The translations under genes and the position numbers were made by a program. The notes under the pieces are model-generated. The model did no database searches and was not told the DNA's origin. It saw only the letters and a list, made by a program, of their open reading frames with translations. From positions 1-38,538 of the forward strand of contig CAOKLO010000030.1 in assembly GCA_948469375.1 (NCBI GenBank): DNA of 38,538 bases, read 5' to 3'. Below are positions 1 to 38,538 of this stretch, piece by piece (within the stretch, counting starts at the first letter, position 1; each line of letters starts with the position of its first letter). Source of the DNA: an uncultured bacterium (GTDB taxonomy: Bacteria > Bacillota > Clostridia > Oscillospirales > Oscillospiraceae).

Positions 1-54
1 ACTCGACTTTTTTTGCTATCCTGGTCTATATGCCGGGCTGGCCCATCATACGGA

Positions 55-222
55 TTAGGCGGAGAATGCGCCCTTGTGTCCGGACTGGTCGGTCTGGGCC
101 GCTTTGCACAGGCCAATACACCCAATCCGAAGGAGATCATCATAGGTATAGATGCAGTCCTTGTCCAATGTGTGAACGCAGTCCCCGATTACCTTGCCCA
201 CAAGCCCCATATTTTCTTCTAC
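55..222 (-). pseudogene. Remnant of a sigma-70 family factor (region 2)
   Basis: On the minus strand, from an ATG at 210, a 51-codon open stretch reads MGLVGKVIGD, then YTYDDLLRIGCIGLCKAA, then GAFSA, and stops at 55. This resembles region 2 of the small sigma-70 factors carried by Firmicutes mobile elements, where YTYDDL..IG..GL.KAA is followed by FSTYAYRLI. The RLIR continuation appears in another frame just beyond the stop (about 15-57), so the gene is frameshifted. It also lacks its N-terminus, since a stop lies in frame just upstream of codon 1. No other gene is visible in 1-441 apart from the promoter of the next gene. The family call is by eye and the fragment is certainly non-functional as a sigma factor. 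Confidence 0.5.
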
Positions 223-342
223 TTTTTACTCGCTGTTCTTTTGTAGGCGACAGCATGGTTTCAGGTACTGTGTTCAGAAGTATAACTTTCAAAAATTCAG
301 CTGCGCATGGTCATTGTTTACCATTTCTTAATCTACTCCCTC

Positions 343-371
343 TTGTTTTTTTCAGCGGCTTCCGCTATACT
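343..371 (+). promoter_or_regulatory. Probable sigma-A promoter of the LCP gene
   Basis: TTGTTT (343-348) and TATACT (366-371) are separated by 17 bp, about 70 bp upstream of the LCP start codon. The region is AT-richer than its surroundings. Seen by eye only. Confidence 0.5.
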
Positions 372-441
372 AGGAAGACGTATAAAGTTGACATAATGCG
401 CGGGCGTTCGACACGCTCCGGTTCTGAAAGGATGCCTTTTC

Positions 442-1467
442 ATGAGCAGATCACCTAAACGGGCGGCCAAACGCAAGCCCCCCTTCCTCCAGCGCCTGGC
501 CAAGGGCCTGTACATCACGCTGTTTATTCTTTCCTTGATCGTGGTGGCAGGGTACGCCGCCCTGAACATTTTCGCCCCCGAGCCCACAGTGGACCGCCAG
601 GTCACCATCGACCCAGACCGCCGCGAGGTCCCCTCCGTTTCCAGCACGGCGCCGGACGGCGCCGGCAGCTCCGCCGCGCCCAATCCCGACGCCCTGGTGC
701 TCAACCGCCGGGAAGGGGTGTACACCTGCCTGCTGCTGGGCGTAGCCGATCAGGGGGGCACCGACACCATTATGCTGGGCGTGTTCGATACCAAGGCCCA
801 GCGGGCTTCCCTCATCTCCATCCCCAGGGACACGGTGGTGTACTACGGCGGCAAGTATCAGAAGGTCAATGCCACCTATGCCGGCGGCGAGGAGGCAGTG
901 GCGGAAGCGGTACGCGACCTGTTGGGCGTGCCCATTGACTACTGGGTTTCGGTCAACCTAAAGGCGTTCTCCACTATTGTGGATCAGATCGGCGGGGTGT
1001 ATTTCGACGTGCCGGTGAACATGGACTACGAGGACCCCTACCAGGACCTGTACATCCACATTCCTGCGGGCTATCAGCTGCTCAACGGCAAAAAGGCCGT
1101 GGGCGTCATGCGCTGCCGGAACTGCTATGCCAACGCCGATATCGGCCGCACCGCCACCCAGCGGGCTTTCCTTATAGCCCTGGCCAAGCAGACCATCACC
1201 CCGTCCAACGTGGGCAATGTCACCGCCCTCATCAACACCTTCAGCCAATATGTCCGCGCCGATATGCCGCTGAATGACATGGTGTACTTCGGCACCCAGG
1301 CCGTGGGCATGAATTTTGACACGGCATTGAGCACCGGCTCCCTGGAGGGCGAGTGGATCAGCCCCTATTGGCAGCTGAACGACGAATCTGTGCTGGCCTT
1401 GGTCAACAGCTTGGGCATTTATCAGGAGGAGGTCCCTCTCAAGGCCCTGCATATCGTCCATCCGTAA
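442..1467 (+). CDS. LCP family (LytR-CpsA-Psr) cell wall glycopolymer ligase
   Basis: A 341-aa membrane-anchored protein. The short cytoplasmic N-terminus is rich in Lys and Arg, one transmembrane helix spans roughly residues 26-46, and a Ser/Ala/Pro-rich linker leads to the extracellular LCP domain at about residue 95. LCP hallmarks are visible: LLLGVADQGGTDTIML, then SIPRDT with its phosphate-binding Arg, the IGGV..DVPV block, and the Asp/Arg-rich MRCRN...DIGRTATQR segment. Known members transfer undecaprenyl-linked glycopolymers (teichoic acids, capsule or other secondary wall polymers) to peptidoglycan. The start at 442 is preceded by GAAAGG. The gene stands alone and converges on the nucleotidase gene across a shared terminator. 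The particular polymer cannot be read from sequence, but an SLH-binding wall polymer would fit the SLH and CsaB genes in this window (inference). Confidence 0.92.
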   Translation: MSRSPKRAAKRKPPFLQRLAKGLYITLFILSLIVVAGYAALNIFAPEPTVDRQVTIDPDRREVPSVSSTAPDGAGSSAAPNPDALVLNRREGVYTCLLLGVADQGGTDTIMLGVFDTKAQRASLISIPRDTVVYYGGKYQKVNATYAGGEEAVAEAVRDLLGVPIDYWVSVNLKAFSTIVDQIGGVYFDVPVNMDYEDPYQDLYIHIPAGYQLLNGKKAVGVMRCRNCYANADIGRTATQRAFLIALAKQTITPSNVGNVTALINTFSQYVRADMPLNDMVYFGTQAVGMNFDTALSTGSLEGEWISPYWQLNDESVLALVNSLGIYQEEVPLKALHIVHP

Positions 1468-1482
1468 CGTTTATTGGAATAT

Positions 1483-1517
1483 AAAAGAGTCCCGGCCATC
1501 TGGCCGGGACTCTTTTT
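1483..1517. terminator. Bidirectional rho-independent terminator
   Basis: A nearly perfect 16-bp inverted repeat (1483-1498 / 1501-1516) has A-tracts on the left and T-tracts on the right. It lies between the convergent LCP and nucleotidase genes, so it can stop transcription from both sides. Confidence 0.9.
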
Positions 1518-1526
1518 GTGCTTTGA

Positions 1527-3512
1527 TTATGCTGCGGGAATGACGAAGATTTGTCCAGGCCAAATCTGGTTGGGGTTCTTGATAACGTTTCTGTTGGCCT
1601 CATAGATAACGGTCCACTTGGAACTGTCGCCGTACTGGGCCTTGGCAATCTTCGACAGGTTATCGCCGCTGACCACAGTATAAGTACCCTCGGGCTGGGG
1701 CTCGGGAGTGGGCTCCGGCTCGGGCTCGGGAAGGGGCTCGGGTTCCGGCTCAGGCTCGGGCTCAGGCTCAGGCTCGGCGGGGAGCTTCACCGTGATGTTC
1801 CCGGCGGGTTCGCCATACGCCTCGGCGGTGACGATGCCCTTCAGCTCTTCCTTGATGTAGTCCATCAGCACCTCGTCCAGGGGCAGGCCCAGGTCGTAGT
1901 TTACGGAGGCAGCGGAGAAGGCATAATAGGTATCGCCGCCGGCGGCCATGAAGTCATTGGTGGCGATGGCGTAGGTGGCCTCGGGGTCGAACTCCTTACC
2001 GCCCACGGTTTGGATGGTCACGCGCTTGATGCTGGCGGGCTTGTGGTAGGTGGAGCCGGGATACAGGTCGCCCTCGTCGAACTCCTGCTCAGTGTCAACG
2101 GTGAACTCGATGCCGCTGACCTGGGGGAAGCCGCCGATGGCGGTGGGAGTGCAGTAGGTGGACGCCTCCAGGGCCTCCAGCAGCTCAGCGCCGGTGACCT
2201 TGACGATGCTCAGGGTGTTGCCGAAGGGCAGCACGGTGTTCACGTCCTTCTTGGTGATGTCGCCCGCCTCGATGGTGGCCCGGATGCCGCCGCCGTTGGT
2301 GATTGCCGCGTCCACGGTCTCGCCGTTCTCCTTGGCGCCCCAGACCAGCGCGTCGCAGATCAGGTCGCCCAGGTTGGTCTCCTGGGTACGGTTGCCGGGG
2401 TCCTTGTCGCCGTTGAGCTTGACCTCGGTCTCAGCAAACACGGCGCCGTAGTCGTCGTCGATCTCCTTCTGGATGGCGGCGGCCCGGTCGGCCACCTCCT
2501 TGACCTCGTCGGTCAGGGTCTCGGCGGACACGCTCTCCACCTTGGTCTCAAAAGCGTCCTCGCCCTTGGTGATGGTGACCACGCCCACGTTGGCCAGCTT
2601 GGTGCCGGTGGAGGTGATGACGGTGTCGCCCACCTTGCCGTCGGTCACGCCCTCAGCGGCCTGGACCTTGTCCAGGGTGGAGTGGGAGTGGCCGTCGATG
2701 AACAGGTCGATGCCCTCGACCTCCTTGAGCAGGTCCACGGAACGGTTGCCCTTGGACTCGTCGTCGATGCCCAGATGGCCCAGGCAGACGATGTAGTCGC
2801 ACTCATCGGCCTTGAGGGCGTCCACCTGCTTCTGAGCGATGTCAAACATCTCCTTGCCCGCCGGGATGGTCACGCCCTTGATCTTGGCGGGGTGGGCCTT
2901 GGTGGCGGTTTCGGGGGTCTCCAGACCGAACACGCCGATCTTCACGCCGTCCTCAGTGGTGAAGGTCACGCTGTCCTTGAAGGCCACCTTGCCGTTGTAC
3001 AGCACGTTGGCGGCCACGATCTGGAACTTGGCGTCCTTGGTGATCTTCTTCAGGTTCTCATAGCCGTAGTCGAACTCGTGGTTGCCCAGGGTGGCCACGT
3101 CGTAGCCCGCCAGGTCCATCAGCTCCACGGCGGTGGCGCCCTCAGAGACGCTGACCACAGGGTCGCCCTGGCTGAAGTCGCCCGCATCCACCAGCAGGAC
3201 GAAAGCGCCCTCGGCCTCATACTTGGCCTTCAGCGCCGCCACTTTGGCGTACCCGGCGATGCCGCCGTGGACGTCGTTGGTGTGGAGGATGACGATCTTC
3301 TGGGCCTCCGCGAGGGGGGCCTCGCTGGCCTCTGGATCAGCGGACTCCACCGGTTCGCTCTCCTTGGGTTCGGCGCTCTCTGCCGGGGCCTCAGTGGTGG
3401 TGGGTTCGGAACTCGGAGTGGCTGCGTCGTCCGCCGCGAAGGCGGGCATAGCCATACCGAACACCATCACTAGAGCCAGCAACAGCGCCAAAAGCTTGCT
3501 TTTTGCTTTCAT
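1527..3512 (-). CDS. Secreted 5'-nucleotidase / cyclic phosphodiesterase (UshA/CpdB type) with C-terminal LysM
   Basis: A 661-aa protein. A signal peptide (residues 1-26, ending AMPAFA) is followed by a Pro/Glu/Ser/Thr-rich linker to about 70. Then comes a calcineurin-like metallophosphoesterase domain with HTNDVHG, GDFSQGDPV, GNHEFDYG, LGHLG and DGHSHS metal-binding motifs. The 5'-nucleotidase C-terminal domain follows (NLGDLICDAL, TNGGGIR). After it is a long Glu-Pro repeat (about 570-608) and a LysM domain covering roughly the last 50 residues (YTVVSGDNLSKIA...GQIFVIP). Family members strip phosphate from extracellular nucleotides; LysM should hold the enzyme on peptidoglycan. I chose Met 3512 rather than an upstream Met at 3617 because it directly precedes the signal peptide and has AAAGGTG in front. 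The EP repeat looks like a rigid wall-spanning stalk. It probably supplies nucleosides and phosphate, which sits beside the organism's own purine pathway (inference). Confidence 0.92.
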   Translation of the reverse strand: MKAKSKLLALLLALVMVFGMAMPAFAADDAATPSSEPTTTEAPAESAEPKESEPVESADPEASEAPLAEAQKIVILHTNDVHGGIAGYAKVAALKAKYEAEGAFVLLVDAGDFSQGDPVVSVSEGATAVELMDLAGYDVATLGNHEFDYGYENLKKITKDAKFQIVAANVLYNGKVAFKDSVTFTTEDGVKIGVFGLETPETATKAHPAKIKGVTIPAGKEMFDIAQKQVDALKADECDYIVCLGHLGIDDESKGNRSVDLLKEVEGIDLFIDGHSHSTLDKVQAAEGVTDGKVGDTVITSTGTKLANVGVVTITKGEDAFETKVESVSAETLTDEVKEVADRAAAIQKEIDDDYGAVFAETEVKLNGDKDPGNRTQETNLGDLICDALVWGAKENGETVDAAITNGGGIRATIEAGDITKKDVNTVLPFGNTLSIVKVTGAELLEALEASTYCTPTAIGGFPQVSGIEFTVDTEQEFDEGDLYPGSTYHKPASIKRVTIQTVGGKEFDPEATYAIATNDFMAAGGDTYYAFSAASVNYDLGLPLDEVLMDYIKEELKGIVTAEAYGEPAGNITVKLPAEPEPEPEPEPEPEPLPEPEPEPTPEPQPEGTYTVVSGDNLSKIAKAQYGDSSKWTVIYEANRNVIKNPNQIWPGQIFVIPAA

Positions 3513-3584
3513 TGGTTCACCTTTCCCTTCTTTTCTTTCATCCGCTCCGCCCTTCTTCCAACAGGCTGACCGGATGTACCTGCT

Positions 3585-3613
3585 ATTATACAAACTTCCC
3601 GCCGTTTTTTCAA
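3585..3613 (-). promoter_or_regulatory. Sigma-A promoter of the nucleotidase gene
   Basis: On the minus strand TTGAAA (3613-3608) and TATAAT (3590-3585) are spaced 17 bp apart, 72 bp before the chosen start codon. The consensus -10 also argues that Met 3617, which would lie upstream of this promoter, is not the start. Confidence 0.75.
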
Positions 3614-3658
3614 CCATATTTGCTTACTTTATCCAAATTTCTCTACAAGGCTTTCCGA

Positions 3659-3693
3659 CAAAAAACGGGTCCCGGCTCTCCGGCCGGGGCCCG
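3659..3693 (-). terminator. Terminator of prfB
   Basis: An 11-bp GC-rich stem (3683-3693 with 3666-3676, one G-T pair) and a 6-nt loop are followed on the minus strand by a T-tract. It lies 6 bp past the prfB stop codon. Confidence 0.85.
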
Positions 3694-3699
3694 CTCCCA

Positions 3700-4821
3700 T
3701 TATTTTGTAGCCCAGCTGCCGGTGGCGGCGGCGGTGAGGTAGGCGTTGATAAAGCCGTCCAGGTCGCCGTCCATGACGCCGTTCACGTTGGAGGTCTCAA
3801 AGGCTGTGCGGTTGTCCTTCACCAGCTGGTAGGGCATGAATACATAGGACCGAATCTGACTGCCCCACTCGATTTTCAGCTGCACGCCCTTGATGTCGGA
3901 GATCTTGTCCAGGTGCTCCTGCTCCTTGATCTGCATCAGCTTGGAGCGCAGCATCCGCATACAGGTGGCCTCATTCTGGAACTGGGACCGCTCCGTCTGG
4001 CAGGATACCACGATGCCTGTGGGCTTGTGGATCAGCCGGACGGCGGAAGAGGTTTTGTTGATGTGCTGGCCGCCCGCGCCGGAGGAGCGGTACACCTGGC
4101 GCTCAATGTCCTCGTCCCGGATCTCCACCTCCACGCTGTCGTCCAGCTCGGGCATGACCTCCACGGCGGCAAAGGAGGTCTGCCGCCTGGCGTTGGCGTC
4201 AAAGGGAGAGATGCGCACCAGGCGGTGGACGCCGTGCTCGCTCTTCAAATAGCCGTAAGCGTTGTCCCCCTCAATGCGGATGGCGGCGGACTTGATGCCC
4301 GCCTCGTCCCCGTCCTGGTAGTCCAGAACGGTGTAGGTAAAGCCGTGGCGCTCCGCCCAGCGGGTGTACATCCGGTAAAGCATCTGGGCCCAGTCCTGGG
4401 CCTCGGTGCCTCCCGCCCCCGCCTGGAGGGACACGATGGCCGGGGCGTTGTCGTACTCCCCGGACAGCAGCGTGGACAGGCGGGCGGTCTCCATCTCCTT
4501 GACCAGCGCGTCATAGCCGCCCTCCACCTCGGGAATTAGGGAGTCGTCTTCCTCCTCGTTGCCCATCTCGCACAGGGTCATCAAATCGTCCCAGGCGCTC
4601 TCCCGTTTGGCCTGGGCGTTCACCTTCCCCTCCAGGCTGCTGATGCGCTGCTGGACCTTTCGGGCCTTTTCCACGTTGTCCCAGAAGCCGTCGGCGGCGG
4701 ACTGGGCGTGGAGCTCGTCCAGCTCCCGCTTGGCGGCCTCCAGGTCAAGGGCCCTGCCCAGCTTCTCCAGCTCGGGCTTCAGATTGTTGAGCTTCACCCG
4801 GTATTCATCAAATTGAAGCAT
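3700..4821 (-). CDS. prfB: Peptide chain release factor 2, frameshift-free form
   Basis: A 373-aa release factor that reads UGA and UAA stop codons. The RF2-specific SPF tripeptide appears in VRISPFDANARRQ, and the catalytic GGQ loop in SSGAGGQHINKTSSAVR. Length is normal for RF2. In most bacteria prfB is split near codon 25 and needs a +1 shift at CTT-TGA-C. Here the corresponding site (GTCAAG on the plus strand, 4744-4749) reads CTT GAC in frame, exactly lacking the T that creates the TGA, with a purine-rich AGGCAGGG just before it. So the autoregulatory shift is absent and the protein is made from one uninterrupted frame. The start MLQFDEYR at 4821 matches typical RF2 N-termini. It is monocistronic between its own promoter and terminator. 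Confidence 0.96.
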   Translation of the reverse strand: MLQFDEYRVKLNNLKPELEKLGRALDLEAAKRELDELHAQSAADGFWDNVEKARKVQQRISSLEGKVNAQAKRESAWDDLMTLCEMGNEEEDDSLIPEVEGGYDALVKEMETARLSTLLSGEYDNAPAIVSLQAGAGGTEAQDWAQMLYRMYTRWAERHGFTYTVLDYQDGDEAGIKSAAIRIEGDNAYGYLKSEHGVHRLVRISPFDANARRQTSFAAVEVMPELDDSVEVEIRDEDIERQVYRSSGAGGQHINKTSSAVRLIHKPTGIVVSCQTERSQFQNEATCMRMLRSKLMQIKEQEHLDKISDIKGVQLKIEWGSQIRSYVFMPYQLVKDNRTAFETSNVNGVMDGDLDGFINAYLTAAATGSWATK

Positions 4822-4865
4822 CGCTGTTTCATCCTTCCGCGGCGTCTGCCGTTATTTTCCGTACA

Positions 4866-4894
4866 ATTATATAGAATGCGGGGCCAAATGTAAA
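4866..4894 (-). promoter_or_regulatory. Sigma-A promoter of prfB
   Basis: On the minus strand TTTACA (4894-4889) and TATAAT (4871-4866) are 17 bp apart, 45 bp upstream of the prfB start. It begins just after the terminator of the preceding small ORF. Confidence 0.75.
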
Positions 4895-4904
4895 GGGCGA
4901 AAAC

Positions 4905-4945
4905 GAAAAAACCACCGCGGCCCCGCAATGCGGGGTCACGGCGGT
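4905..4945 (-). terminator. Terminator directly after the 34-codon small ORF
   Basis: A 16-position stem with two mismatches (4930-4945 with 4911-4926) closes an AAT loop and is followed on the minus strand by a run of Ts. The hairpin starts at the base next to the small ORF's stop codon. Confidence 0.85.
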
Positions 4946-5050
4946 CTACCGCTGGCTGACCTGGGGGCCGGTCTGACCCCAAAAAATCAGGTCGTCCACA
5001 TCCTGGGGCTGGGGCTCCGCGCTCCATGCAGTCCCGCGTTTTTCTGTCAT
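4946..5050 (-). CDS. Small ORF, 34 aa, unknown function
   Basis: Not a recognised family. ATG at 5050 is preceded by AAAGGAGCGATTGTT, a near-ideal ribosome binding site. The frame runs 34 codons to TAG at 4946-4948, and a rho-independent terminator begins on the very next base. The peptide starts MTEKRGTAWS, contains a Pro/Gln pair repeat and an acidic DVDD stretch, and ends hydrophilic. It has two Trp, no Cys, and no signal peptide or membrane segment. It lies 109 bp downstream of the GHKL kinase gene on the same strand, so it may be the last gene of that operon or have its own promoter. The tight RBS-ORF-terminator arrangement is the main evidence that it is real. It lacks the Cys of AgrD-type thiolactone peptides, so I do not call it an autoinducer. 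Confidence 0.55.
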   Translation of the reverse strand: MTEKRGTAWSAEPQPQDVDDLIFWGQTGPQVSQR

Positions 5051-5159
5051 AACAATCGCTCCTTTATCTACTGCTTCGGCTCTGTTTCAGCCCATACAAG
5101 TCAGTATATGCAGGTCGCGGTACAACGATGCTTAAAATTTTTGAGACGTCTGGATGCCC

Positions 5160-6503
5160 CTACTCGGCCCGCAGGGGGATCACGGTGTTGATCTCGAACC
5201 AGCCGCGCCCGTCGTGGATGGTCACCGTGCCGCCGTATTTCCCCGCGGTGTGGCGGATGGACTTGATGCCGTAGCCGTGATAGGCCTTGTCCTGCTTGGT
5301 GGTCACGGGCAGGCCGTCCTGGAACTCCAGCCGCCCGGGACAGTAGTTCTCACAGCGGATGACCAAAAAGTCCTTTTTCGCGTACACCGCCAGGTGAATC
5401 AGCCGTTTTTTCTTATCCTCGATGCCCAGCTCACATTCGATGGCGTTGTCCAAAATGTTTCCGAAAATGGTGCAGATGTCCATCACGTCCATGAACGCCA
5501 GCCGCGCCCCGTCGGCCACGCAGGTCAGCTCAATGCCGTGGCGGGCGCAGTACATGCTCTTGCCCGTCAGCACCGTGTCCAGCACCGAATTACCCGTCTT
5601 GTTCTGGGCCTCGTAGTCCCGGATTTCCTCCTCCATCCCGTCCAGGTAGGCGGAGCGCTTGGCGTCGTCCGTCTCCGCCCGGAGAACGGCAATCTGGTGC
5701 TTCAGGTCGTGGTATTTGTGGTTGATGACGTCGATGCTCTCCCGGGACTGCCGGTATTGGTTGTACTGGTTTTGCAGGATATTCTGAATGGCGTCCAGCT
5801 CACGCTGCATGTGCAGCTCGCACCGCTGGACGTGGTAGGCGTACAGCATTGCTACCCCCGCCAGGTCCACCAGGGTTCGGATATTGTAGATCTCCGTAAG
5901 GATCGAGCTGGTGAAGGGAATTCCGCTGTTGATAAAGCTGAGATTGCTCAAAAAGAAGCAGGCCAGAGCTATGAGAATGGGACTCCACAGCTCCTTGAGA
6001 TGGAAATTCATGACGGTGAGTGGGTCCGGGCGGCGGGTTTCCATCCAATACATGAAAAAGAAAACGGCGGCATACACTCCCGCCACCATGACGGCGGACA
6101 GCACGTCCTTCTTCAGCCCCGCCTCCTGCCATCCCAGGGTGTACAGGGCATAGGAGTAGAGCTGCCACTCCAGCGAGGCGGCGAGCTCCGCCAGCAGGAA
6201 GGCCCGAACGGTGCAGTAGCCCACGCTGACCAGGGGCAGGTCGCAGCAGGCGGCGATGAGGGCGAACATCAGCCCCACCGCCATGATCATACAGGGCAGC
6301 CAGAAAATGATCCGCAGCCCGTCCGTCAGCTCCAAAAACAGGCACTGGACCACCAGTCCCAGCCCCAGGGTCACCCACAGGCGCGATCCGCTGAGCCGCT
6401 GGGTGCGGCTGCGGCCGCACAGCAGATAGGCAACCAGACAGGCTCCCCACTCGGCGATGGCGGTGACCAGCCGGGGAATGTCGGACAGATAGACGCCGCT
6501 CAT
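5160..6503 (-). CDS. GHKL-domain sensor histidine kinase (AgrC/LytS-like)
   Basis: A 447-aa membrane kinase. The N-terminal ~210 residues form six or so hydrophobic helices, the arrangement of AgrC-type peptide-sensing kinases. A cytoplasmic coiled segment follows, then the phospho-acceptor region INHKYHDLKHQ and an ATPase domain with N-box FGNILDNAIECE and G-box GYGIKSI. It phosphorylates a partner LytTR regulator, encoded immediately upstream. Start Met 6503 overlaps the regulator's stop codon as ATGA, indicating translational coupling; longer upstream starts would read through the regulator gene in another frame. The signal is unknown. The short ORF downstream (4946-5050) is the only peptide candidate nearby, and no agrB-like processing gene is in the window. 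Confidence 0.9.
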   Translation of the reverse strand: MSGVYLSDIPRLVTAIAEWGACLVAYLLCGRSRTQRLSGSRLWVTLGLGLVVQCLFLELTDGLRIIFWLPCMIMAVGLMFALIAACCDLPLVSVGYCTVRAFLLAELAASLEWQLYSYALYTLGWQEAGLKKDVLSAVMVAGVYAAVFFFMYWMETRRPDPLTVMNFHLKELWSPILIALACFFLSNLSFINSGIPFTSSILTEIYNIRTLVDLAGVAMLYAYHVQRCELHMQRELDAIQNILQNQYNQYRQSRESIDVINHKYHDLKHQIAVLRAETDDAKRSAYLDGMEEEIRDYEAQNKTGNSVLDTVLTGKSMYCARHGIELTCVADGARLAFMDVMDICTIFGNILDNAIECELGIEDKKKRLIHLAVYAKKDFLVIRCENYCPGRLEFQDGLPVTTKQDKAYHGYGIKSIRHTAGKYGGTVTIHDGRGWFEINTVIPLRAE

Positions 6504-7210
6504 GGGCCCACCCCGCCCACGCAGTCGGCCAGCGCCTCCAAAAACGGGCCGCGGCGGCCCCGGCTGATGAGCAGCTTGTCCCCCTGGACCACGGCGCAGC
6601 CGTCCTGAATGCCGTCCACATGCTCCAGGTTCACCAAATAGCCCTTGTTGCACCGGGCAAAGCCCTTGCCCTCCAGGGCCTTTTCCACCTGCTGGAGGGT
6701 GGCGGTGGAGGCATGTATGCCCGACCGGGTATGGAACATCAGCTGGCGGCCCAGACGTTCAATGTAGTAGATGCTGTCAACTTCCAGCCTGATGGCGCCG
6801 CCCTTCACCGCCACGGTAAGACATGCGTCATCCTTTTTCTTCACGTATTGCAGCGCCCGGCCCAAGCGCTGGGAAAAGGAAAAATAATTCAGTGGCTTGA
6901 GGATATAGTCCAGCGCGTTCACCGAATAGCCCTGAATGGCATACTGGGCCAGGTTCGTGACGAACACGATGACCACCTCCGGGTCCTTCTCCCGGACATA
7001 GCCCGCTGCCGTCATGCCGTCCATAAAGGGCATTTCCACGTCCATCAAAATCAGGTCGAATTCCGGCCTATAGCGCTCCACCAGGTCCTCGCCGTTGTCG
7101 TAGTGGGTGATCTGGAACGACCGGCCCGTCTCCCGGCCGTAGTCGCCGATGAACTGCTCCAGCTGAGCAAAGCACTTTGGGTCGTCCTCGGCGATGGCGA
7201 TGCGGATCAT
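6500..7210 (-). CDS. LytTR-family response regulator
   Basis: A 236-aa regulator. The N-terminal receiver domain (about 1-120) has the acidic pair AEDD, the phospho-acceptor Asp in LILMDVEMPFMDG and the late conserved Lys in ILKPL. The C-terminal LytTR DNA-binding domain (about 135-235) contains the family pattern RSGIHASTATLQQVE...GFARCNKGYLVNLEHV. It pairs with the GHKL kinase downstream, with which it shares an ATGA overlap. Start Met 7210 has GGGAGGAAACGCCG in front and itself overlaps the stop of the DUF5655 gene, so three genes are chained by overlaps. LytTR regulators usually bind direct repeats upstream of target promoters; I could not pick out a convincing repeat pair here. Confidence 0.93.
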   Translation of the reverse strand: MIRIAIAEDDPKCFAQLEQFIGDYGRETGRSFQITHYDNGEDLVERYRPEFDLILMDVEMPFMDGMTAAGYVREKDPEVVIVFVTNLAQYAIQGYSVNALDYILKPLNYFSFSQRLGRALQYVKKKDDACLTVAVKGGAIRLEVDSIYYIERLGRQLMFHTRSGIHASTATLQQVEKALEGKGFARCNKGYLVNLEHVDGIQDGCAVVQGDKLLISRGRRGPFLEALADCVGGVGP

Positions 7211-7602
7211 CGGCGTTTCCTCCCTTTCGTCTGACAAAATTCCCAGGCCTCTTTCAGCCAGCTCAAAAGCTCATCATCCAATTCCGTTTCTTCCATCACG
7301 GCGATGTGGTGGGTCCAGCGGCCGGGATAGGGCTCCGCCGCCGCGGTGATGCGCGGGGACGAAGCCCGCCGTCCCAGACCGAAGCTCACCACAATTCCAG
7401 GGTCCTTTTTCCGCCTGGGGAGGGAAGCCATGGCGAACAGGCCGCGCCCGTAAAAGCTGATCTGGCTCTTCTGCACCTTCACCGACGCTTCGGGGAAGGC
7501 CGCGCTCAGCCTTTGAAACAGCGCCTGATATATCGCCAGCCGGTCGGGCTTTCCGTCAAAAAAGAACAGGATGTCGGTTTCGTAGTGCTCGGGCACATTC
7601 AT
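7207..7602 (-). CDS. DUF5655-like small protein
   Basis: A 131-aa soluble protein. The opening MNVPEHYETDILFFFDGKP and the later block SSPRI...EPYPGRWTHHI resemble a DUF5655-type conserved protein I recognise from Clostridia; no biochemical role is established for it that I can cite. There are no membrane helices, and the C-terminus is Lys/Arg-rich. AAAGGAGGAGG precedes the ATG. It is the first gene of an operon with the LytTR regulator (ATGA overlap at 7207-7210), so it may be a cytoplasmic accessory of that signalling pair, but this is inferred only from position. Confidence 0.75.
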   Translation of the reverse strand: MNVPEHYETDILFFFDGKPDRLAIYQALFQRLSAAFPEASVKVQKSQISFYGRGLFAMASLPRRKKDPGIVVSFGLGRRASSPRITAAAEPYPGRWTHHIAVMEETELDDELLSWLKEAWEFCQTKGRKRR

Positions 7603-7623
7603 GGCGACCTCCTCCTTTGCGAT

Positions 7624-7652
7624 ATCATACCACGAAGGAGGGGATTTGAAAA
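7624..7652 (-). promoter_or_regulatory. Possible promoter of the DUF5655-regulator-kinase operon
   Basis: On the minus strand a good -10 (TATGAT, 7629-7624) sits 17 bp from a poor -35 (TTTTCA, 7652-7647), just before the RBS. The weak -35 suggests that an activator may be needed, possibly the LytTR regulator itself (inference). Confidence 0.4.
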
Positions 7653-7681
7653 GAGCGTTTCGTTGAAATTCTCCAACAAAA

Positions 7682-7885
7682 TCACGGGAAAATAAGGTGC
7701 CGGAAAGCGCCGCCCGGTGGGCGCTCGGCGTGGACGCGATTTTCCTTGTACCGCTCGTCCATCAGGGTGTTGGACATTTTGCCCTCATAGACGTCTACAT
7801 ACCATTCCACATGATCGCACACATAGGTTCCCTTCCCCCAGCGAATTTCCACCACATGTCTGGAAATAAGAATTTTCGATGCGTA
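7682..7885 (-). pseudogene. Orphan C-terminal gene fragment, unknown
   Basis: An open minus-strand stretch ending at 7682 has coding-like composition (WGKGTYVCDHVEWYVDVYEG, then NTLMDERYKENRVHAERP, ending FRHLIFP) but has no usable start codon or ribosome binding site. The only extension is to a TTG at 7954 inside an inverted repeat. It reads like the tail of a degraded gene. I do not recognise the family. The rest of the 7603-8081 gap holds a promoter, an inverted repeat and nothing else I can support. Confidence 0.3.
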
Positions 7886-7940
7886 TGGATAATGCCGCGC
7901 TCTGCTTATGGAATCTAAATTACCGCTCTGAACAGGACAG

Positions 7941-7982
7941 CCCCTCCATGACAATACTGAATCTCAGTATATCATGGAGGGG
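7941..7982. repeat. Long inverted repeat (hairpin), about 20 bp per arm
   Basis: Arms 7941-7960 and 7964-7982 pair as 11 bp plus 7 bp around a small bulge, with a 3-nt loop. The arms read CCCCTCCATGA...ATACTGA. There is no adjacent T-tract, so it is not a typical terminator, although it lies 100 bp past the end of the SLH-protein gene. It could be an operator, an mRNA-stabilising hairpin or the end of a small mobile element. Confidence 0.7.
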
Positions 7983-8081
7983 TTATCATAAAGAATCTAC
8001 ATTGCAGTCCGGAAGCAAGGCCAAAACGCAGCCTTCACATTTCTTACAGCCGACAGATTATCCTCAAGGGCCATACGAGGG

Positions 8082-9404
8082 TCATCCGCGCTCCGCATAC
8101 GCGCAAAACCGCATGAGGATGGTAGCCACCTGGGCCCGGGTCGCGAAGCCCCCGGGCTGGAGGGTGTAGCTGTTCACGCCGGTAATGAGCCCGGTGTGGA
8201 CCGCCCACGCCATGGCGTCTACGGCATAGGAGCTCACCTGTCCGGCGTCGGCATAGACAGCCAGGTTGGCCCGGCCGCTCACGTCCAGACCCTTTTGCCG
8301 GGCATAACGGTAAAGAATCGCCGCCATCTGCTCTCGGGTGATGGCCAGGTCCGGCCCGAATTGGGTGGGTTCTATGCCGTTGACCACTCCAGTGGCGGCG
8401 GCCCAGGCCACCGGGACCGCATAATAGGCCCCCGGCGCCACGTCCCCAAACCCAGAGCCGCCCGCTGCTGGAGCGCCCTCGTAGCGGTGAAGAATGGTGA
8501 CGATCATCCCCCGCGTGGTGGTGTCGCCGGGGCTGAACAGCGTTTGACCGGTGCCGTTCATCAGCCCCGCCTGATAGACATAGGACACGGCGTCCCGGAA
8601 CCAGTCGTTCTGGCCCACATCCGTAAAGGGCAGGGCCCCGGACTGGGCGGGGGAAAAGTCGGCCGTGATCGTGACGGCGGAGGCAGGCATGACAAAGGAC
8701 CACTTGCCGTTCCCCAGGCTGGTGACAGCCACCGTCCGGCCTGTGCTGTCGGTGACGGTCAGCGAACGGAGCTGATTGCCTGCGTTGGGCGTGGCGGTGA
8801 TGGTGACGGTCTCTCCCCTGGCCGCGTGGGTGGAGCTGAGCCGGAGGGTCCCTCCCGTGGCGGAGACTGCTCCCACCGAATAGCTGCCCCCGCCGGAACC
8901 GCCGCTCCCGCCGGAGCCCGGGTAGTAACTTCCGCCGGAGCTCCCGCTGGAACCGCCGCTGGAGCCGCTGGTGCCTACATTATCGTAAATGGTGGTTTTC
9001 GTGTCGTCATAGCTGGAGCTGGAGCCCATGCTTGTCAAACGCAGGTTGGAAACGCCTTGTACCGTAAAGCCATCGCCGGATAGGGCGCCCAAAGGCAGAG
9101 AGCCGCCTTGGCCCAGCGTGGTCTGGGACGTCACGTAAAGGGTCAGGCTGTTCCCGTCTGTGGTGCAGGCGGTATGGGTTTGGACGCCGGACAAAGCGGC
9201 GTCAAAGGTAAAATCGCTGGACTGTGCCTGTTTGCTCAGCTGCAGGGTGATTTGCACCCCATTCCAGGATTCGGACAGGTTTTGAATGATGACCGACTGT
9301 TCGTTCACCTGGACCCAGGGGACGGAGGCCGCCGCCGCTGGGCATACCAGCAGGGCGGCGGACAATACCGCGGCCAGGAGCAGGGAAATCGCTCGACGTT
9401 TCAT
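8082..9404 (-). CDS. Secreted SLH-domain surface protein
   Basis: A 440-aa exported protein. The signal peptide is about residues 1-26 (ending PAAAAS). An unknown N-terminal domain (about 27-145) resembles no family I can name. A Gly/Ser-rich linker (about 146-178) follows, then a bacterial surface repeat domain (GGTLRLSS...PASAVTITADFS, about 185-255). Three SLH domains form the C-terminus (first: FTDVGQNDWFRDAVSYVYQ; later ones with ITREQMAAILYRYA and TRAQVATILMRF). SLH domains bind pyruvylated secondary wall polymer. I chose Met 9404 because GAGGAGG lies 9 nt upstream and the signal peptide starts there. The gene follows the M60 protease after only 14 bp, so the two are co-transcribed; this may be a wall-bound partner of the protease. 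Confidence 0.9.
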   Translation of the reverse strand: MKRRAISLLLAAVLSAALLVCPAAAASVPWVQVNEQSVIIQNLSESWNGVQITLQLSKQAQSSDFTFDAALSGVQTHTACTTDGNSLTLYVTSQTTLGQGGSLPLGALSGDGFTVQGVSNLRLTSMGSSSSYDDTKTTIYDNVGTSGSSGGSSGSSGGSYYPGSGGSGGSGGGSYSVGAVSATGGTLRLSSTHAARGETVTITATPNAGNQLRSLTVTDSTGRTVAVTSLGNGKWSFVMPASAVTITADFSPAQSGALPFTDVGQNDWFRDAVSYVYQAGLMNGTGQTLFSPGDTTTRGMIVTILHRYEGAPAAGGSGFGDVAPGAYYAVPVAWAAATGVVNGIEPTQFGPDLAITREQMAAILYRYARQKGLDVSGRANLAVYADAGQVSSYAVDAMAWAVHTGLITGVNSYTLQPGGFATRAQVATILMRFCAYAERG

Positions 9405-9418
9405 AGCTGTGAACCTCC

Positions 9419-12400
9419 TCATTGGGCGGCCCCGTCCGCCGTCAGGCTGATCTGGGGCAGGCTGTCAAAGTCGGGGCTGTCATAGCCGGGGAAGCTGACC
9501 CACAGCGTCCGGCTGGTGTTGCGCTCATTGACTGCGCTGTCGGGGATGTCGGTACGCCGGAGCAGCGCCCGGATCTCCATGGGGCATAGGCGGGCGGCGG
9601 CGCCCTGAGATATGGATTGTCCGGACTGGCTGGCAGCCGCCTGAATCAGTTCCTTTTCCGCCTCTAGGTCGGGCACAAAGATCCAGAAGCCGTTGCTGAT
9701 GTCGCTCACCTCGCCGTCCTCGGGGATCTCGGCGAAAAGCAGGGAATAGCCGTTCATAGGCCGCTCATTAGAGGCTGTGCCATCCTCTTTATCCTCCCCG
9801 GCCTCCGGGGTTGCGTCGTAGCGGCCCTGGATCTCCACGTAATTGTACAATGGGTCGCCGCGGTAGATGCCCACAATGACCAGCGTACCCGCCTTGATCG
9901 TCTGGGGCTGGTTGTCGGCGTCCGTATAGGTGTAGTCCTGGGCCAGCGTACCCGCAATCGCCCCCTCATAAAAGTCCACCCGGTCCCCGGGGTAATCCAG
10001 GAGGATGATTTCCGCGCCCGCCGCATCCTGGGGAAGCGTGACCCGCACCGCGGTCACATCGTATGTCCAAATACGGGCGTCGGCGGCAGGGTCTGCCCCC
10101 GGCTTGGTGAAGTAGGCCACTGTCCCTTCCTCGGCCAGCTCACCCGTTTTCACCACGGTCCAGCCGGAGCCGCCGTTTTTGACCTCTACGGTGTACTCGC
10201 CGGACAACTCCGCCCCGGTGATCTTCACGCCGGTGATGGATACGGGAGCGTTCTTCATGGTGAATTCCACACAGCCATCGCCTGTGCTCACGGTGTACAG
10301 CGTGTCGGCAATGGCCTTGTCGTAGGCAACGCGCACCTCGTCCGCCTTGGCCTCCTCCCCCATGTAACCCAGCTGGTCCACGGGGATCACGCTGTAGGTA
10401 TAGGTCAGATTGTTGGCGGGGCCTAGGTCGTCGGTGTAGACAGTGGCCCCATCGGCAGCCTTGAGGACGAAGGCGGTGGGCTTGCCGTCCCGGAGGATCT
10501 CATAGCCCAGAACGTCCGGGCTGTCACAGGTAATGGTCAAAACGGCCTGATTCTCTTTCATCTCAGCGGTCACTGTGGCGGACATCTCCGCTGCTTTAGC
10601 CCCGCTCAGCCGGGCGGCGTAGGAGTTGTCGTTGAGATACCAGATGGCCCGCTCCTCTTTGGGCAGCTCCTCAATGACCGCCACCGCATCCTCGCCCAGG
10701 GTCATGCCCCAGCGGGTGAAGAACGGGATCAGATTCCTGTCGGCGGTCTTAGAGGCGATAACGGCCACCTTCTCGTCATAGGTATAGCCGGAGGCATATT
10801 TTCCGGACTTCCAGGCGGTAAAGAACCGGTTATAGAAATCCAGGGGACAATCGGCGTCGTCATAAGCCAGATGGAGCTGCCAGTACATGCCCAGCTGGAC
10901 GAACACGCTTCCGGCGGAGCCGGGCCGCCCGGCGGAGGTCTTGTCGTAGACGCCCTTCCAAATGTTGCTGTTGGTCAAGCGGGTGGGCAGGGCCATGGCG
11001 CCGCCGTCATAGGCCTGGACGGCCAGCGCGTAGATGTTGTTGGTGATTTCCGCCTTGCCCAGCTTGTCCATGTTATGCCCGATCTCGTGGGCGATGCCCC
11101 AGCCAAACAGGCTGTTGGCATTCCCCGTTCCGGTTTCGGACACAGACCGGCCGCAGACCAGCCCGGTGGTAGAGCCCCAGCCCACGCCCACATGGTTTCC
11201 GGCGGCGTACATAAAGGCCCCGGCGAACATTCGCATATACCGGATATTCTGGCGGGTGGTCATGGGATACTGGTAGCTGCCCGGAGCCGTGTCGGAGGGG
11301 ATGATGCCCTGAACCTTGTTGGCCACGAAAAGCACGTCCTCCCAGGCCAGCACGTTGTCGTACAGGGCCTGCACCTTATCCTCCTTGCCGTTCAGCCCGG
11401 CCAGCGCCTGGGAGGCGGGGATGGACAGCAGCACGCTGGGGGTGGAGATCTCGGTGGCGTTGCGCACATCCACATCCAGACCGGCGGAGCCAAGAGCCGC
11501 CGCATAGTTTTGCAGCTCGGTCAGATAGGCTTGAATGGCGCTCCTGCGCTCCGCGTCGCTCATGCCGTACCACCCGGACAGCTCCAACACAGGCATGGCA
11601 AAAGCGTTTTCGTTGGTGCGGACGTGGATCTTAATGGCCTCGGGATCGCTTCCCGCGTAGGTCAGGTACAGCGGGCCGCCCCGCGGGTCCTTCAGAGAAC
11701 CGATCTGAGGCACGGTGATATAGTTGCGGCCGTTCACCAGCCGGATGGCCGCGCCCCGCCAAATGCCGGACTCGCCGAAATACTGCGTGGGGACCACATA
11801 CACCGGCTCATCGGTGGGGAGCTGGGCATAGACGGCAATTGTGGCTCCCGCCCTGACGGTGACGCCCAAAGGCTGCAGGTCGCTGGCGCTTTGGCCATAC
11901 TGCGCGTCCAAGCTGCCGCTGCGGCTCTGGAAGTCATCCTTCACCACGCCCAGAGTGTTCTGCTCCTGGTTCAAAAGCTTCTGTGCCAGGGCCAGCTCGT
12001 CCCGCAGGAAGCTGAGATAGAAATCGGGCCTCGCCTCCAGCCGCTCGGACAGGCTGTCGATCCGCTCCTGGGTCACGCCGCTCTTGAGGGCGGAGAAGCT
12101 GCCGTCGGTAAAGAGGTCCGCAATGTCTCCCGTCAGGCCGTCGCTGGTGTAGAAGGCCATCTCGGAGATGCTCACCCGGCAGCCGTTGCCCTCCCGCTCG
12201 TTGAGGGAAATGGACAGCGACTTGACCCCCTTCACCAAAGTGAAGGGAAGCACCAGATAGTTTTTCTGCGCGTCCATGGCGGGGGCATGGTACAGGGTCT
12301 CCCGGAGCAGCACATTGTCCTGGCTGTCCTTGGCGGTCACAGTGTATGAGCTCAGGGCATACTTGTAATTTCCAGCCAGATAGGGGACCAGGACCACATA

Positions 12401-14248
12401 GTCCATATCCTGGGGCTCTTTAAAGGTGTAGGTAAAGTGGCTGTCCAGCGGCCAGTCCTTAGCCACCCAATAGGTGGCGGCACTGCCGTCCACCACCTGC
12501 ATGGGCGCAAAGCTGGGGCAAAGCTCCCGATTCACATTGCTGGAGTTGGCCATGACCACCGACTCGATCAGGCTGCTGTCGATGCGATCCTCAGCGGGCA
12601 GGTCGGGCATATCCAGCTCCTCCCGGTGGGGCGTGCCGGAGGCGGTGGCGGAATAGGGGCCCGTCCCCTTATTGTTGCCCGCCTTCACGGCCACCTCATA
12701 GGCGACGTCGTTGGTCAGCCCGGTGATGATGGTGGAGGTGACGGACAGGTCGCCCCCGTACTGGGTGAAGCTGCTCCGACCGCTCTCCCGGTAGAACACC
12801 TGATAATATGTGGCGTCCTTTGTCTTGCCCCAGCTGAGCCGCAGGGAACCGTCGGCGGGGGTGACGGAGATATTAGAGGGTGCGCCCGGCGGGCTGCTGG
12901 GCTGGGGCGTGGCGGACACCACCGGGGACGCGCCGCTGCTCCAATCACCGTTGACGGCAGTGACCTGGAACCTGTATTCCTTCAGGTTTTCCAGGCCGGT
13001 GACCGTGGCCTGGGTCGAGCCGGCGGGCATCTGCTGGTCCAGCTGATCGCCGGCGCCATAGCGGATGACGTATCCGGTGATATTGTGCACGGTGGTCCAC
13101 GCCAGCGTCACCTGCCCGTTCCCAGGAACGGCGGACAGGATGCGCAGCTGCTCACTTTTCGGATTGTCCGGCACGATGTCCTTCAAAAACTCGATTTTGC
13201 GCACCACGGCAAAGCCGGTGTTGTCTTGGGTGGCGGTGACGGTGATGGTGACCTTTTTCACCGGCACGCGCCTGCCCAGGTCGATGGTAATCACCCGCTC
13301 CCCTACGGTCCTGCCGATGGCGTGGGCCTGGGCGGAGGGAGCGGCGTCAAAGGGCACGGAGAACGGGGCGCCGTCGGCAGGCTCCACCTGGACCTGCCCC
13401 TTCTGGATTGCGCCCGCGGCGTCAGGACAGGTGATGCTGATCTCACTGATCTCCACAGCGGATCCCAACACCACAGGTATGGTCAGCGCCGCCGCGCCGT
13501 CCTTCTGGGTTAGCTTTACCTCTCCCCCGTCCCGGAACAGGTCGGCCTCAGTGCCGCCCTCCAGCGTGAGGTTCTTTGCTTCCAGGCTCGCGGAGACAAT
13601 GGCGGCGGTGTCCAGCACCGTGGGCTCGCTGGAGACCCCCACGTTATGATTGACGTAGGTCAGGTCGGTGACGTCCACCTTGCCGTCCCCGTCGAGGTCG
13701 AACGCAGTGTCGTTCCCGTCCAGCTTGGCGTCCATGGCGGTCAGGTCGGCCTGATTCACCTGACCGTCTCCGTTCATGTCGCCCAGGGAAAAGGTGCCGT
13801 CCCCAGTGCCCACAATGAGGTGCTTGGAGTAGCCCTCCAGCGTTGTGGAGACATGGAAGTCCTTATAGCCGTTTCCGGTGAGCGTGATATCATAGGTATT
13901 CCCGGCGGGCAGTCCGCTGAGCTCAACCTTATAATAGCCCACATATGTCTCGTTGGTCAGCGGGACGCCGTCCTTGTTGTCCACTTCGACGGGGATGTCC
14001 GCCGTCCCATTCGGAAGGGGAACGGAGATGTCTTTTCCTCCGCCGCTTACCCGGAACACGATATTCCGTCCGGCGGCGTTTTCCTTCGTCTGAGGCAGGT
14101 CAAAGCGGAGGGTAAGCCCAATGGAGCCGGTGAGGGCTCCGCCTGTCTGAGCCGTGTCCGCTTTGGCGGCGGGCAGGCCCGTCAGGCAGAGGGAGCACAC
14201 GAGCAATAGGCTGAGCGCTCCGGATATCAATTGTTTTGCTGCTTTCAT
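9419..14248 (-). CDS. Giant secreted M60-like (enhancin/mucinase) metalloprotease with dockerin-like and FN3 modules
   Basis: A 1609-aa exported protein with a signal peptide at 1-30. An N-terminal beta-rich domain leads to a dockerin type I-like pair of calcium loops at about 155-205 (DMNGDGQVNQADLTAMD and DLDGDGKVDVTDLTYVN). A carbohydrate-binding-like region follows, then two fibronectin III domains (about 365-545) and a discoidin-like domain (about 560-710). The M60/PF13402-type peptidase domain has its zinc motif HEIGHNMD at residue 1054, with the downstream Glu of AEITNN. C-terminal FN3-like and unknown domains complete it. M60 enzymes cleave mucin-type O-glycoproteins. The start at 14248 has AAGGAG upstream and precedes the signal peptide. 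It is the first gene of an operon with the SLH protein. No cohesin is visible in the window, so what the dockerin docks to is unknown. There is no SLH or sortase signal of its own. Confidence 0.88.
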   Translation of the reverse strand: MKAAKQLISGALSLLLVCSLCLTGLPAAKADTAQTGGALTGSIGLTLRFDLPQTKENAAGRNIVFRVSGGGKDISVPLPNGTADIPVEVDNKDGVPLTNETYVGYYKVELSGLPAGNTYDITLTGNGYKDFHVSTTLEGYSKHLIVGTGDGTFSLGDMNGDGQVNQADLTAMDAKLDGNDTAFDLDGDGKVDVTDLTYVNHNVGVSSEPTVLDTAAIVSASLEAKNLTLEGGTEADLFRDGGEVKLTQKDGAAALTIPVVLGSAVEISEISITCPDAAGAIQKGQVQVEPADGAPFSVPFDAAPSAQAHAIGRTVGERVITIDLGRRVPVKKVTITVTATQDNTGFAVVRKIEFLKDIVPDNPKSEQLRILSAVPGNGQVTLAWTTVHNITGYVIRYGAGDQLDQQMPAGSTQATVTGLENLKEYRFQVTAVNGDWSSGASPVVSATPQPSSPPGAPSNISVTPADGSLRLSWGKTKDATYYQVFYRESGRSSFTQYGGDLSVTSTIITGLTNDVAYEVAVKAGNNKGTGPYSATASGTPHREELDMPDLPAEDRIDSSLIESVVMANSSNVNRELCPSFAPMQVVDGSAATYWVAKDWPLDSHFTYTFKEPQDMDYVVLVPYLAGNYKYALSSYTVTAKDSQDNVLLRETLYHAPAMDAQKNYLVLPFTLVKGVKSLSISLNEREGNGCRVSISEMAFYTSDGLTGDIADLFTDGSFSALKSGVTQERIDSLSERLEARPDFYLSFLRDELALAQKLLNQEQNTLGVVKDDFQSRSGSLDAQYGQSASDLQPLGVTVRAGATIAVYAQLPTDEPVYVVPTQYFGESGIWRGAAIRLVNGRNYITVPQIGSLKDPRGGPLYLTYAGSDPEAIKIHVRTNENAFAMPVLELSGWYGMSDAERRSAIQAYLTELQNYAAALGSAGLDVDVRNATEISTPSVLLSIPASQALAGLNGKEDKVQALYDNVLAWEDVLFVANKVQGIIPSDTAPGSYQYPMTTRQNIRYMRMFAGAFMYAAGNHVGVGWGSTTGLVCGRSVSETGTGNANSLFGWGIAHEIGHNMDKLGKAEITNNIYALAVQAYDGGAMALPTRLTNSNIWKGVYDKTSAGRPGSAGSVFVQLGMYWQLHLAYDDADCPLDFYNRFFTAWKSGKYASGYTYDEKVAVIASKTADRNLIPFFTRWGMTLGEDAVAVIEELPKEERAIWYLNDNSYAARLSGAKAAEMSATVTAEMKENQAVLTITCDSPDVLGYEILRDGKPTAFVLKAADGATVYTDDLGPANNLTYTYSVIPVDQLGYMGEEAKADEVRVAYDKAIADTLYTVSTGDGCVEFTMKNAPVSITGVKITGAELSGEYTVEVKNGGSGWTVVKTGELAEEGTVAYFTKPGADPAADARIWTYDVTAVRVTLPQDAAGAEIILLDYPGDRVDFYEGAIAGTLAQDYTYTDADNQPQTIKAGTLVIVGIYRGDPLYNYVEIQGRYDATPEAGEDKEDGTASNERPMNGYSLLFAEIPEDGEVSDISNGFWIFVPDLEAEKELIQAAASQSGQSISQGAAARLCPMEIRALLRRTDIPDSAVNERNTSRTLWVSFPGYDSPDFDSLPQISLTADGAAQ

Positions 14249-14309
14249 ATTCGCCACTCCTTGTCGATCGATTCCACTTTTATGTAAATCAAAAATTATG
14301 TGGGATTTC

Positions 14310-14338
14310 ATTGTAATATGTTGGAGCGGCCCTGTCAA
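14310..14338 (-). promoter_or_regulatory. Strong sigma-A promoter of the M60-SLH operon
   Basis: On the minus strand TTGACA (14338-14333) and TACAAT (14315-14310) are spaced exactly 17 bp apart, 62 bp before the M60 start codon. Confidence 0.8.
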
Positions 14339-14492
14339 TCAAAATCGTGACCATTGCGGTGGGCGCACCCGTTGTAAAGCAAATGCAGCCCCGCCCCATC
14401 AAATCTCCCTCTCCCATAACAATGATTACGGATTACCCTGGGCATATGACAGTGAGCCCTTTGCCAATCAGGTCAGATTCTTACTTTTGCCC

Positions 14493-14663
14493 TCATTGCC
14501 ATCCTTCATGAAGTAAAATAAGGCTTTCATCGATCTTCTCCTGAGAAAGCCGCCCTCTCAGCTCTTCCACCGCGGCGACATCCTGGTCGGTAAATGTCCG
14601 GCCGCCCGGAATCGGTCCGCCGTTGTACAGCCAATAGGCAATGTGATTATCGTGATAAGTCAT
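14493..14663 (-). pseudogene. Orphan 56-codon fragment, unknown
   Basis: A minus-strand open frame from an ATG at 14663 to a stop at 14493 reads MTYHDNHIAYWLYNGG, later TFTDQDVAAVEELRGRL and an acidic-hydrophobic end. It has coding-like composition but no ribosome binding site, and it overlaps the end of the transposase remnant by 17 bp. Probably the tail of a gene cut by the IS-type insertion. Family not recognised. The stretch 14339-14492 holds only the M60 promoter region. Confidence 0.3.
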
Positions 14664-15174
14664 CATAACCCAAGATGTTGGAAGCAGCCACGGCACAGAC
14701 AAGCCTGGGGAAAAGCAGGTTGGGCCAAAAGCGACGGTTGAAGCGGAAGCAGAACTCATCAAAGTAGCCTTGCAGATGCTTTTTGCCCAGGCCATGGTAG
14801 GTTCCTTGGAGAAAAGCCCTTAAATTGGAGATCCGGGTGTGTACCCAGCGCAAAGCGCCGCTACCCTTGGCAAAGACCTGGTAATGGTGGGCATACCCCT
14901 CACGCAGCGCGGCGCGAAAAGACCCGAGGGCATCGCTGCGGATTTCGCTGCCAGGAGGAACGGTACGCCGGGCAACGGCACTCACTGCCGGGGCATCCAG
15001 ATTGGAAACCTGGATTTTGAAGAAACGGGGATGCCCATGCTCTGAGAGGGACACTGTGGCCAGTGCGCTGATTTTCTCTGTTCCACGGCCCTGTTTCCCG
15101 TTTGATTTGGGTGCGCCAAAATAGGCATCGTCTAACTCCACGCAGAAGTCTTTGCGCAGCAGCTCGATAATACA
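14647..15174 (-). pseudogene. Truncated IS1595-type (ISXO2-like) transposase
   Basis: The minus-strand frame reads CVELDDAYFGAPKSNGKQGR, then IRSDALGSFRAALREGY, HTRISNLRAFLQGTYHGL and YFDEFCFRFNRRF. This is the DDE catalytic core order of ISXO2-like transposases: the ELDDAYFG start of the domain, the SDAL-type second acid, the HTRISNLRAFLQGTYHG block and the YLDEFCFRFNRR end. The N-terminal zinc-ribbon third is missing and the frame closes with a stop at 15175-15177, where sequence from a different gene (an SLH protein remnant) begins. No inverted terminal repeats could be identified. The element is dead. Confidence 0.85.
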
Positions 15175-15398
15175 TCAACCCGGTGATTTTTGTATGAATC
15201 ACCGCAAACAGGCCCCCGGCTGGAGCTTCACCGCGTCCAGCCGGGGAGCCCTGGGACCGCCTCAGGAAGGTCAGGATATGGGCGGCGGAGCAGGTTTCGT
15301 TCGGGGAGAAGGAGGTCCTGCTGGTGCCGTTGGTGATTTCGTTCTCAACGGCCCACTTTACCGGCTTTTCTCTGAGGCCGCTTTCGCCGATCTTTCAC
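15175..15398 (-). pseudogene. Remnant of an SLH-domain surface protein
   Basis: On the minus strand the frame reads GLREKPVKWAVENEITNGTS, then RTSFSPNETCSAAHILTFLR, then RSQGSPAG. This is the second half of a classic SLH module (W A.....I.NGTS...FSP...C.RA....L.R..G.P). A stop interrupts the frame just upstream (about 15398) and no start codon is present. The right end meets the transposase fragment in another frame at about 15175. A larger SLH protein was evidently cut and lost here. The interval 15399-15472 shows nothing else. Confidence 0.75.
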
Positions 15399-15472
15399 AG
15401 GCTGCCGTCCGTCTTCAGGGCACAGCCCCTTTATTGCAGCAGGTTTCCCTCTCTCCATCCCGTGAAATTGGA

Positions 15473-15508
15473 CAAAAAGACAGACCGGACCTCTCGGTCC
15501 GGTCTGTC
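15473..15508 (-). terminator. Terminator of the hom-lysC operon
   Basis: A perfect 13-bp stem (15496-15508 with 15479-15491) with a 4-nt loop is followed on the minus strand by TTTTTG, 9 bp past the lysC stop codon. Confidence 0.92.
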
Positions 15509-15516
15509 ACGGCTTT

Positions 15517-16743
15517 TTACTGTGCGCCGTTGAACTCGTCGTAAAAGCGGTTGTGAATCACCTGCACCGCCCGGTCCGCGTCGCTGATGTGCACCAGCAC
15601 CGACACCTTGATCTCGCTGGTGGAGATCATATTGATGTTGATACCCGCGCTGAACAGGGCCTCGAACATGGCGGCAGCCACGCCGGGGTTGTTGACCATG
15701 CCCGCGCCCACAATGGACACCTTGGCGATGTTGTCCGACACGTCGATATGGTCAAAGCGGATGCGCTCCCGGTTTTCCTCCAGCAGCTTCTGAGCCAGCT
15801 CCATATCGGCCTTGGCCACGGTGAAGCTGATATCCTTGGTCTCGCTGCGGCCGATGGACTGAAGGATGATGTCCACGTTCACGTTGTTCTTGGCCAGCAG
15901 AGAGAAAATCTTATAGGCGATGCCCGGGGTGTCCTCTAGGCCCACCAGGGCCAAACGGGCGATATTCTTATCCTTGGCTACGCCGCTGATGTGGGATTTT
16001 TCCATAATCTTGACGACCTCCTTAACTTTCGTACCCGGCTTGCCGGAAAAGCTGGACAGCACCTCCAGGTTCACGCTGTACCGCTTGGCCATCTCCACCG
16101 AGCGGTTGTGAAGCACCTGGGCCCCCAGCGTGGCCAGCTCCAGCATTTCGTCGTAGGTGATCTCGTCCAGCTTGTGGGCGGTGGGCACCAGACGGGGATC
16201 GGCAGTGTACACGCCGTCCACATCGGTAAAGATCTGGCACAGGTCGGCGCCCAGCGACGCGGCGATGGCCACCGCCGACGTGTCCGAGCCCCCCCGGCCC
16301 AGGGTGGTGATATCGTCATACTTGTTCAGCCCCTGGAAGCCGGTGACGATGACGATGCGCCGCTTATCCAGCTCCGCCCGGATGCGCTCCCCCTGCACCC
16401 GCTTGATACGGGCGTTGCCATAGCCGGAATTGGTGCGGAAGCCCGCCTGCCAGCCGGTGAGGGACACCACCGGGAAGCCCATGCGCTCAATGGCCATGGC
16501 GCACAGGGAGCAGGAGATCTGCTCGCCGGTGGACAGCAGCATATCCAGCTCCCGCTTGGAGGCGCTGGGGTTGATCTCCCCCGCCTTTTCGATGAGGTCG
16601 TCGGTAGTGTCTCCCTGGGCGGACAGCACCGCCACCACACTGTTTCCCTTTTGATAAGTATCGGTGATGATGCGGGCCACATTGCGGATCTTATCCGCGT
16701 CCGCCACGGAGGACCCGCCGAATTTCTGTACGATCAATGCCAT
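15517..16743 (-). CDS. lysC: Aspartate kinase
   Basis: A 408-aa cytoplasmic enzyme that phosphorylates aspartate, the first step toward lysine, threonine and methionine. The amino-acid kinase domain (about 1-230) starts MALIVQKFGGSSVAD, with the catalytic KFGGSS motif. Later motifs include TGFQG, LGRGGSDTSAVAIAASLGAD and FTDVDGVYTADPR. Two ACT domains close the protein (about 265-405: VGLEDTPGIAYKIFSLLAKN and VGAGMVNNPGVAAAMFEAL), so feedback inhibition by an end-product amino acid is expected. It is downstream of hom on the same strand, 293 bp away across a repeat-bearing spacer, with a strong terminator after it. No lysine riboswitch is visible in that spacer. Confidence 0.97.
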   Translation of the reverse strand: MALIVQKFGGSSVADADKIRNVARIITDTYQKGNSVVAVLSAQGDTTDDLIEKAGEINPSASKRELDMLLSTGEQISCSLCAMAIERMGFPVVSLTGWQAGFRTNSGYGNARIKRVQGERIRAELDKRRIVIVTGFQGLNKYDDITTLGRGGSDTSAVAIAASLGADLCQIFTDVDGVYTADPRLVPTAHKLDEITYDEMLELATLGAQVLHNRSVEMAKRYSVNLEVLSSFSGKPGTKVKEVVKIMEKSHISGVAKDKNIARLALVGLEDTPGIAYKIFSLLAKNNVNVDIILQSIGRSETKDISFTVAKADMELAQKLLEENRERIRFDHIDVSDNIAKVSIVGAGMVNNPGVAAAMFEALFSAGININMISTSEIKVSVLVHISDADRAVQVIHNRFYDEFNGAQ

Positions 16744-16833
16744 AGTTTGTTCATCCTCTCACGGAATTTCCATGCCGTTTGGGCCGCGCCGGGCGCGGGG
16801 CCCGACGCTCCATTTTATGCGGTCCGCCTCTGA

Positions 16834-16882
16834 GCGCTTCTTCGTTGTCACGCTACGAAGCGGTCAGGGCGCTCGGTCGCTT
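16834..16882. repeat. 49-bp direct repeat, copy 1 (hom-lysC spacer)
   Basis: 48 of 49 bases are identical to 16974-17022, offset by 140 bp; the sole difference is at 16855. It begins GCGCTTCTTCGTTGTCACGC. The spacer between hom and lysC holds this repeat pair and no gene. Confidence 0.9.
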
Positions 16883-16973
16883 TCACTGCGACTCAGGCAA
16901 AACCCGGCCCCGCTTCGCGGGTCTCCGCTTTTGCCCTCGCTCCGTTCCAAGCTCCCTCACTGACCGCTTCTCC

Positions 16974-17022
16974 GCGCTTCTTCGTTGTCACGCTGCGAAG
17001 CGGTCAGGGCGCTCGGTCGCTT
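16974..17022. repeat. 49-bp direct repeat, copy 2, with flanking inverted repeat
   Basis: Second copy of the 16834-16882 repeat. In this copy a perfect 10-bp inverted repeat (TGACCGCTTC at 16961-16970, GAAGCGGTCA at 16997-17006) can fold around its left half. It ends 15 bp after the hom stop codon in the direction away from hom. Confidence 0.9.
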
Positions 17023-17036
17023 CTCCGCGCTTCTGG

Positions 17037-18251
17037 TCAGTCCAGCACCCGCAGGGTATTGGACACCTCCAGCCCCGCCAGCTTCTCCGCCAGCGCCCCC
17101 TGGGTCAGCTCGCCCTCGGTGAGGCAGGCGGACTCCACCCCGCCGCTCTCCCGCCGGGCCAGCAGCTTGCAGCCCGGGAACCGGGTGCGCAGCTCGTCCG
17201 CCGTGGCCGCCGCCCGCACATACCAGCGGCTTTTCAGCGCTTCGGCGCCGCAGGCGGCGTCCTCGCCTCCCGGCTCCCAGCTCATGGCCTTGCGGTGGCC
17301 CATGTTCCGGGCCACGTCGATGACGTCCGCCACCACGGCGGAGGCGGTGGGCAGCTTGCCCGCGCCCCGGCCGTAGAACATCACGTCGCCGATGGCGTCC
17401 CCCCGGACGGAAATGGCGTTGAACACGTCCTCCACCCCGGCCAGCGGGTCGGACTGGTCCACCAGATGGGGGGCCACATAGGCGCACACCCGGCCGTCCT
17501 CCCCGTGGATGGCCCGGCCCAGCAGCTTGATCTTTTTGCCCGCGCTCTCGGCGTAGTCCACGTCGGCCAAGGTCACCCCGGTGATGCCCTGGGTGGGCAC
17601 CTGGTCCGGGCTGATGTGCCGCCCAAAAGCGATGTCCGCCAGGATGCAGATCTTCCGGCATGCATCATGGCCCTCCACGTCGGCGGAGGGGTCCCGCTCG
17701 GCATAACCGTTGTCCTGAGCCTCTTTTAAGGCCGCGTCAAAGGTAAGCCCCGCCCGGATCATCCGGGTCAGGATATAGTTGGTAGTGCCGTTGAGAATTC
17801 CGTAAATTTCCAGGATCTCGTTGGCCGCCAGACACTGGGACAGGGGCCGGATGATGGGGATGCCGCCGCCCACGCTGGCCTCAAAGAGGTAGCACACTCC
17901 CTTCTCCTTGGCCAGCTGGGTCAACTCGTAACCCCTGGTCGCCACCAGCTCCTTGTTGGAGGTGACCACGCTCTTGCCCGCCTCCAAGGCCCGGCGAGTG
18001 AAGTCCAGGGCCACGGCGGCCCCGCCGATGGTCTCCACCACAATGTCCACCTCGGGGTCGTTTTCAATGACGGCGAAGTCCTTCACAAAGCGGTCCGCAA
18101 AAGGGCTGTCGGGGAAATCCCGCACATCCAGGATGTATTTCAGCCGAATCAGCCCGCCCGCCTTGCGCTCAATGCTGTTCTCGTGCCCGGTGAGCACCTC
18201 GGCCACGCCGGAGCCCACAGTGCCAAATCCTAATACTGCCACATTTACCAT
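17037..18251 (-). CDS. hom: Homoserine dehydrogenase with C-terminal ACT domain
   Basis: A 404-aa oxidoreductase converting aspartate semialdehyde to homoserine, the branch to threonine and methionine. The N-terminal NAD(P)-binding fold reads VAVLGFGTVGSGVAEVL. The catalytic and substrate domain has TSNKELVATRG, EASVGGGIPIIRPL, GILNGTTNYILT and the conserved YAERDPSADVEGHDACRK block. A shorter ACT-like domain occupies roughly the last 75 residues (YVRAAATADELRTRF...). I chose Met 18251 because the Rossmann motif begins at once and AAGGAAGGA lies upstream. It has its own promoter and is probably co-transcribed with lysC, forming a threonine/lysine precursor operon. Confidence 0.96.
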   Translation of the reverse strand: MVNVAVLGFGTVGSGVAEVLTGHENSIERKAGGLIRLKYILDVRDFPDSPFADRFVKDFAVIENDPEVDIVVETIGGAAVALDFTRRALEAGKSVVTSNKELVATRGYELTQLAKEKGVCYLFEASVGGGIPIIRPLSQCLAANEILEIYGILNGTTNYILTRMIRAGLTFDAALKEAQDNGYAERDPSADVEGHDACRKICILADIAFGRHISPDQVPTQGITGVTLADVDYAESAGKKIKLLGRAIHGEDGRVCAYVAPHLVDQSDPLAGVEDVFNAISVRGDAIGDVMFYGRGAGKLPTASAVVADVIDVARNMGHRKAMSWEPGGEDAACGAEALKSRWYVRAAATADELRTRFPGCKLLARRESGGVESACLTEGELTQGALAEKLAGLEVSNTLRVLD

Positions 18252-18344
18252 AATATCGTCATTCCTTCCTTCGGGCCCTGCCCACAACCCCGGTCATTTC
18301 GGCCCTCAAGCTGAAAAAAAGTTTACTATTTAGAACTTTTTTAT

Positions 18345-18373
18345 ACTATATCATGACTTTGCGGTGTTGGCAA
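18345..18373 (-). promoter_or_regulatory. Sigma-A promoter of hom(-lysC)
   Basis: On the minus strand TTGCCA (18373-18368) and TATAGT (18350-18345) are 17 bp apart, about 95 bp upstream of hom. The leader between is short and I see no terminator hairpin or T-box in it. Confidence 0.65.
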
Positions 18374-18459
18374 TCGTCAACCTCCCTGCTTTTTCACCAA
18401 ACCTTGCTTCTTCACCGCTCTTTTCTTTGGCGGAATAACGCAATAAAGCCCCGGCGTAC

Positions 18460-18494
18460 AAAAGGCCGCCCGCCAGCATAGCTGGCGGACGGCC
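18460..18494 (-). terminator. Terminator of the class A PBP gene
   Basis: A 14-bp stem with one G-T pair (18481-18494 with 18464-18477), a 3-nt loop, and TTTTG on the minus strand, 22 bp after the PBP stop codon. Confidence 0.88.
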
Positions 18495-18515
18495 AAAACA
18501 ACTCGGTTTTCCCCG

Positions 18516-21344
18516 CTATCCGTCGGGCCACATGGGATTTCCCCACTGGTCCACCGGGATATAGGGCTGGTCGGTGGGCGGCACGATGGGCTCGACGCTG
18601 ACCACCGGCGGCTCCATGCTGGGCTGAGGCTCCGCCGTGGGCGGGACAAAGGGGTCATAGGACTGTACCGGCGGCAGGAACGGGTCCTCCGACGCTCCCG
18701 GCTGGGGCTCGTCCGTCTCAGGGGGCTCCGGCGGATCCGGCTCCCAGCCCTCGCCGTGCACATAGCAGTACCGCCGCTCCTCCGGAATGCTGTCGTAATA
18801 GCTCATCAGCGCGCTGGCGTCCCCAATATGCACGGATGAGGAGGCCAGCTCCCGCTCGTATTCCACCATATACACCGTCTTGACGCTCTCCGCCGGACAG
18901 TGCGCCCCGGCCAGGTGATAGCGGCCGATGGGCTCGCCGTTGGCGTTGAGGATGGGGCTGTCCACACAGATTTCCACCGGCACATGGCAGGTACAGGCCC
19001 CGCTGGGCGCGTCGGCGGGAAACAGCCGGAAGGACTGGGCCCGGCTGCCCCGAATGTCGTTGGCACAGGCCGAGGTGGCCAGCTTGCCGCAGTCAATGCA
19101 AATGGAATAGGTGTTCAGCGTACCCGGCACGGGGAATGCCTGATTCTCCTTTCCCTCATGGAGGATGGCCATCACCCTCTGCCACAGCTTCATGGCCGGA
19201 CCATACCGGGAGCCGTTGTCGTTGATCTGCTCGTTCTTCTCGTAGCCAACCCACACCGCGCCGGTGTAGTAGGAGGTGTAGCCGCAGAACCACAGGTCAA
19301 ACTTGCTGTTGGTGGTGCCTGTCTTGCCCGCCACGGTCTGGCCCGGGATTTTTGCCATATAGCCGGTGCCGGAGTTGACCACGTTGGTCAGCATGGAGTT
19401 CATATAATAGGCGGTGGTCGGCTTGATGGGATAAGTGGGCTCCGGCTTGTTGTCCAGCAGCATATTACCGTTGGAGTCCCAGATCTCCAGCACCGTGGTG
19501 GCCTTTTTGAACTCGCCGTTCCGGGGGAAGGTGGCATAGGCTGCGGCCATCTCAAAGGTGGACACGCCCCAGGTCAGGCCGCCCATGGACAGCGGGCTGC
19601 GGTCGATGTCCGACTTGACCTCGCCGATGCTGTTCACATAATAGGGCTCCAGAGAGGTAAAGCCCAGCTTGTTCTCCATAAAGTCGTAGGATGCCTGGGG
19701 CGTGATCAGGTCCACCGTCCGCAGGGCACAGGTGTTCAGAGAGTTTGTCACCGCGTCCAGCACGCTGGTCAGGCCCTTATAGGTGGCCGTCACGTTCAGC
19801 GGCCACACGGAGCCGTTGAGCAGGAAGGGGTTGTCGTCCACCGTGGAGGCGGGGGTAATCAGCCCCATCTCAATGGCCGGGGCATAGACGGACAGGGGCT
19901 TGATGGACGATCCGGGCTGGCGCCAGCTGGTCACGGGCCAGATGGAGCCCCGGTTCACCGTCTTTTCCGCCGTGCTGCCGATGGCCACCACATAGCCGGT
20001 GGAATTGTCCACAATGGAGATGTTGGACATGGCCTGCTGGCCGTTTCTGGACACATAGCCCGCCAGCACCTCCGGGTCGTTGTAAACGGCGTCCACCGCC
20101 GCCTGGACCTCCGGGTCATAGGCGCAAATGATGGTCAGCCCGCCCCCGAGCACCCGGTCCTCACAGGCCTTCTTGTCGTGGCCCGTCGCCGCCATCAGGG
20201 CCTGGGTGGCCTCCCGGATGACCTCCTCCACATACCAGGAGTCCACGCTGGAGGGCTTTTTGTCCTCCACGCCGTCCGGATTTTCCTGGCTGGACCTGTC
20301 CCAGGTGAACACCAGGGTTTCAGCGGCCGCCGCCGCCCGCTCAGACTCGCTGATATAAGCGCCGTTGGGAGAAATCTCCGGGTCAGCCATCTGGGCCAAA
20401 ATCAGCTCCTGCCGGGATTTGTTGTACTCCCGGTTGGTCCACACCGCGCCGTTGTCAAAACGGGTTCCTCCGCAGGTCTCGCATATGTCCGGCTTTTCGG
20501 TCAGGTAATAATCCTTGCAGTCCTGGCAGGTGAAACGCACCACCTCCACGATCCCCTTGGGGGCATACAGAGACGGGTTGTTGGTGATGCCCGCCAGACT
20601 GGCGCACTCGGCCAAGTCCAGCTCCCACACGTTTTTTCCGAAGTAGTACTGAGCCGCCGCCTGAACGCCGTAGCAGCCGTTGCCCAGGTAAATGCGGTTC
20701 ATATAGAGGGTCAGGATGACTTCTTTGTCGTAGTTGCGGTCCAGCTCCAGGGCCGTAAAAATCTCCAGGATTTTCCGGTTGACGGTGACATCGGCCCGTC
20801 CGGTGAGATTTTTAACCAGCTGCTGGTGGATGGTGGAGCCGCCCTGAATGCTGCGCCCGGTGAGCATATAGAGCAGGCCGCCGCCGGTGCGCCTCCAGTT
20901 CACGCCGCTGTGCTCCCAGAAGGTCTTGTCCTCAATGGCAACAAAGGCGTTGATCAAATCCTCCGGAATCTGGCTGTACTCAACGATCTCCCGGTTCTCG
21001 TCGCCCACCAGAGTCTGGAGCTCCACCAGCTCTCCGGTGTTTTTGTCCTCATACTTGATGACCGAGTTCTCGTTGAGGGTATAGGCGGACAGGTCCAGGC
21101 CGGCCTTAGGCAGCACTGAGGTCTTCACATAGACCATTGCAAAGCAAGCCATAAAGCTGCCGGTGATAACTCCCACCAGCAGCAGGGTACCGATAATCTG
21201 GAAAAAGCGGACGATGACGGTCAGCCAAATGGGCCGGCGGCGGCGCGGCTTGCGCGCCTTGGACCGGGACGCCTGGCGCTGCCCGCCGTTCTGGGGCTGG
21301 GGCTCCCGGCGTTCTGGGGCGCGGTTTTGGTTCATATCTGGCAT
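18516..21344 (-). CDS. Class A penicillin-binding protein (PBP1A type) with four-Cys insertion
   Basis: A 942-aa bifunctional peptidoglycan polymerase. A basic cytoplasmic N-terminus (Arg/Lys-rich, about 1-45) is followed by one membrane helix (about 46-70). The GT51 glycosyltransferase domain contains FVAIEDKTFWEHSGVN, GGSTIHQQLVKN, RKILEIFTALELDRNYDK and YLGNGCYGVQAAAQYYFGK. The transpeptidase domain has SSIK (Ser near residue 479), a SLN motif and KTGTT (Lys 674). The C-terminus is Pro/Glu-rich and disordered. Between the domains, residues 273-291 carry CQDC...CETC, a zinc-ribbon-like knuckle not part of the standard fold; further Cys pairs (CIDC, CTC) occur after the transpeptidase domain. 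The start MPDMNQ at 21344 has GGAGGG 7 nt upstream. It is monocistronic with its own promoter and terminator. Confidence 0.94.
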   Translation of the reverse strand: MPDMNQNRAPERREPQPQNGGQRQASRSKARKPRRRRPIWLTVIVRFFQIIGTLLLVGVITGSFMACFAMVYVKTSVLPKAGLDLSAYTLNENSVIKYEDKNTGELVELQTLVGDENREIVEYSQIPEDLINAFVAIEDKTFWEHSGVNWRRTGGGLLYMLTGRSIQGGSTIHQQLVKNLTGRADVTVNRKILEIFTALELDRNYDKEVILTLYMNRIYLGNGCYGVQAAAQYYFGKNVWELDLAECASLAGITNNPSLYAPKGIVEVVRFTCQDCKDYYLTEKPDICETCGGTRFDNGAVWTNREYNKSRQELILAQMADPEISPNGAYISESERAAAAAETLVFTWDRSSQENPDGVEDKKPSSVDSWYVEEVIREATQALMAATGHDKKACEDRVLGGGLTIICAYDPEVQAAVDAVYNDPEVLAGYVSRNGQQAMSNISIVDNSTGYVVAIGSTAEKTVNRGSIWPVTSWRQPGSSIKPLSVYAPAIEMGLITPASTVDDNPFLLNGSVWPLNVTATYKGLTSVLDAVTNSLNTCALRTVDLITPQASYDFMENKLGFTSLEPYYVNSIGEVKSDIDRSPLSMGGLTWGVSTFEMAAAYATFPRNGEFKKATTVLEIWDSNGNMLLDNKPEPTYPIKPTTAYYMNSMLTNVVNSGTGYMAKIPGQTVAGKTGTTNSKFDLWFCGYTSYYTGAVWVGYEKNEQINDNGSRYGPAMKLWQRVMAILHEGKENQAFPVPGTLNTYSICIDCGKLATSACANDIRGSRAQSFRLFPADAPSGACTCHVPVEICVDSPILNANGEPIGRYHLAGAHCPAESVKTVYMVEYERELASSSVHIGDASALMSYYDSIPEERRYCYVHGEGWEPDPPEPPETDEPQPGASEDPFLPPVQSYDPFVPPTAEPQPSMEPPVVSVEPIVPPTDQPYIPVDQWGNPMWPDG

Positions 21345-21442
21345 TTGAGATCCCTCCGATGTATTCAGGCTGTGCAAAGGGGCACAGCGCGGGTCCCTCT
21401 CTCACGACGCCGTATTTTGAATTTCATACGGTAATCGTTGGT

Positions 21443-21471
21443 ATTATACCACGTTCGGCCCGGTTTGTCCA
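21443..21471 (-). promoter_or_regulatory. Sigma-A promoter of the PBP gene
   Basis: On the minus strand TGGACA (21471-21466) and TATAAT (21448-21443) are 17 bp apart, about 100 bp before the PBP start codon. Confidence 0.7.
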
Positions 21472-21540
21472 CCCTATGCAAAACAGCGGGCTTCGGACCC
21501 GCCGCCTCAATCATTTTGCGTGGAAATTTCATGTTCCCTC

Positions 21541-21569
21541 TTGCATTTTCTCTCCGCACCCGTTACAAT
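21541..21569 (+). promoter_or_regulatory. Sigma-A promoter of the DUF1292 gene
   Basis: TTGCAT (21541-21546) and TACAAT (21564-21569) are 17 bp apart, 38 bp upstream of the start codon. It is divergent from the PBP promoter and may also drive the downstream 6S-like RNA. Confidence 0.65.
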
Positions 21570-21606
21570 AGGGGCATAGGCACCCCACAAAAGGAGGAGC
21601 AAGGCC

Positions 21607-21888
21607 ATGAGTGAAGAGTACGGCCCGGATTTCGTCTCCATCACCGACGACGAGGGCAATGAATTTGAACTGGAGCATCTGGGCACACTGGAGTACAACA
21701 GCCAGGAGTATATGGCTTTTGTCCCTGCGGACATGGACGAGGACGACGAGGACTTTGGCCTGATCCTTTTGAAGGTCATCGAGCAGGACGGCGAGTCCCT
21801 GCTGGCGGACGTGGACGATGAGCAGGAGCTGAACGCCGTCTACGAAAAGTTCCTGGAGGAGCTGTTCGAGGACGAGGAAGAGGAATAA
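21607..21888 (+). CDS. DUF1292 (YrzB-like) acidic protein
   Basis: A 93-aa, very acidic protein with no membrane segment. The opening DFVSITDDEGNEFELEHL, the middle SQEYMAFVP and the LLKVIEQDGE...DEQELNAVYEKF pattern are those of the DUF1292 family of Firmicutes. Its molecular role is unknown; in many Firmicutes its gene sits beside a ruvX-like gene, which is not present here. The ribosome binding site AAAAGGAGG precedes the ATG. The gene has its own promoter and is followed directly by a structured RNA. Confidence 0.9.
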   Translation: MSEEYGPDFVSITDDEGNEFELEHLGTLEYNSQEYMAFVPADMDEDDEDFGLILLKVIEQDGESLLADVDDEQELNAVYEKFLEELFEDEEEE

Positions 21889-21892
21889 AGAT

Positions 21893-22105
21893 AGAATACC
21901 CCTGCTGGGTTCTAACTACGTGACCTTGCCCTGTTAAAACCCACATTTCTAAAACGGGACGCCCCCTCGCGCGGTGGTTCGCAGACCTCCCGGCCCTCTT
22001 CGGAGGCACCTGGACGTTGGGAGCGGTAAAACCAAGCGGAGGCGACCCACCTGCATTCTTGTGCAGGTTTTTAATGGGGCGGCACGGCCACAGCGGGGGT
22101 TCTAT
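21893..22105 (+). ncRNA. ssrS: Probable 6S RNA
   Basis: The 430-bp gap after the DUF1292 gene holds a conserved-looking RNA of about 210 nt. Its ends pair in a long closing stem (21893-21905 with 22091-22103, with bulges). Inside, the order of elements follows 6S RNA: a 5' bubble strand, a long GC-rich terminal hairpin (centre near 22000-22020), then the AAAACCAAGCGGAGGCGAC-like stretch and a small hairpin (CCTGCA / TGCAGG near 22049-22064) on the 3' bubble side. These mirror the AAAACUGCGACGACAC segment and downstream hairpin in E. coli 6S. 6S RNA mimics an open promoter and sequesters sigma-A RNA polymerase. A terminator follows at 22119. The ends are approximate and no covariance model was run. 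Confidence 0.7.
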
Positions 22106-22118
22106 TATAAACGCAACC

Positions 22119-22150
22119 AGGCGGAAGGGCCTCGGCCCCTCCGCCTCTTT
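22119..22150 (+). terminator. Terminator after the 6S-like RNA
   Basis: A 13-position stem with one mismatch (22119-22131 / 22134-22146) is followed by a T-rich tail, 14 bp beyond the RNA's closing stem. Confidence 0.8.
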
Positions 22151-22195
22151 ATTGTTTCCCATTTGTGAATTTTCATGAAAGGCCCCATTTTGGCC

Positions 22196-22224
22196 TTGCA
22201 ACCGGTCTTTTCCCATGCTATAAT
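22196..22224 (+). promoter_or_regulatory. Sigma-A promoter of the foldase gene
   Basis: TTGCAA (22196-22201) and a consensus TATAAT (22219-22224) are 17 bp apart, about 95 bp before the start codon at 22320. Confidence 0.78.
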
Positions 22225-22319
22225 ATTGGGCAGCGCTCTGCGGGGGGTGGATATCTTCTCCCGAAAATGCCCGCCGGGCCGCCCGTCACTACACGAAATA
22301 CTGAGAGGATTGATATACC

Positions 22320-23873
22320 ATGAGCGCATCCAGAGAGAAAAAGCAGCGCCAAAGCGCGGGGCCCGACCAGAAGGCCGTCAGGGTCCAGCAGGAGCAGGCC
22401 GCTCGCAGGCGCACCGTCATCATCTACTCCGTGATCGCCGCCGTCATCGCCGTGCTGGTGGCCGCGCTGCTGGTGTGGCGTTCCGGCTTTTTCCAGGCCC
22501 GGGCCTCCGCCGCCACCGTGGGCGACGAGACCCTGTCCACCGCAGAGCTGAGCTTCTATTACTACGACGCCCGCCGCTACACCGTCCAAATGGCCGCTTA
22601 CGGCATCGGCACCTTTGACACCACCAAGACCGACGACGAGCAGTTCAACGAGGCCGAGGGCCAGACCTACCGGGACTACTTCATGGAGCAGGCCTTGGAA
22701 AACGCCCAGCAGCACAAGGCCCTGGCCGAGGAGGCCGTGAACATGGGCCACACCGAGGCCGAGGTCAAGGAGACTGTGGACGCCTATATTACCAGCGTCA
22801 AGGCTCAGGCCACCTCCGGCGGCTACACCTACTCCGCCTACCTGCGGGCCATGTACGGTCCCTATATGACCTCCGGCATTCTGGAGAACCTGTACACCCG
22901 CTATCAGATGGCTGGCTTGGCGGCCAACGACAAGTACGCCGAGCTGTTCGACAGCTACGCCCAGTCCGACCTGGACGCCTACTATGAGGAGAACAAGGAC
23001 AGCCTGGACACCATTGAGTATTCCTCCCTCTACTTCCCCATTGCCACCGTCAGCGAGAAGGACGAGGAGGGCAACGAGCTGGAAGAGGACGAGCTGAACA
23101 AGCTGAAGGAGGAGGCCCAGGCCGACGCCAAGGAGAAGGCCGAGGAGGCCCTGAAGGCTGTGGAGGGCGGCTCCACCTTCCAGTCCCAGATTGACAAGTA
23201 TGAGCTGACCGCCACCACCAACACCGACCACAACAAGGTGGTTGGCGCCAGCAGCGTCAACAGCACCTTCAGTGAGCAGCTGTTTGCCCTGGGCGAGGAC
23301 GAGTGTGAGCTGGTGGAGACCGAAAACGGCTATTACGTCATCTCCTTCCATGGCCGTTATCTGGTGGATGAGCCTACTCGGGACGTGCGTCATATCGCCA
23401 TTCTGGCTGAGAGCACCACGGACGAGAAAGGAAACGCCGTCGCCCCCACCGACGAGGCCTGGGCCGCCGCCAAGGAGAAGATGGACGCCATTGAGGCCGA
23501 GTGGAACGCCGGGGACAAGAGCGAGGACGCCTTCGCCGCCCTGGCTGAGAAGTACAACACCGAGGATGTGGGCGACGACCTGGTGGAGCGCATCGCCAGC
23601 AACAACACCTCCCTGGTGCCCGAGTTCCTCAGCTGGACCTTTGAAGACCATCAGCCCGGCGACACCGGGGTGGTCCAGCACAGCGCGGCGGACTCCGACA
23701 CCAATAAGTACTGGGCCTATCACCTGATGTTCTACGTGGGTGAGAACGAGCCGGTATGGATGGGCACCGCCCGCAGCGCCCTGGCCGGCGAGGCCCAGCA
23801 GACTTGGATCGACGAGCTGTCCGAGGGCTATCCCACCGCGCTGACCGACGGGGCCGACTACCTGGGCAAATAA
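22320..23873 (+). CDS. Membrane-anchored peptidylprolyl isomerase / foldase (PrsA/SurA-like)
   Basis: A 517-aa protein. A charged cytoplasmic tail (1-32) precedes one membrane helix (about 33-53). A SurA/trigger-like N-terminal helical domain follows (starting ATVGDETLSTAELSFYYYD, about 66-220). A charged coiled segment (EEDELNKLKEEAQADAKEKA) comes next, then PPIC-type rotamase regions, the second containing DVRHIAILAE and the LAEKYNTED motif of parvulins. It lacks a lipobox, so unlike B. subtilis PrsA it is held by a helix. Its likely role is folding of exported proteins such as the PBP, protease and SLH proteins in this window (inference). GAGAGG lies upstream of the ATG; a strong terminator follows. 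Confidence 0.82.
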   Translation: MSASREKKQRQSAGPDQKAVRVQQEQAARRRTVIIYSVIAAVIAVLVAALLVWRSGFFQARASAATVGDETLSTAELSFYYYDARRYTVQMAAYGIGTFDTTKTDDEQFNEAEGQTYRDYFMEQALENAQQHKALAEEAVNMGHTEAEVKETVDAYITSVKAQATSGGYTYSAYLRAMYGPYMTSGILENLYTRYQMAGLAANDKYAELFDSYAQSDLDAYYEENKDSLDTIEYSSLYFPIATVSEKDEEGNELEEDELNKLKEEAQADAKEKAEEALKAVEGGSTFQSQIDKYELTATTNTDHNKVVGASSVNSTFSEQLFALGEDECELVETENGYYVISFHGRYLVDEPTRDVRHIAILAESTTDEKGNAVAPTDEAWAAAKEKMDAIEAEWNAGDKSEDAFAALAEKYNTEDVGDDLVERIASNNTSLVPEFLSWTFEDHQPGDTGVVQHSAADSDTNKYWAYHLMFYVGENEPVWMGTARSALAGEAQQTWIDELSEGYPTALTDGADYLGK

Positions 23874-23885
23874 CAAAATACGCAG

Positions 23886-23920
23886 CAGAGGCCGGACAAG
23901 TGCGTCCGGCCTCTGTTTTT
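23886..23920 (+). terminator. Terminator of the foldase gene
   Basis: A perfect 12-bp stem (23886-23897 / 23904-23915) with a 6-nt loop is followed by TTTTT. The next gene's AGGAG ribosome binding site starts on the following bases. Confidence 0.92.
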
Positions 23921-23933
23921 AGGAGCTGATATA

Positions 23934-24710
23934 ATGGAAGAGCAATTTATTCGTACTCAGATGCTGCTGGGCGCTCCCGCCATGGAGCGGCTGGCCCGCA
24001 GCCATGTGGCCGTGCTGGGTCTGGGCGGCGTGGGCGGCTGGTGCGCCGAGGCCCTGTGCCGCTCCGGGGTGGGAGCGCTCACCCTGGCCGATCAGGATAC
24101 GGTATCGGTGAGCAATCTCAACCGCCAGAACGCCGCCTTGTGGTCCACCGTGGGCATGGAAAAGGCGCAGGCCACCGCCCTGCGCCTTCGCGATATCGCG
24201 CCCAATTGTATTCTCCACCCCTTGGCCATCCGGTACGAGGCGGACCGGCGGGAGGAATTCTTCGCCGGAACTTACGATTACATTGTGGACGCCATCGATC
24301 TTGTGAGCTGCAAACTGGACCTGATCAAGACGGCCCACGCCCGGGGCGTCCCCATTATCTCCGCCCTGGGCACCGGCAACAAGCGGGATGCCCAGCAGCT
24401 TCGCATTGCCGACATCTCCCAGACTGAGGGCTGCCCCCTGGCCCGGGTGGTGCGCAAGGAGCTGCGGAAGCAGGGCATTCTCCATCACAAAGTGGTTTTT
24501 TCTCCGGAATTGGCCCGCTCCGCCGAGGATGGGAACGAGGCCCCGCCAACCGGGCGGCGGTCCGTCCCCGCCAGCGCCATGTGGGTGCCCGCAGCGGCGG
24601 GGCTGCTGCTGGCTCAGGCAGTCATTTTGGAGCTTGCGGACGAGCCTGAATATGCTCCCACGCTTTCCCGACCACCCATGCCCCCAGCAGGCCGCACAGG
24701 GAGCCGATGA
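23934..24710 (+). CDS. tcdA: tRNA threonylcarbamoyladenosine dehydratase (ThiF/TcdA family)
   Basis: A 258-aa E1-like adenylating enzyme. The nucleotide-binding motif is AVLGLGGVGGWCAEAL. It is followed by DQDTVSVSNLNRQ (the conserved ND/NRQ adenylation block), a VDAIDLVSCKLDLI segment and the GNKRDA...TEGCPLARVVRKELRK region with the putative catalytic Cys. The C-terminal hydrophobic stretch (AAGLLLAQAVILEL) suggests peripheral membrane contact, as for TcdA/YgdL. It cyclises t6A to ct6A at position 37 of ANN-decoding tRNAs. AGGAG precedes the ATG. The last 89 bp overlap the end of the PAP2 gene on the opposite strand, and no terminator lies between the two genes. Confidence 0.9.
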   Translation: MEEQFIRTQMLLGAPAMERLARSHVAVLGLGGVGGWCAEALCRSGVGALTLADQDTVSVSNLNRQNAALWSTVGMEKAQATALRLRDIAPNCILHPLAIRYEADRREEFFAGTYDYIVDAIDLVSCKLDLIKTAHARGVPIISALGTGNKRDAQQLRIADISQTEGCPLARVVRKELRKQGILHHKVVFSPELARSAEDGNEAPPTGRRSVPASAMWVPAAAGLLLAQAVILELADEPEYAPTLSRPPMPPAGRTGSR

Positions 24711-25188
24711 CCGCTCCCGCCAGTACGTCGCTGGGGAAATGGACCCCGACGTACAGCCGGGACAGGCCCATGACTGCGGCCATGCACACCGCCGTGATCT
24801 TCATCCACCGCTTCGGCGCGGACATGCACACCCCCAGCGCAAAGGCAAAACCGGCGTTGGTGTGGCCGGAGGGGAAGGAATTTGGGTCATGCTCCGGCAC
24901 CAGATTGGCAAAATTCTCAATGACCAGCCAGGGCCTGGGCCGGGACACCAGGGGCTTGATGGTGAAATTCACCACAACCAGCCCAATGAGCATGGCGCAC
25001 AGCGCGGAAAAGCCCGCCTTCCGGGTGGGCTTGAACAGCAGCATCAGCACCCCCAGCACGATAAACAGCATCCCGGTGTTGCCCAGCTGGGTGTACAGCT
25101 TCATGAACGGGTCCAGCAGGGCGCAGCGTATGTGTTCCGCGATCCACACCAGCGCCTGCTCGTCGAATTGCTGAATGAAATCCGGCAT
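24622..25188 (-). CDS. PAP2-family membrane phosphatase
   Basis: A 188-aa membrane protein. Five to six hydrophobic helices carry the three PAP2 signature motifs: KPLVSRPRPW, the central PSGHTNAG, and SRLYVGVHFPSDVL with its catalytic His and Asp. Family members hydrolyse undecaprenyl pyrophosphate or phosphatidate-type lipids at the outer membrane face. Recycling of undecaprenyl carrier would fit the neighbouring wall-glycan genes (inference). I chose Met 25188 because GGAGGG lies 7 nt upstream; an in-frame Met at 25221 lacks such a site. It overlaps tcdA tail to tail and is divergent from the glycosyltransferase-CsaB gene. Confidence 0.92.
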   Translation of the reverse strand: MPDFIQQFDEQALVWIAEHIRCALLDPFMKLYTQLGNTGMLFIVLGVLMLLFKPTRKAGFSALCAMLIGLVVVNFTIKPLVSRPRPWLVIENFANLVPEHDPNSFPSGHTNAGFAFALGVCMSAPKRWMKITAVCMAAVMGLSRLYVGVHFPSDVLAGAVIGSLCGLLGAWVVGKAWEHIQARPQAPK

Positions 25189-25205
25189 CCTTGTCCCTCC
25201 TGACC

Positions 25206-25234
25206 TTGACCATCCGGTCAAAAATATGTATAAT
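25206..25234 (+). promoter_or_regulatory. Sigma-A promoter of the glycosyltransferase-CsaB operon, with a palindrome over the -35
   Basis: TTGACC (25206-25211) and TATAAT (25229-25234) are 17 bp apart. The -35 hexamer forms the left half of a perfect 6-bp inverted repeat, TTGACC-ATCC-GGTCAA (25206-25221), which could be a repressor site. Confidence 0.65.
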
Positions 25235-25248
25235 AAATACGTTCTGTC

Positions 25249-25277
25249 ATTTTACCCCATTCCTTGCCCCAAAGCAA
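25249..25277 (-). promoter_or_regulatory. Possible promoter of the PAP2 gene
   Basis: On the minus strand TTGCTT (25277-25272) and TAAAAT (25254-25249) are 17 bp apart, 61 bp before the start codon. It faces the promoter at 25206-25234, so the two transcripts would run through each other's promoter. Confidence 0.4.
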
Positions 25278-25298
25278 GTTTTTTATGGGAGGTTCCCT

Positions 25299-27548
25299 AT
25301 GAAAGTCATCCACCTCATCAGCGGCGGCGACACCGGCGGCGCGAAAACCCACGTTCACTCCCTGCTCCAGGGCTTGAACCAGCACATTCAGGCCGACATG
25401 GTTTGCTTTACCGACGGCCCCTTCACCCAGGAGGCCCGGGCGCTGGGTATCCATGTGGACGTGATGGCCGGCCGCAATCCCCTGTCCGCGCTGAAGCCTC
25501 TGCGGGAGAAAATCGCCCGGGATGGCTACGATATCATCCACTGCCACGGCGCCCGGGGCAACCTGATGGGCGCGCTGCTGCGCAAGTCAACCGGCCTGCC
25601 CGTGGTCACCACCGTCCACTCCGACCCAAAGCTGGACTATATGGGCCGCCCCCTGTCCGCGCTGACCTATGGCAATCTCAACGCCTGGGCCCTGCGGCGC
25701 ATCCCCTATAAAATCGGCGTGTCCGACGCCATGGGCAACCTACTCATCAGCCGGGGCTTTGACCCCCAGCAGATGTTCGCCATCTACAACGGGATCGACT
25801 TCACCCCCCGTGCCCCCAGCCTGACCCGCCGGGAATTTTTGGACAGCCTGGGGCTGGATTGGCCGGACGGCGTGGTCATCGCGGGCATCGCCGCACGGCT
25901 GAATCCAGTCAAGGACATGGGCACCCTGCTGCGGGGCTTCGCCATCGCCCACAAAACCCAGCCCCAGCTGCGCCTCATCATCGCCGGAGAGGGGCAGGAC
26001 GAGGCCATGTTAAAGGAGCTGGCCAACCAGCTGGGCGTGACAAATGAGGTTTGCTTTGCCGGGTGGCTCACCGACACCGACAGCTTTTACAACGCCCTGG
26101 ACATCAACACCCTTACCTCTTTGTCCGAGACCTTCCCCTACGCCCTCACCGAGGGGGCGCGGTTTGCCCTGCCCACCGTGGCCAGCCAGGTGGGCGGCGT
26201 GCCCTTCCTCATCCAGAGCCATGTCACCGGCCTGCTGTTTCAGCCCCGGGACCACGAGGCCCTGGGCCGCCACTTGGCCGCCTTGGCTGGGGACGCAGAC
26301 CTGCGCCGCCGTCTGGGGAGCCAGCTGCTGGAGAAGGGCCGGACCGAGTTTTCCATCAAGAGCACCATCTACCGTCAGCTGGCCATTTACAACGCCATTC
26401 TCCGGCGCCAGAAGCGGAAGGTCCAGCGCAGACGGGACGGCGTGGTGATCTGCGGAGCCTACGGCCGGGGCAACGCCGGAGACGAGGCCATTTTGACCGC
26501 CCTTGTCACCGAAATGCGGACCCTGGACCCAGACCTGCCCATCTGGATCATGACCCGAAAGCCCAAAACCACCCGCCTGCGCCACCGGGTGGGGGCCGTT
26601 TATACGTTTAACCTCCCCGCTTTTTGCGGCAAAATGGCGAAAAGCACGCTGTATATCAACGGCGGCGGCTCCCTGGTTCAGGACGTGACCAGCCACCGCT
26701 CCCTGTGGTTCTACCTGTTCACCCTGTCCGCCGCCAAGCGGCTGGGCTGCAAGGTGATGATGTACGGCTGCGGCATCGGCCCCATCCGCACACCCCGGAA
26801 CCGCCGCAAAACCGGGCGGGTCATCGACCGTTTTGTGGACAGCATCACCACCCGGGACAGCGCCTCCATCGACGAGCTGCGGGCTCTGGGCGTCAGCCGT
26901 CCCCAGGTGGTTTTGGCGGCGGACCCCGCCGTCACCCTCCCCGCCGCGCCGCCCCAGGCGGCGGACGCTCTGCTGGAGGAAATCGGCCTCCACCCTCAGA
27001 AGGGGGAGCGCTATCTGGGGGTCACCGTCCGGCCCTGGCCGGGGTTTGACGACAAGGCGTCCGCCTTCGCCGCCGCGGTGGACTACGCCTATCAGCGCTA
27101 TGACCTCATCCCCGTGTTCATCCCCATCGAGGGCAGGCCGGACGCCGCCGCCGCTCAAAAGGTGGCCGCGCACCTCCAATACGCTCCCGCCAACCTCTTA
27201 ACCTCCTGCCCCAGTACGGAGCTGGCCATCGCCCTGTCCGCCCGGATGGATGTGGCCCTGTCCATGCGCCTCCATGCCCTGATTTTTGCCGCCGTCCACG
27301 GCGTGCCCCTGGTGGGCGTGGTGTACGACCCCAAGGTCAGCGCCTTTTTGGACGACGCGGGCCAGGACCTTTACACCCAGCTGGACCAGGTCACGCCGGA
27401 GCTGCTGTGCGCTTTGGTGGACGCCGCCGCAGCCCGTCGTCAGGACAGTCAGGCGCTGGCGGAAAAAACCGCCCGGCTCATCCGGCTGGAGCGGGAGAAC
27501 AGCCGGACCGCAGCCCGGCTGCTGACCGGTTTGGAGGTTGACCCATGA
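25299..27548 (+). CDS. csaB: Fused GT4 glycosyltransferase - CsaB polysaccharide pyruvyltransferase
   Basis: A 749-aa fusion. Residues 1 to about 375 are a GT-B glycosyltransferase of family 4: N-terminal GGDTGGAKTHV, IYNGIDF at the domain junction, then GIAARLNPVKDMGTLL and the nucleotide-sugar loop SLSETFPYALTEGARFALP. Residues about 380-745 are a CsaB-type pyruvyltransferase: ICGAYGRGNAGDEAIL, INGGGSLVQDVTS, MMYGCGIGPI, TRDSASIDELRALGV, and MRLHALIFAAVHGVPLVGVV near the end. CsaB adds ketal pyruvate to secondary wall polymer, creating the ligand for SLH domains. Met 25299 was chosen because GGGAGG lies 6 nt upstream and the Rossmann fold begins at once. The next gene overlaps by ATGA. The fusion presumably couples building and pyruvylating the repeat unit. 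Confidence 0.93.
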   Translation: MKVIHLISGGDTGGAKTHVHSLLQGLNQHIQADMVCFTDGPFTQEARALGIHVDVMAGRNPLSALKPLREKIARDGYDIIHCHGARGNLMGALLRKSTGLPVVTTVHSDPKLDYMGRPLSALTYGNLNAWALRRIPYKIGVSDAMGNLLISRGFDPQQMFAIYNGIDFTPRAPSLTRREFLDSLGLDWPDGVVIAGIAARLNPVKDMGTLLRGFAIAHKTQPQLRLIIAGEGQDEAMLKELANQLGVTNEVCFAGWLTDTDSFYNALDINTLTSLSETFPYALTEGARFALPTVASQVGGVPFLIQSHVTGLLFQPRDHEALGRHLAALAGDADLRRRLGSQLLEKGRTEFSIKSTIYRQLAIYNAILRRQKRKVQRRRDGVVICGAYGRGNAGDEAILTALVTEMRTLDPDLPIWIMTRKPKTTRLRHRVGAVYTFNLPAFCGKMAKSTLYINGGGSLVQDVTSHRSLWFYLFTLSAAKRLGCKVMMYGCGIGPIRTPRNRRKTGRVIDRFVDSITTRDSASIDELRALGVSRPQVVLAADPAVTLPAAPPQAADALLEEIGLHPQKGERYLGVTVRPWPGFDDKASAFAAAVDYAYQRYDLIPVFIPIEGRPDAAAAQKVAAHLQYAPANLLTSCPSTELAIALSARMDVALSMRLHALIFAAVHGVPLVGVVYDPKVSAFLDDAGQDLYTQLDQVTPELLCALVDAAAARRQDSQALAEKTARLIRLERENSRTAARLLTGLEVDP

Positions 27549-28624
27549 AGCAGATCGTTTGCCTGGCCCACAAGCCCTGGCGGGCCCGCCCGGACCGCAC
27601 CCAGCAGCTGCTGGCCCGTCTGGGAAACGCGCAGATTTTGTTCTTCGAGCCCGCCCCCAAAAAAGGCGCGCCCATGCCCGAGCAGGGCCGCCGGGTGCGC
27701 GCCCACATCACCGTATACACCCTGCCCACCCCCCTGCCCTACCCGGAGGATACCTCCGTGCTCCAGCGGCGCAGGCTGGACAAGGCGTCGGATTTCATTC
27801 AGGAGATGATGGACAAGCACCACTTCCGTGAGCCGCTGCTGTGGTGCTCCTCCCCCCTTCACGCCCAATTTTTGGACAAGCTGGCTTACCGGGGTGTGGT
27901 ATACGACTGCCAATACTTCTGGAACGAGAACTTCCTGGACTGGGAAAGCGACCTGACCCGCAACGCCGACGTGGTGTTCGCCGCCTCCTTTGGCCTGACC
28001 CGGCGGCTGTCCCCCTACAGCGACAACATCGCTTTGCTGCCCAACGGGGTCAATCCGGTGCTGTTCCAGCAGAAGCAGCGGACCATCCCGCCCGAGCTGG
28101 CCGGCCTCCCCGGACAGCGGGTGCTGGGACGGCTGGGCAGCGTCACCGGGCAGGTGGACCTGGAGCCCCTGCTATACCTGGCCCGGCACCGGCCGGAGTG
28201 GACCTTTGTGCTCATGGGCCGGGTGACCCGGCCCGCAGCGGAGCAGCTGCGGGGGCAGGACAATATCGTGCTCACCGGGGCCGTCAACCCCCTGGACGTG
28301 CCTGACTACCTGTACCGTTGCGACCTGCTGTTCGACCTGGTCCGCTTTGACCGCCCTGGAAGCGACGTGGTGCCCAGCCGGGTCTATGAGTACCTGGCCA
28401 CGGGACGGCCCATCGTCACCGTGCTGGACCCCAGCGTGCCCGACGCCATCCCGGAGCTGATCTCCACTGCCTATGACGGCCCGGGCTTCCTGCGCCGGTG
28501 CAAGGCGGCCCTTGGGGAGGACCCCTCCCTCCCCCGGCGGCGGCGGGAGCTGGCCCGGCAGTCCTCCTGGACCAGCCGCGCCGCGCAGGTGTCCACCATT
28601 CTGGAGGCCACCGGGCTGTTTTGA
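27545..28624 (+). CDS. Glycosyltransferase, GT-B fold
   Basis: A 359-aa cytoplasmic transferase. The N-terminal half is divergent (starting MKQIVCLAHKPWRARPDRTQ), with LLWCSSPLHAQFL and GVVYDCQYFWNEN. The C-terminal half is clearer: ADVVFAASFGLTRRL, LLPNGVNPVLF (domain junction), LGRLGSVTGQVDLEPL, VLTGAVNPLDVPDYLYRCD and VPSRVYEYLATGRPIV (sugar-nucleotide loop). This pattern occurs in GT1/GT4-type enzymes of exopolysaccharide pathways. Its start overlaps the stop of the glycosyltransferase-CsaB gene, so it acts in the same wall-polymer pathway. The sugar and acceptor cannot be told from sequence. Confidence 0.85.
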   Translation: MKQIVCLAHKPWRARPDRTQQLLARLGNAQILFFEPAPKKGAPMPEQGRRVRAHITVYTLPTPLPYPEDTSVLQRRRLDKASDFIQEMMDKHHFREPLLWCSSPLHAQFLDKLAYRGVVYDCQYFWNENFLDWESDLTRNADVVFAASFGLTRRLSPYSDNIALLPNGVNPVLFQQKQRTIPPELAGLPGQRVLGRLGSVTGQVDLEPLLYLARHRPEWTFVLMGRVTRPAAEQLRGQDNIVLTGAVNPLDVPDYLYRCDLLFDLVRFDRPGSDVVPSRVYEYLATGRPIVTVLDPSVPDAIPELISTAYDGPGFLRRCKAALGEDPSLPRRRRELARQSSWTSRAAQVSTILEATGLF

Positions 28625-28679
28625 GGTTTTCGCCATTGACAGCCCTTCCCCGCCGCAGCGGATTGTATAAGCCTACGAA

Positions 28680-28713
28680 AATGGGAAAAGCCCTTGATTT
28701 CCCGTTCTTTTTT
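28680..28713 (+). terminator. Probable terminator of the glycosyltransferase operon
   Basis: A 9-bp stem (28680-28688 / 28698-28706) with a 9-nt loop is followed by TTTTTT. It overlaps the -35 element of the purine operon promoter. Confidence 0.55.
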
Positions 28714-28722
28714 AGCTAAAAT
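28694..28722 (+). promoter_or_regulatory. Sigma-A promoter of the purine operon
   Basis: TTGATT (28694-28699) and TAAAAT (28717-28722) are 17 bp apart. Transcription would start near 28730, giving a leader of about 160 nt before purE. No PurR-box-like repeat was recognised around it. Confidence 0.6.
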
Positions 28723-28747
28723 AGACTTAACTATTTGGAAATGAGGT

Positions 28748-28871
28748 GCCTGCATTGGAGCGTTTCTGTCGTGTCCGTCCGGGTTTCCGTCTCCAGGGCA
28801 TCATTGCGCCCAAATACTGAACTTGAGCAAAGCAGGCTGCCCGCTTATGCGCGGCGGCCTGTTTCATTTTT
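28748..28871 (+). promoter_or_regulatory. Candidate riboswitch/attenuator in the purE leader
   Basis: A terminator-like hairpin (12-bp stem 28833-28844 / 28849-28861 with one bulge and a 4-nt loop, then TTTCATTTTT) sits just before the purE ribosome binding site. Its 5' strand overlaps GCAGGC (28832-28837), which can instead pair with GCCTGC (28748-28753). That alternative stem would enclose two smaller stems (28756-28760 / 28791-28795 and 28796-28799 / 28808-28811), a three-way junction. The two states exclude each other, so forming the long-range stem would prevent termination and switch purE on. It does not match the purine (guanine/adenine) or ykkC/PRPP consensus as I know them. Pairings were found by eye. 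Confidence 0.5.
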
Positions 28872-28889
28872 CCAAAGGAGGACTCAAGC

Positions 28890-29384
28890 ATGAAAAAAGT
28901 CGCCGTCATCATGGGCTCCGACTCCGACTGGCCGGTGGTCAAGGGGGCCTGCGCCCAGCTCAAAGAGTTCGGCATTCCCTATGAGGCCCATATTTTAAGC
29001 GCCCACCGCACCCCCGCCGCCGCAGCCGAGTTCGCCAAAAGCGCCCGCGCCAACGGCTTCGGCGTGCTGATCTGCGCAGCGGGCATGGCCGCTCACCTGG
29101 CCGGGGCCTTCGCCGGGAACTCCACCCTGCCCGTCATCGGCATCCCCATGAAGGGCGGGGCCATGGACGGGCTGGACGCCCTGCTGGCCACCGTTCAAAT
29201 GCCCAGCGGCATTCCCGTGGCCACCGTGGCCATCAACGGGGCCAAAAACGCCGCCGTGCTGGCGGCCCAGATTCTGGCGGTGTCCGACGACGCGCTGGCG
29301 GCCAAGCTGGACGCCGCCCGAGAGAAGATGGCCGCGCAGATTTCTGAGAAGGAGGCCAAGCTCCAGAAGGAACTGGAGACATGA
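28890..29384 (+). CDS. purE: N5-carboxyaminoimidazole ribonucleotide mutase
   Basis: A 164-aa enzyme of de novo purine synthesis that makes CAIR. The signature residues are clear: MGSDSDWPVV at the N-terminus, then EAHILSAHRTP, CAAGMAAHLAGA, GIPMKGGAMDGLDALLATVQMPSGIPVATVAINGA-type active-site loops, and a charged C-terminal helix. Length is normal for class I/II PurE. No purK is adjacent; AIR carboxylation partner genes, if any, lie elsewhere. AAAGGAGG precedes the ATG. It is the first gene of the purine operon and follows the attenuator-like leader. Its stop codon overlaps the ATG of the next small frame. Confidence 0.97.
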   Translation: MKKVAVIMGSDSDWPVVKGACAQLKEFGIPYEAHILSAHRTPAAAAEFAKSARANGFGVLICAAGMAAHLAGAFAGNSTLPVIGIPMKGGAMDGLDALLATVQMPSGIPVATVAINGAKNAAVLAAQILAVSDDALAAKLDAAREKMAAQISEKEAKLQKELET

Positions 29385-29649
29385 GCCGAAAGGAAGAGCG
29401 GCGTCAATTTTACAGACTGTACGCCGATGTCGCCCGGGCATACCTCAAAAGCAAAAAAGTCCCCGTTACCACCTGAAAAAAGTCAGTGATATGGATGACA
29501 AACAGGTAATCCAGACTTGCCGCTTCTGGTATGAGCACAACAATCTGGTGGAGGATTTCCAGGCATTTCAATCGCTTTATTTTTCCCAGCATCAGGAAGA
29601 ATATCTGACAGTCTACCCAGTCAACAGAAAGGATGATAGCAATGAATAA
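29381..29649 (+). pseudogene. Small frameshifted gene between purE and purC
   Basis: ATG at 29381 overlaps the purE stop (ATGA) and opens a 31-codon frame, MSRKEERRQFYRLYADVARA..., closed by TGA at 29474. The -1 frame is open from the run of six As (29453-29458) to TAA at 29647, reading SPRYHLKKVSDMDDKQ, then CRFWYEHNNLVEDFQAFQSL, then [14 protein letters not shown]. That stop again overlaps the next start (purC, 29642). Joined across the A-run it would be a protein of about 88 aa with coding-like composition and coupling at both ends. Either a one-base deletion in the A-run killed it, or a -1 shift at C-AAA-AAA produces it. Family not recognised. It could also be a sequencing error in a homopolymer. 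Confidence 0.6.
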
Positions 29650-30352
29650 GATCGAGCAGCTCTATGAGGGCAAAGCCAAGAAAGTATTTTCCACCGAGGA
29701 CCCCAACGTGGTCATCGTGTCCTATAAGGACGACGCCACCGCCTTTGACGGGCTGAAAAAGGGCACCATTACCGGCAAGGGCGCCATCAACAACCAGATG
29801 ACCAACTTCCTCATGCAGCAGCTGGAGAAAGCGGGGGTTCCCACCCACTTTGTGGAGGAGCTGAATGAGCGTGAGACCGCCGTAAAGAAGGTGGACATCG
29901 TCCCCCTGGAGGTCATCATCCGCAACATCTCCGCCGGGTCCTTTGCCAAGCGCTACGGCGTGGAGGAGGGCATCGTGTTCGACGCACCCACGGTGGAGTT
30001 TTCTTACAAGAACGACGATTTGCACGATCCTCTCATCAACGACCACCACGCCGTGGCCCTGAAGCTGGCCACCTGGGAGGAGATCGCGCTCATCAAGAAG
30101 TACGCCTTCCAGGTCAACGACTTCCTCAAGGCGGAGCTTGCCGCCTGCGGCGTCACCCTGGTGGACTTCAAGCTGGAGTTCGGCAAGACCAGCCACGGGA
30201 CCATCGTGCTGGCCGACGAGATCTCTCCCGACACCTGCCGCTTCTGGGATTCCAAGACCGGCGAGAAGCTGGACAAGGACCGTTTCCGCCGGGACCTGGG
30301 CAACGTGGAGGGGGCTTACCAGGAGATGAGCCGCCGCCTCATGGGGAAATAA
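29642..30352 (+). CDS. purC: Phosphoribosylaminoimidazole-succinocarboxamide synthase (SAICAR synthetase)
   Basis: A 236-aa ligase joining CAIR and aspartate with ATP. Family motifs run from [16 protein letters not shown] (nucleotide-binding hairpin) through [46 protein letters not shown] and DPLINDHHA to [10 protein letters not shown] and [15 protein letters not shown]. Length is typical. I prefer Met 29642 over 29633 because AAAGGA lies 8 nt before it and the N-terminal motif begins there. The small upstream gene ends inside the first codons. The purF gene starts 3 bp after the stop. Confidence 0.97.
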
Positions 30353-30355
30353 GCG

Positions 30356-31777
30356 ATGGGCGGATTTTTTGGCGCGATTTCCAAGCGCGACGTCACCCTT
30401 GACATCTTCTTCGGCGTGGACTACCACTCCCACTTGGGTACCCGCCGGGGCGGCATGATTATCTACGACCAGCAAGACGGCTTTCAGCGGCAGATTCATT
30501 CCATCGAGAATACCCCCTTCCGCACCAAGTTCGAGAAGGATCTGACGGAATTCCACGGCTGTTCCGGCATCGGCTGCATCAGCGACACCGACCCTCAGCC
30601 CCTGCTGGTGCGCTCCCACCTGGGGCTGTACGCCATCTCCACCGTGGGCATCATCAACAACGACGAGGAGCTGGTGGAGGACTACTTCAACGGCCACGCC
30701 CGGCAGTTCATGGCCATGAGCTCGGGCAAGGTGAACGCCTGCGAGCTCACCGCCGCTTTGATCAACCAGAAGGACTCGCTGGTGGAGGGCATCCGGTACG
30801 CCCAGCAGGTCATCGACGGCTCGTCCACCATCCTCATCCTCACCCCCGACGGCATCGTGGCCGCCCGGGACAAGCTGGGCCGCCTGCCGGTGCTGATCGG
30901 GCAGAACAGCGAGGGCTGCTGCGTGTCCTTTGAATCCTTCGCCTGCACCAAGATCGGCTATGACAACGCCTACGAGCTGGGCCCCGGCGAGATCGTCCGG
31001 GTCACCGCCGACGGCTGGGAGACCCTGGCCCCCGCCGGGGACAAGATGCGCATCTGCGCCTTTTTGTGGACCTACTACGGCTACCCCAACTCCAACTACG
31101 AGGGGCAGAACGTGGAGGTCATGCGCTGCCGCAACGGCGAGATCATGGCCCGCTCGGAAAAGGCGGCGGGCGGCCTGCCCGACGTGGACTGGGTGGCGGG
31201 CGTGCCCGACTCCGGCGTGCCCCACGCCATCGGCTACGCCAACGCCAGCGGCAAGCCCTTCGCCCGGCCCTTCGTGAAGTACACCCCCACCTGGCCCCGG
31301 TCCTTCATGCCCGCCTCCCAGGAGGTGCGCAACCAGGTGGCCAAGATGAAGCAGATCCCCGTCCCCGAGCTGATCCAGGGCAAAAAGCTTTTGTTCGTGG
31401 ACGACTCCATCGTCCGGGGCACCCAGCTGCGGGGGACGGTGGACTTCCTCTACGGCGCGGGGGCCAGGGAGGTCCATATGCGCTCCGCCTGCCCCCCCAT
31501 CATGTACGGCTGCAAGTTTTTGAACTTCTCCCGCAGCAACTCCGACATGGAGCTATTGGCCCGGAGCATCGTCCAGGAGCTGGAGGGTGACGAGGGCCAG
31601 GAGCACCTGGAGGAGTACGCTGACGGAACTACCCAGCGAGGGCAGTGTATGCTCAAGGCCATCTGCGACAAACTGGGCTTCGACTCCCTGGGCTACCAGT
31701 CCCTGGACGGCCTGCTGGAGGCCATCGGCATCGACCGGGACAAGGTGTGTACCTATTGCTGGACAGGTAAGGAATAA
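30356..31777 (+). CDS. purF: Amidophosphoribosyltransferase-like protein lacking the Cys nucleophile
   Basis: A 473-aa PurF homologue, first committed enzyme of purine synthesis. The C-terminal phosphoribosyltransferase domain is intact (PRPP loop LLFVDDSIVRGTQLRG; VAGVPDSGVPHAIGYA). The N-terminal class II glutaminase fold is recognisable but begins MGGFFGAISKRD, where classical PurF has MCGVFG or a propeptide followed by CGVFG: the catalytic Cys is Gly. Upstream sequence offers no alternative start, since purC ends 3 bp before. Yet the four cysteines aligning with the [4Fe-4S] ligands of B. subtilis PurF are kept: C234 (MRICAF), C386 (YGCKF), C465 and C468 (CTYCWTG). It likely uses free ammonia or another glutaminase (inference). 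It is the only PurF-like gene in this operon. Confidence 0.88.
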   Translation: MGGFFGAISKRDVTLDIFFGVDYHSHLGTRRGGMIIYDQQDGFQRQIHSIENTPFRTKFEKDLTEFHGCSGIGCISDTDPQPLLVRSHLGLYAISTVGIINNDEELVEDYFNGHARQFMAMSSGKVNACELTAALINQKDSLVEGIRYAQQVIDGSSTILILTPDGIVAARDKLGRLPVLIGQNSEGCCVSFESFACTKIGYDNAYELGPGEIVRVTADGWETLAPAGDKMRICAFLWTYYGYPNSNYEGQNVEVMRCRNGEIMARSEKAAGGLPDVDWVAGVPDSGVPHAIGYANASGKPFARPFVKYTPTWPRSFMPASQEVRNQVAKMKQIPVPELIQGKKLLFVDDSIVRGTQLRGTVDFLYGAGAREVHMRSACPPIMYGCKFLNFSRSNSDMELLARSIVQELEGDEGQEHLEEYADGTTQRGQCMLKAICDKLGFDSLGYQSLDGLLEAIGIDRDKVCTYCWTGKE

Positions 31778-31882
31778 GTGCGTCCGAGCCGTCGTCCCTT
31801 TGCCAAACCGAAGCCCAGCGAAGCGGGAGCCGAGCGGACTTTGCGGTGACGCGGCGAGGCGCAGCTGCATGGAGGTCATATA

Positions 31883-32920
31883 ATGAACAACTCACATTCA
31901 AAATCCTACGCCGCTGCGGGCGTGGACATTGAGGCCGGGTACAAGGGCGTCCAGCTCATGCAAAAGCATGTGGCGCGCACCATGATCCCCGGCGTGGTCA
32001 GCGGCATCGGCGGCTTCGGCGGGCTGTTCGCCCCGGACCTTGCCGGTATGAAGGAACCCATTCTGGTGTCCGGCACCGACGGCGTGGGCACTAAAATCCG
32101 GGTCGCTCAGCTTATGAACGAGCACAACACCATCGGCATCGACTGCGTGGCCATGTGCGTCAACGATATCGTATGCTGCGGCGCCAAGCCCCTGTTTTTT
32201 CTGGACTATATCGCCATCGGCAAGAACGACCCGGAAAAGGTGGCCTCCATCGTCTCCGGCGTGGCGGAGGGCTGCGTCCAGGCTGGCTGCGCCCTCATCG
32301 GCGGCGAGACCGCCGAGCATCCCGGCGTCATGGCCCCTGACGACTACGACCTGGCGGGCTTCGCCGTGGGCATTGTGGACAAGGAAAAGATGATCGAGCC
32401 CTCCATGGTGAAGGCCGGTGACGTCATCATTTCCCTGGGCTCCAACGGCCTGCACTCCAACGGCTTCTCCCTGGTGCGCAAGGTACTGGATATCGAGCAC
32501 GCCAAGCTGGACCAGTGGAGCGAGGAGCTGGGCGGCGAGTTGGGCGGTGTACTGCTTCAGCCCACCAAGATTTACGTCAAGCCCGTGCTGGCCGCCATGG
32601 AGGCCGCCCGGGTCCACGGCGTCAGCCACATCACCGGCGGCGGGTTCTACGAAAATATCCCCCGCTGCCTGCCCAAGGGAATGGCCGCCAAAATTGACAA
32701 GTCCGCCCTGTGGATCGACCCCATTTTCCGCATGATTCAGCGGGCGGGAGATATCCCTGAGCGGGATATGTTCAACACCTTCAACATGGGTGTCGGCATG
32801 GTGCTCATCGTGGACAAAAACGACGTGGACAAGGCCGAGGCCGCCCTCAACAGTCAGGGGCAGGGTATGCGCGTCATCGGCGAGGTGGTCTCCGGCGACG
32901 GAGGTGTGGAGCTGGTATGA
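31883..32920 (+). CDS. purM: Phosphoribosylformylglycinamidine cyclo-ligase (AIR synthetase)
   Basis: A 345-aa enzyme that closes the imidazole ring to give AIR. Landmarks: the N-terminal YAAAGVDIEAGYKGV, then GGFGGLFAPDL, VSGTDGVGTKIRVAQ, DCVAMCVNDIVCCGAKPLFFLDYIA, LIGGETAEHPGVM and the C-terminal HITGGGFYENIPRCLP and FNMGVGMVLIV. Length is normal. GGAGG lies 7 nt before the ATG. A 105-bp spacer without a gene or terminator separates it from purF, the longest gap within the operon up to this point apart from the frameshifted segment. Its stop overlaps the purN start (ATGA). Confidence 0.97.
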   Translation: MNNSHSKSYAAAGVDIEAGYKGVQLMQKHVARTMIPGVVSGIGGFGGLFAPDLAGMKEPILVSGTDGVGTKIRVAQLMNEHNTIGIDCVAMCVNDIVCCGAKPLFFLDYIAIGKNDPEKVASIVSGVAEGCVQAGCALIGGETAEHPGVMAPDDYDLAGFAVGIVDKEKMIEPSMVKAGDVIISLGSNGLHSNGFSLVRKVLDIEHAKLDQWSEELGGELGGVLLQPTKIYVKPVLAAMEAARVHGVSHITGGGFYENIPRCLPKGMAAKIDKSALWIDPIFRMIQRAGDIPERDMFNTFNMGVGMVLIVDKNDVDKAEAALNSQGQGMRVIGEVVSGDGGVELV

Positions 32921-33579
32921 GCGCCAAGCGCATCGCCGTGCTGGTCTCCGGCGGCGGGACCAACCTTCAGGCCCTCATCGACGCCCAGCGCCGGGGGGAG
33001 ATCGTCAATGGGGAGATCGCCGCCGTCATCGCCTCCAAGCCCGGGGCCTACGCCCTGGAGCGGGCCAGTCGGGCCGGCATCCCCGGCTACGTGGTGGCCC
33101 GGAAGGACTACCCCGACAGCCGGACCATGACCATGGCCCTGGTGGACAAGCTCAGATCGCTGGACATCGACCTGGTGGTGCTGGCCGGGTTCATGGTCAT
33201 CCTGACAGAGGAGATGGTGCGGGCCTACCCCAACGCCATTTTGAACGTCCACCCCGCCCTCATCCCCTCCTTCTGCGGCGAGGGGTACTACGGACTCCAC
33301 GTCCACGAGAAAGCGCTGGAATATGGAGTCAAGGTGTCCGGCGCCACCGTCCATTTCGTCAGCGAAGAGTGCGATGGTGGGCCCATCGTGCTGCAAAAGG
33401 CGGTGCCGGTAGAGGAAAGCGACACCTCGGAGTCCCTCCAGCGCCGCATCATGGAGCAGGCGGAGTGGGTGATCCTGCCCCGGGCGGTGTCCCTGTTCTG
33501 CCAGGGCCGCTTGAGGGTGGAGGGCCGCACCGTCCGGATTTTGAAGCCGCTGAATCTATCAAAGGAGTGTCTGCAATGA
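32917..33579 (+). CDS. purN: Phosphoribosylglycinamide formyltransferase (GAR transformylase)
   Basis: A 220-aa 10-formyl-THF-dependent enzyme. Motifs: IAVLVSGGGTNLQALIDA at the N-terminus, AGFMVILTEEMV, the active-site block ILNVHPALIPSFCGEGYYG with Asn and His, then GATVHFVSEECDGGPIVLQ with the catalytic Asp. It is slightly longer than E. coli PurN because of a basic C-terminal extension (RLRVEGRTVRILKPLN). The start overlaps purM and the stop overlaps the IMP cyclohydrolase gene, both as ATGA, so translation of the three is coupled. Confidence 0.96.
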   Translation: MSAKRIAVLVSGGGTNLQALIDAQRRGEIVNGEIAAVIASKPGAYALERASRAGIPGYVVARKDYPDSRTMTMALVDKLRSLDIDLVVLAGFMVILTEEMVRAYPNAILNVHPALIPSFCGEGYYGLHVHEKALEYGVKVSGATVHFVSEECDGGPIVLQKAVPVEESDTSESLQRRIMEQAEWVILPRAVSLFCQGRLRVEGRTVRILKPLNLSKECLQ

Positions 33580-34280
33580 TCGACGTCAACGAGTATTTAC
33601 AGAGCAACCCCTACCCCGGCCGGGGCATTATGATCGGCCGCGACAACCACAACAAATATGCCGTCATCGCCTATTTCATCATGGGCCGCAGCGAGAACAG
33701 CCGCAACCGCGTCTTTGAGGAGACGGAGGACGGCATCCGCACCAAGGCCTTCGACGAGTCCAAAATGACCGACCCCTCCCTCATCATATACCACCCCGTG
33801 CGGCGGATGGACAACGGCATCACCATCGTTACCAACGGCGACCAGACCGACACCATTCGGGACAACATTTTGCAGGGCCACTGCTACCGCCACGCTCTGA
33901 ACACCCGCACCTTCGAGCCCGACGGCCCCAACTATACCCCCCGCATCTCCGGCGTGGTGAAGCCCAACGGCTCCTACGACCTGTCCATCCTCAAAAGCCT
34001 GGACGGCGACCCCTCCTGTGCCTGCCGGTACTTCTACGAGTACGACGCCCCCAAGGCGGGGGCAGGCCACTTCATCCACACCTATGAGCGGGACGGGGAC
34101 CCCCTGCCCTCCTTTGAGGGCGAACCCCGGATGGTGTCCGTCACCGCCCCCGACGCGGAGACGCTGGCAAACGATCTGTGGCTGGCGCTGAACGAGGATA
34201 ACAAGGTGTCGTTGTTCGTGCGGTACATCGACCTGGAAACCGGGGACGACGAGACTTCCATCATCAACAAGCACTGGTAA
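33576..34280 (+). CDS. IMP cyclohydrolase, PurO-like stand-alone type
   Basis: A 234-aa protein of the IMP_cyclohyd (PF07826-like) fold, known from archaeal PurO, which closes the purine ring of FAICAR to IMP. Visible features are the N-terminal YPGRGIMIGRDN, the early NSRNRVF segment, MTDPSLIIYHPVR, TNGDQTDTI, and the NYTPRISGV region. Most bacteria use the N-terminal domain of bifunctional PurH for this step; here no such domain is attached to the AICAR transformylase encoded 215 bp downstream, so this gene supplies the missing activity. AAGGAG precedes the ATG, which overlaps the purN stop. Function follows from family resemblance and operon context. Confidence 0.88.
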   Translation: MIDVNEYLQSNPYPGRGIMIGRDNHNKYAVIAYFIMGRSENSRNRVFEETEDGIRTKAFDESKMTDPSLIIYHPVRRMDNGITIVTNGDQTDTIRDNILQGHCYRHALNTRTFEPDGPNYTPRISGVVKPNGSYDLSILKSLDGDPSCACRYFYEYDAPKAGAGHFIHTYERDGDPLPSFEGEPRMVSVTAPDAETLANDLWLALNEDNKVSLFVRYIDLETGDDETSIINKHW

Positions 34281-34311
34281 AGCAAACGTTTATGGAGGAG
34301 AGGACTTCAAG

Positions 34312-34464
34312 ATGAAGGATTGGCAAACGCTCATTGGCGCGGTCATTATTGGTGCTGCCATCATCGGCGCCGCATTGATTTTATCCGGCGCTGCATTGAC
34401 GTTATCTGATGCCATTCGCTATTGCGGTGAAGCAATAAATGCCGGATTTACCTTGGTACGTTAA
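34312..34464 (+). CDS. 50-aa single-helix membrane peptide in the purine operon
   Basis: A small gene of 50 codons between the IMP cyclohydrolase and AICAR transformylase genes. GGAGGAGAGG lies 8 nt before the ATG. The peptide opens MKDWQTLIGAVIIGAA and is one long hydrophobic helix rich in Ala, Ile and Gly up to about residue 32, followed by a short polar end with one Cys. Its base composition is more AT-rich than the flanking purine genes, which hints at a different history. No family recognised. It could be a membrane-anchored accessory peptide, a toxin-like peptide or a passenger; being inside an operon with tight spacing argues that it is expressed. Confidence 0.7.
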   Translation: MKDWQTLIGAVIIGAAIIGAALILSGAALTLSDAIRYCGEAINAGFTLVR

Positions 34465-34494
34465 TCAAAATTCCAATTTTGAGGAGGCTTAACT

Positions 34495-35667
34495 ATGACC
34501 GAACTGGAACTGAAATACGGCTGCAACCCCAACCAGAAGCCCGCCCGCATTTTTATGGAGGATGGCGAGCTGCCCCTTGAAGTTCTCAACGGCAAGCCGG
34601 GGTACATCAATTTCATGGACGCGCTGAACTCCTGGCAGCTGGTCAAGGCCCTGAAAAAGTCCACCGGCCTGCCCGCCGCCGCCTCCTTCAAGCACGTTTC
34701 CCCTGCTGGAGCGGCACTGGGCCTGCCCCTGAGCGACGTGGAACGGCACATCTACTTTGCCCCCGAGGGTGCGCTTTCCCCCATCGCCTGCGCCTATATC
34801 CGCGCCCGAGGCGCGGACCGGCTGTGCTCTTTCGGCGACTGGGCGGCTCTGTCCGACGTGTGCGACGCCGATACCGCCCGGTTCCTGGCCCTGGAGGTGT
34901 CCGACGGCGTGATCGCCCCCGGCTACACCGACGAGGCGCTGGAGATCCTTAAGACCAAGCGCAAGGGCGGCTATAACGTGGTCAAGATCGACCCGGACTA
35001 CACCCCCGCCCCCATCGAGCGGCGGAATATTTTCGGCATCACCTTTGAGCAGGGGTACAACGACCTGGCCATCGACGAAAAAATGCTGGCGAACATCGTC
35101 ACCACCAACAGGGACCTGCCCGAAAGCGCCAAACACGATATGCTGCTGTCCCTCATCACGCTGAAATACACCCAGTCCAATTCGGTGTGCTACGTAAAGG
35201 ATGGCATGACCATCGGCGTAGGTGCGGGCCAGCAGAGCCGTATCCACTGCACCCGTCTGGCGGGCAACAAGGCGGACATCTGGTGGCTGCGGCAGCATCC
35301 AAAGGTGCTGGGCCTCCAGTTTGTGGACGGCATCCGCCGCCCCGACCGGGACAACGCCATCGACCTGTACATCTCCGACGAGCACGACGACGTGTTGGCC
35401 GAGGGCGTGTGGCAGAACACCTTCCAGGTGCGCCCGGAGGTGCTCACCGAACAGGAGAAAAAGGACTGGATTGCCCAGATGTCCGGCGTGACGGTGGGCT
35501 CCGACGCCTTCTTCCCCTTTGGGGACAATGTGGAGCGGGCGTTCAAGTCCGGGGCAAAGTATATCGCCCAGCCCGGCGGCTCTATCCGGGACGACCAGGT
35601 CATTGCCACTGCCGACAAGCACGATATGGTGATGGCGTTCACCGGGATGCGGCTGTTCCACCATTGA
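34495..35667 (+). CDS. purH: AICAR transformylase, stand-alone (PurH C-terminal domain type)
   Basis: A 390-aa enzyme transferring formyl from 10-formyl-THF to AICAR. It corresponds to the C-terminal (transformylase) part of PurH only: LKYGCNPNQKPARIF at the start, the catalytic Lys-His in SFKHVSPAGAA, then CSFGDWAALSDVCDADTARF, ERRNIFGITFEQGYND, LKYTQSNSVCYVKDGMTIGV-type substrate loop, GAGQQSRIHCTRLAG, SDAFFPFGDNVERA and GGSIRDDQVI. The N-terminal IMP cyclohydrolase domain of bifunctional PurH is absent; that role falls to the gene at 33576-34280. GAGGAGG precedes the ATG. The next small gene starts 2 bp after the stop. Confidence 0.95.
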   Translation: MTELELKYGCNPNQKPARIFMEDGELPLEVLNGKPGYINFMDALNSWQLVKALKKSTGLPAAASFKHVSPAGAALGLPLSDVERHIYFAPEGALSPIACAYIRARGADRLCSFGDWAALSDVCDADTARFLALEVSDGVIAPGYTDEALEILKTKRKGGYNVVKIDPDYTPAPIERRNIFGITFEQGYNDLAIDEKMLANIVTTNRDLPESAKHDMLLSLITLKYTQSNSVCYVKDGMTIGVGAGQQSRIHCTRLAGNKADIWWLRQHPKVLGLQFVDGIRRPDRDNAIDLYISDEHDDVLAEGVWQNTFQVRPEVLTEQEKKDWIAQMSGVTVGSDAFFPFGDNVERAFKSGAKYIAQPGGSIRDDQVIATADKHDMVMAFTGMRLFHH

Positions 35668-35669
35668 GC

Positions 35670-35903
35670 ATGAGCGAACAGGAACGGCTGGCCGCCTTTG
35701 AGCGGATGCTGGCGGACGTTCAGAAAAGCTACGGTGAGCTGACCGCCCGCATGGAGCGGCTGAAGGCGGAGAAAAAGGAAAAAACCGCCACCTTCCGGCA
35801 GTATTGGAGCAATAAAATGACCTGTCAATATATGCTGTCCATGTATCAACAGTATGGGCTGATTGAACCTTCAGCCCTGGAAAACGGGGGTAAAAACGTA
35901 TGA
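35670..35903 (+). CDS. 77-aa charged helical protein between purH and purD
   Basis: A 77-codon gene starting 2 bp after the AICAR transformylase stop and ending with an ATGA overlap into purD. The sequence MSEQERLAAFERMLADVQ, then YGELTARMERLKAEKKEK, then YWSNKMTCQYMLSMYQQYG is strongly helical, with heptad-like spacing in the first half suggesting a coiled coil. No signal peptide or membrane segment. It is vaguely like small DUF4298-type proteins but I cannot assign it. The spacing at both ends indicates a genuine, translationally coupled operon member; a scaffold or regulator of the purine enzymes is possible but purely speculative. Confidence 0.72.
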   Translation: MSEQERLAAFERMLADVQKSYGELTARMERLKAEKKEKTATFRQYWSNKMTCQYMLSMYQQYGLIEPSALENGGKNV

Positions 35904-37156
35904 AAGTATTGGTGGTAGGCGGCGGCGGCCGGGAGCACGCCATCTGCTGGAAGCTGGCCCAATCGCCTAACGTGACGGAGCTGTACTGCGCCCCCGGCAA
36001 CGCGGGCATCGCCCAAGTGGCAAAATGCGTCAACATCAAAGCCATCGATGTGGACAGCATGGTGAACTGGGCCAGAGACAACGCCATAGAGTTCGTGGTG
36101 GTGGCCCCGGACGATCCCCTGGCCCTGGGCATGGTGGACGCGCTGGAGAAGGCGGGTATCCCCGCCTTCGGCCCCAGGGCGAATGCCGCCGTTATCGAGG
36201 CCAGCAAGGCATTTTCTAAGGAATTGATGAAAAAATACCACATCCCCACCGCAAGCTATGAGACGTTCACCGACCTGGACAAGGCACTGGCCTATATTGA
36301 GGAGCAGGGCGCCCCCATCGTGGTGAAGGCGGACGGGCTGGCTTTGGGCAAGGGCGTGGTGGTGGCCTCCACCGTGGACGAGGCCAAAACCGCCGCCCGG
36401 GAAATGATGGCGGACAAAAAATTCGGCGAATCCGGCTCCACCGTGGTCATCGAGGAGTGCATGACCGGCCCTGAGGTGACGGTGCTGGCCTTTGCCGACG
36501 GGGAACACGTATCCACCATGCCCGCCAGCCAGGATCACAAGCGGGCCTATGACGGCAACAAAGGCCCCAACACCGGCGGCATGGGGGCCATTGCTCCCCC
36601 GCCCCAGTACACAGCCGAGGTAGCCAAGCGGTGTATGGAGGAGATCTTTCAGCCCACTGTAGCCGCATTGAAGGCGGAGGGTCGGCCCTTCCATGGGGTC
36701 ATCTACTTTGGGCTGATGCTCACCCCGGACGGTCCCCGCGTGGTAGAGTACAACGCCCGGTTCGGCGACCCGGAGTGTCAAGCGGTGCTGTCCCTGCTGG
36801 AGAGCAATCTGATGGACATCTTCATCGCCTGCCGTGAGGGAACGCTGGACAAACTGGATATCCGGTGGAAAAATCAGGCCGCCTGCTGTCTGGTGCTGGC
36901 CTCCGGCGGCTATCCGCTGGACTACAAAAAGGGCTGTCCCATCTCCGGCTTGGAGGAGGCGGGCAAGTCTGCCGTCGTGTTCCACGCAGGCACCGCCGAG
37001 AAAGACGGTCAGATTGTCACCAGCGGGGGCCGTGTGCTGGGCGTCACCGCTCAGGGTAGCACCCTGGAGCAGGCCATCGCCAACGCCTATACCGCCGCCA
37101 AGCCCATCTCGTTCCAGAACATGCACTACCGGACGGACATCGGGCACGCATTTTAA
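35900..37156 (+). CDS. purD: Phosphoribosylamine-glycine ligase (GAR synthetase)
   Basis: A 418-aa ATP-grasp enzyme. N-terminal VLVVGGGGREHAICWKL and APGNAGIAQ, then VVVAPDDPLALGMVDAL, the ATP-grasp core PIVVKADGLALGKGVVVA, EECMTGPEVTVLAF, QDHKRAYDGNKGPNTGGMGA, and the metal-binding EYNARFGDPECQAVL. Length is standard. Its start overlaps the preceding small gene. It is the last purine gene; no terminator directly follows, and the next strong one is at 37837, beyond plasmid-type remnants, so a debris-containing 3' end of the operon mRNA is expected. Confidence 0.97.
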   Translation: MKVLVVGGGGREHAICWKLAQSPNVTELYCAPGNAGIAQVAKCVNIKAIDVDSMVNWARDNAIEFVVVAPDDPLALGMVDALEKAGIPAFGPRANAAVIEASKAFSKELMKKYHIPTASYETFTDLDKALAYIEEQGAPIVVKADGLALGKGVVVASTVDEAKTAAREMMADKKFGESGSTVVIEECMTGPEVTVLAFADGEHVSTMPASQDHKRAYDGNKGPNTGGMGAIAPPPQYTAEVAKRCMEEIFQPTVAALKAEGRPFHGVIYFGLMLTPDGPRVVEYNARFGDPECQAVLSLLESNLMDIFIACREGTLDKLDIRWKNQAACCLVLASGGYPLDYKKGCPISGLEEAGKSAVVFHAGTAEKDGQIVTSGGRVLGVTAQGSTLEQAIANAYTAAKPISFQNMHYRTDIGHAF

Positions 37157-37182
37157 CACAACCGCCACATGGGAAAGGGGCG

Positions 37183-37451
37183 CGTTGGAGGGAGAGGACC
37201 TTCTTCCCGCCAACATCGAGCTGTCTGGCCTGGAGGTCACGCTGGTGAACACTATGAGCCGGGAAACCGTTCTGCGGGAATATCTGAACATAGTCCGGGA
37301 CCAGTACGATGTGATCCTGCTGGACTGCTGCCCTTCCCTGGGTATGCTCACCATCAATGCCCTGGCTGCCGCTGACGAGGTGCTGGTTCCCATGCAGGCG
37401 CACTATCTTTCTTTGAAAGGCTTTGAGCAGCTTGTTCGCACCATAGCATAG
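37183..37451 (+). pseudogene. Internal fragment of a ParA/Soj partition ATPase
   Basis: In frame from about 37183 to a stop at 37449-37451 the sequence reads EGEDLLPANIELSGLEV, then LVNTMSRETVLREYLNIV, then DVILLDCCPSLGMLTINALA and DEVLVPMQAHYLSLKGFEQL. This is the central part of ParA proteins of conjugative elements: the Walker A' Asp region (LLDCCPSLG) and the VPMQA strand are present. The N-terminal P-loop and the C-terminal third are missing. It starts about 25 bp after purD with no start codon of its own, and ends where ParB sequence begins, so an internal deletion fused the two genes. Confidence 0.82.
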
Positions 37452-37453
37452 CG

Positions 37454-37831
37454 TTGACAAAGCTGATCCCACCTCTGCTGGCTATGGTAGACGAGGACAA
37501 GCTGGCTGTGAGCGTCACCGCAGATTTTATCGCAGTTCTTCCGCAAAATGAGCAAACAGACCTTTTCACTGTCATGAACAAGCTGAATGTGATCCCTGCC
37601 AAAAGTCAGCTTGTGCGCATGAAACAGTACAGCAAGGACGGCACTCTGACCATCACTGTCATTGACGCCATACTGTCCGAGACAAAGCCCGTTCTGACCC
37701 AGTTCACGTTGAAGAAAGACCGTTTACAGCACTATTTCCCGCCGTCCTATACATCCAGCCAGATCGAGGAGGTCATCATCTCCCTGCTGGACGGATGGAA
37801 AGCGCATAATATGAAAGAGAATCTATCGTAG
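37454..37831 (+). pseudogene. C-terminal fragment of a ParB-type partition protein
   Basis: The frame from a TTG at 37454 reads LIPPLLAMVDEDKLAVSVTA, then FIAVLPQNEQTDLFTVMNKL, KLNVIPAKSQLVRMKQYS and later KKDRLQHYFPPSYTSSQIEEVI, the tail of ParB/RepB proteins of Firmicutes conjugative elements (helical dimerisation and C-terminal region). The nuclease-like and helix-turn-helix parts are gone. There is no ribosome binding site. Upstream in the same frame only a few codons precede the ParA fragment's end, so this is the other side of the ParA-ParB deletion. A strong terminator follows. Confidence 0.78.
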
Positions 37832-37836
37832 ATATG

Positions 37837-37879
37837 AGCCCCCGGCAACTGACTAAAATCAGTTGCCGGGGGCTTTTTT
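37837..37879 (+). terminator. Strong rho-independent terminator
   Basis: A perfect 16-bp stem (37837-37852 / 37859-37874) with a 6-nt loop is followed by TTTTT. It ends the purine operon plus parAB remnants. Confidence 0.95.
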
Positions 37880-37899
37880 CATGTTTGGAGGAATTGGTC

Positions 37900-38029
37900 A
37901 TGTCATTACATTTGGATTACTACTACGGCGCGGAAGCGGAGCAGTACAGCTTCTACCGCGTTCCCAAGACCCTGCTCACCGATCCCCGCTACAAGCTACA
38001 AGGGCGTTTCCATTGAGGCCAAGGTGCTG
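37900..38029 (+). pseudogene. Broken N-terminus of a RepA-like replication initiator
   Basis: After GGAGG, the ATG at 37900 starts MSLHLDYYYGAEAEQYSFYR, then VPKTLLTDPRYK, the characteristic beginning of replication initiator protein A of Firmicutes plasmids and conjugative elements. The next residues should be GVSIEAKVL; they appear one frame away because CTACAAG is duplicated in tandem (37989-37995 and 37996-38002). The resumed frame stops matching after KVLF (about 38029). Order parA-parB-terminator-repA is the usual backbone order in such elements, supporting a decayed element. Confidence 0.8.
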
Positions 38030-38114
38030 TTCATTGACGGGGAACATTGTCCCAATCTTTTTGTATTCAGCATTGTATGGAATGCTTTGGAAAAACAGCT
38101 GTGGGGAGGCCGGT

Positions 38115-38538
38115 ATGAACGCGCAAGAAATCAAGAACATTTTGATCGCCTATCTGAGGGCAACCAACCGTGAGATCCGGATCTATCAGGAAAAAAGCAT
38201 CGGCGACGCGGTGTGCGACCTGATGGCGGTGACAGACTGCCTGACGGGCTACGAGATCAAAAGCGATTTGGACAATTACCAACGGCTGGGTCGTCAAATA
38301 AAGGCCTACGACCGCTTTTTTGAGCAATGCTATATCGTCGTCGGCTGCCGCCACCTCCAATCGGCGGAGCGGAAGGTGCCCGGCAACTGGGGGATCATCA
38401 CCATTCAAAGCGACCATGTCATTGTCAACCGCCCCGCCCACGCTGGGAACCCGGACTGCGCCAGCCAGCTGGGCGCCCTCTGGAAACTGGAGCTGACCAA
38501 CCTGCTGATCAAAACCGGCCTCCCGCTGTACACCTATA
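38115..38538 (+). CDS. sce7726-like protein with PD-(D/E)XK nuclease fold (3' end outside window)
   Basis: ATG at 38115 (GGGAGG 5 nt upstream) opens a frame still open at the window end, 141 codons so far. It reads MNAQEIKNILIAYL, then SIGDAVCDLMAVTDCLTGYE followed by IKSDLDNYQRL, then RQIKAYDRFFEQCYIVVG. The spacing of Asp (VCD) to Glu-x-Lys (YEIKSD) is that of PD-(D/E)XK nucleases, and the context around it is like sce7726/MmcB-type proteins found in mobile and defence regions. The downstream part (VPGNWGIITI) continues the family pattern. Unlike the preceding fragments it appears intact. Function beyond a nuclease fold is unknown. Confidence 0.7.
   Translation, partial: MNAQEIKNILIAYLRATNREIRIYQEKSIGDAVCDLMAVTDCLTGYEIKSDLDNYQRLGRQIKAYDRFFEQCYIVVGCRHLQSAERKVPGNWGIITIQSDHVIVNRPAHAGNPDCASQLGALWKLELTNLLIKTGLPLYTY

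Follow-up and report, generated by a model that had tools for sequence, protein, structure and literature searches.

Purine synthesis is taught to begin, at its first committed step, with a glutamine-dependent reaction, and ammonia-using alternatives to glutamine-dependent enzymes are represented by AsnA, which has an unrelated fold, and by NH3-dependent NadE. A crenarchaeal PurF homolog, PurF', has reportedly been described by Brown and co-authors. One paper on this protein presents it as lacking the N-terminal cysteine, lying near pur genes and occurring once per genome beside PurF, and its authors suggest, as a proposal, that it is an ammonia-dependent PRPP aminotransferase (PMC3261824). 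The same paper refers to an E. coli PurF in which replacement of Cys1 abolished the use of glutamine and left an ammonia-dependent activity (as cited in PMC3261824). Open-access literature listings, in which subscription papers are mostly uncovered, contained no report of a bacterial family of Cys-less or ammonia-dependent PurF proteins.

The gene considered here lies among purine genes in the window, by which is meant the whole stretch of DNA that was analyzed (38,538 nucleotides). PurFx is used as a working name for the clade of Cys-less PurF homologs that includes its product. The 473-residue translation begins with MGGFFGAISK, and the Gly after the initiator Met, in place of a Cys nucleophile, can thus be read in it as the original prediction had stated. 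A start further upstream is impossible because the TAA of purC is an in-frame stop located two codons 5' of the ATG (...AAA TAA GCG ATG GGC GGA), which bears out the claim that no alternative start exists. The NCBIfam PurF equivalog TIGR01134 matches the protein over nearly its whole length and gives 178.5 bits, against a cut-off of 350. B. subtilis PurF (1ao0) was the closest solved structure in a profile search. An AlphaFold2 model (pLDDT 88.1, pTM 0.87, with the lowest confidence at residues 308-316) predicted the two-domain fold of PurF, and the top 17 chains found with it by Foldseek were all PurF, the best being 1ao0 (TM 0.81/0.84, 27% identity).

Table. Features of the window at and around purFx (domain limits of the former glutaminase are those set in this analysis)
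Feature	Position	Strand	Remark
6S RNA	21896-22103	+	49.9 bits, gathering score 46.4
purE	28890-29384	+	TIGR01162
purC	29633-30352	+	TIGR00081
In-frame TAA, stop of purC	30350-30352	+	two codons 5' of the purFx ATG
purFx, PurF homolog, 473 aa	30356-31777	+	MGGFFG start, without glutaminase nucleophile
Former class II glutaminase (Ntn) domain, residues 2-225	30359-31030	+	catalytic and Gln-binding residues replaced
Family motif DYHSHLGT, residues 22-29	30419-30442	+	x-x-LQHRGQ in canonical PurF
Cys234	31055-31057	+	aligns with Fe-S ligand
KYTPTWPRSF, residues 308-317	31277-31306	+	counterpart of flexible catalytic loop KNRYIGRTF
PRPP-binding loop VDDSIVRGT, residues 348-356	31397-31423	+	intact
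Cys379	31490-31492	+	invariant in PurFx
Cys386	31511-31513	+	aligns with Fe-S ligand
Cys465-x-x-Cys468	31748-31759	+	align with last two Fe-S ligands
purM	31883-32920	+	TIGR00878
purN	32917-33579	+	TIGR00639
PurO-type IMP cyclohydrolase	33576-34280	+	PF07826
Stand-alone AICAR formyltransferase	34495-35667	+	NF005492
purD	35900-37156	+	TIGR00877; consumes phosphoribosylamine
ParA-like AAA_31 fragment	37158-37448	+	profile positions 79-164 of 177

Alignment of 71 distinct PurFx sequences with 89 canonical PurFs from the same order revealed that the loss at the glutaminase site is wider than first claimed, extending beyond the nucleophile to the glutamine-binding positions. Of the aligned PurFx sequences, 66 have Gly and 5 have Ser at the nucleophile position; across the 87 PurFx copies in which the N-terminus is covered, this position is Gly in 82, Ser in 5 and never Cys. 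Canonical R27, N102 and D127, which are glutamine-binding residues of PurF, are each present in 89/89 canonical sequences. In PurFx, the R27 position is Leu in 71/71, the N102 position is Val, Ile or Thr in 71/71, and the D127 position is Ser (34), Ala (13; also the residue of the window protein), Pro (9), Gln (6), Thr (4), Asp (2), His (2) or Cys (1). Furthermore, the H71 position is occupied by Cys74 in 70/71 PurFx sequences, and gaps lie opposite canonical R73, Y74, T76 and G78, presumably part of the glutamine loop.

The synthase site, by contrast with the glutaminase site, is kept. The original prediction of an intact PRPP loop holds across the family (D349 in 70/71; D350, R354 and G355 in 71/71), and K308, R315 and K332 are conserved in 71/71. 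The segment KYTPTWPRSF, with its invariant Trp313, is one residue longer than its canonical counterpart. The four cysteines C234, C386, C465 and C468 align, as had been proposed, with those of B. subtilis PurF 1ao0; they are conserved in the family (C234 and C386 in 71/71, C465 and C468 in 70/71, the missing row being gapped), and the corresponding positions are Cys in 89/89 canonical PurFs. The cysteines for a B. subtilis-type cluster are present in PurFx, and the Fe-S cluster itself is predicted. A further cysteine, C379, located seven residues before the ligand C386, is invariant in PurFx (71/71) and replaced by Ala or Ser in 89/89 canonical PurFs.

PurFx is an old and separate clade, neither an error nor a lone mutant, and chance is not an issue for its pattern. 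A branch with 100/100 support (total length about 5.4 changes per column) separated the 36 PurFx from the 23 canonical PurFs included in a tree. PurFx was found in 134/245 genomes of the order (E below 1e-100; three copies cut by contig ends), and a scan of one genome per species for 84,980 species confirmed at least 594 stretches as relatives, the best 80 of which were retained. With the separate clade, these counts substantiate the earlier suggestion of a family-wide trait rather than a mutation. The holders include many gut and rumen records. Seven Coriobacteriia copies (from Adlercreutzia, Olsenella, Thermophilibacter and others) group together inside the Bacillota copies, and this nesting suggests that they were acquired by horizontal transfer.

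These results bear on the alternative that an ordinary PurF was sequenced or annotated wrongly at codon 2. The assembly of the window's genome is fragmented and has 6.24% contamination, which would favor such an error, but this explanation is hardly conceivable given the in-frame stop upstream, Gly or Ser in 87/87 copies, the at least 594 confirmed relatives and the fully supported separate clade. A missed start is ruled out by the same stop and counts, and a true Cys at codon 2, which would have undone the prediction, is excluded by the Gly or Ser found in these copies and by the confirmed relatives. A recent pseudogene was also considered and rejected, in view of the age of the clade and because dN was below dS in both domains in 7/9 pairs with relatives, dS being not estimable in the other two.

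Canonical PurF, called by the TIGR01134 cut-off, was found in 157 of the same 245 genomes. Seventy-one genomes have PurFx only, 62 both forms and 95 canonical PurF only; one (G205) has PurFx and a canonical fragment. The other 16 have neither PurFx nor a full canonical PurF, 2 of them carrying a canonical fragment and 14 neither form (G014, G021, G042, G057, G065, G071, G073, G099, G102, G114, G174, G224, G243, G244); a full purD is kept in some of these 14, such as G014, G021 and G073. Estimated completeness of the 71 PurFx-only genomes is at least 90% in 46, at least 95% in 32 and at least 99% in 9. A purD match at E below 1e-150 was obtained in 67 of the 71, with weaker matches in G152 and G200 and only a trace in G020 and G185.

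Canonical PurF accompanies PurFx in 18 of the 24 named-record genomes that carry PurFx (11/15 and 7/9), while six are PurFx-only: Adlercreutzia equolifaciens DFI.6.87 (L217), Evtepia gabavorous KLE1738 (L228), and records from Oscillospiraceae (L213), Coriobacteriaceae (L216), Intestinimonas (L190) and Oscillibacter (L204). Ruminococcus flavefaciens was rejected as a clean example because its PurFx assembly also has canonical PurF. The search for a second, canonical purF advised in the original prediction located one in the window's own genome, whose assembly is fragmented and 6.24% contaminated; its ORF starts 61 bases 3' of an Amt-PII ORF. Three genomes of the same genus with 0-1% contamination likewise carry both forms.

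The co-occurrence of both forms in 62/134 PurFx genomes is what might be expected if PurFx were a regulatory or structural pseudoenzyme and phosphoribosylamine came from canonical PurF or another route, and dead paralogs often become regulators. This explanation is very unlikely, however, as canonical PurF is missing from 71/134 genomes, of which 67 possess purD, while the PRPP loop is conserved and the protein shows no sign of decay.

The location of canonical PurF was compared using loci from 60/62 genomes with both forms and 20/95 canonical-only genomes; PurFx loci were drawn from 37/71 PurFx-only genomes and 3 that have both forms. In 15/60 loci the two genes are found together, mostly in the purine operon; the other 45, a cut pair (L121) among them, were counted as apart. 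Within 7.5 kb of canonical PurF, at least one nitrogen-assimilation or glutamine-amidotransferase gene was present in 32/45 of the "apart" loci versus 2/20 canonical-only loci (Fisher p 6e-6, with related genomes not independent of one another and the gene list drawn up after the neighbor clusters had been seen). Conversely, at least two pur neighbors were found in 4/45 versus 17/20 loci. The gene list comprised CTP synthase, AsnB, glutamine synthetase, GOGAT parts, CarA, CarB, GuaA and Amt-PII. Clusters were named by profile from one representative each: PyrG, AsnB, CarA and Amt scored over the profile cut-off, a glutamine-synthetase relative and a GOGAT part scored under it, and GSIII, a GOGAT glutaminase domain, a GXGXG part, CarB and GuaA were the other clusters so named. 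Neighbor counts are low in both groups because ORFs were called as longest frames, an approach that overlooks some genes where the locus is GC-rich. DapL was a further neighbor, in 16/45 apart loci. An Amt fused to a P-II domain lies near canonical PurF in two loci (L066, 7643-8845; L122, 4310-6061), and the L066 gene may begin upstream of the tested piece.

Genes of nitrogen assimilation were also surveyed in 78 hand-chosen genomes, 26 per class. GOGAT (PF01645, E below 1e-100) was present in 3/26 PurFx-only genomes, 26/26 with both forms and 22/26 canonical-only genomes. The corresponding counts were 3/26, 18/26 and 19/26 for Amt, and 10/26, 20/26 and 22/26 for GlmS over its cut-off. For phylogenetic pairing, 11 independent pairs differing in canonical PurF were taken from the PurFx tree of 52 PurFx genomes. 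GOGAT changed in the same direction as canonical PurF in 9.8 pairs on average and in the opposite direction in 0 (median p about 0.002). After pairing, neither Amt (5.2 with, 1.0 against, median p 0.22) nor GlmS (3.1 with, 1.0 against, median p 0.63) was significant, and their loss, clear in the raw counts, was dropped as an additional marker. Because only GOGAT survives pairing, GlmS, another class II glutamine amidotransferase, serves as a control. In line with these results, GOGAT was found in 1/6 PurFx-only named records (L204) and in 15/18 with both forms (Fisher p 0.007).

Exceptions occur in both directions, GOGAT being kept in PurFx-only genomes G015, G019, G232 and L204 and absent from L221, L222 and L198, in which both PurFs are present. 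GOGAT and canonical PurF are sometimes neighbors, and one deletion could remove them together; such a deletion would show that canonical PurF was dispensable there rather than what nitrogen source PurFx uses. A gene of the glutamate/leucine/phenylalanine/valine dehydrogenase family was found in 52/52 PurFx genomes, which is compatible with ammonia assimilation of the glutamate dehydrogenase type, although the profile does not separate that enzyme from leucine, phenylalanine or valine dehydrogenases.

A separate observation concerns GlmS. No GlmS was found at E below 1e-60 in 16/26 PurFx-only genomes (G017, G019, G020, G038, G060, G076, G103, G111, G143, G144, G155, G171, G177, G191, G236, G239), in which glucosamine-6-phosphate may be made without glutamine or salvaged. 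At G009:C22, G116:C51, G041:C3 and G178:C9 there are frames of 351-375 aa whose match to the GlmS profile is confined to its second half, from about position 235, and which have no glutaminase half.

Considered together, PurFx is probably an ammonia-dependent PRPP aminotransferase that forms 5-phosphoribosylamine for PurD from PRPP and free NH3. PRPP would be bound in the conserved site and attacked by free NH3, and the resulting phosphoribosylamine would be handed to PurD. No new chemistry would be needed, since the Cys-less E. coli PurF loses glutamine, not ammonia, as donor. In genomes with both forms, PurFx would act when ammonia is plentiful and canonical PurF when it is scarce, with glutamine from glutamine synthetase as the nitrogen carrier; cells living at low ammonia would keep canonical PurF with GS/GOGAT. 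Lineages that lost GOGAT have mostly lost canonical PurF too. This regulatory idea leaves unexplained the 15/60 loci in which the two genes lie together. Catalysis by PurFx, NH3 as its donor and the division between the two forms by ammonia level are inferred, whereas the genomic patterns themselves were observed directly. The ammonia-dependent route is favored by the 71 PurFx-only genomes, 67 with purD, by the move of canonical PurF to nitrogen-assimilation neighborhoods, and by the loss of canonical PurF together with GOGAT. These three lines lend support to one half of the initial proposal of a separated or ammonia-dependent route; the other half, a separated route, found none, as no glutaminase apart from PurL was recognized among the neighbor families that recur beside PurFx in 37 PurFx-only loci.

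That second half corresponds to an alternative in which PurFx is the synthase part of a split glutamine amidotransferase, fed with NH3 by a separately encoded glutaminase. Many amidotransferases work as two subunits, and other glutaminases occur in some PurFx-only cells, including GlmS in 10/26. Glutamine is still used elsewhere in the pathway: in 5/37 PurFx-only loci PurFx has a nearby PurL, which possesses a glutaminase of its own. However, this was the only glutaminase recognized among neighbor families present in at least 3 of the 37 loci, and PurL, as FGAM synthase, serves its own step. A split enzyme is unlikely also because PurFx keeps its own former glutaminase domain, folded and conserved, and because it does not predict joint loss with GOGAT.

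In PurFx, 56/224 columns of the former glutaminase domain are invariant at 97% or more, as compared with 54 for the same columns in canonical PurF, and 28 of the 56 invariant residues differ from the canonical majority. Because conservation equals that of canonical PurF while half of the invariant residues differ, the N-terminal domain has been rewritten and is not decaying. D22-Y23-H24-S25-H26, H48 and D77 are invariant in both PurFx alignments, and some of them align with the old glutamine site; in the DYHSHLGT motif, residues 22-28 are invariant and T29 is present in 68/71.

Such conservation could reflect a new active site, in which the rewritten pocket uses a nitrogen donor other than glutamine or free ammonia. 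Both the extent of the invariant, non-canonical positions and the seven residues just named speak for this explanation. It is nonetheless quite unlikely: no class II nucleophile stands at position 2, the best conserved new cysteine of the domain, Cys74, is Val in 1/71 sequences, and the joint loss with GOGAT points to ammonia. Alternatively, and as a doubtful extension of the ammonia-dependent reading, the former glutaminase domain may have been rebuilt as a putative ammonium port. The same seven residues would bind NH4+, deprotonate it and pass the NH3 on to the former channel, by analogy with Amt transporters, in which twin histidines handle NH4+. PurFx would then be a natural ammonia-fed first purine enzyme with a dedicated NH4+ site, common to gut Bacillota and Coriobacteriia.

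The purine operon described originally as complete contains purE, purC, purFx, purM, purN, genes for an IMP cyclohydrolase and an AICAR formyltransferase, and purD, but neither purL nor purB was seen among the ORFs of window positions 25000-38538. The functions of PurH are split between the PurO-type cyclohydrolase and the separate formyltransferase, look-alikes of which recur in 33 and 42 neighbor loci, respectively. The PurO-type enzyme has been called an archaeal signature (PMC3261824). The AAA_31 fragment lies directly 3' of purD, and a second full purD is present in the window's own genome, on C133; with the 6.24% contamination, these features may point to a mobile element or a mixed assembly at the right end of the contig. 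No RNA switch was found 5' of either the purine operon or canonical PurF in a search of the window and six loci at Rfam gathering thresholds, which returned only the 6S RNA and a cobalamin riboswitch.

A glutaminase-less PurFx occurs in many bacteria of the gut and rumen and is the only version found in dozens of genomes, which suggests that these organisms use ammonia directly to begin making purines. A majority of the genomes sampled from the order (134/245), along with Coriobacteriia, seem to run the first purine step on ammonia, judging from their gene content. About half of the PurFx holders (71/134) show no glutamine-dependent PurF, and 23 of the 26 such genomes tested have no GOGAT. Rumen ruminococci require ammonia, and PurFx offers a possible reason why some gut and rumen anaerobes might do so; the literature listing, as far as it extends, contained nothing direct on this link. 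Furthermore, metabolic models of the gut could be led astray where PurFx is annotated as an ordinary purF.

PurFx shares with the B. subtilis-type PurF (1ao0/1gph) its fold, PRPP loop, four Fe-S cysteines and place in a purine operon. It differs from this enzyme in having neither the Cys nucleophile nor a propeptide, in the replacement of its glutamine-binding residues and partial loss of the glutamine loop, in missing the equivalog cut-off by half and in forming a separate clade. The E. coli PurF changed at Cys1 is a laboratory mutant with a dead glutaminase, whereas PurFx is a natural clade with a rewritten N-terminal domain. In contrast to AsnA and NadE, PurFx lies within a glutamine-dependent family and has kept the former glutaminase domain. 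It resembles crenarchaeal PurF', as that protein has been described, in being a PurF homolog without the N-terminal Cys encoded near pur genes (PMC3261824); PurFx is bacterial and PurF' crenarchaeal. Unlike PurF', which was reported once per genome beside PurF (PMC3261824), PurFx is often the only PurF found, 71/134 genomes having no canonical PurF over the cut-off. PurFx makes the question raised by PurF' testable in cultured bacteria.
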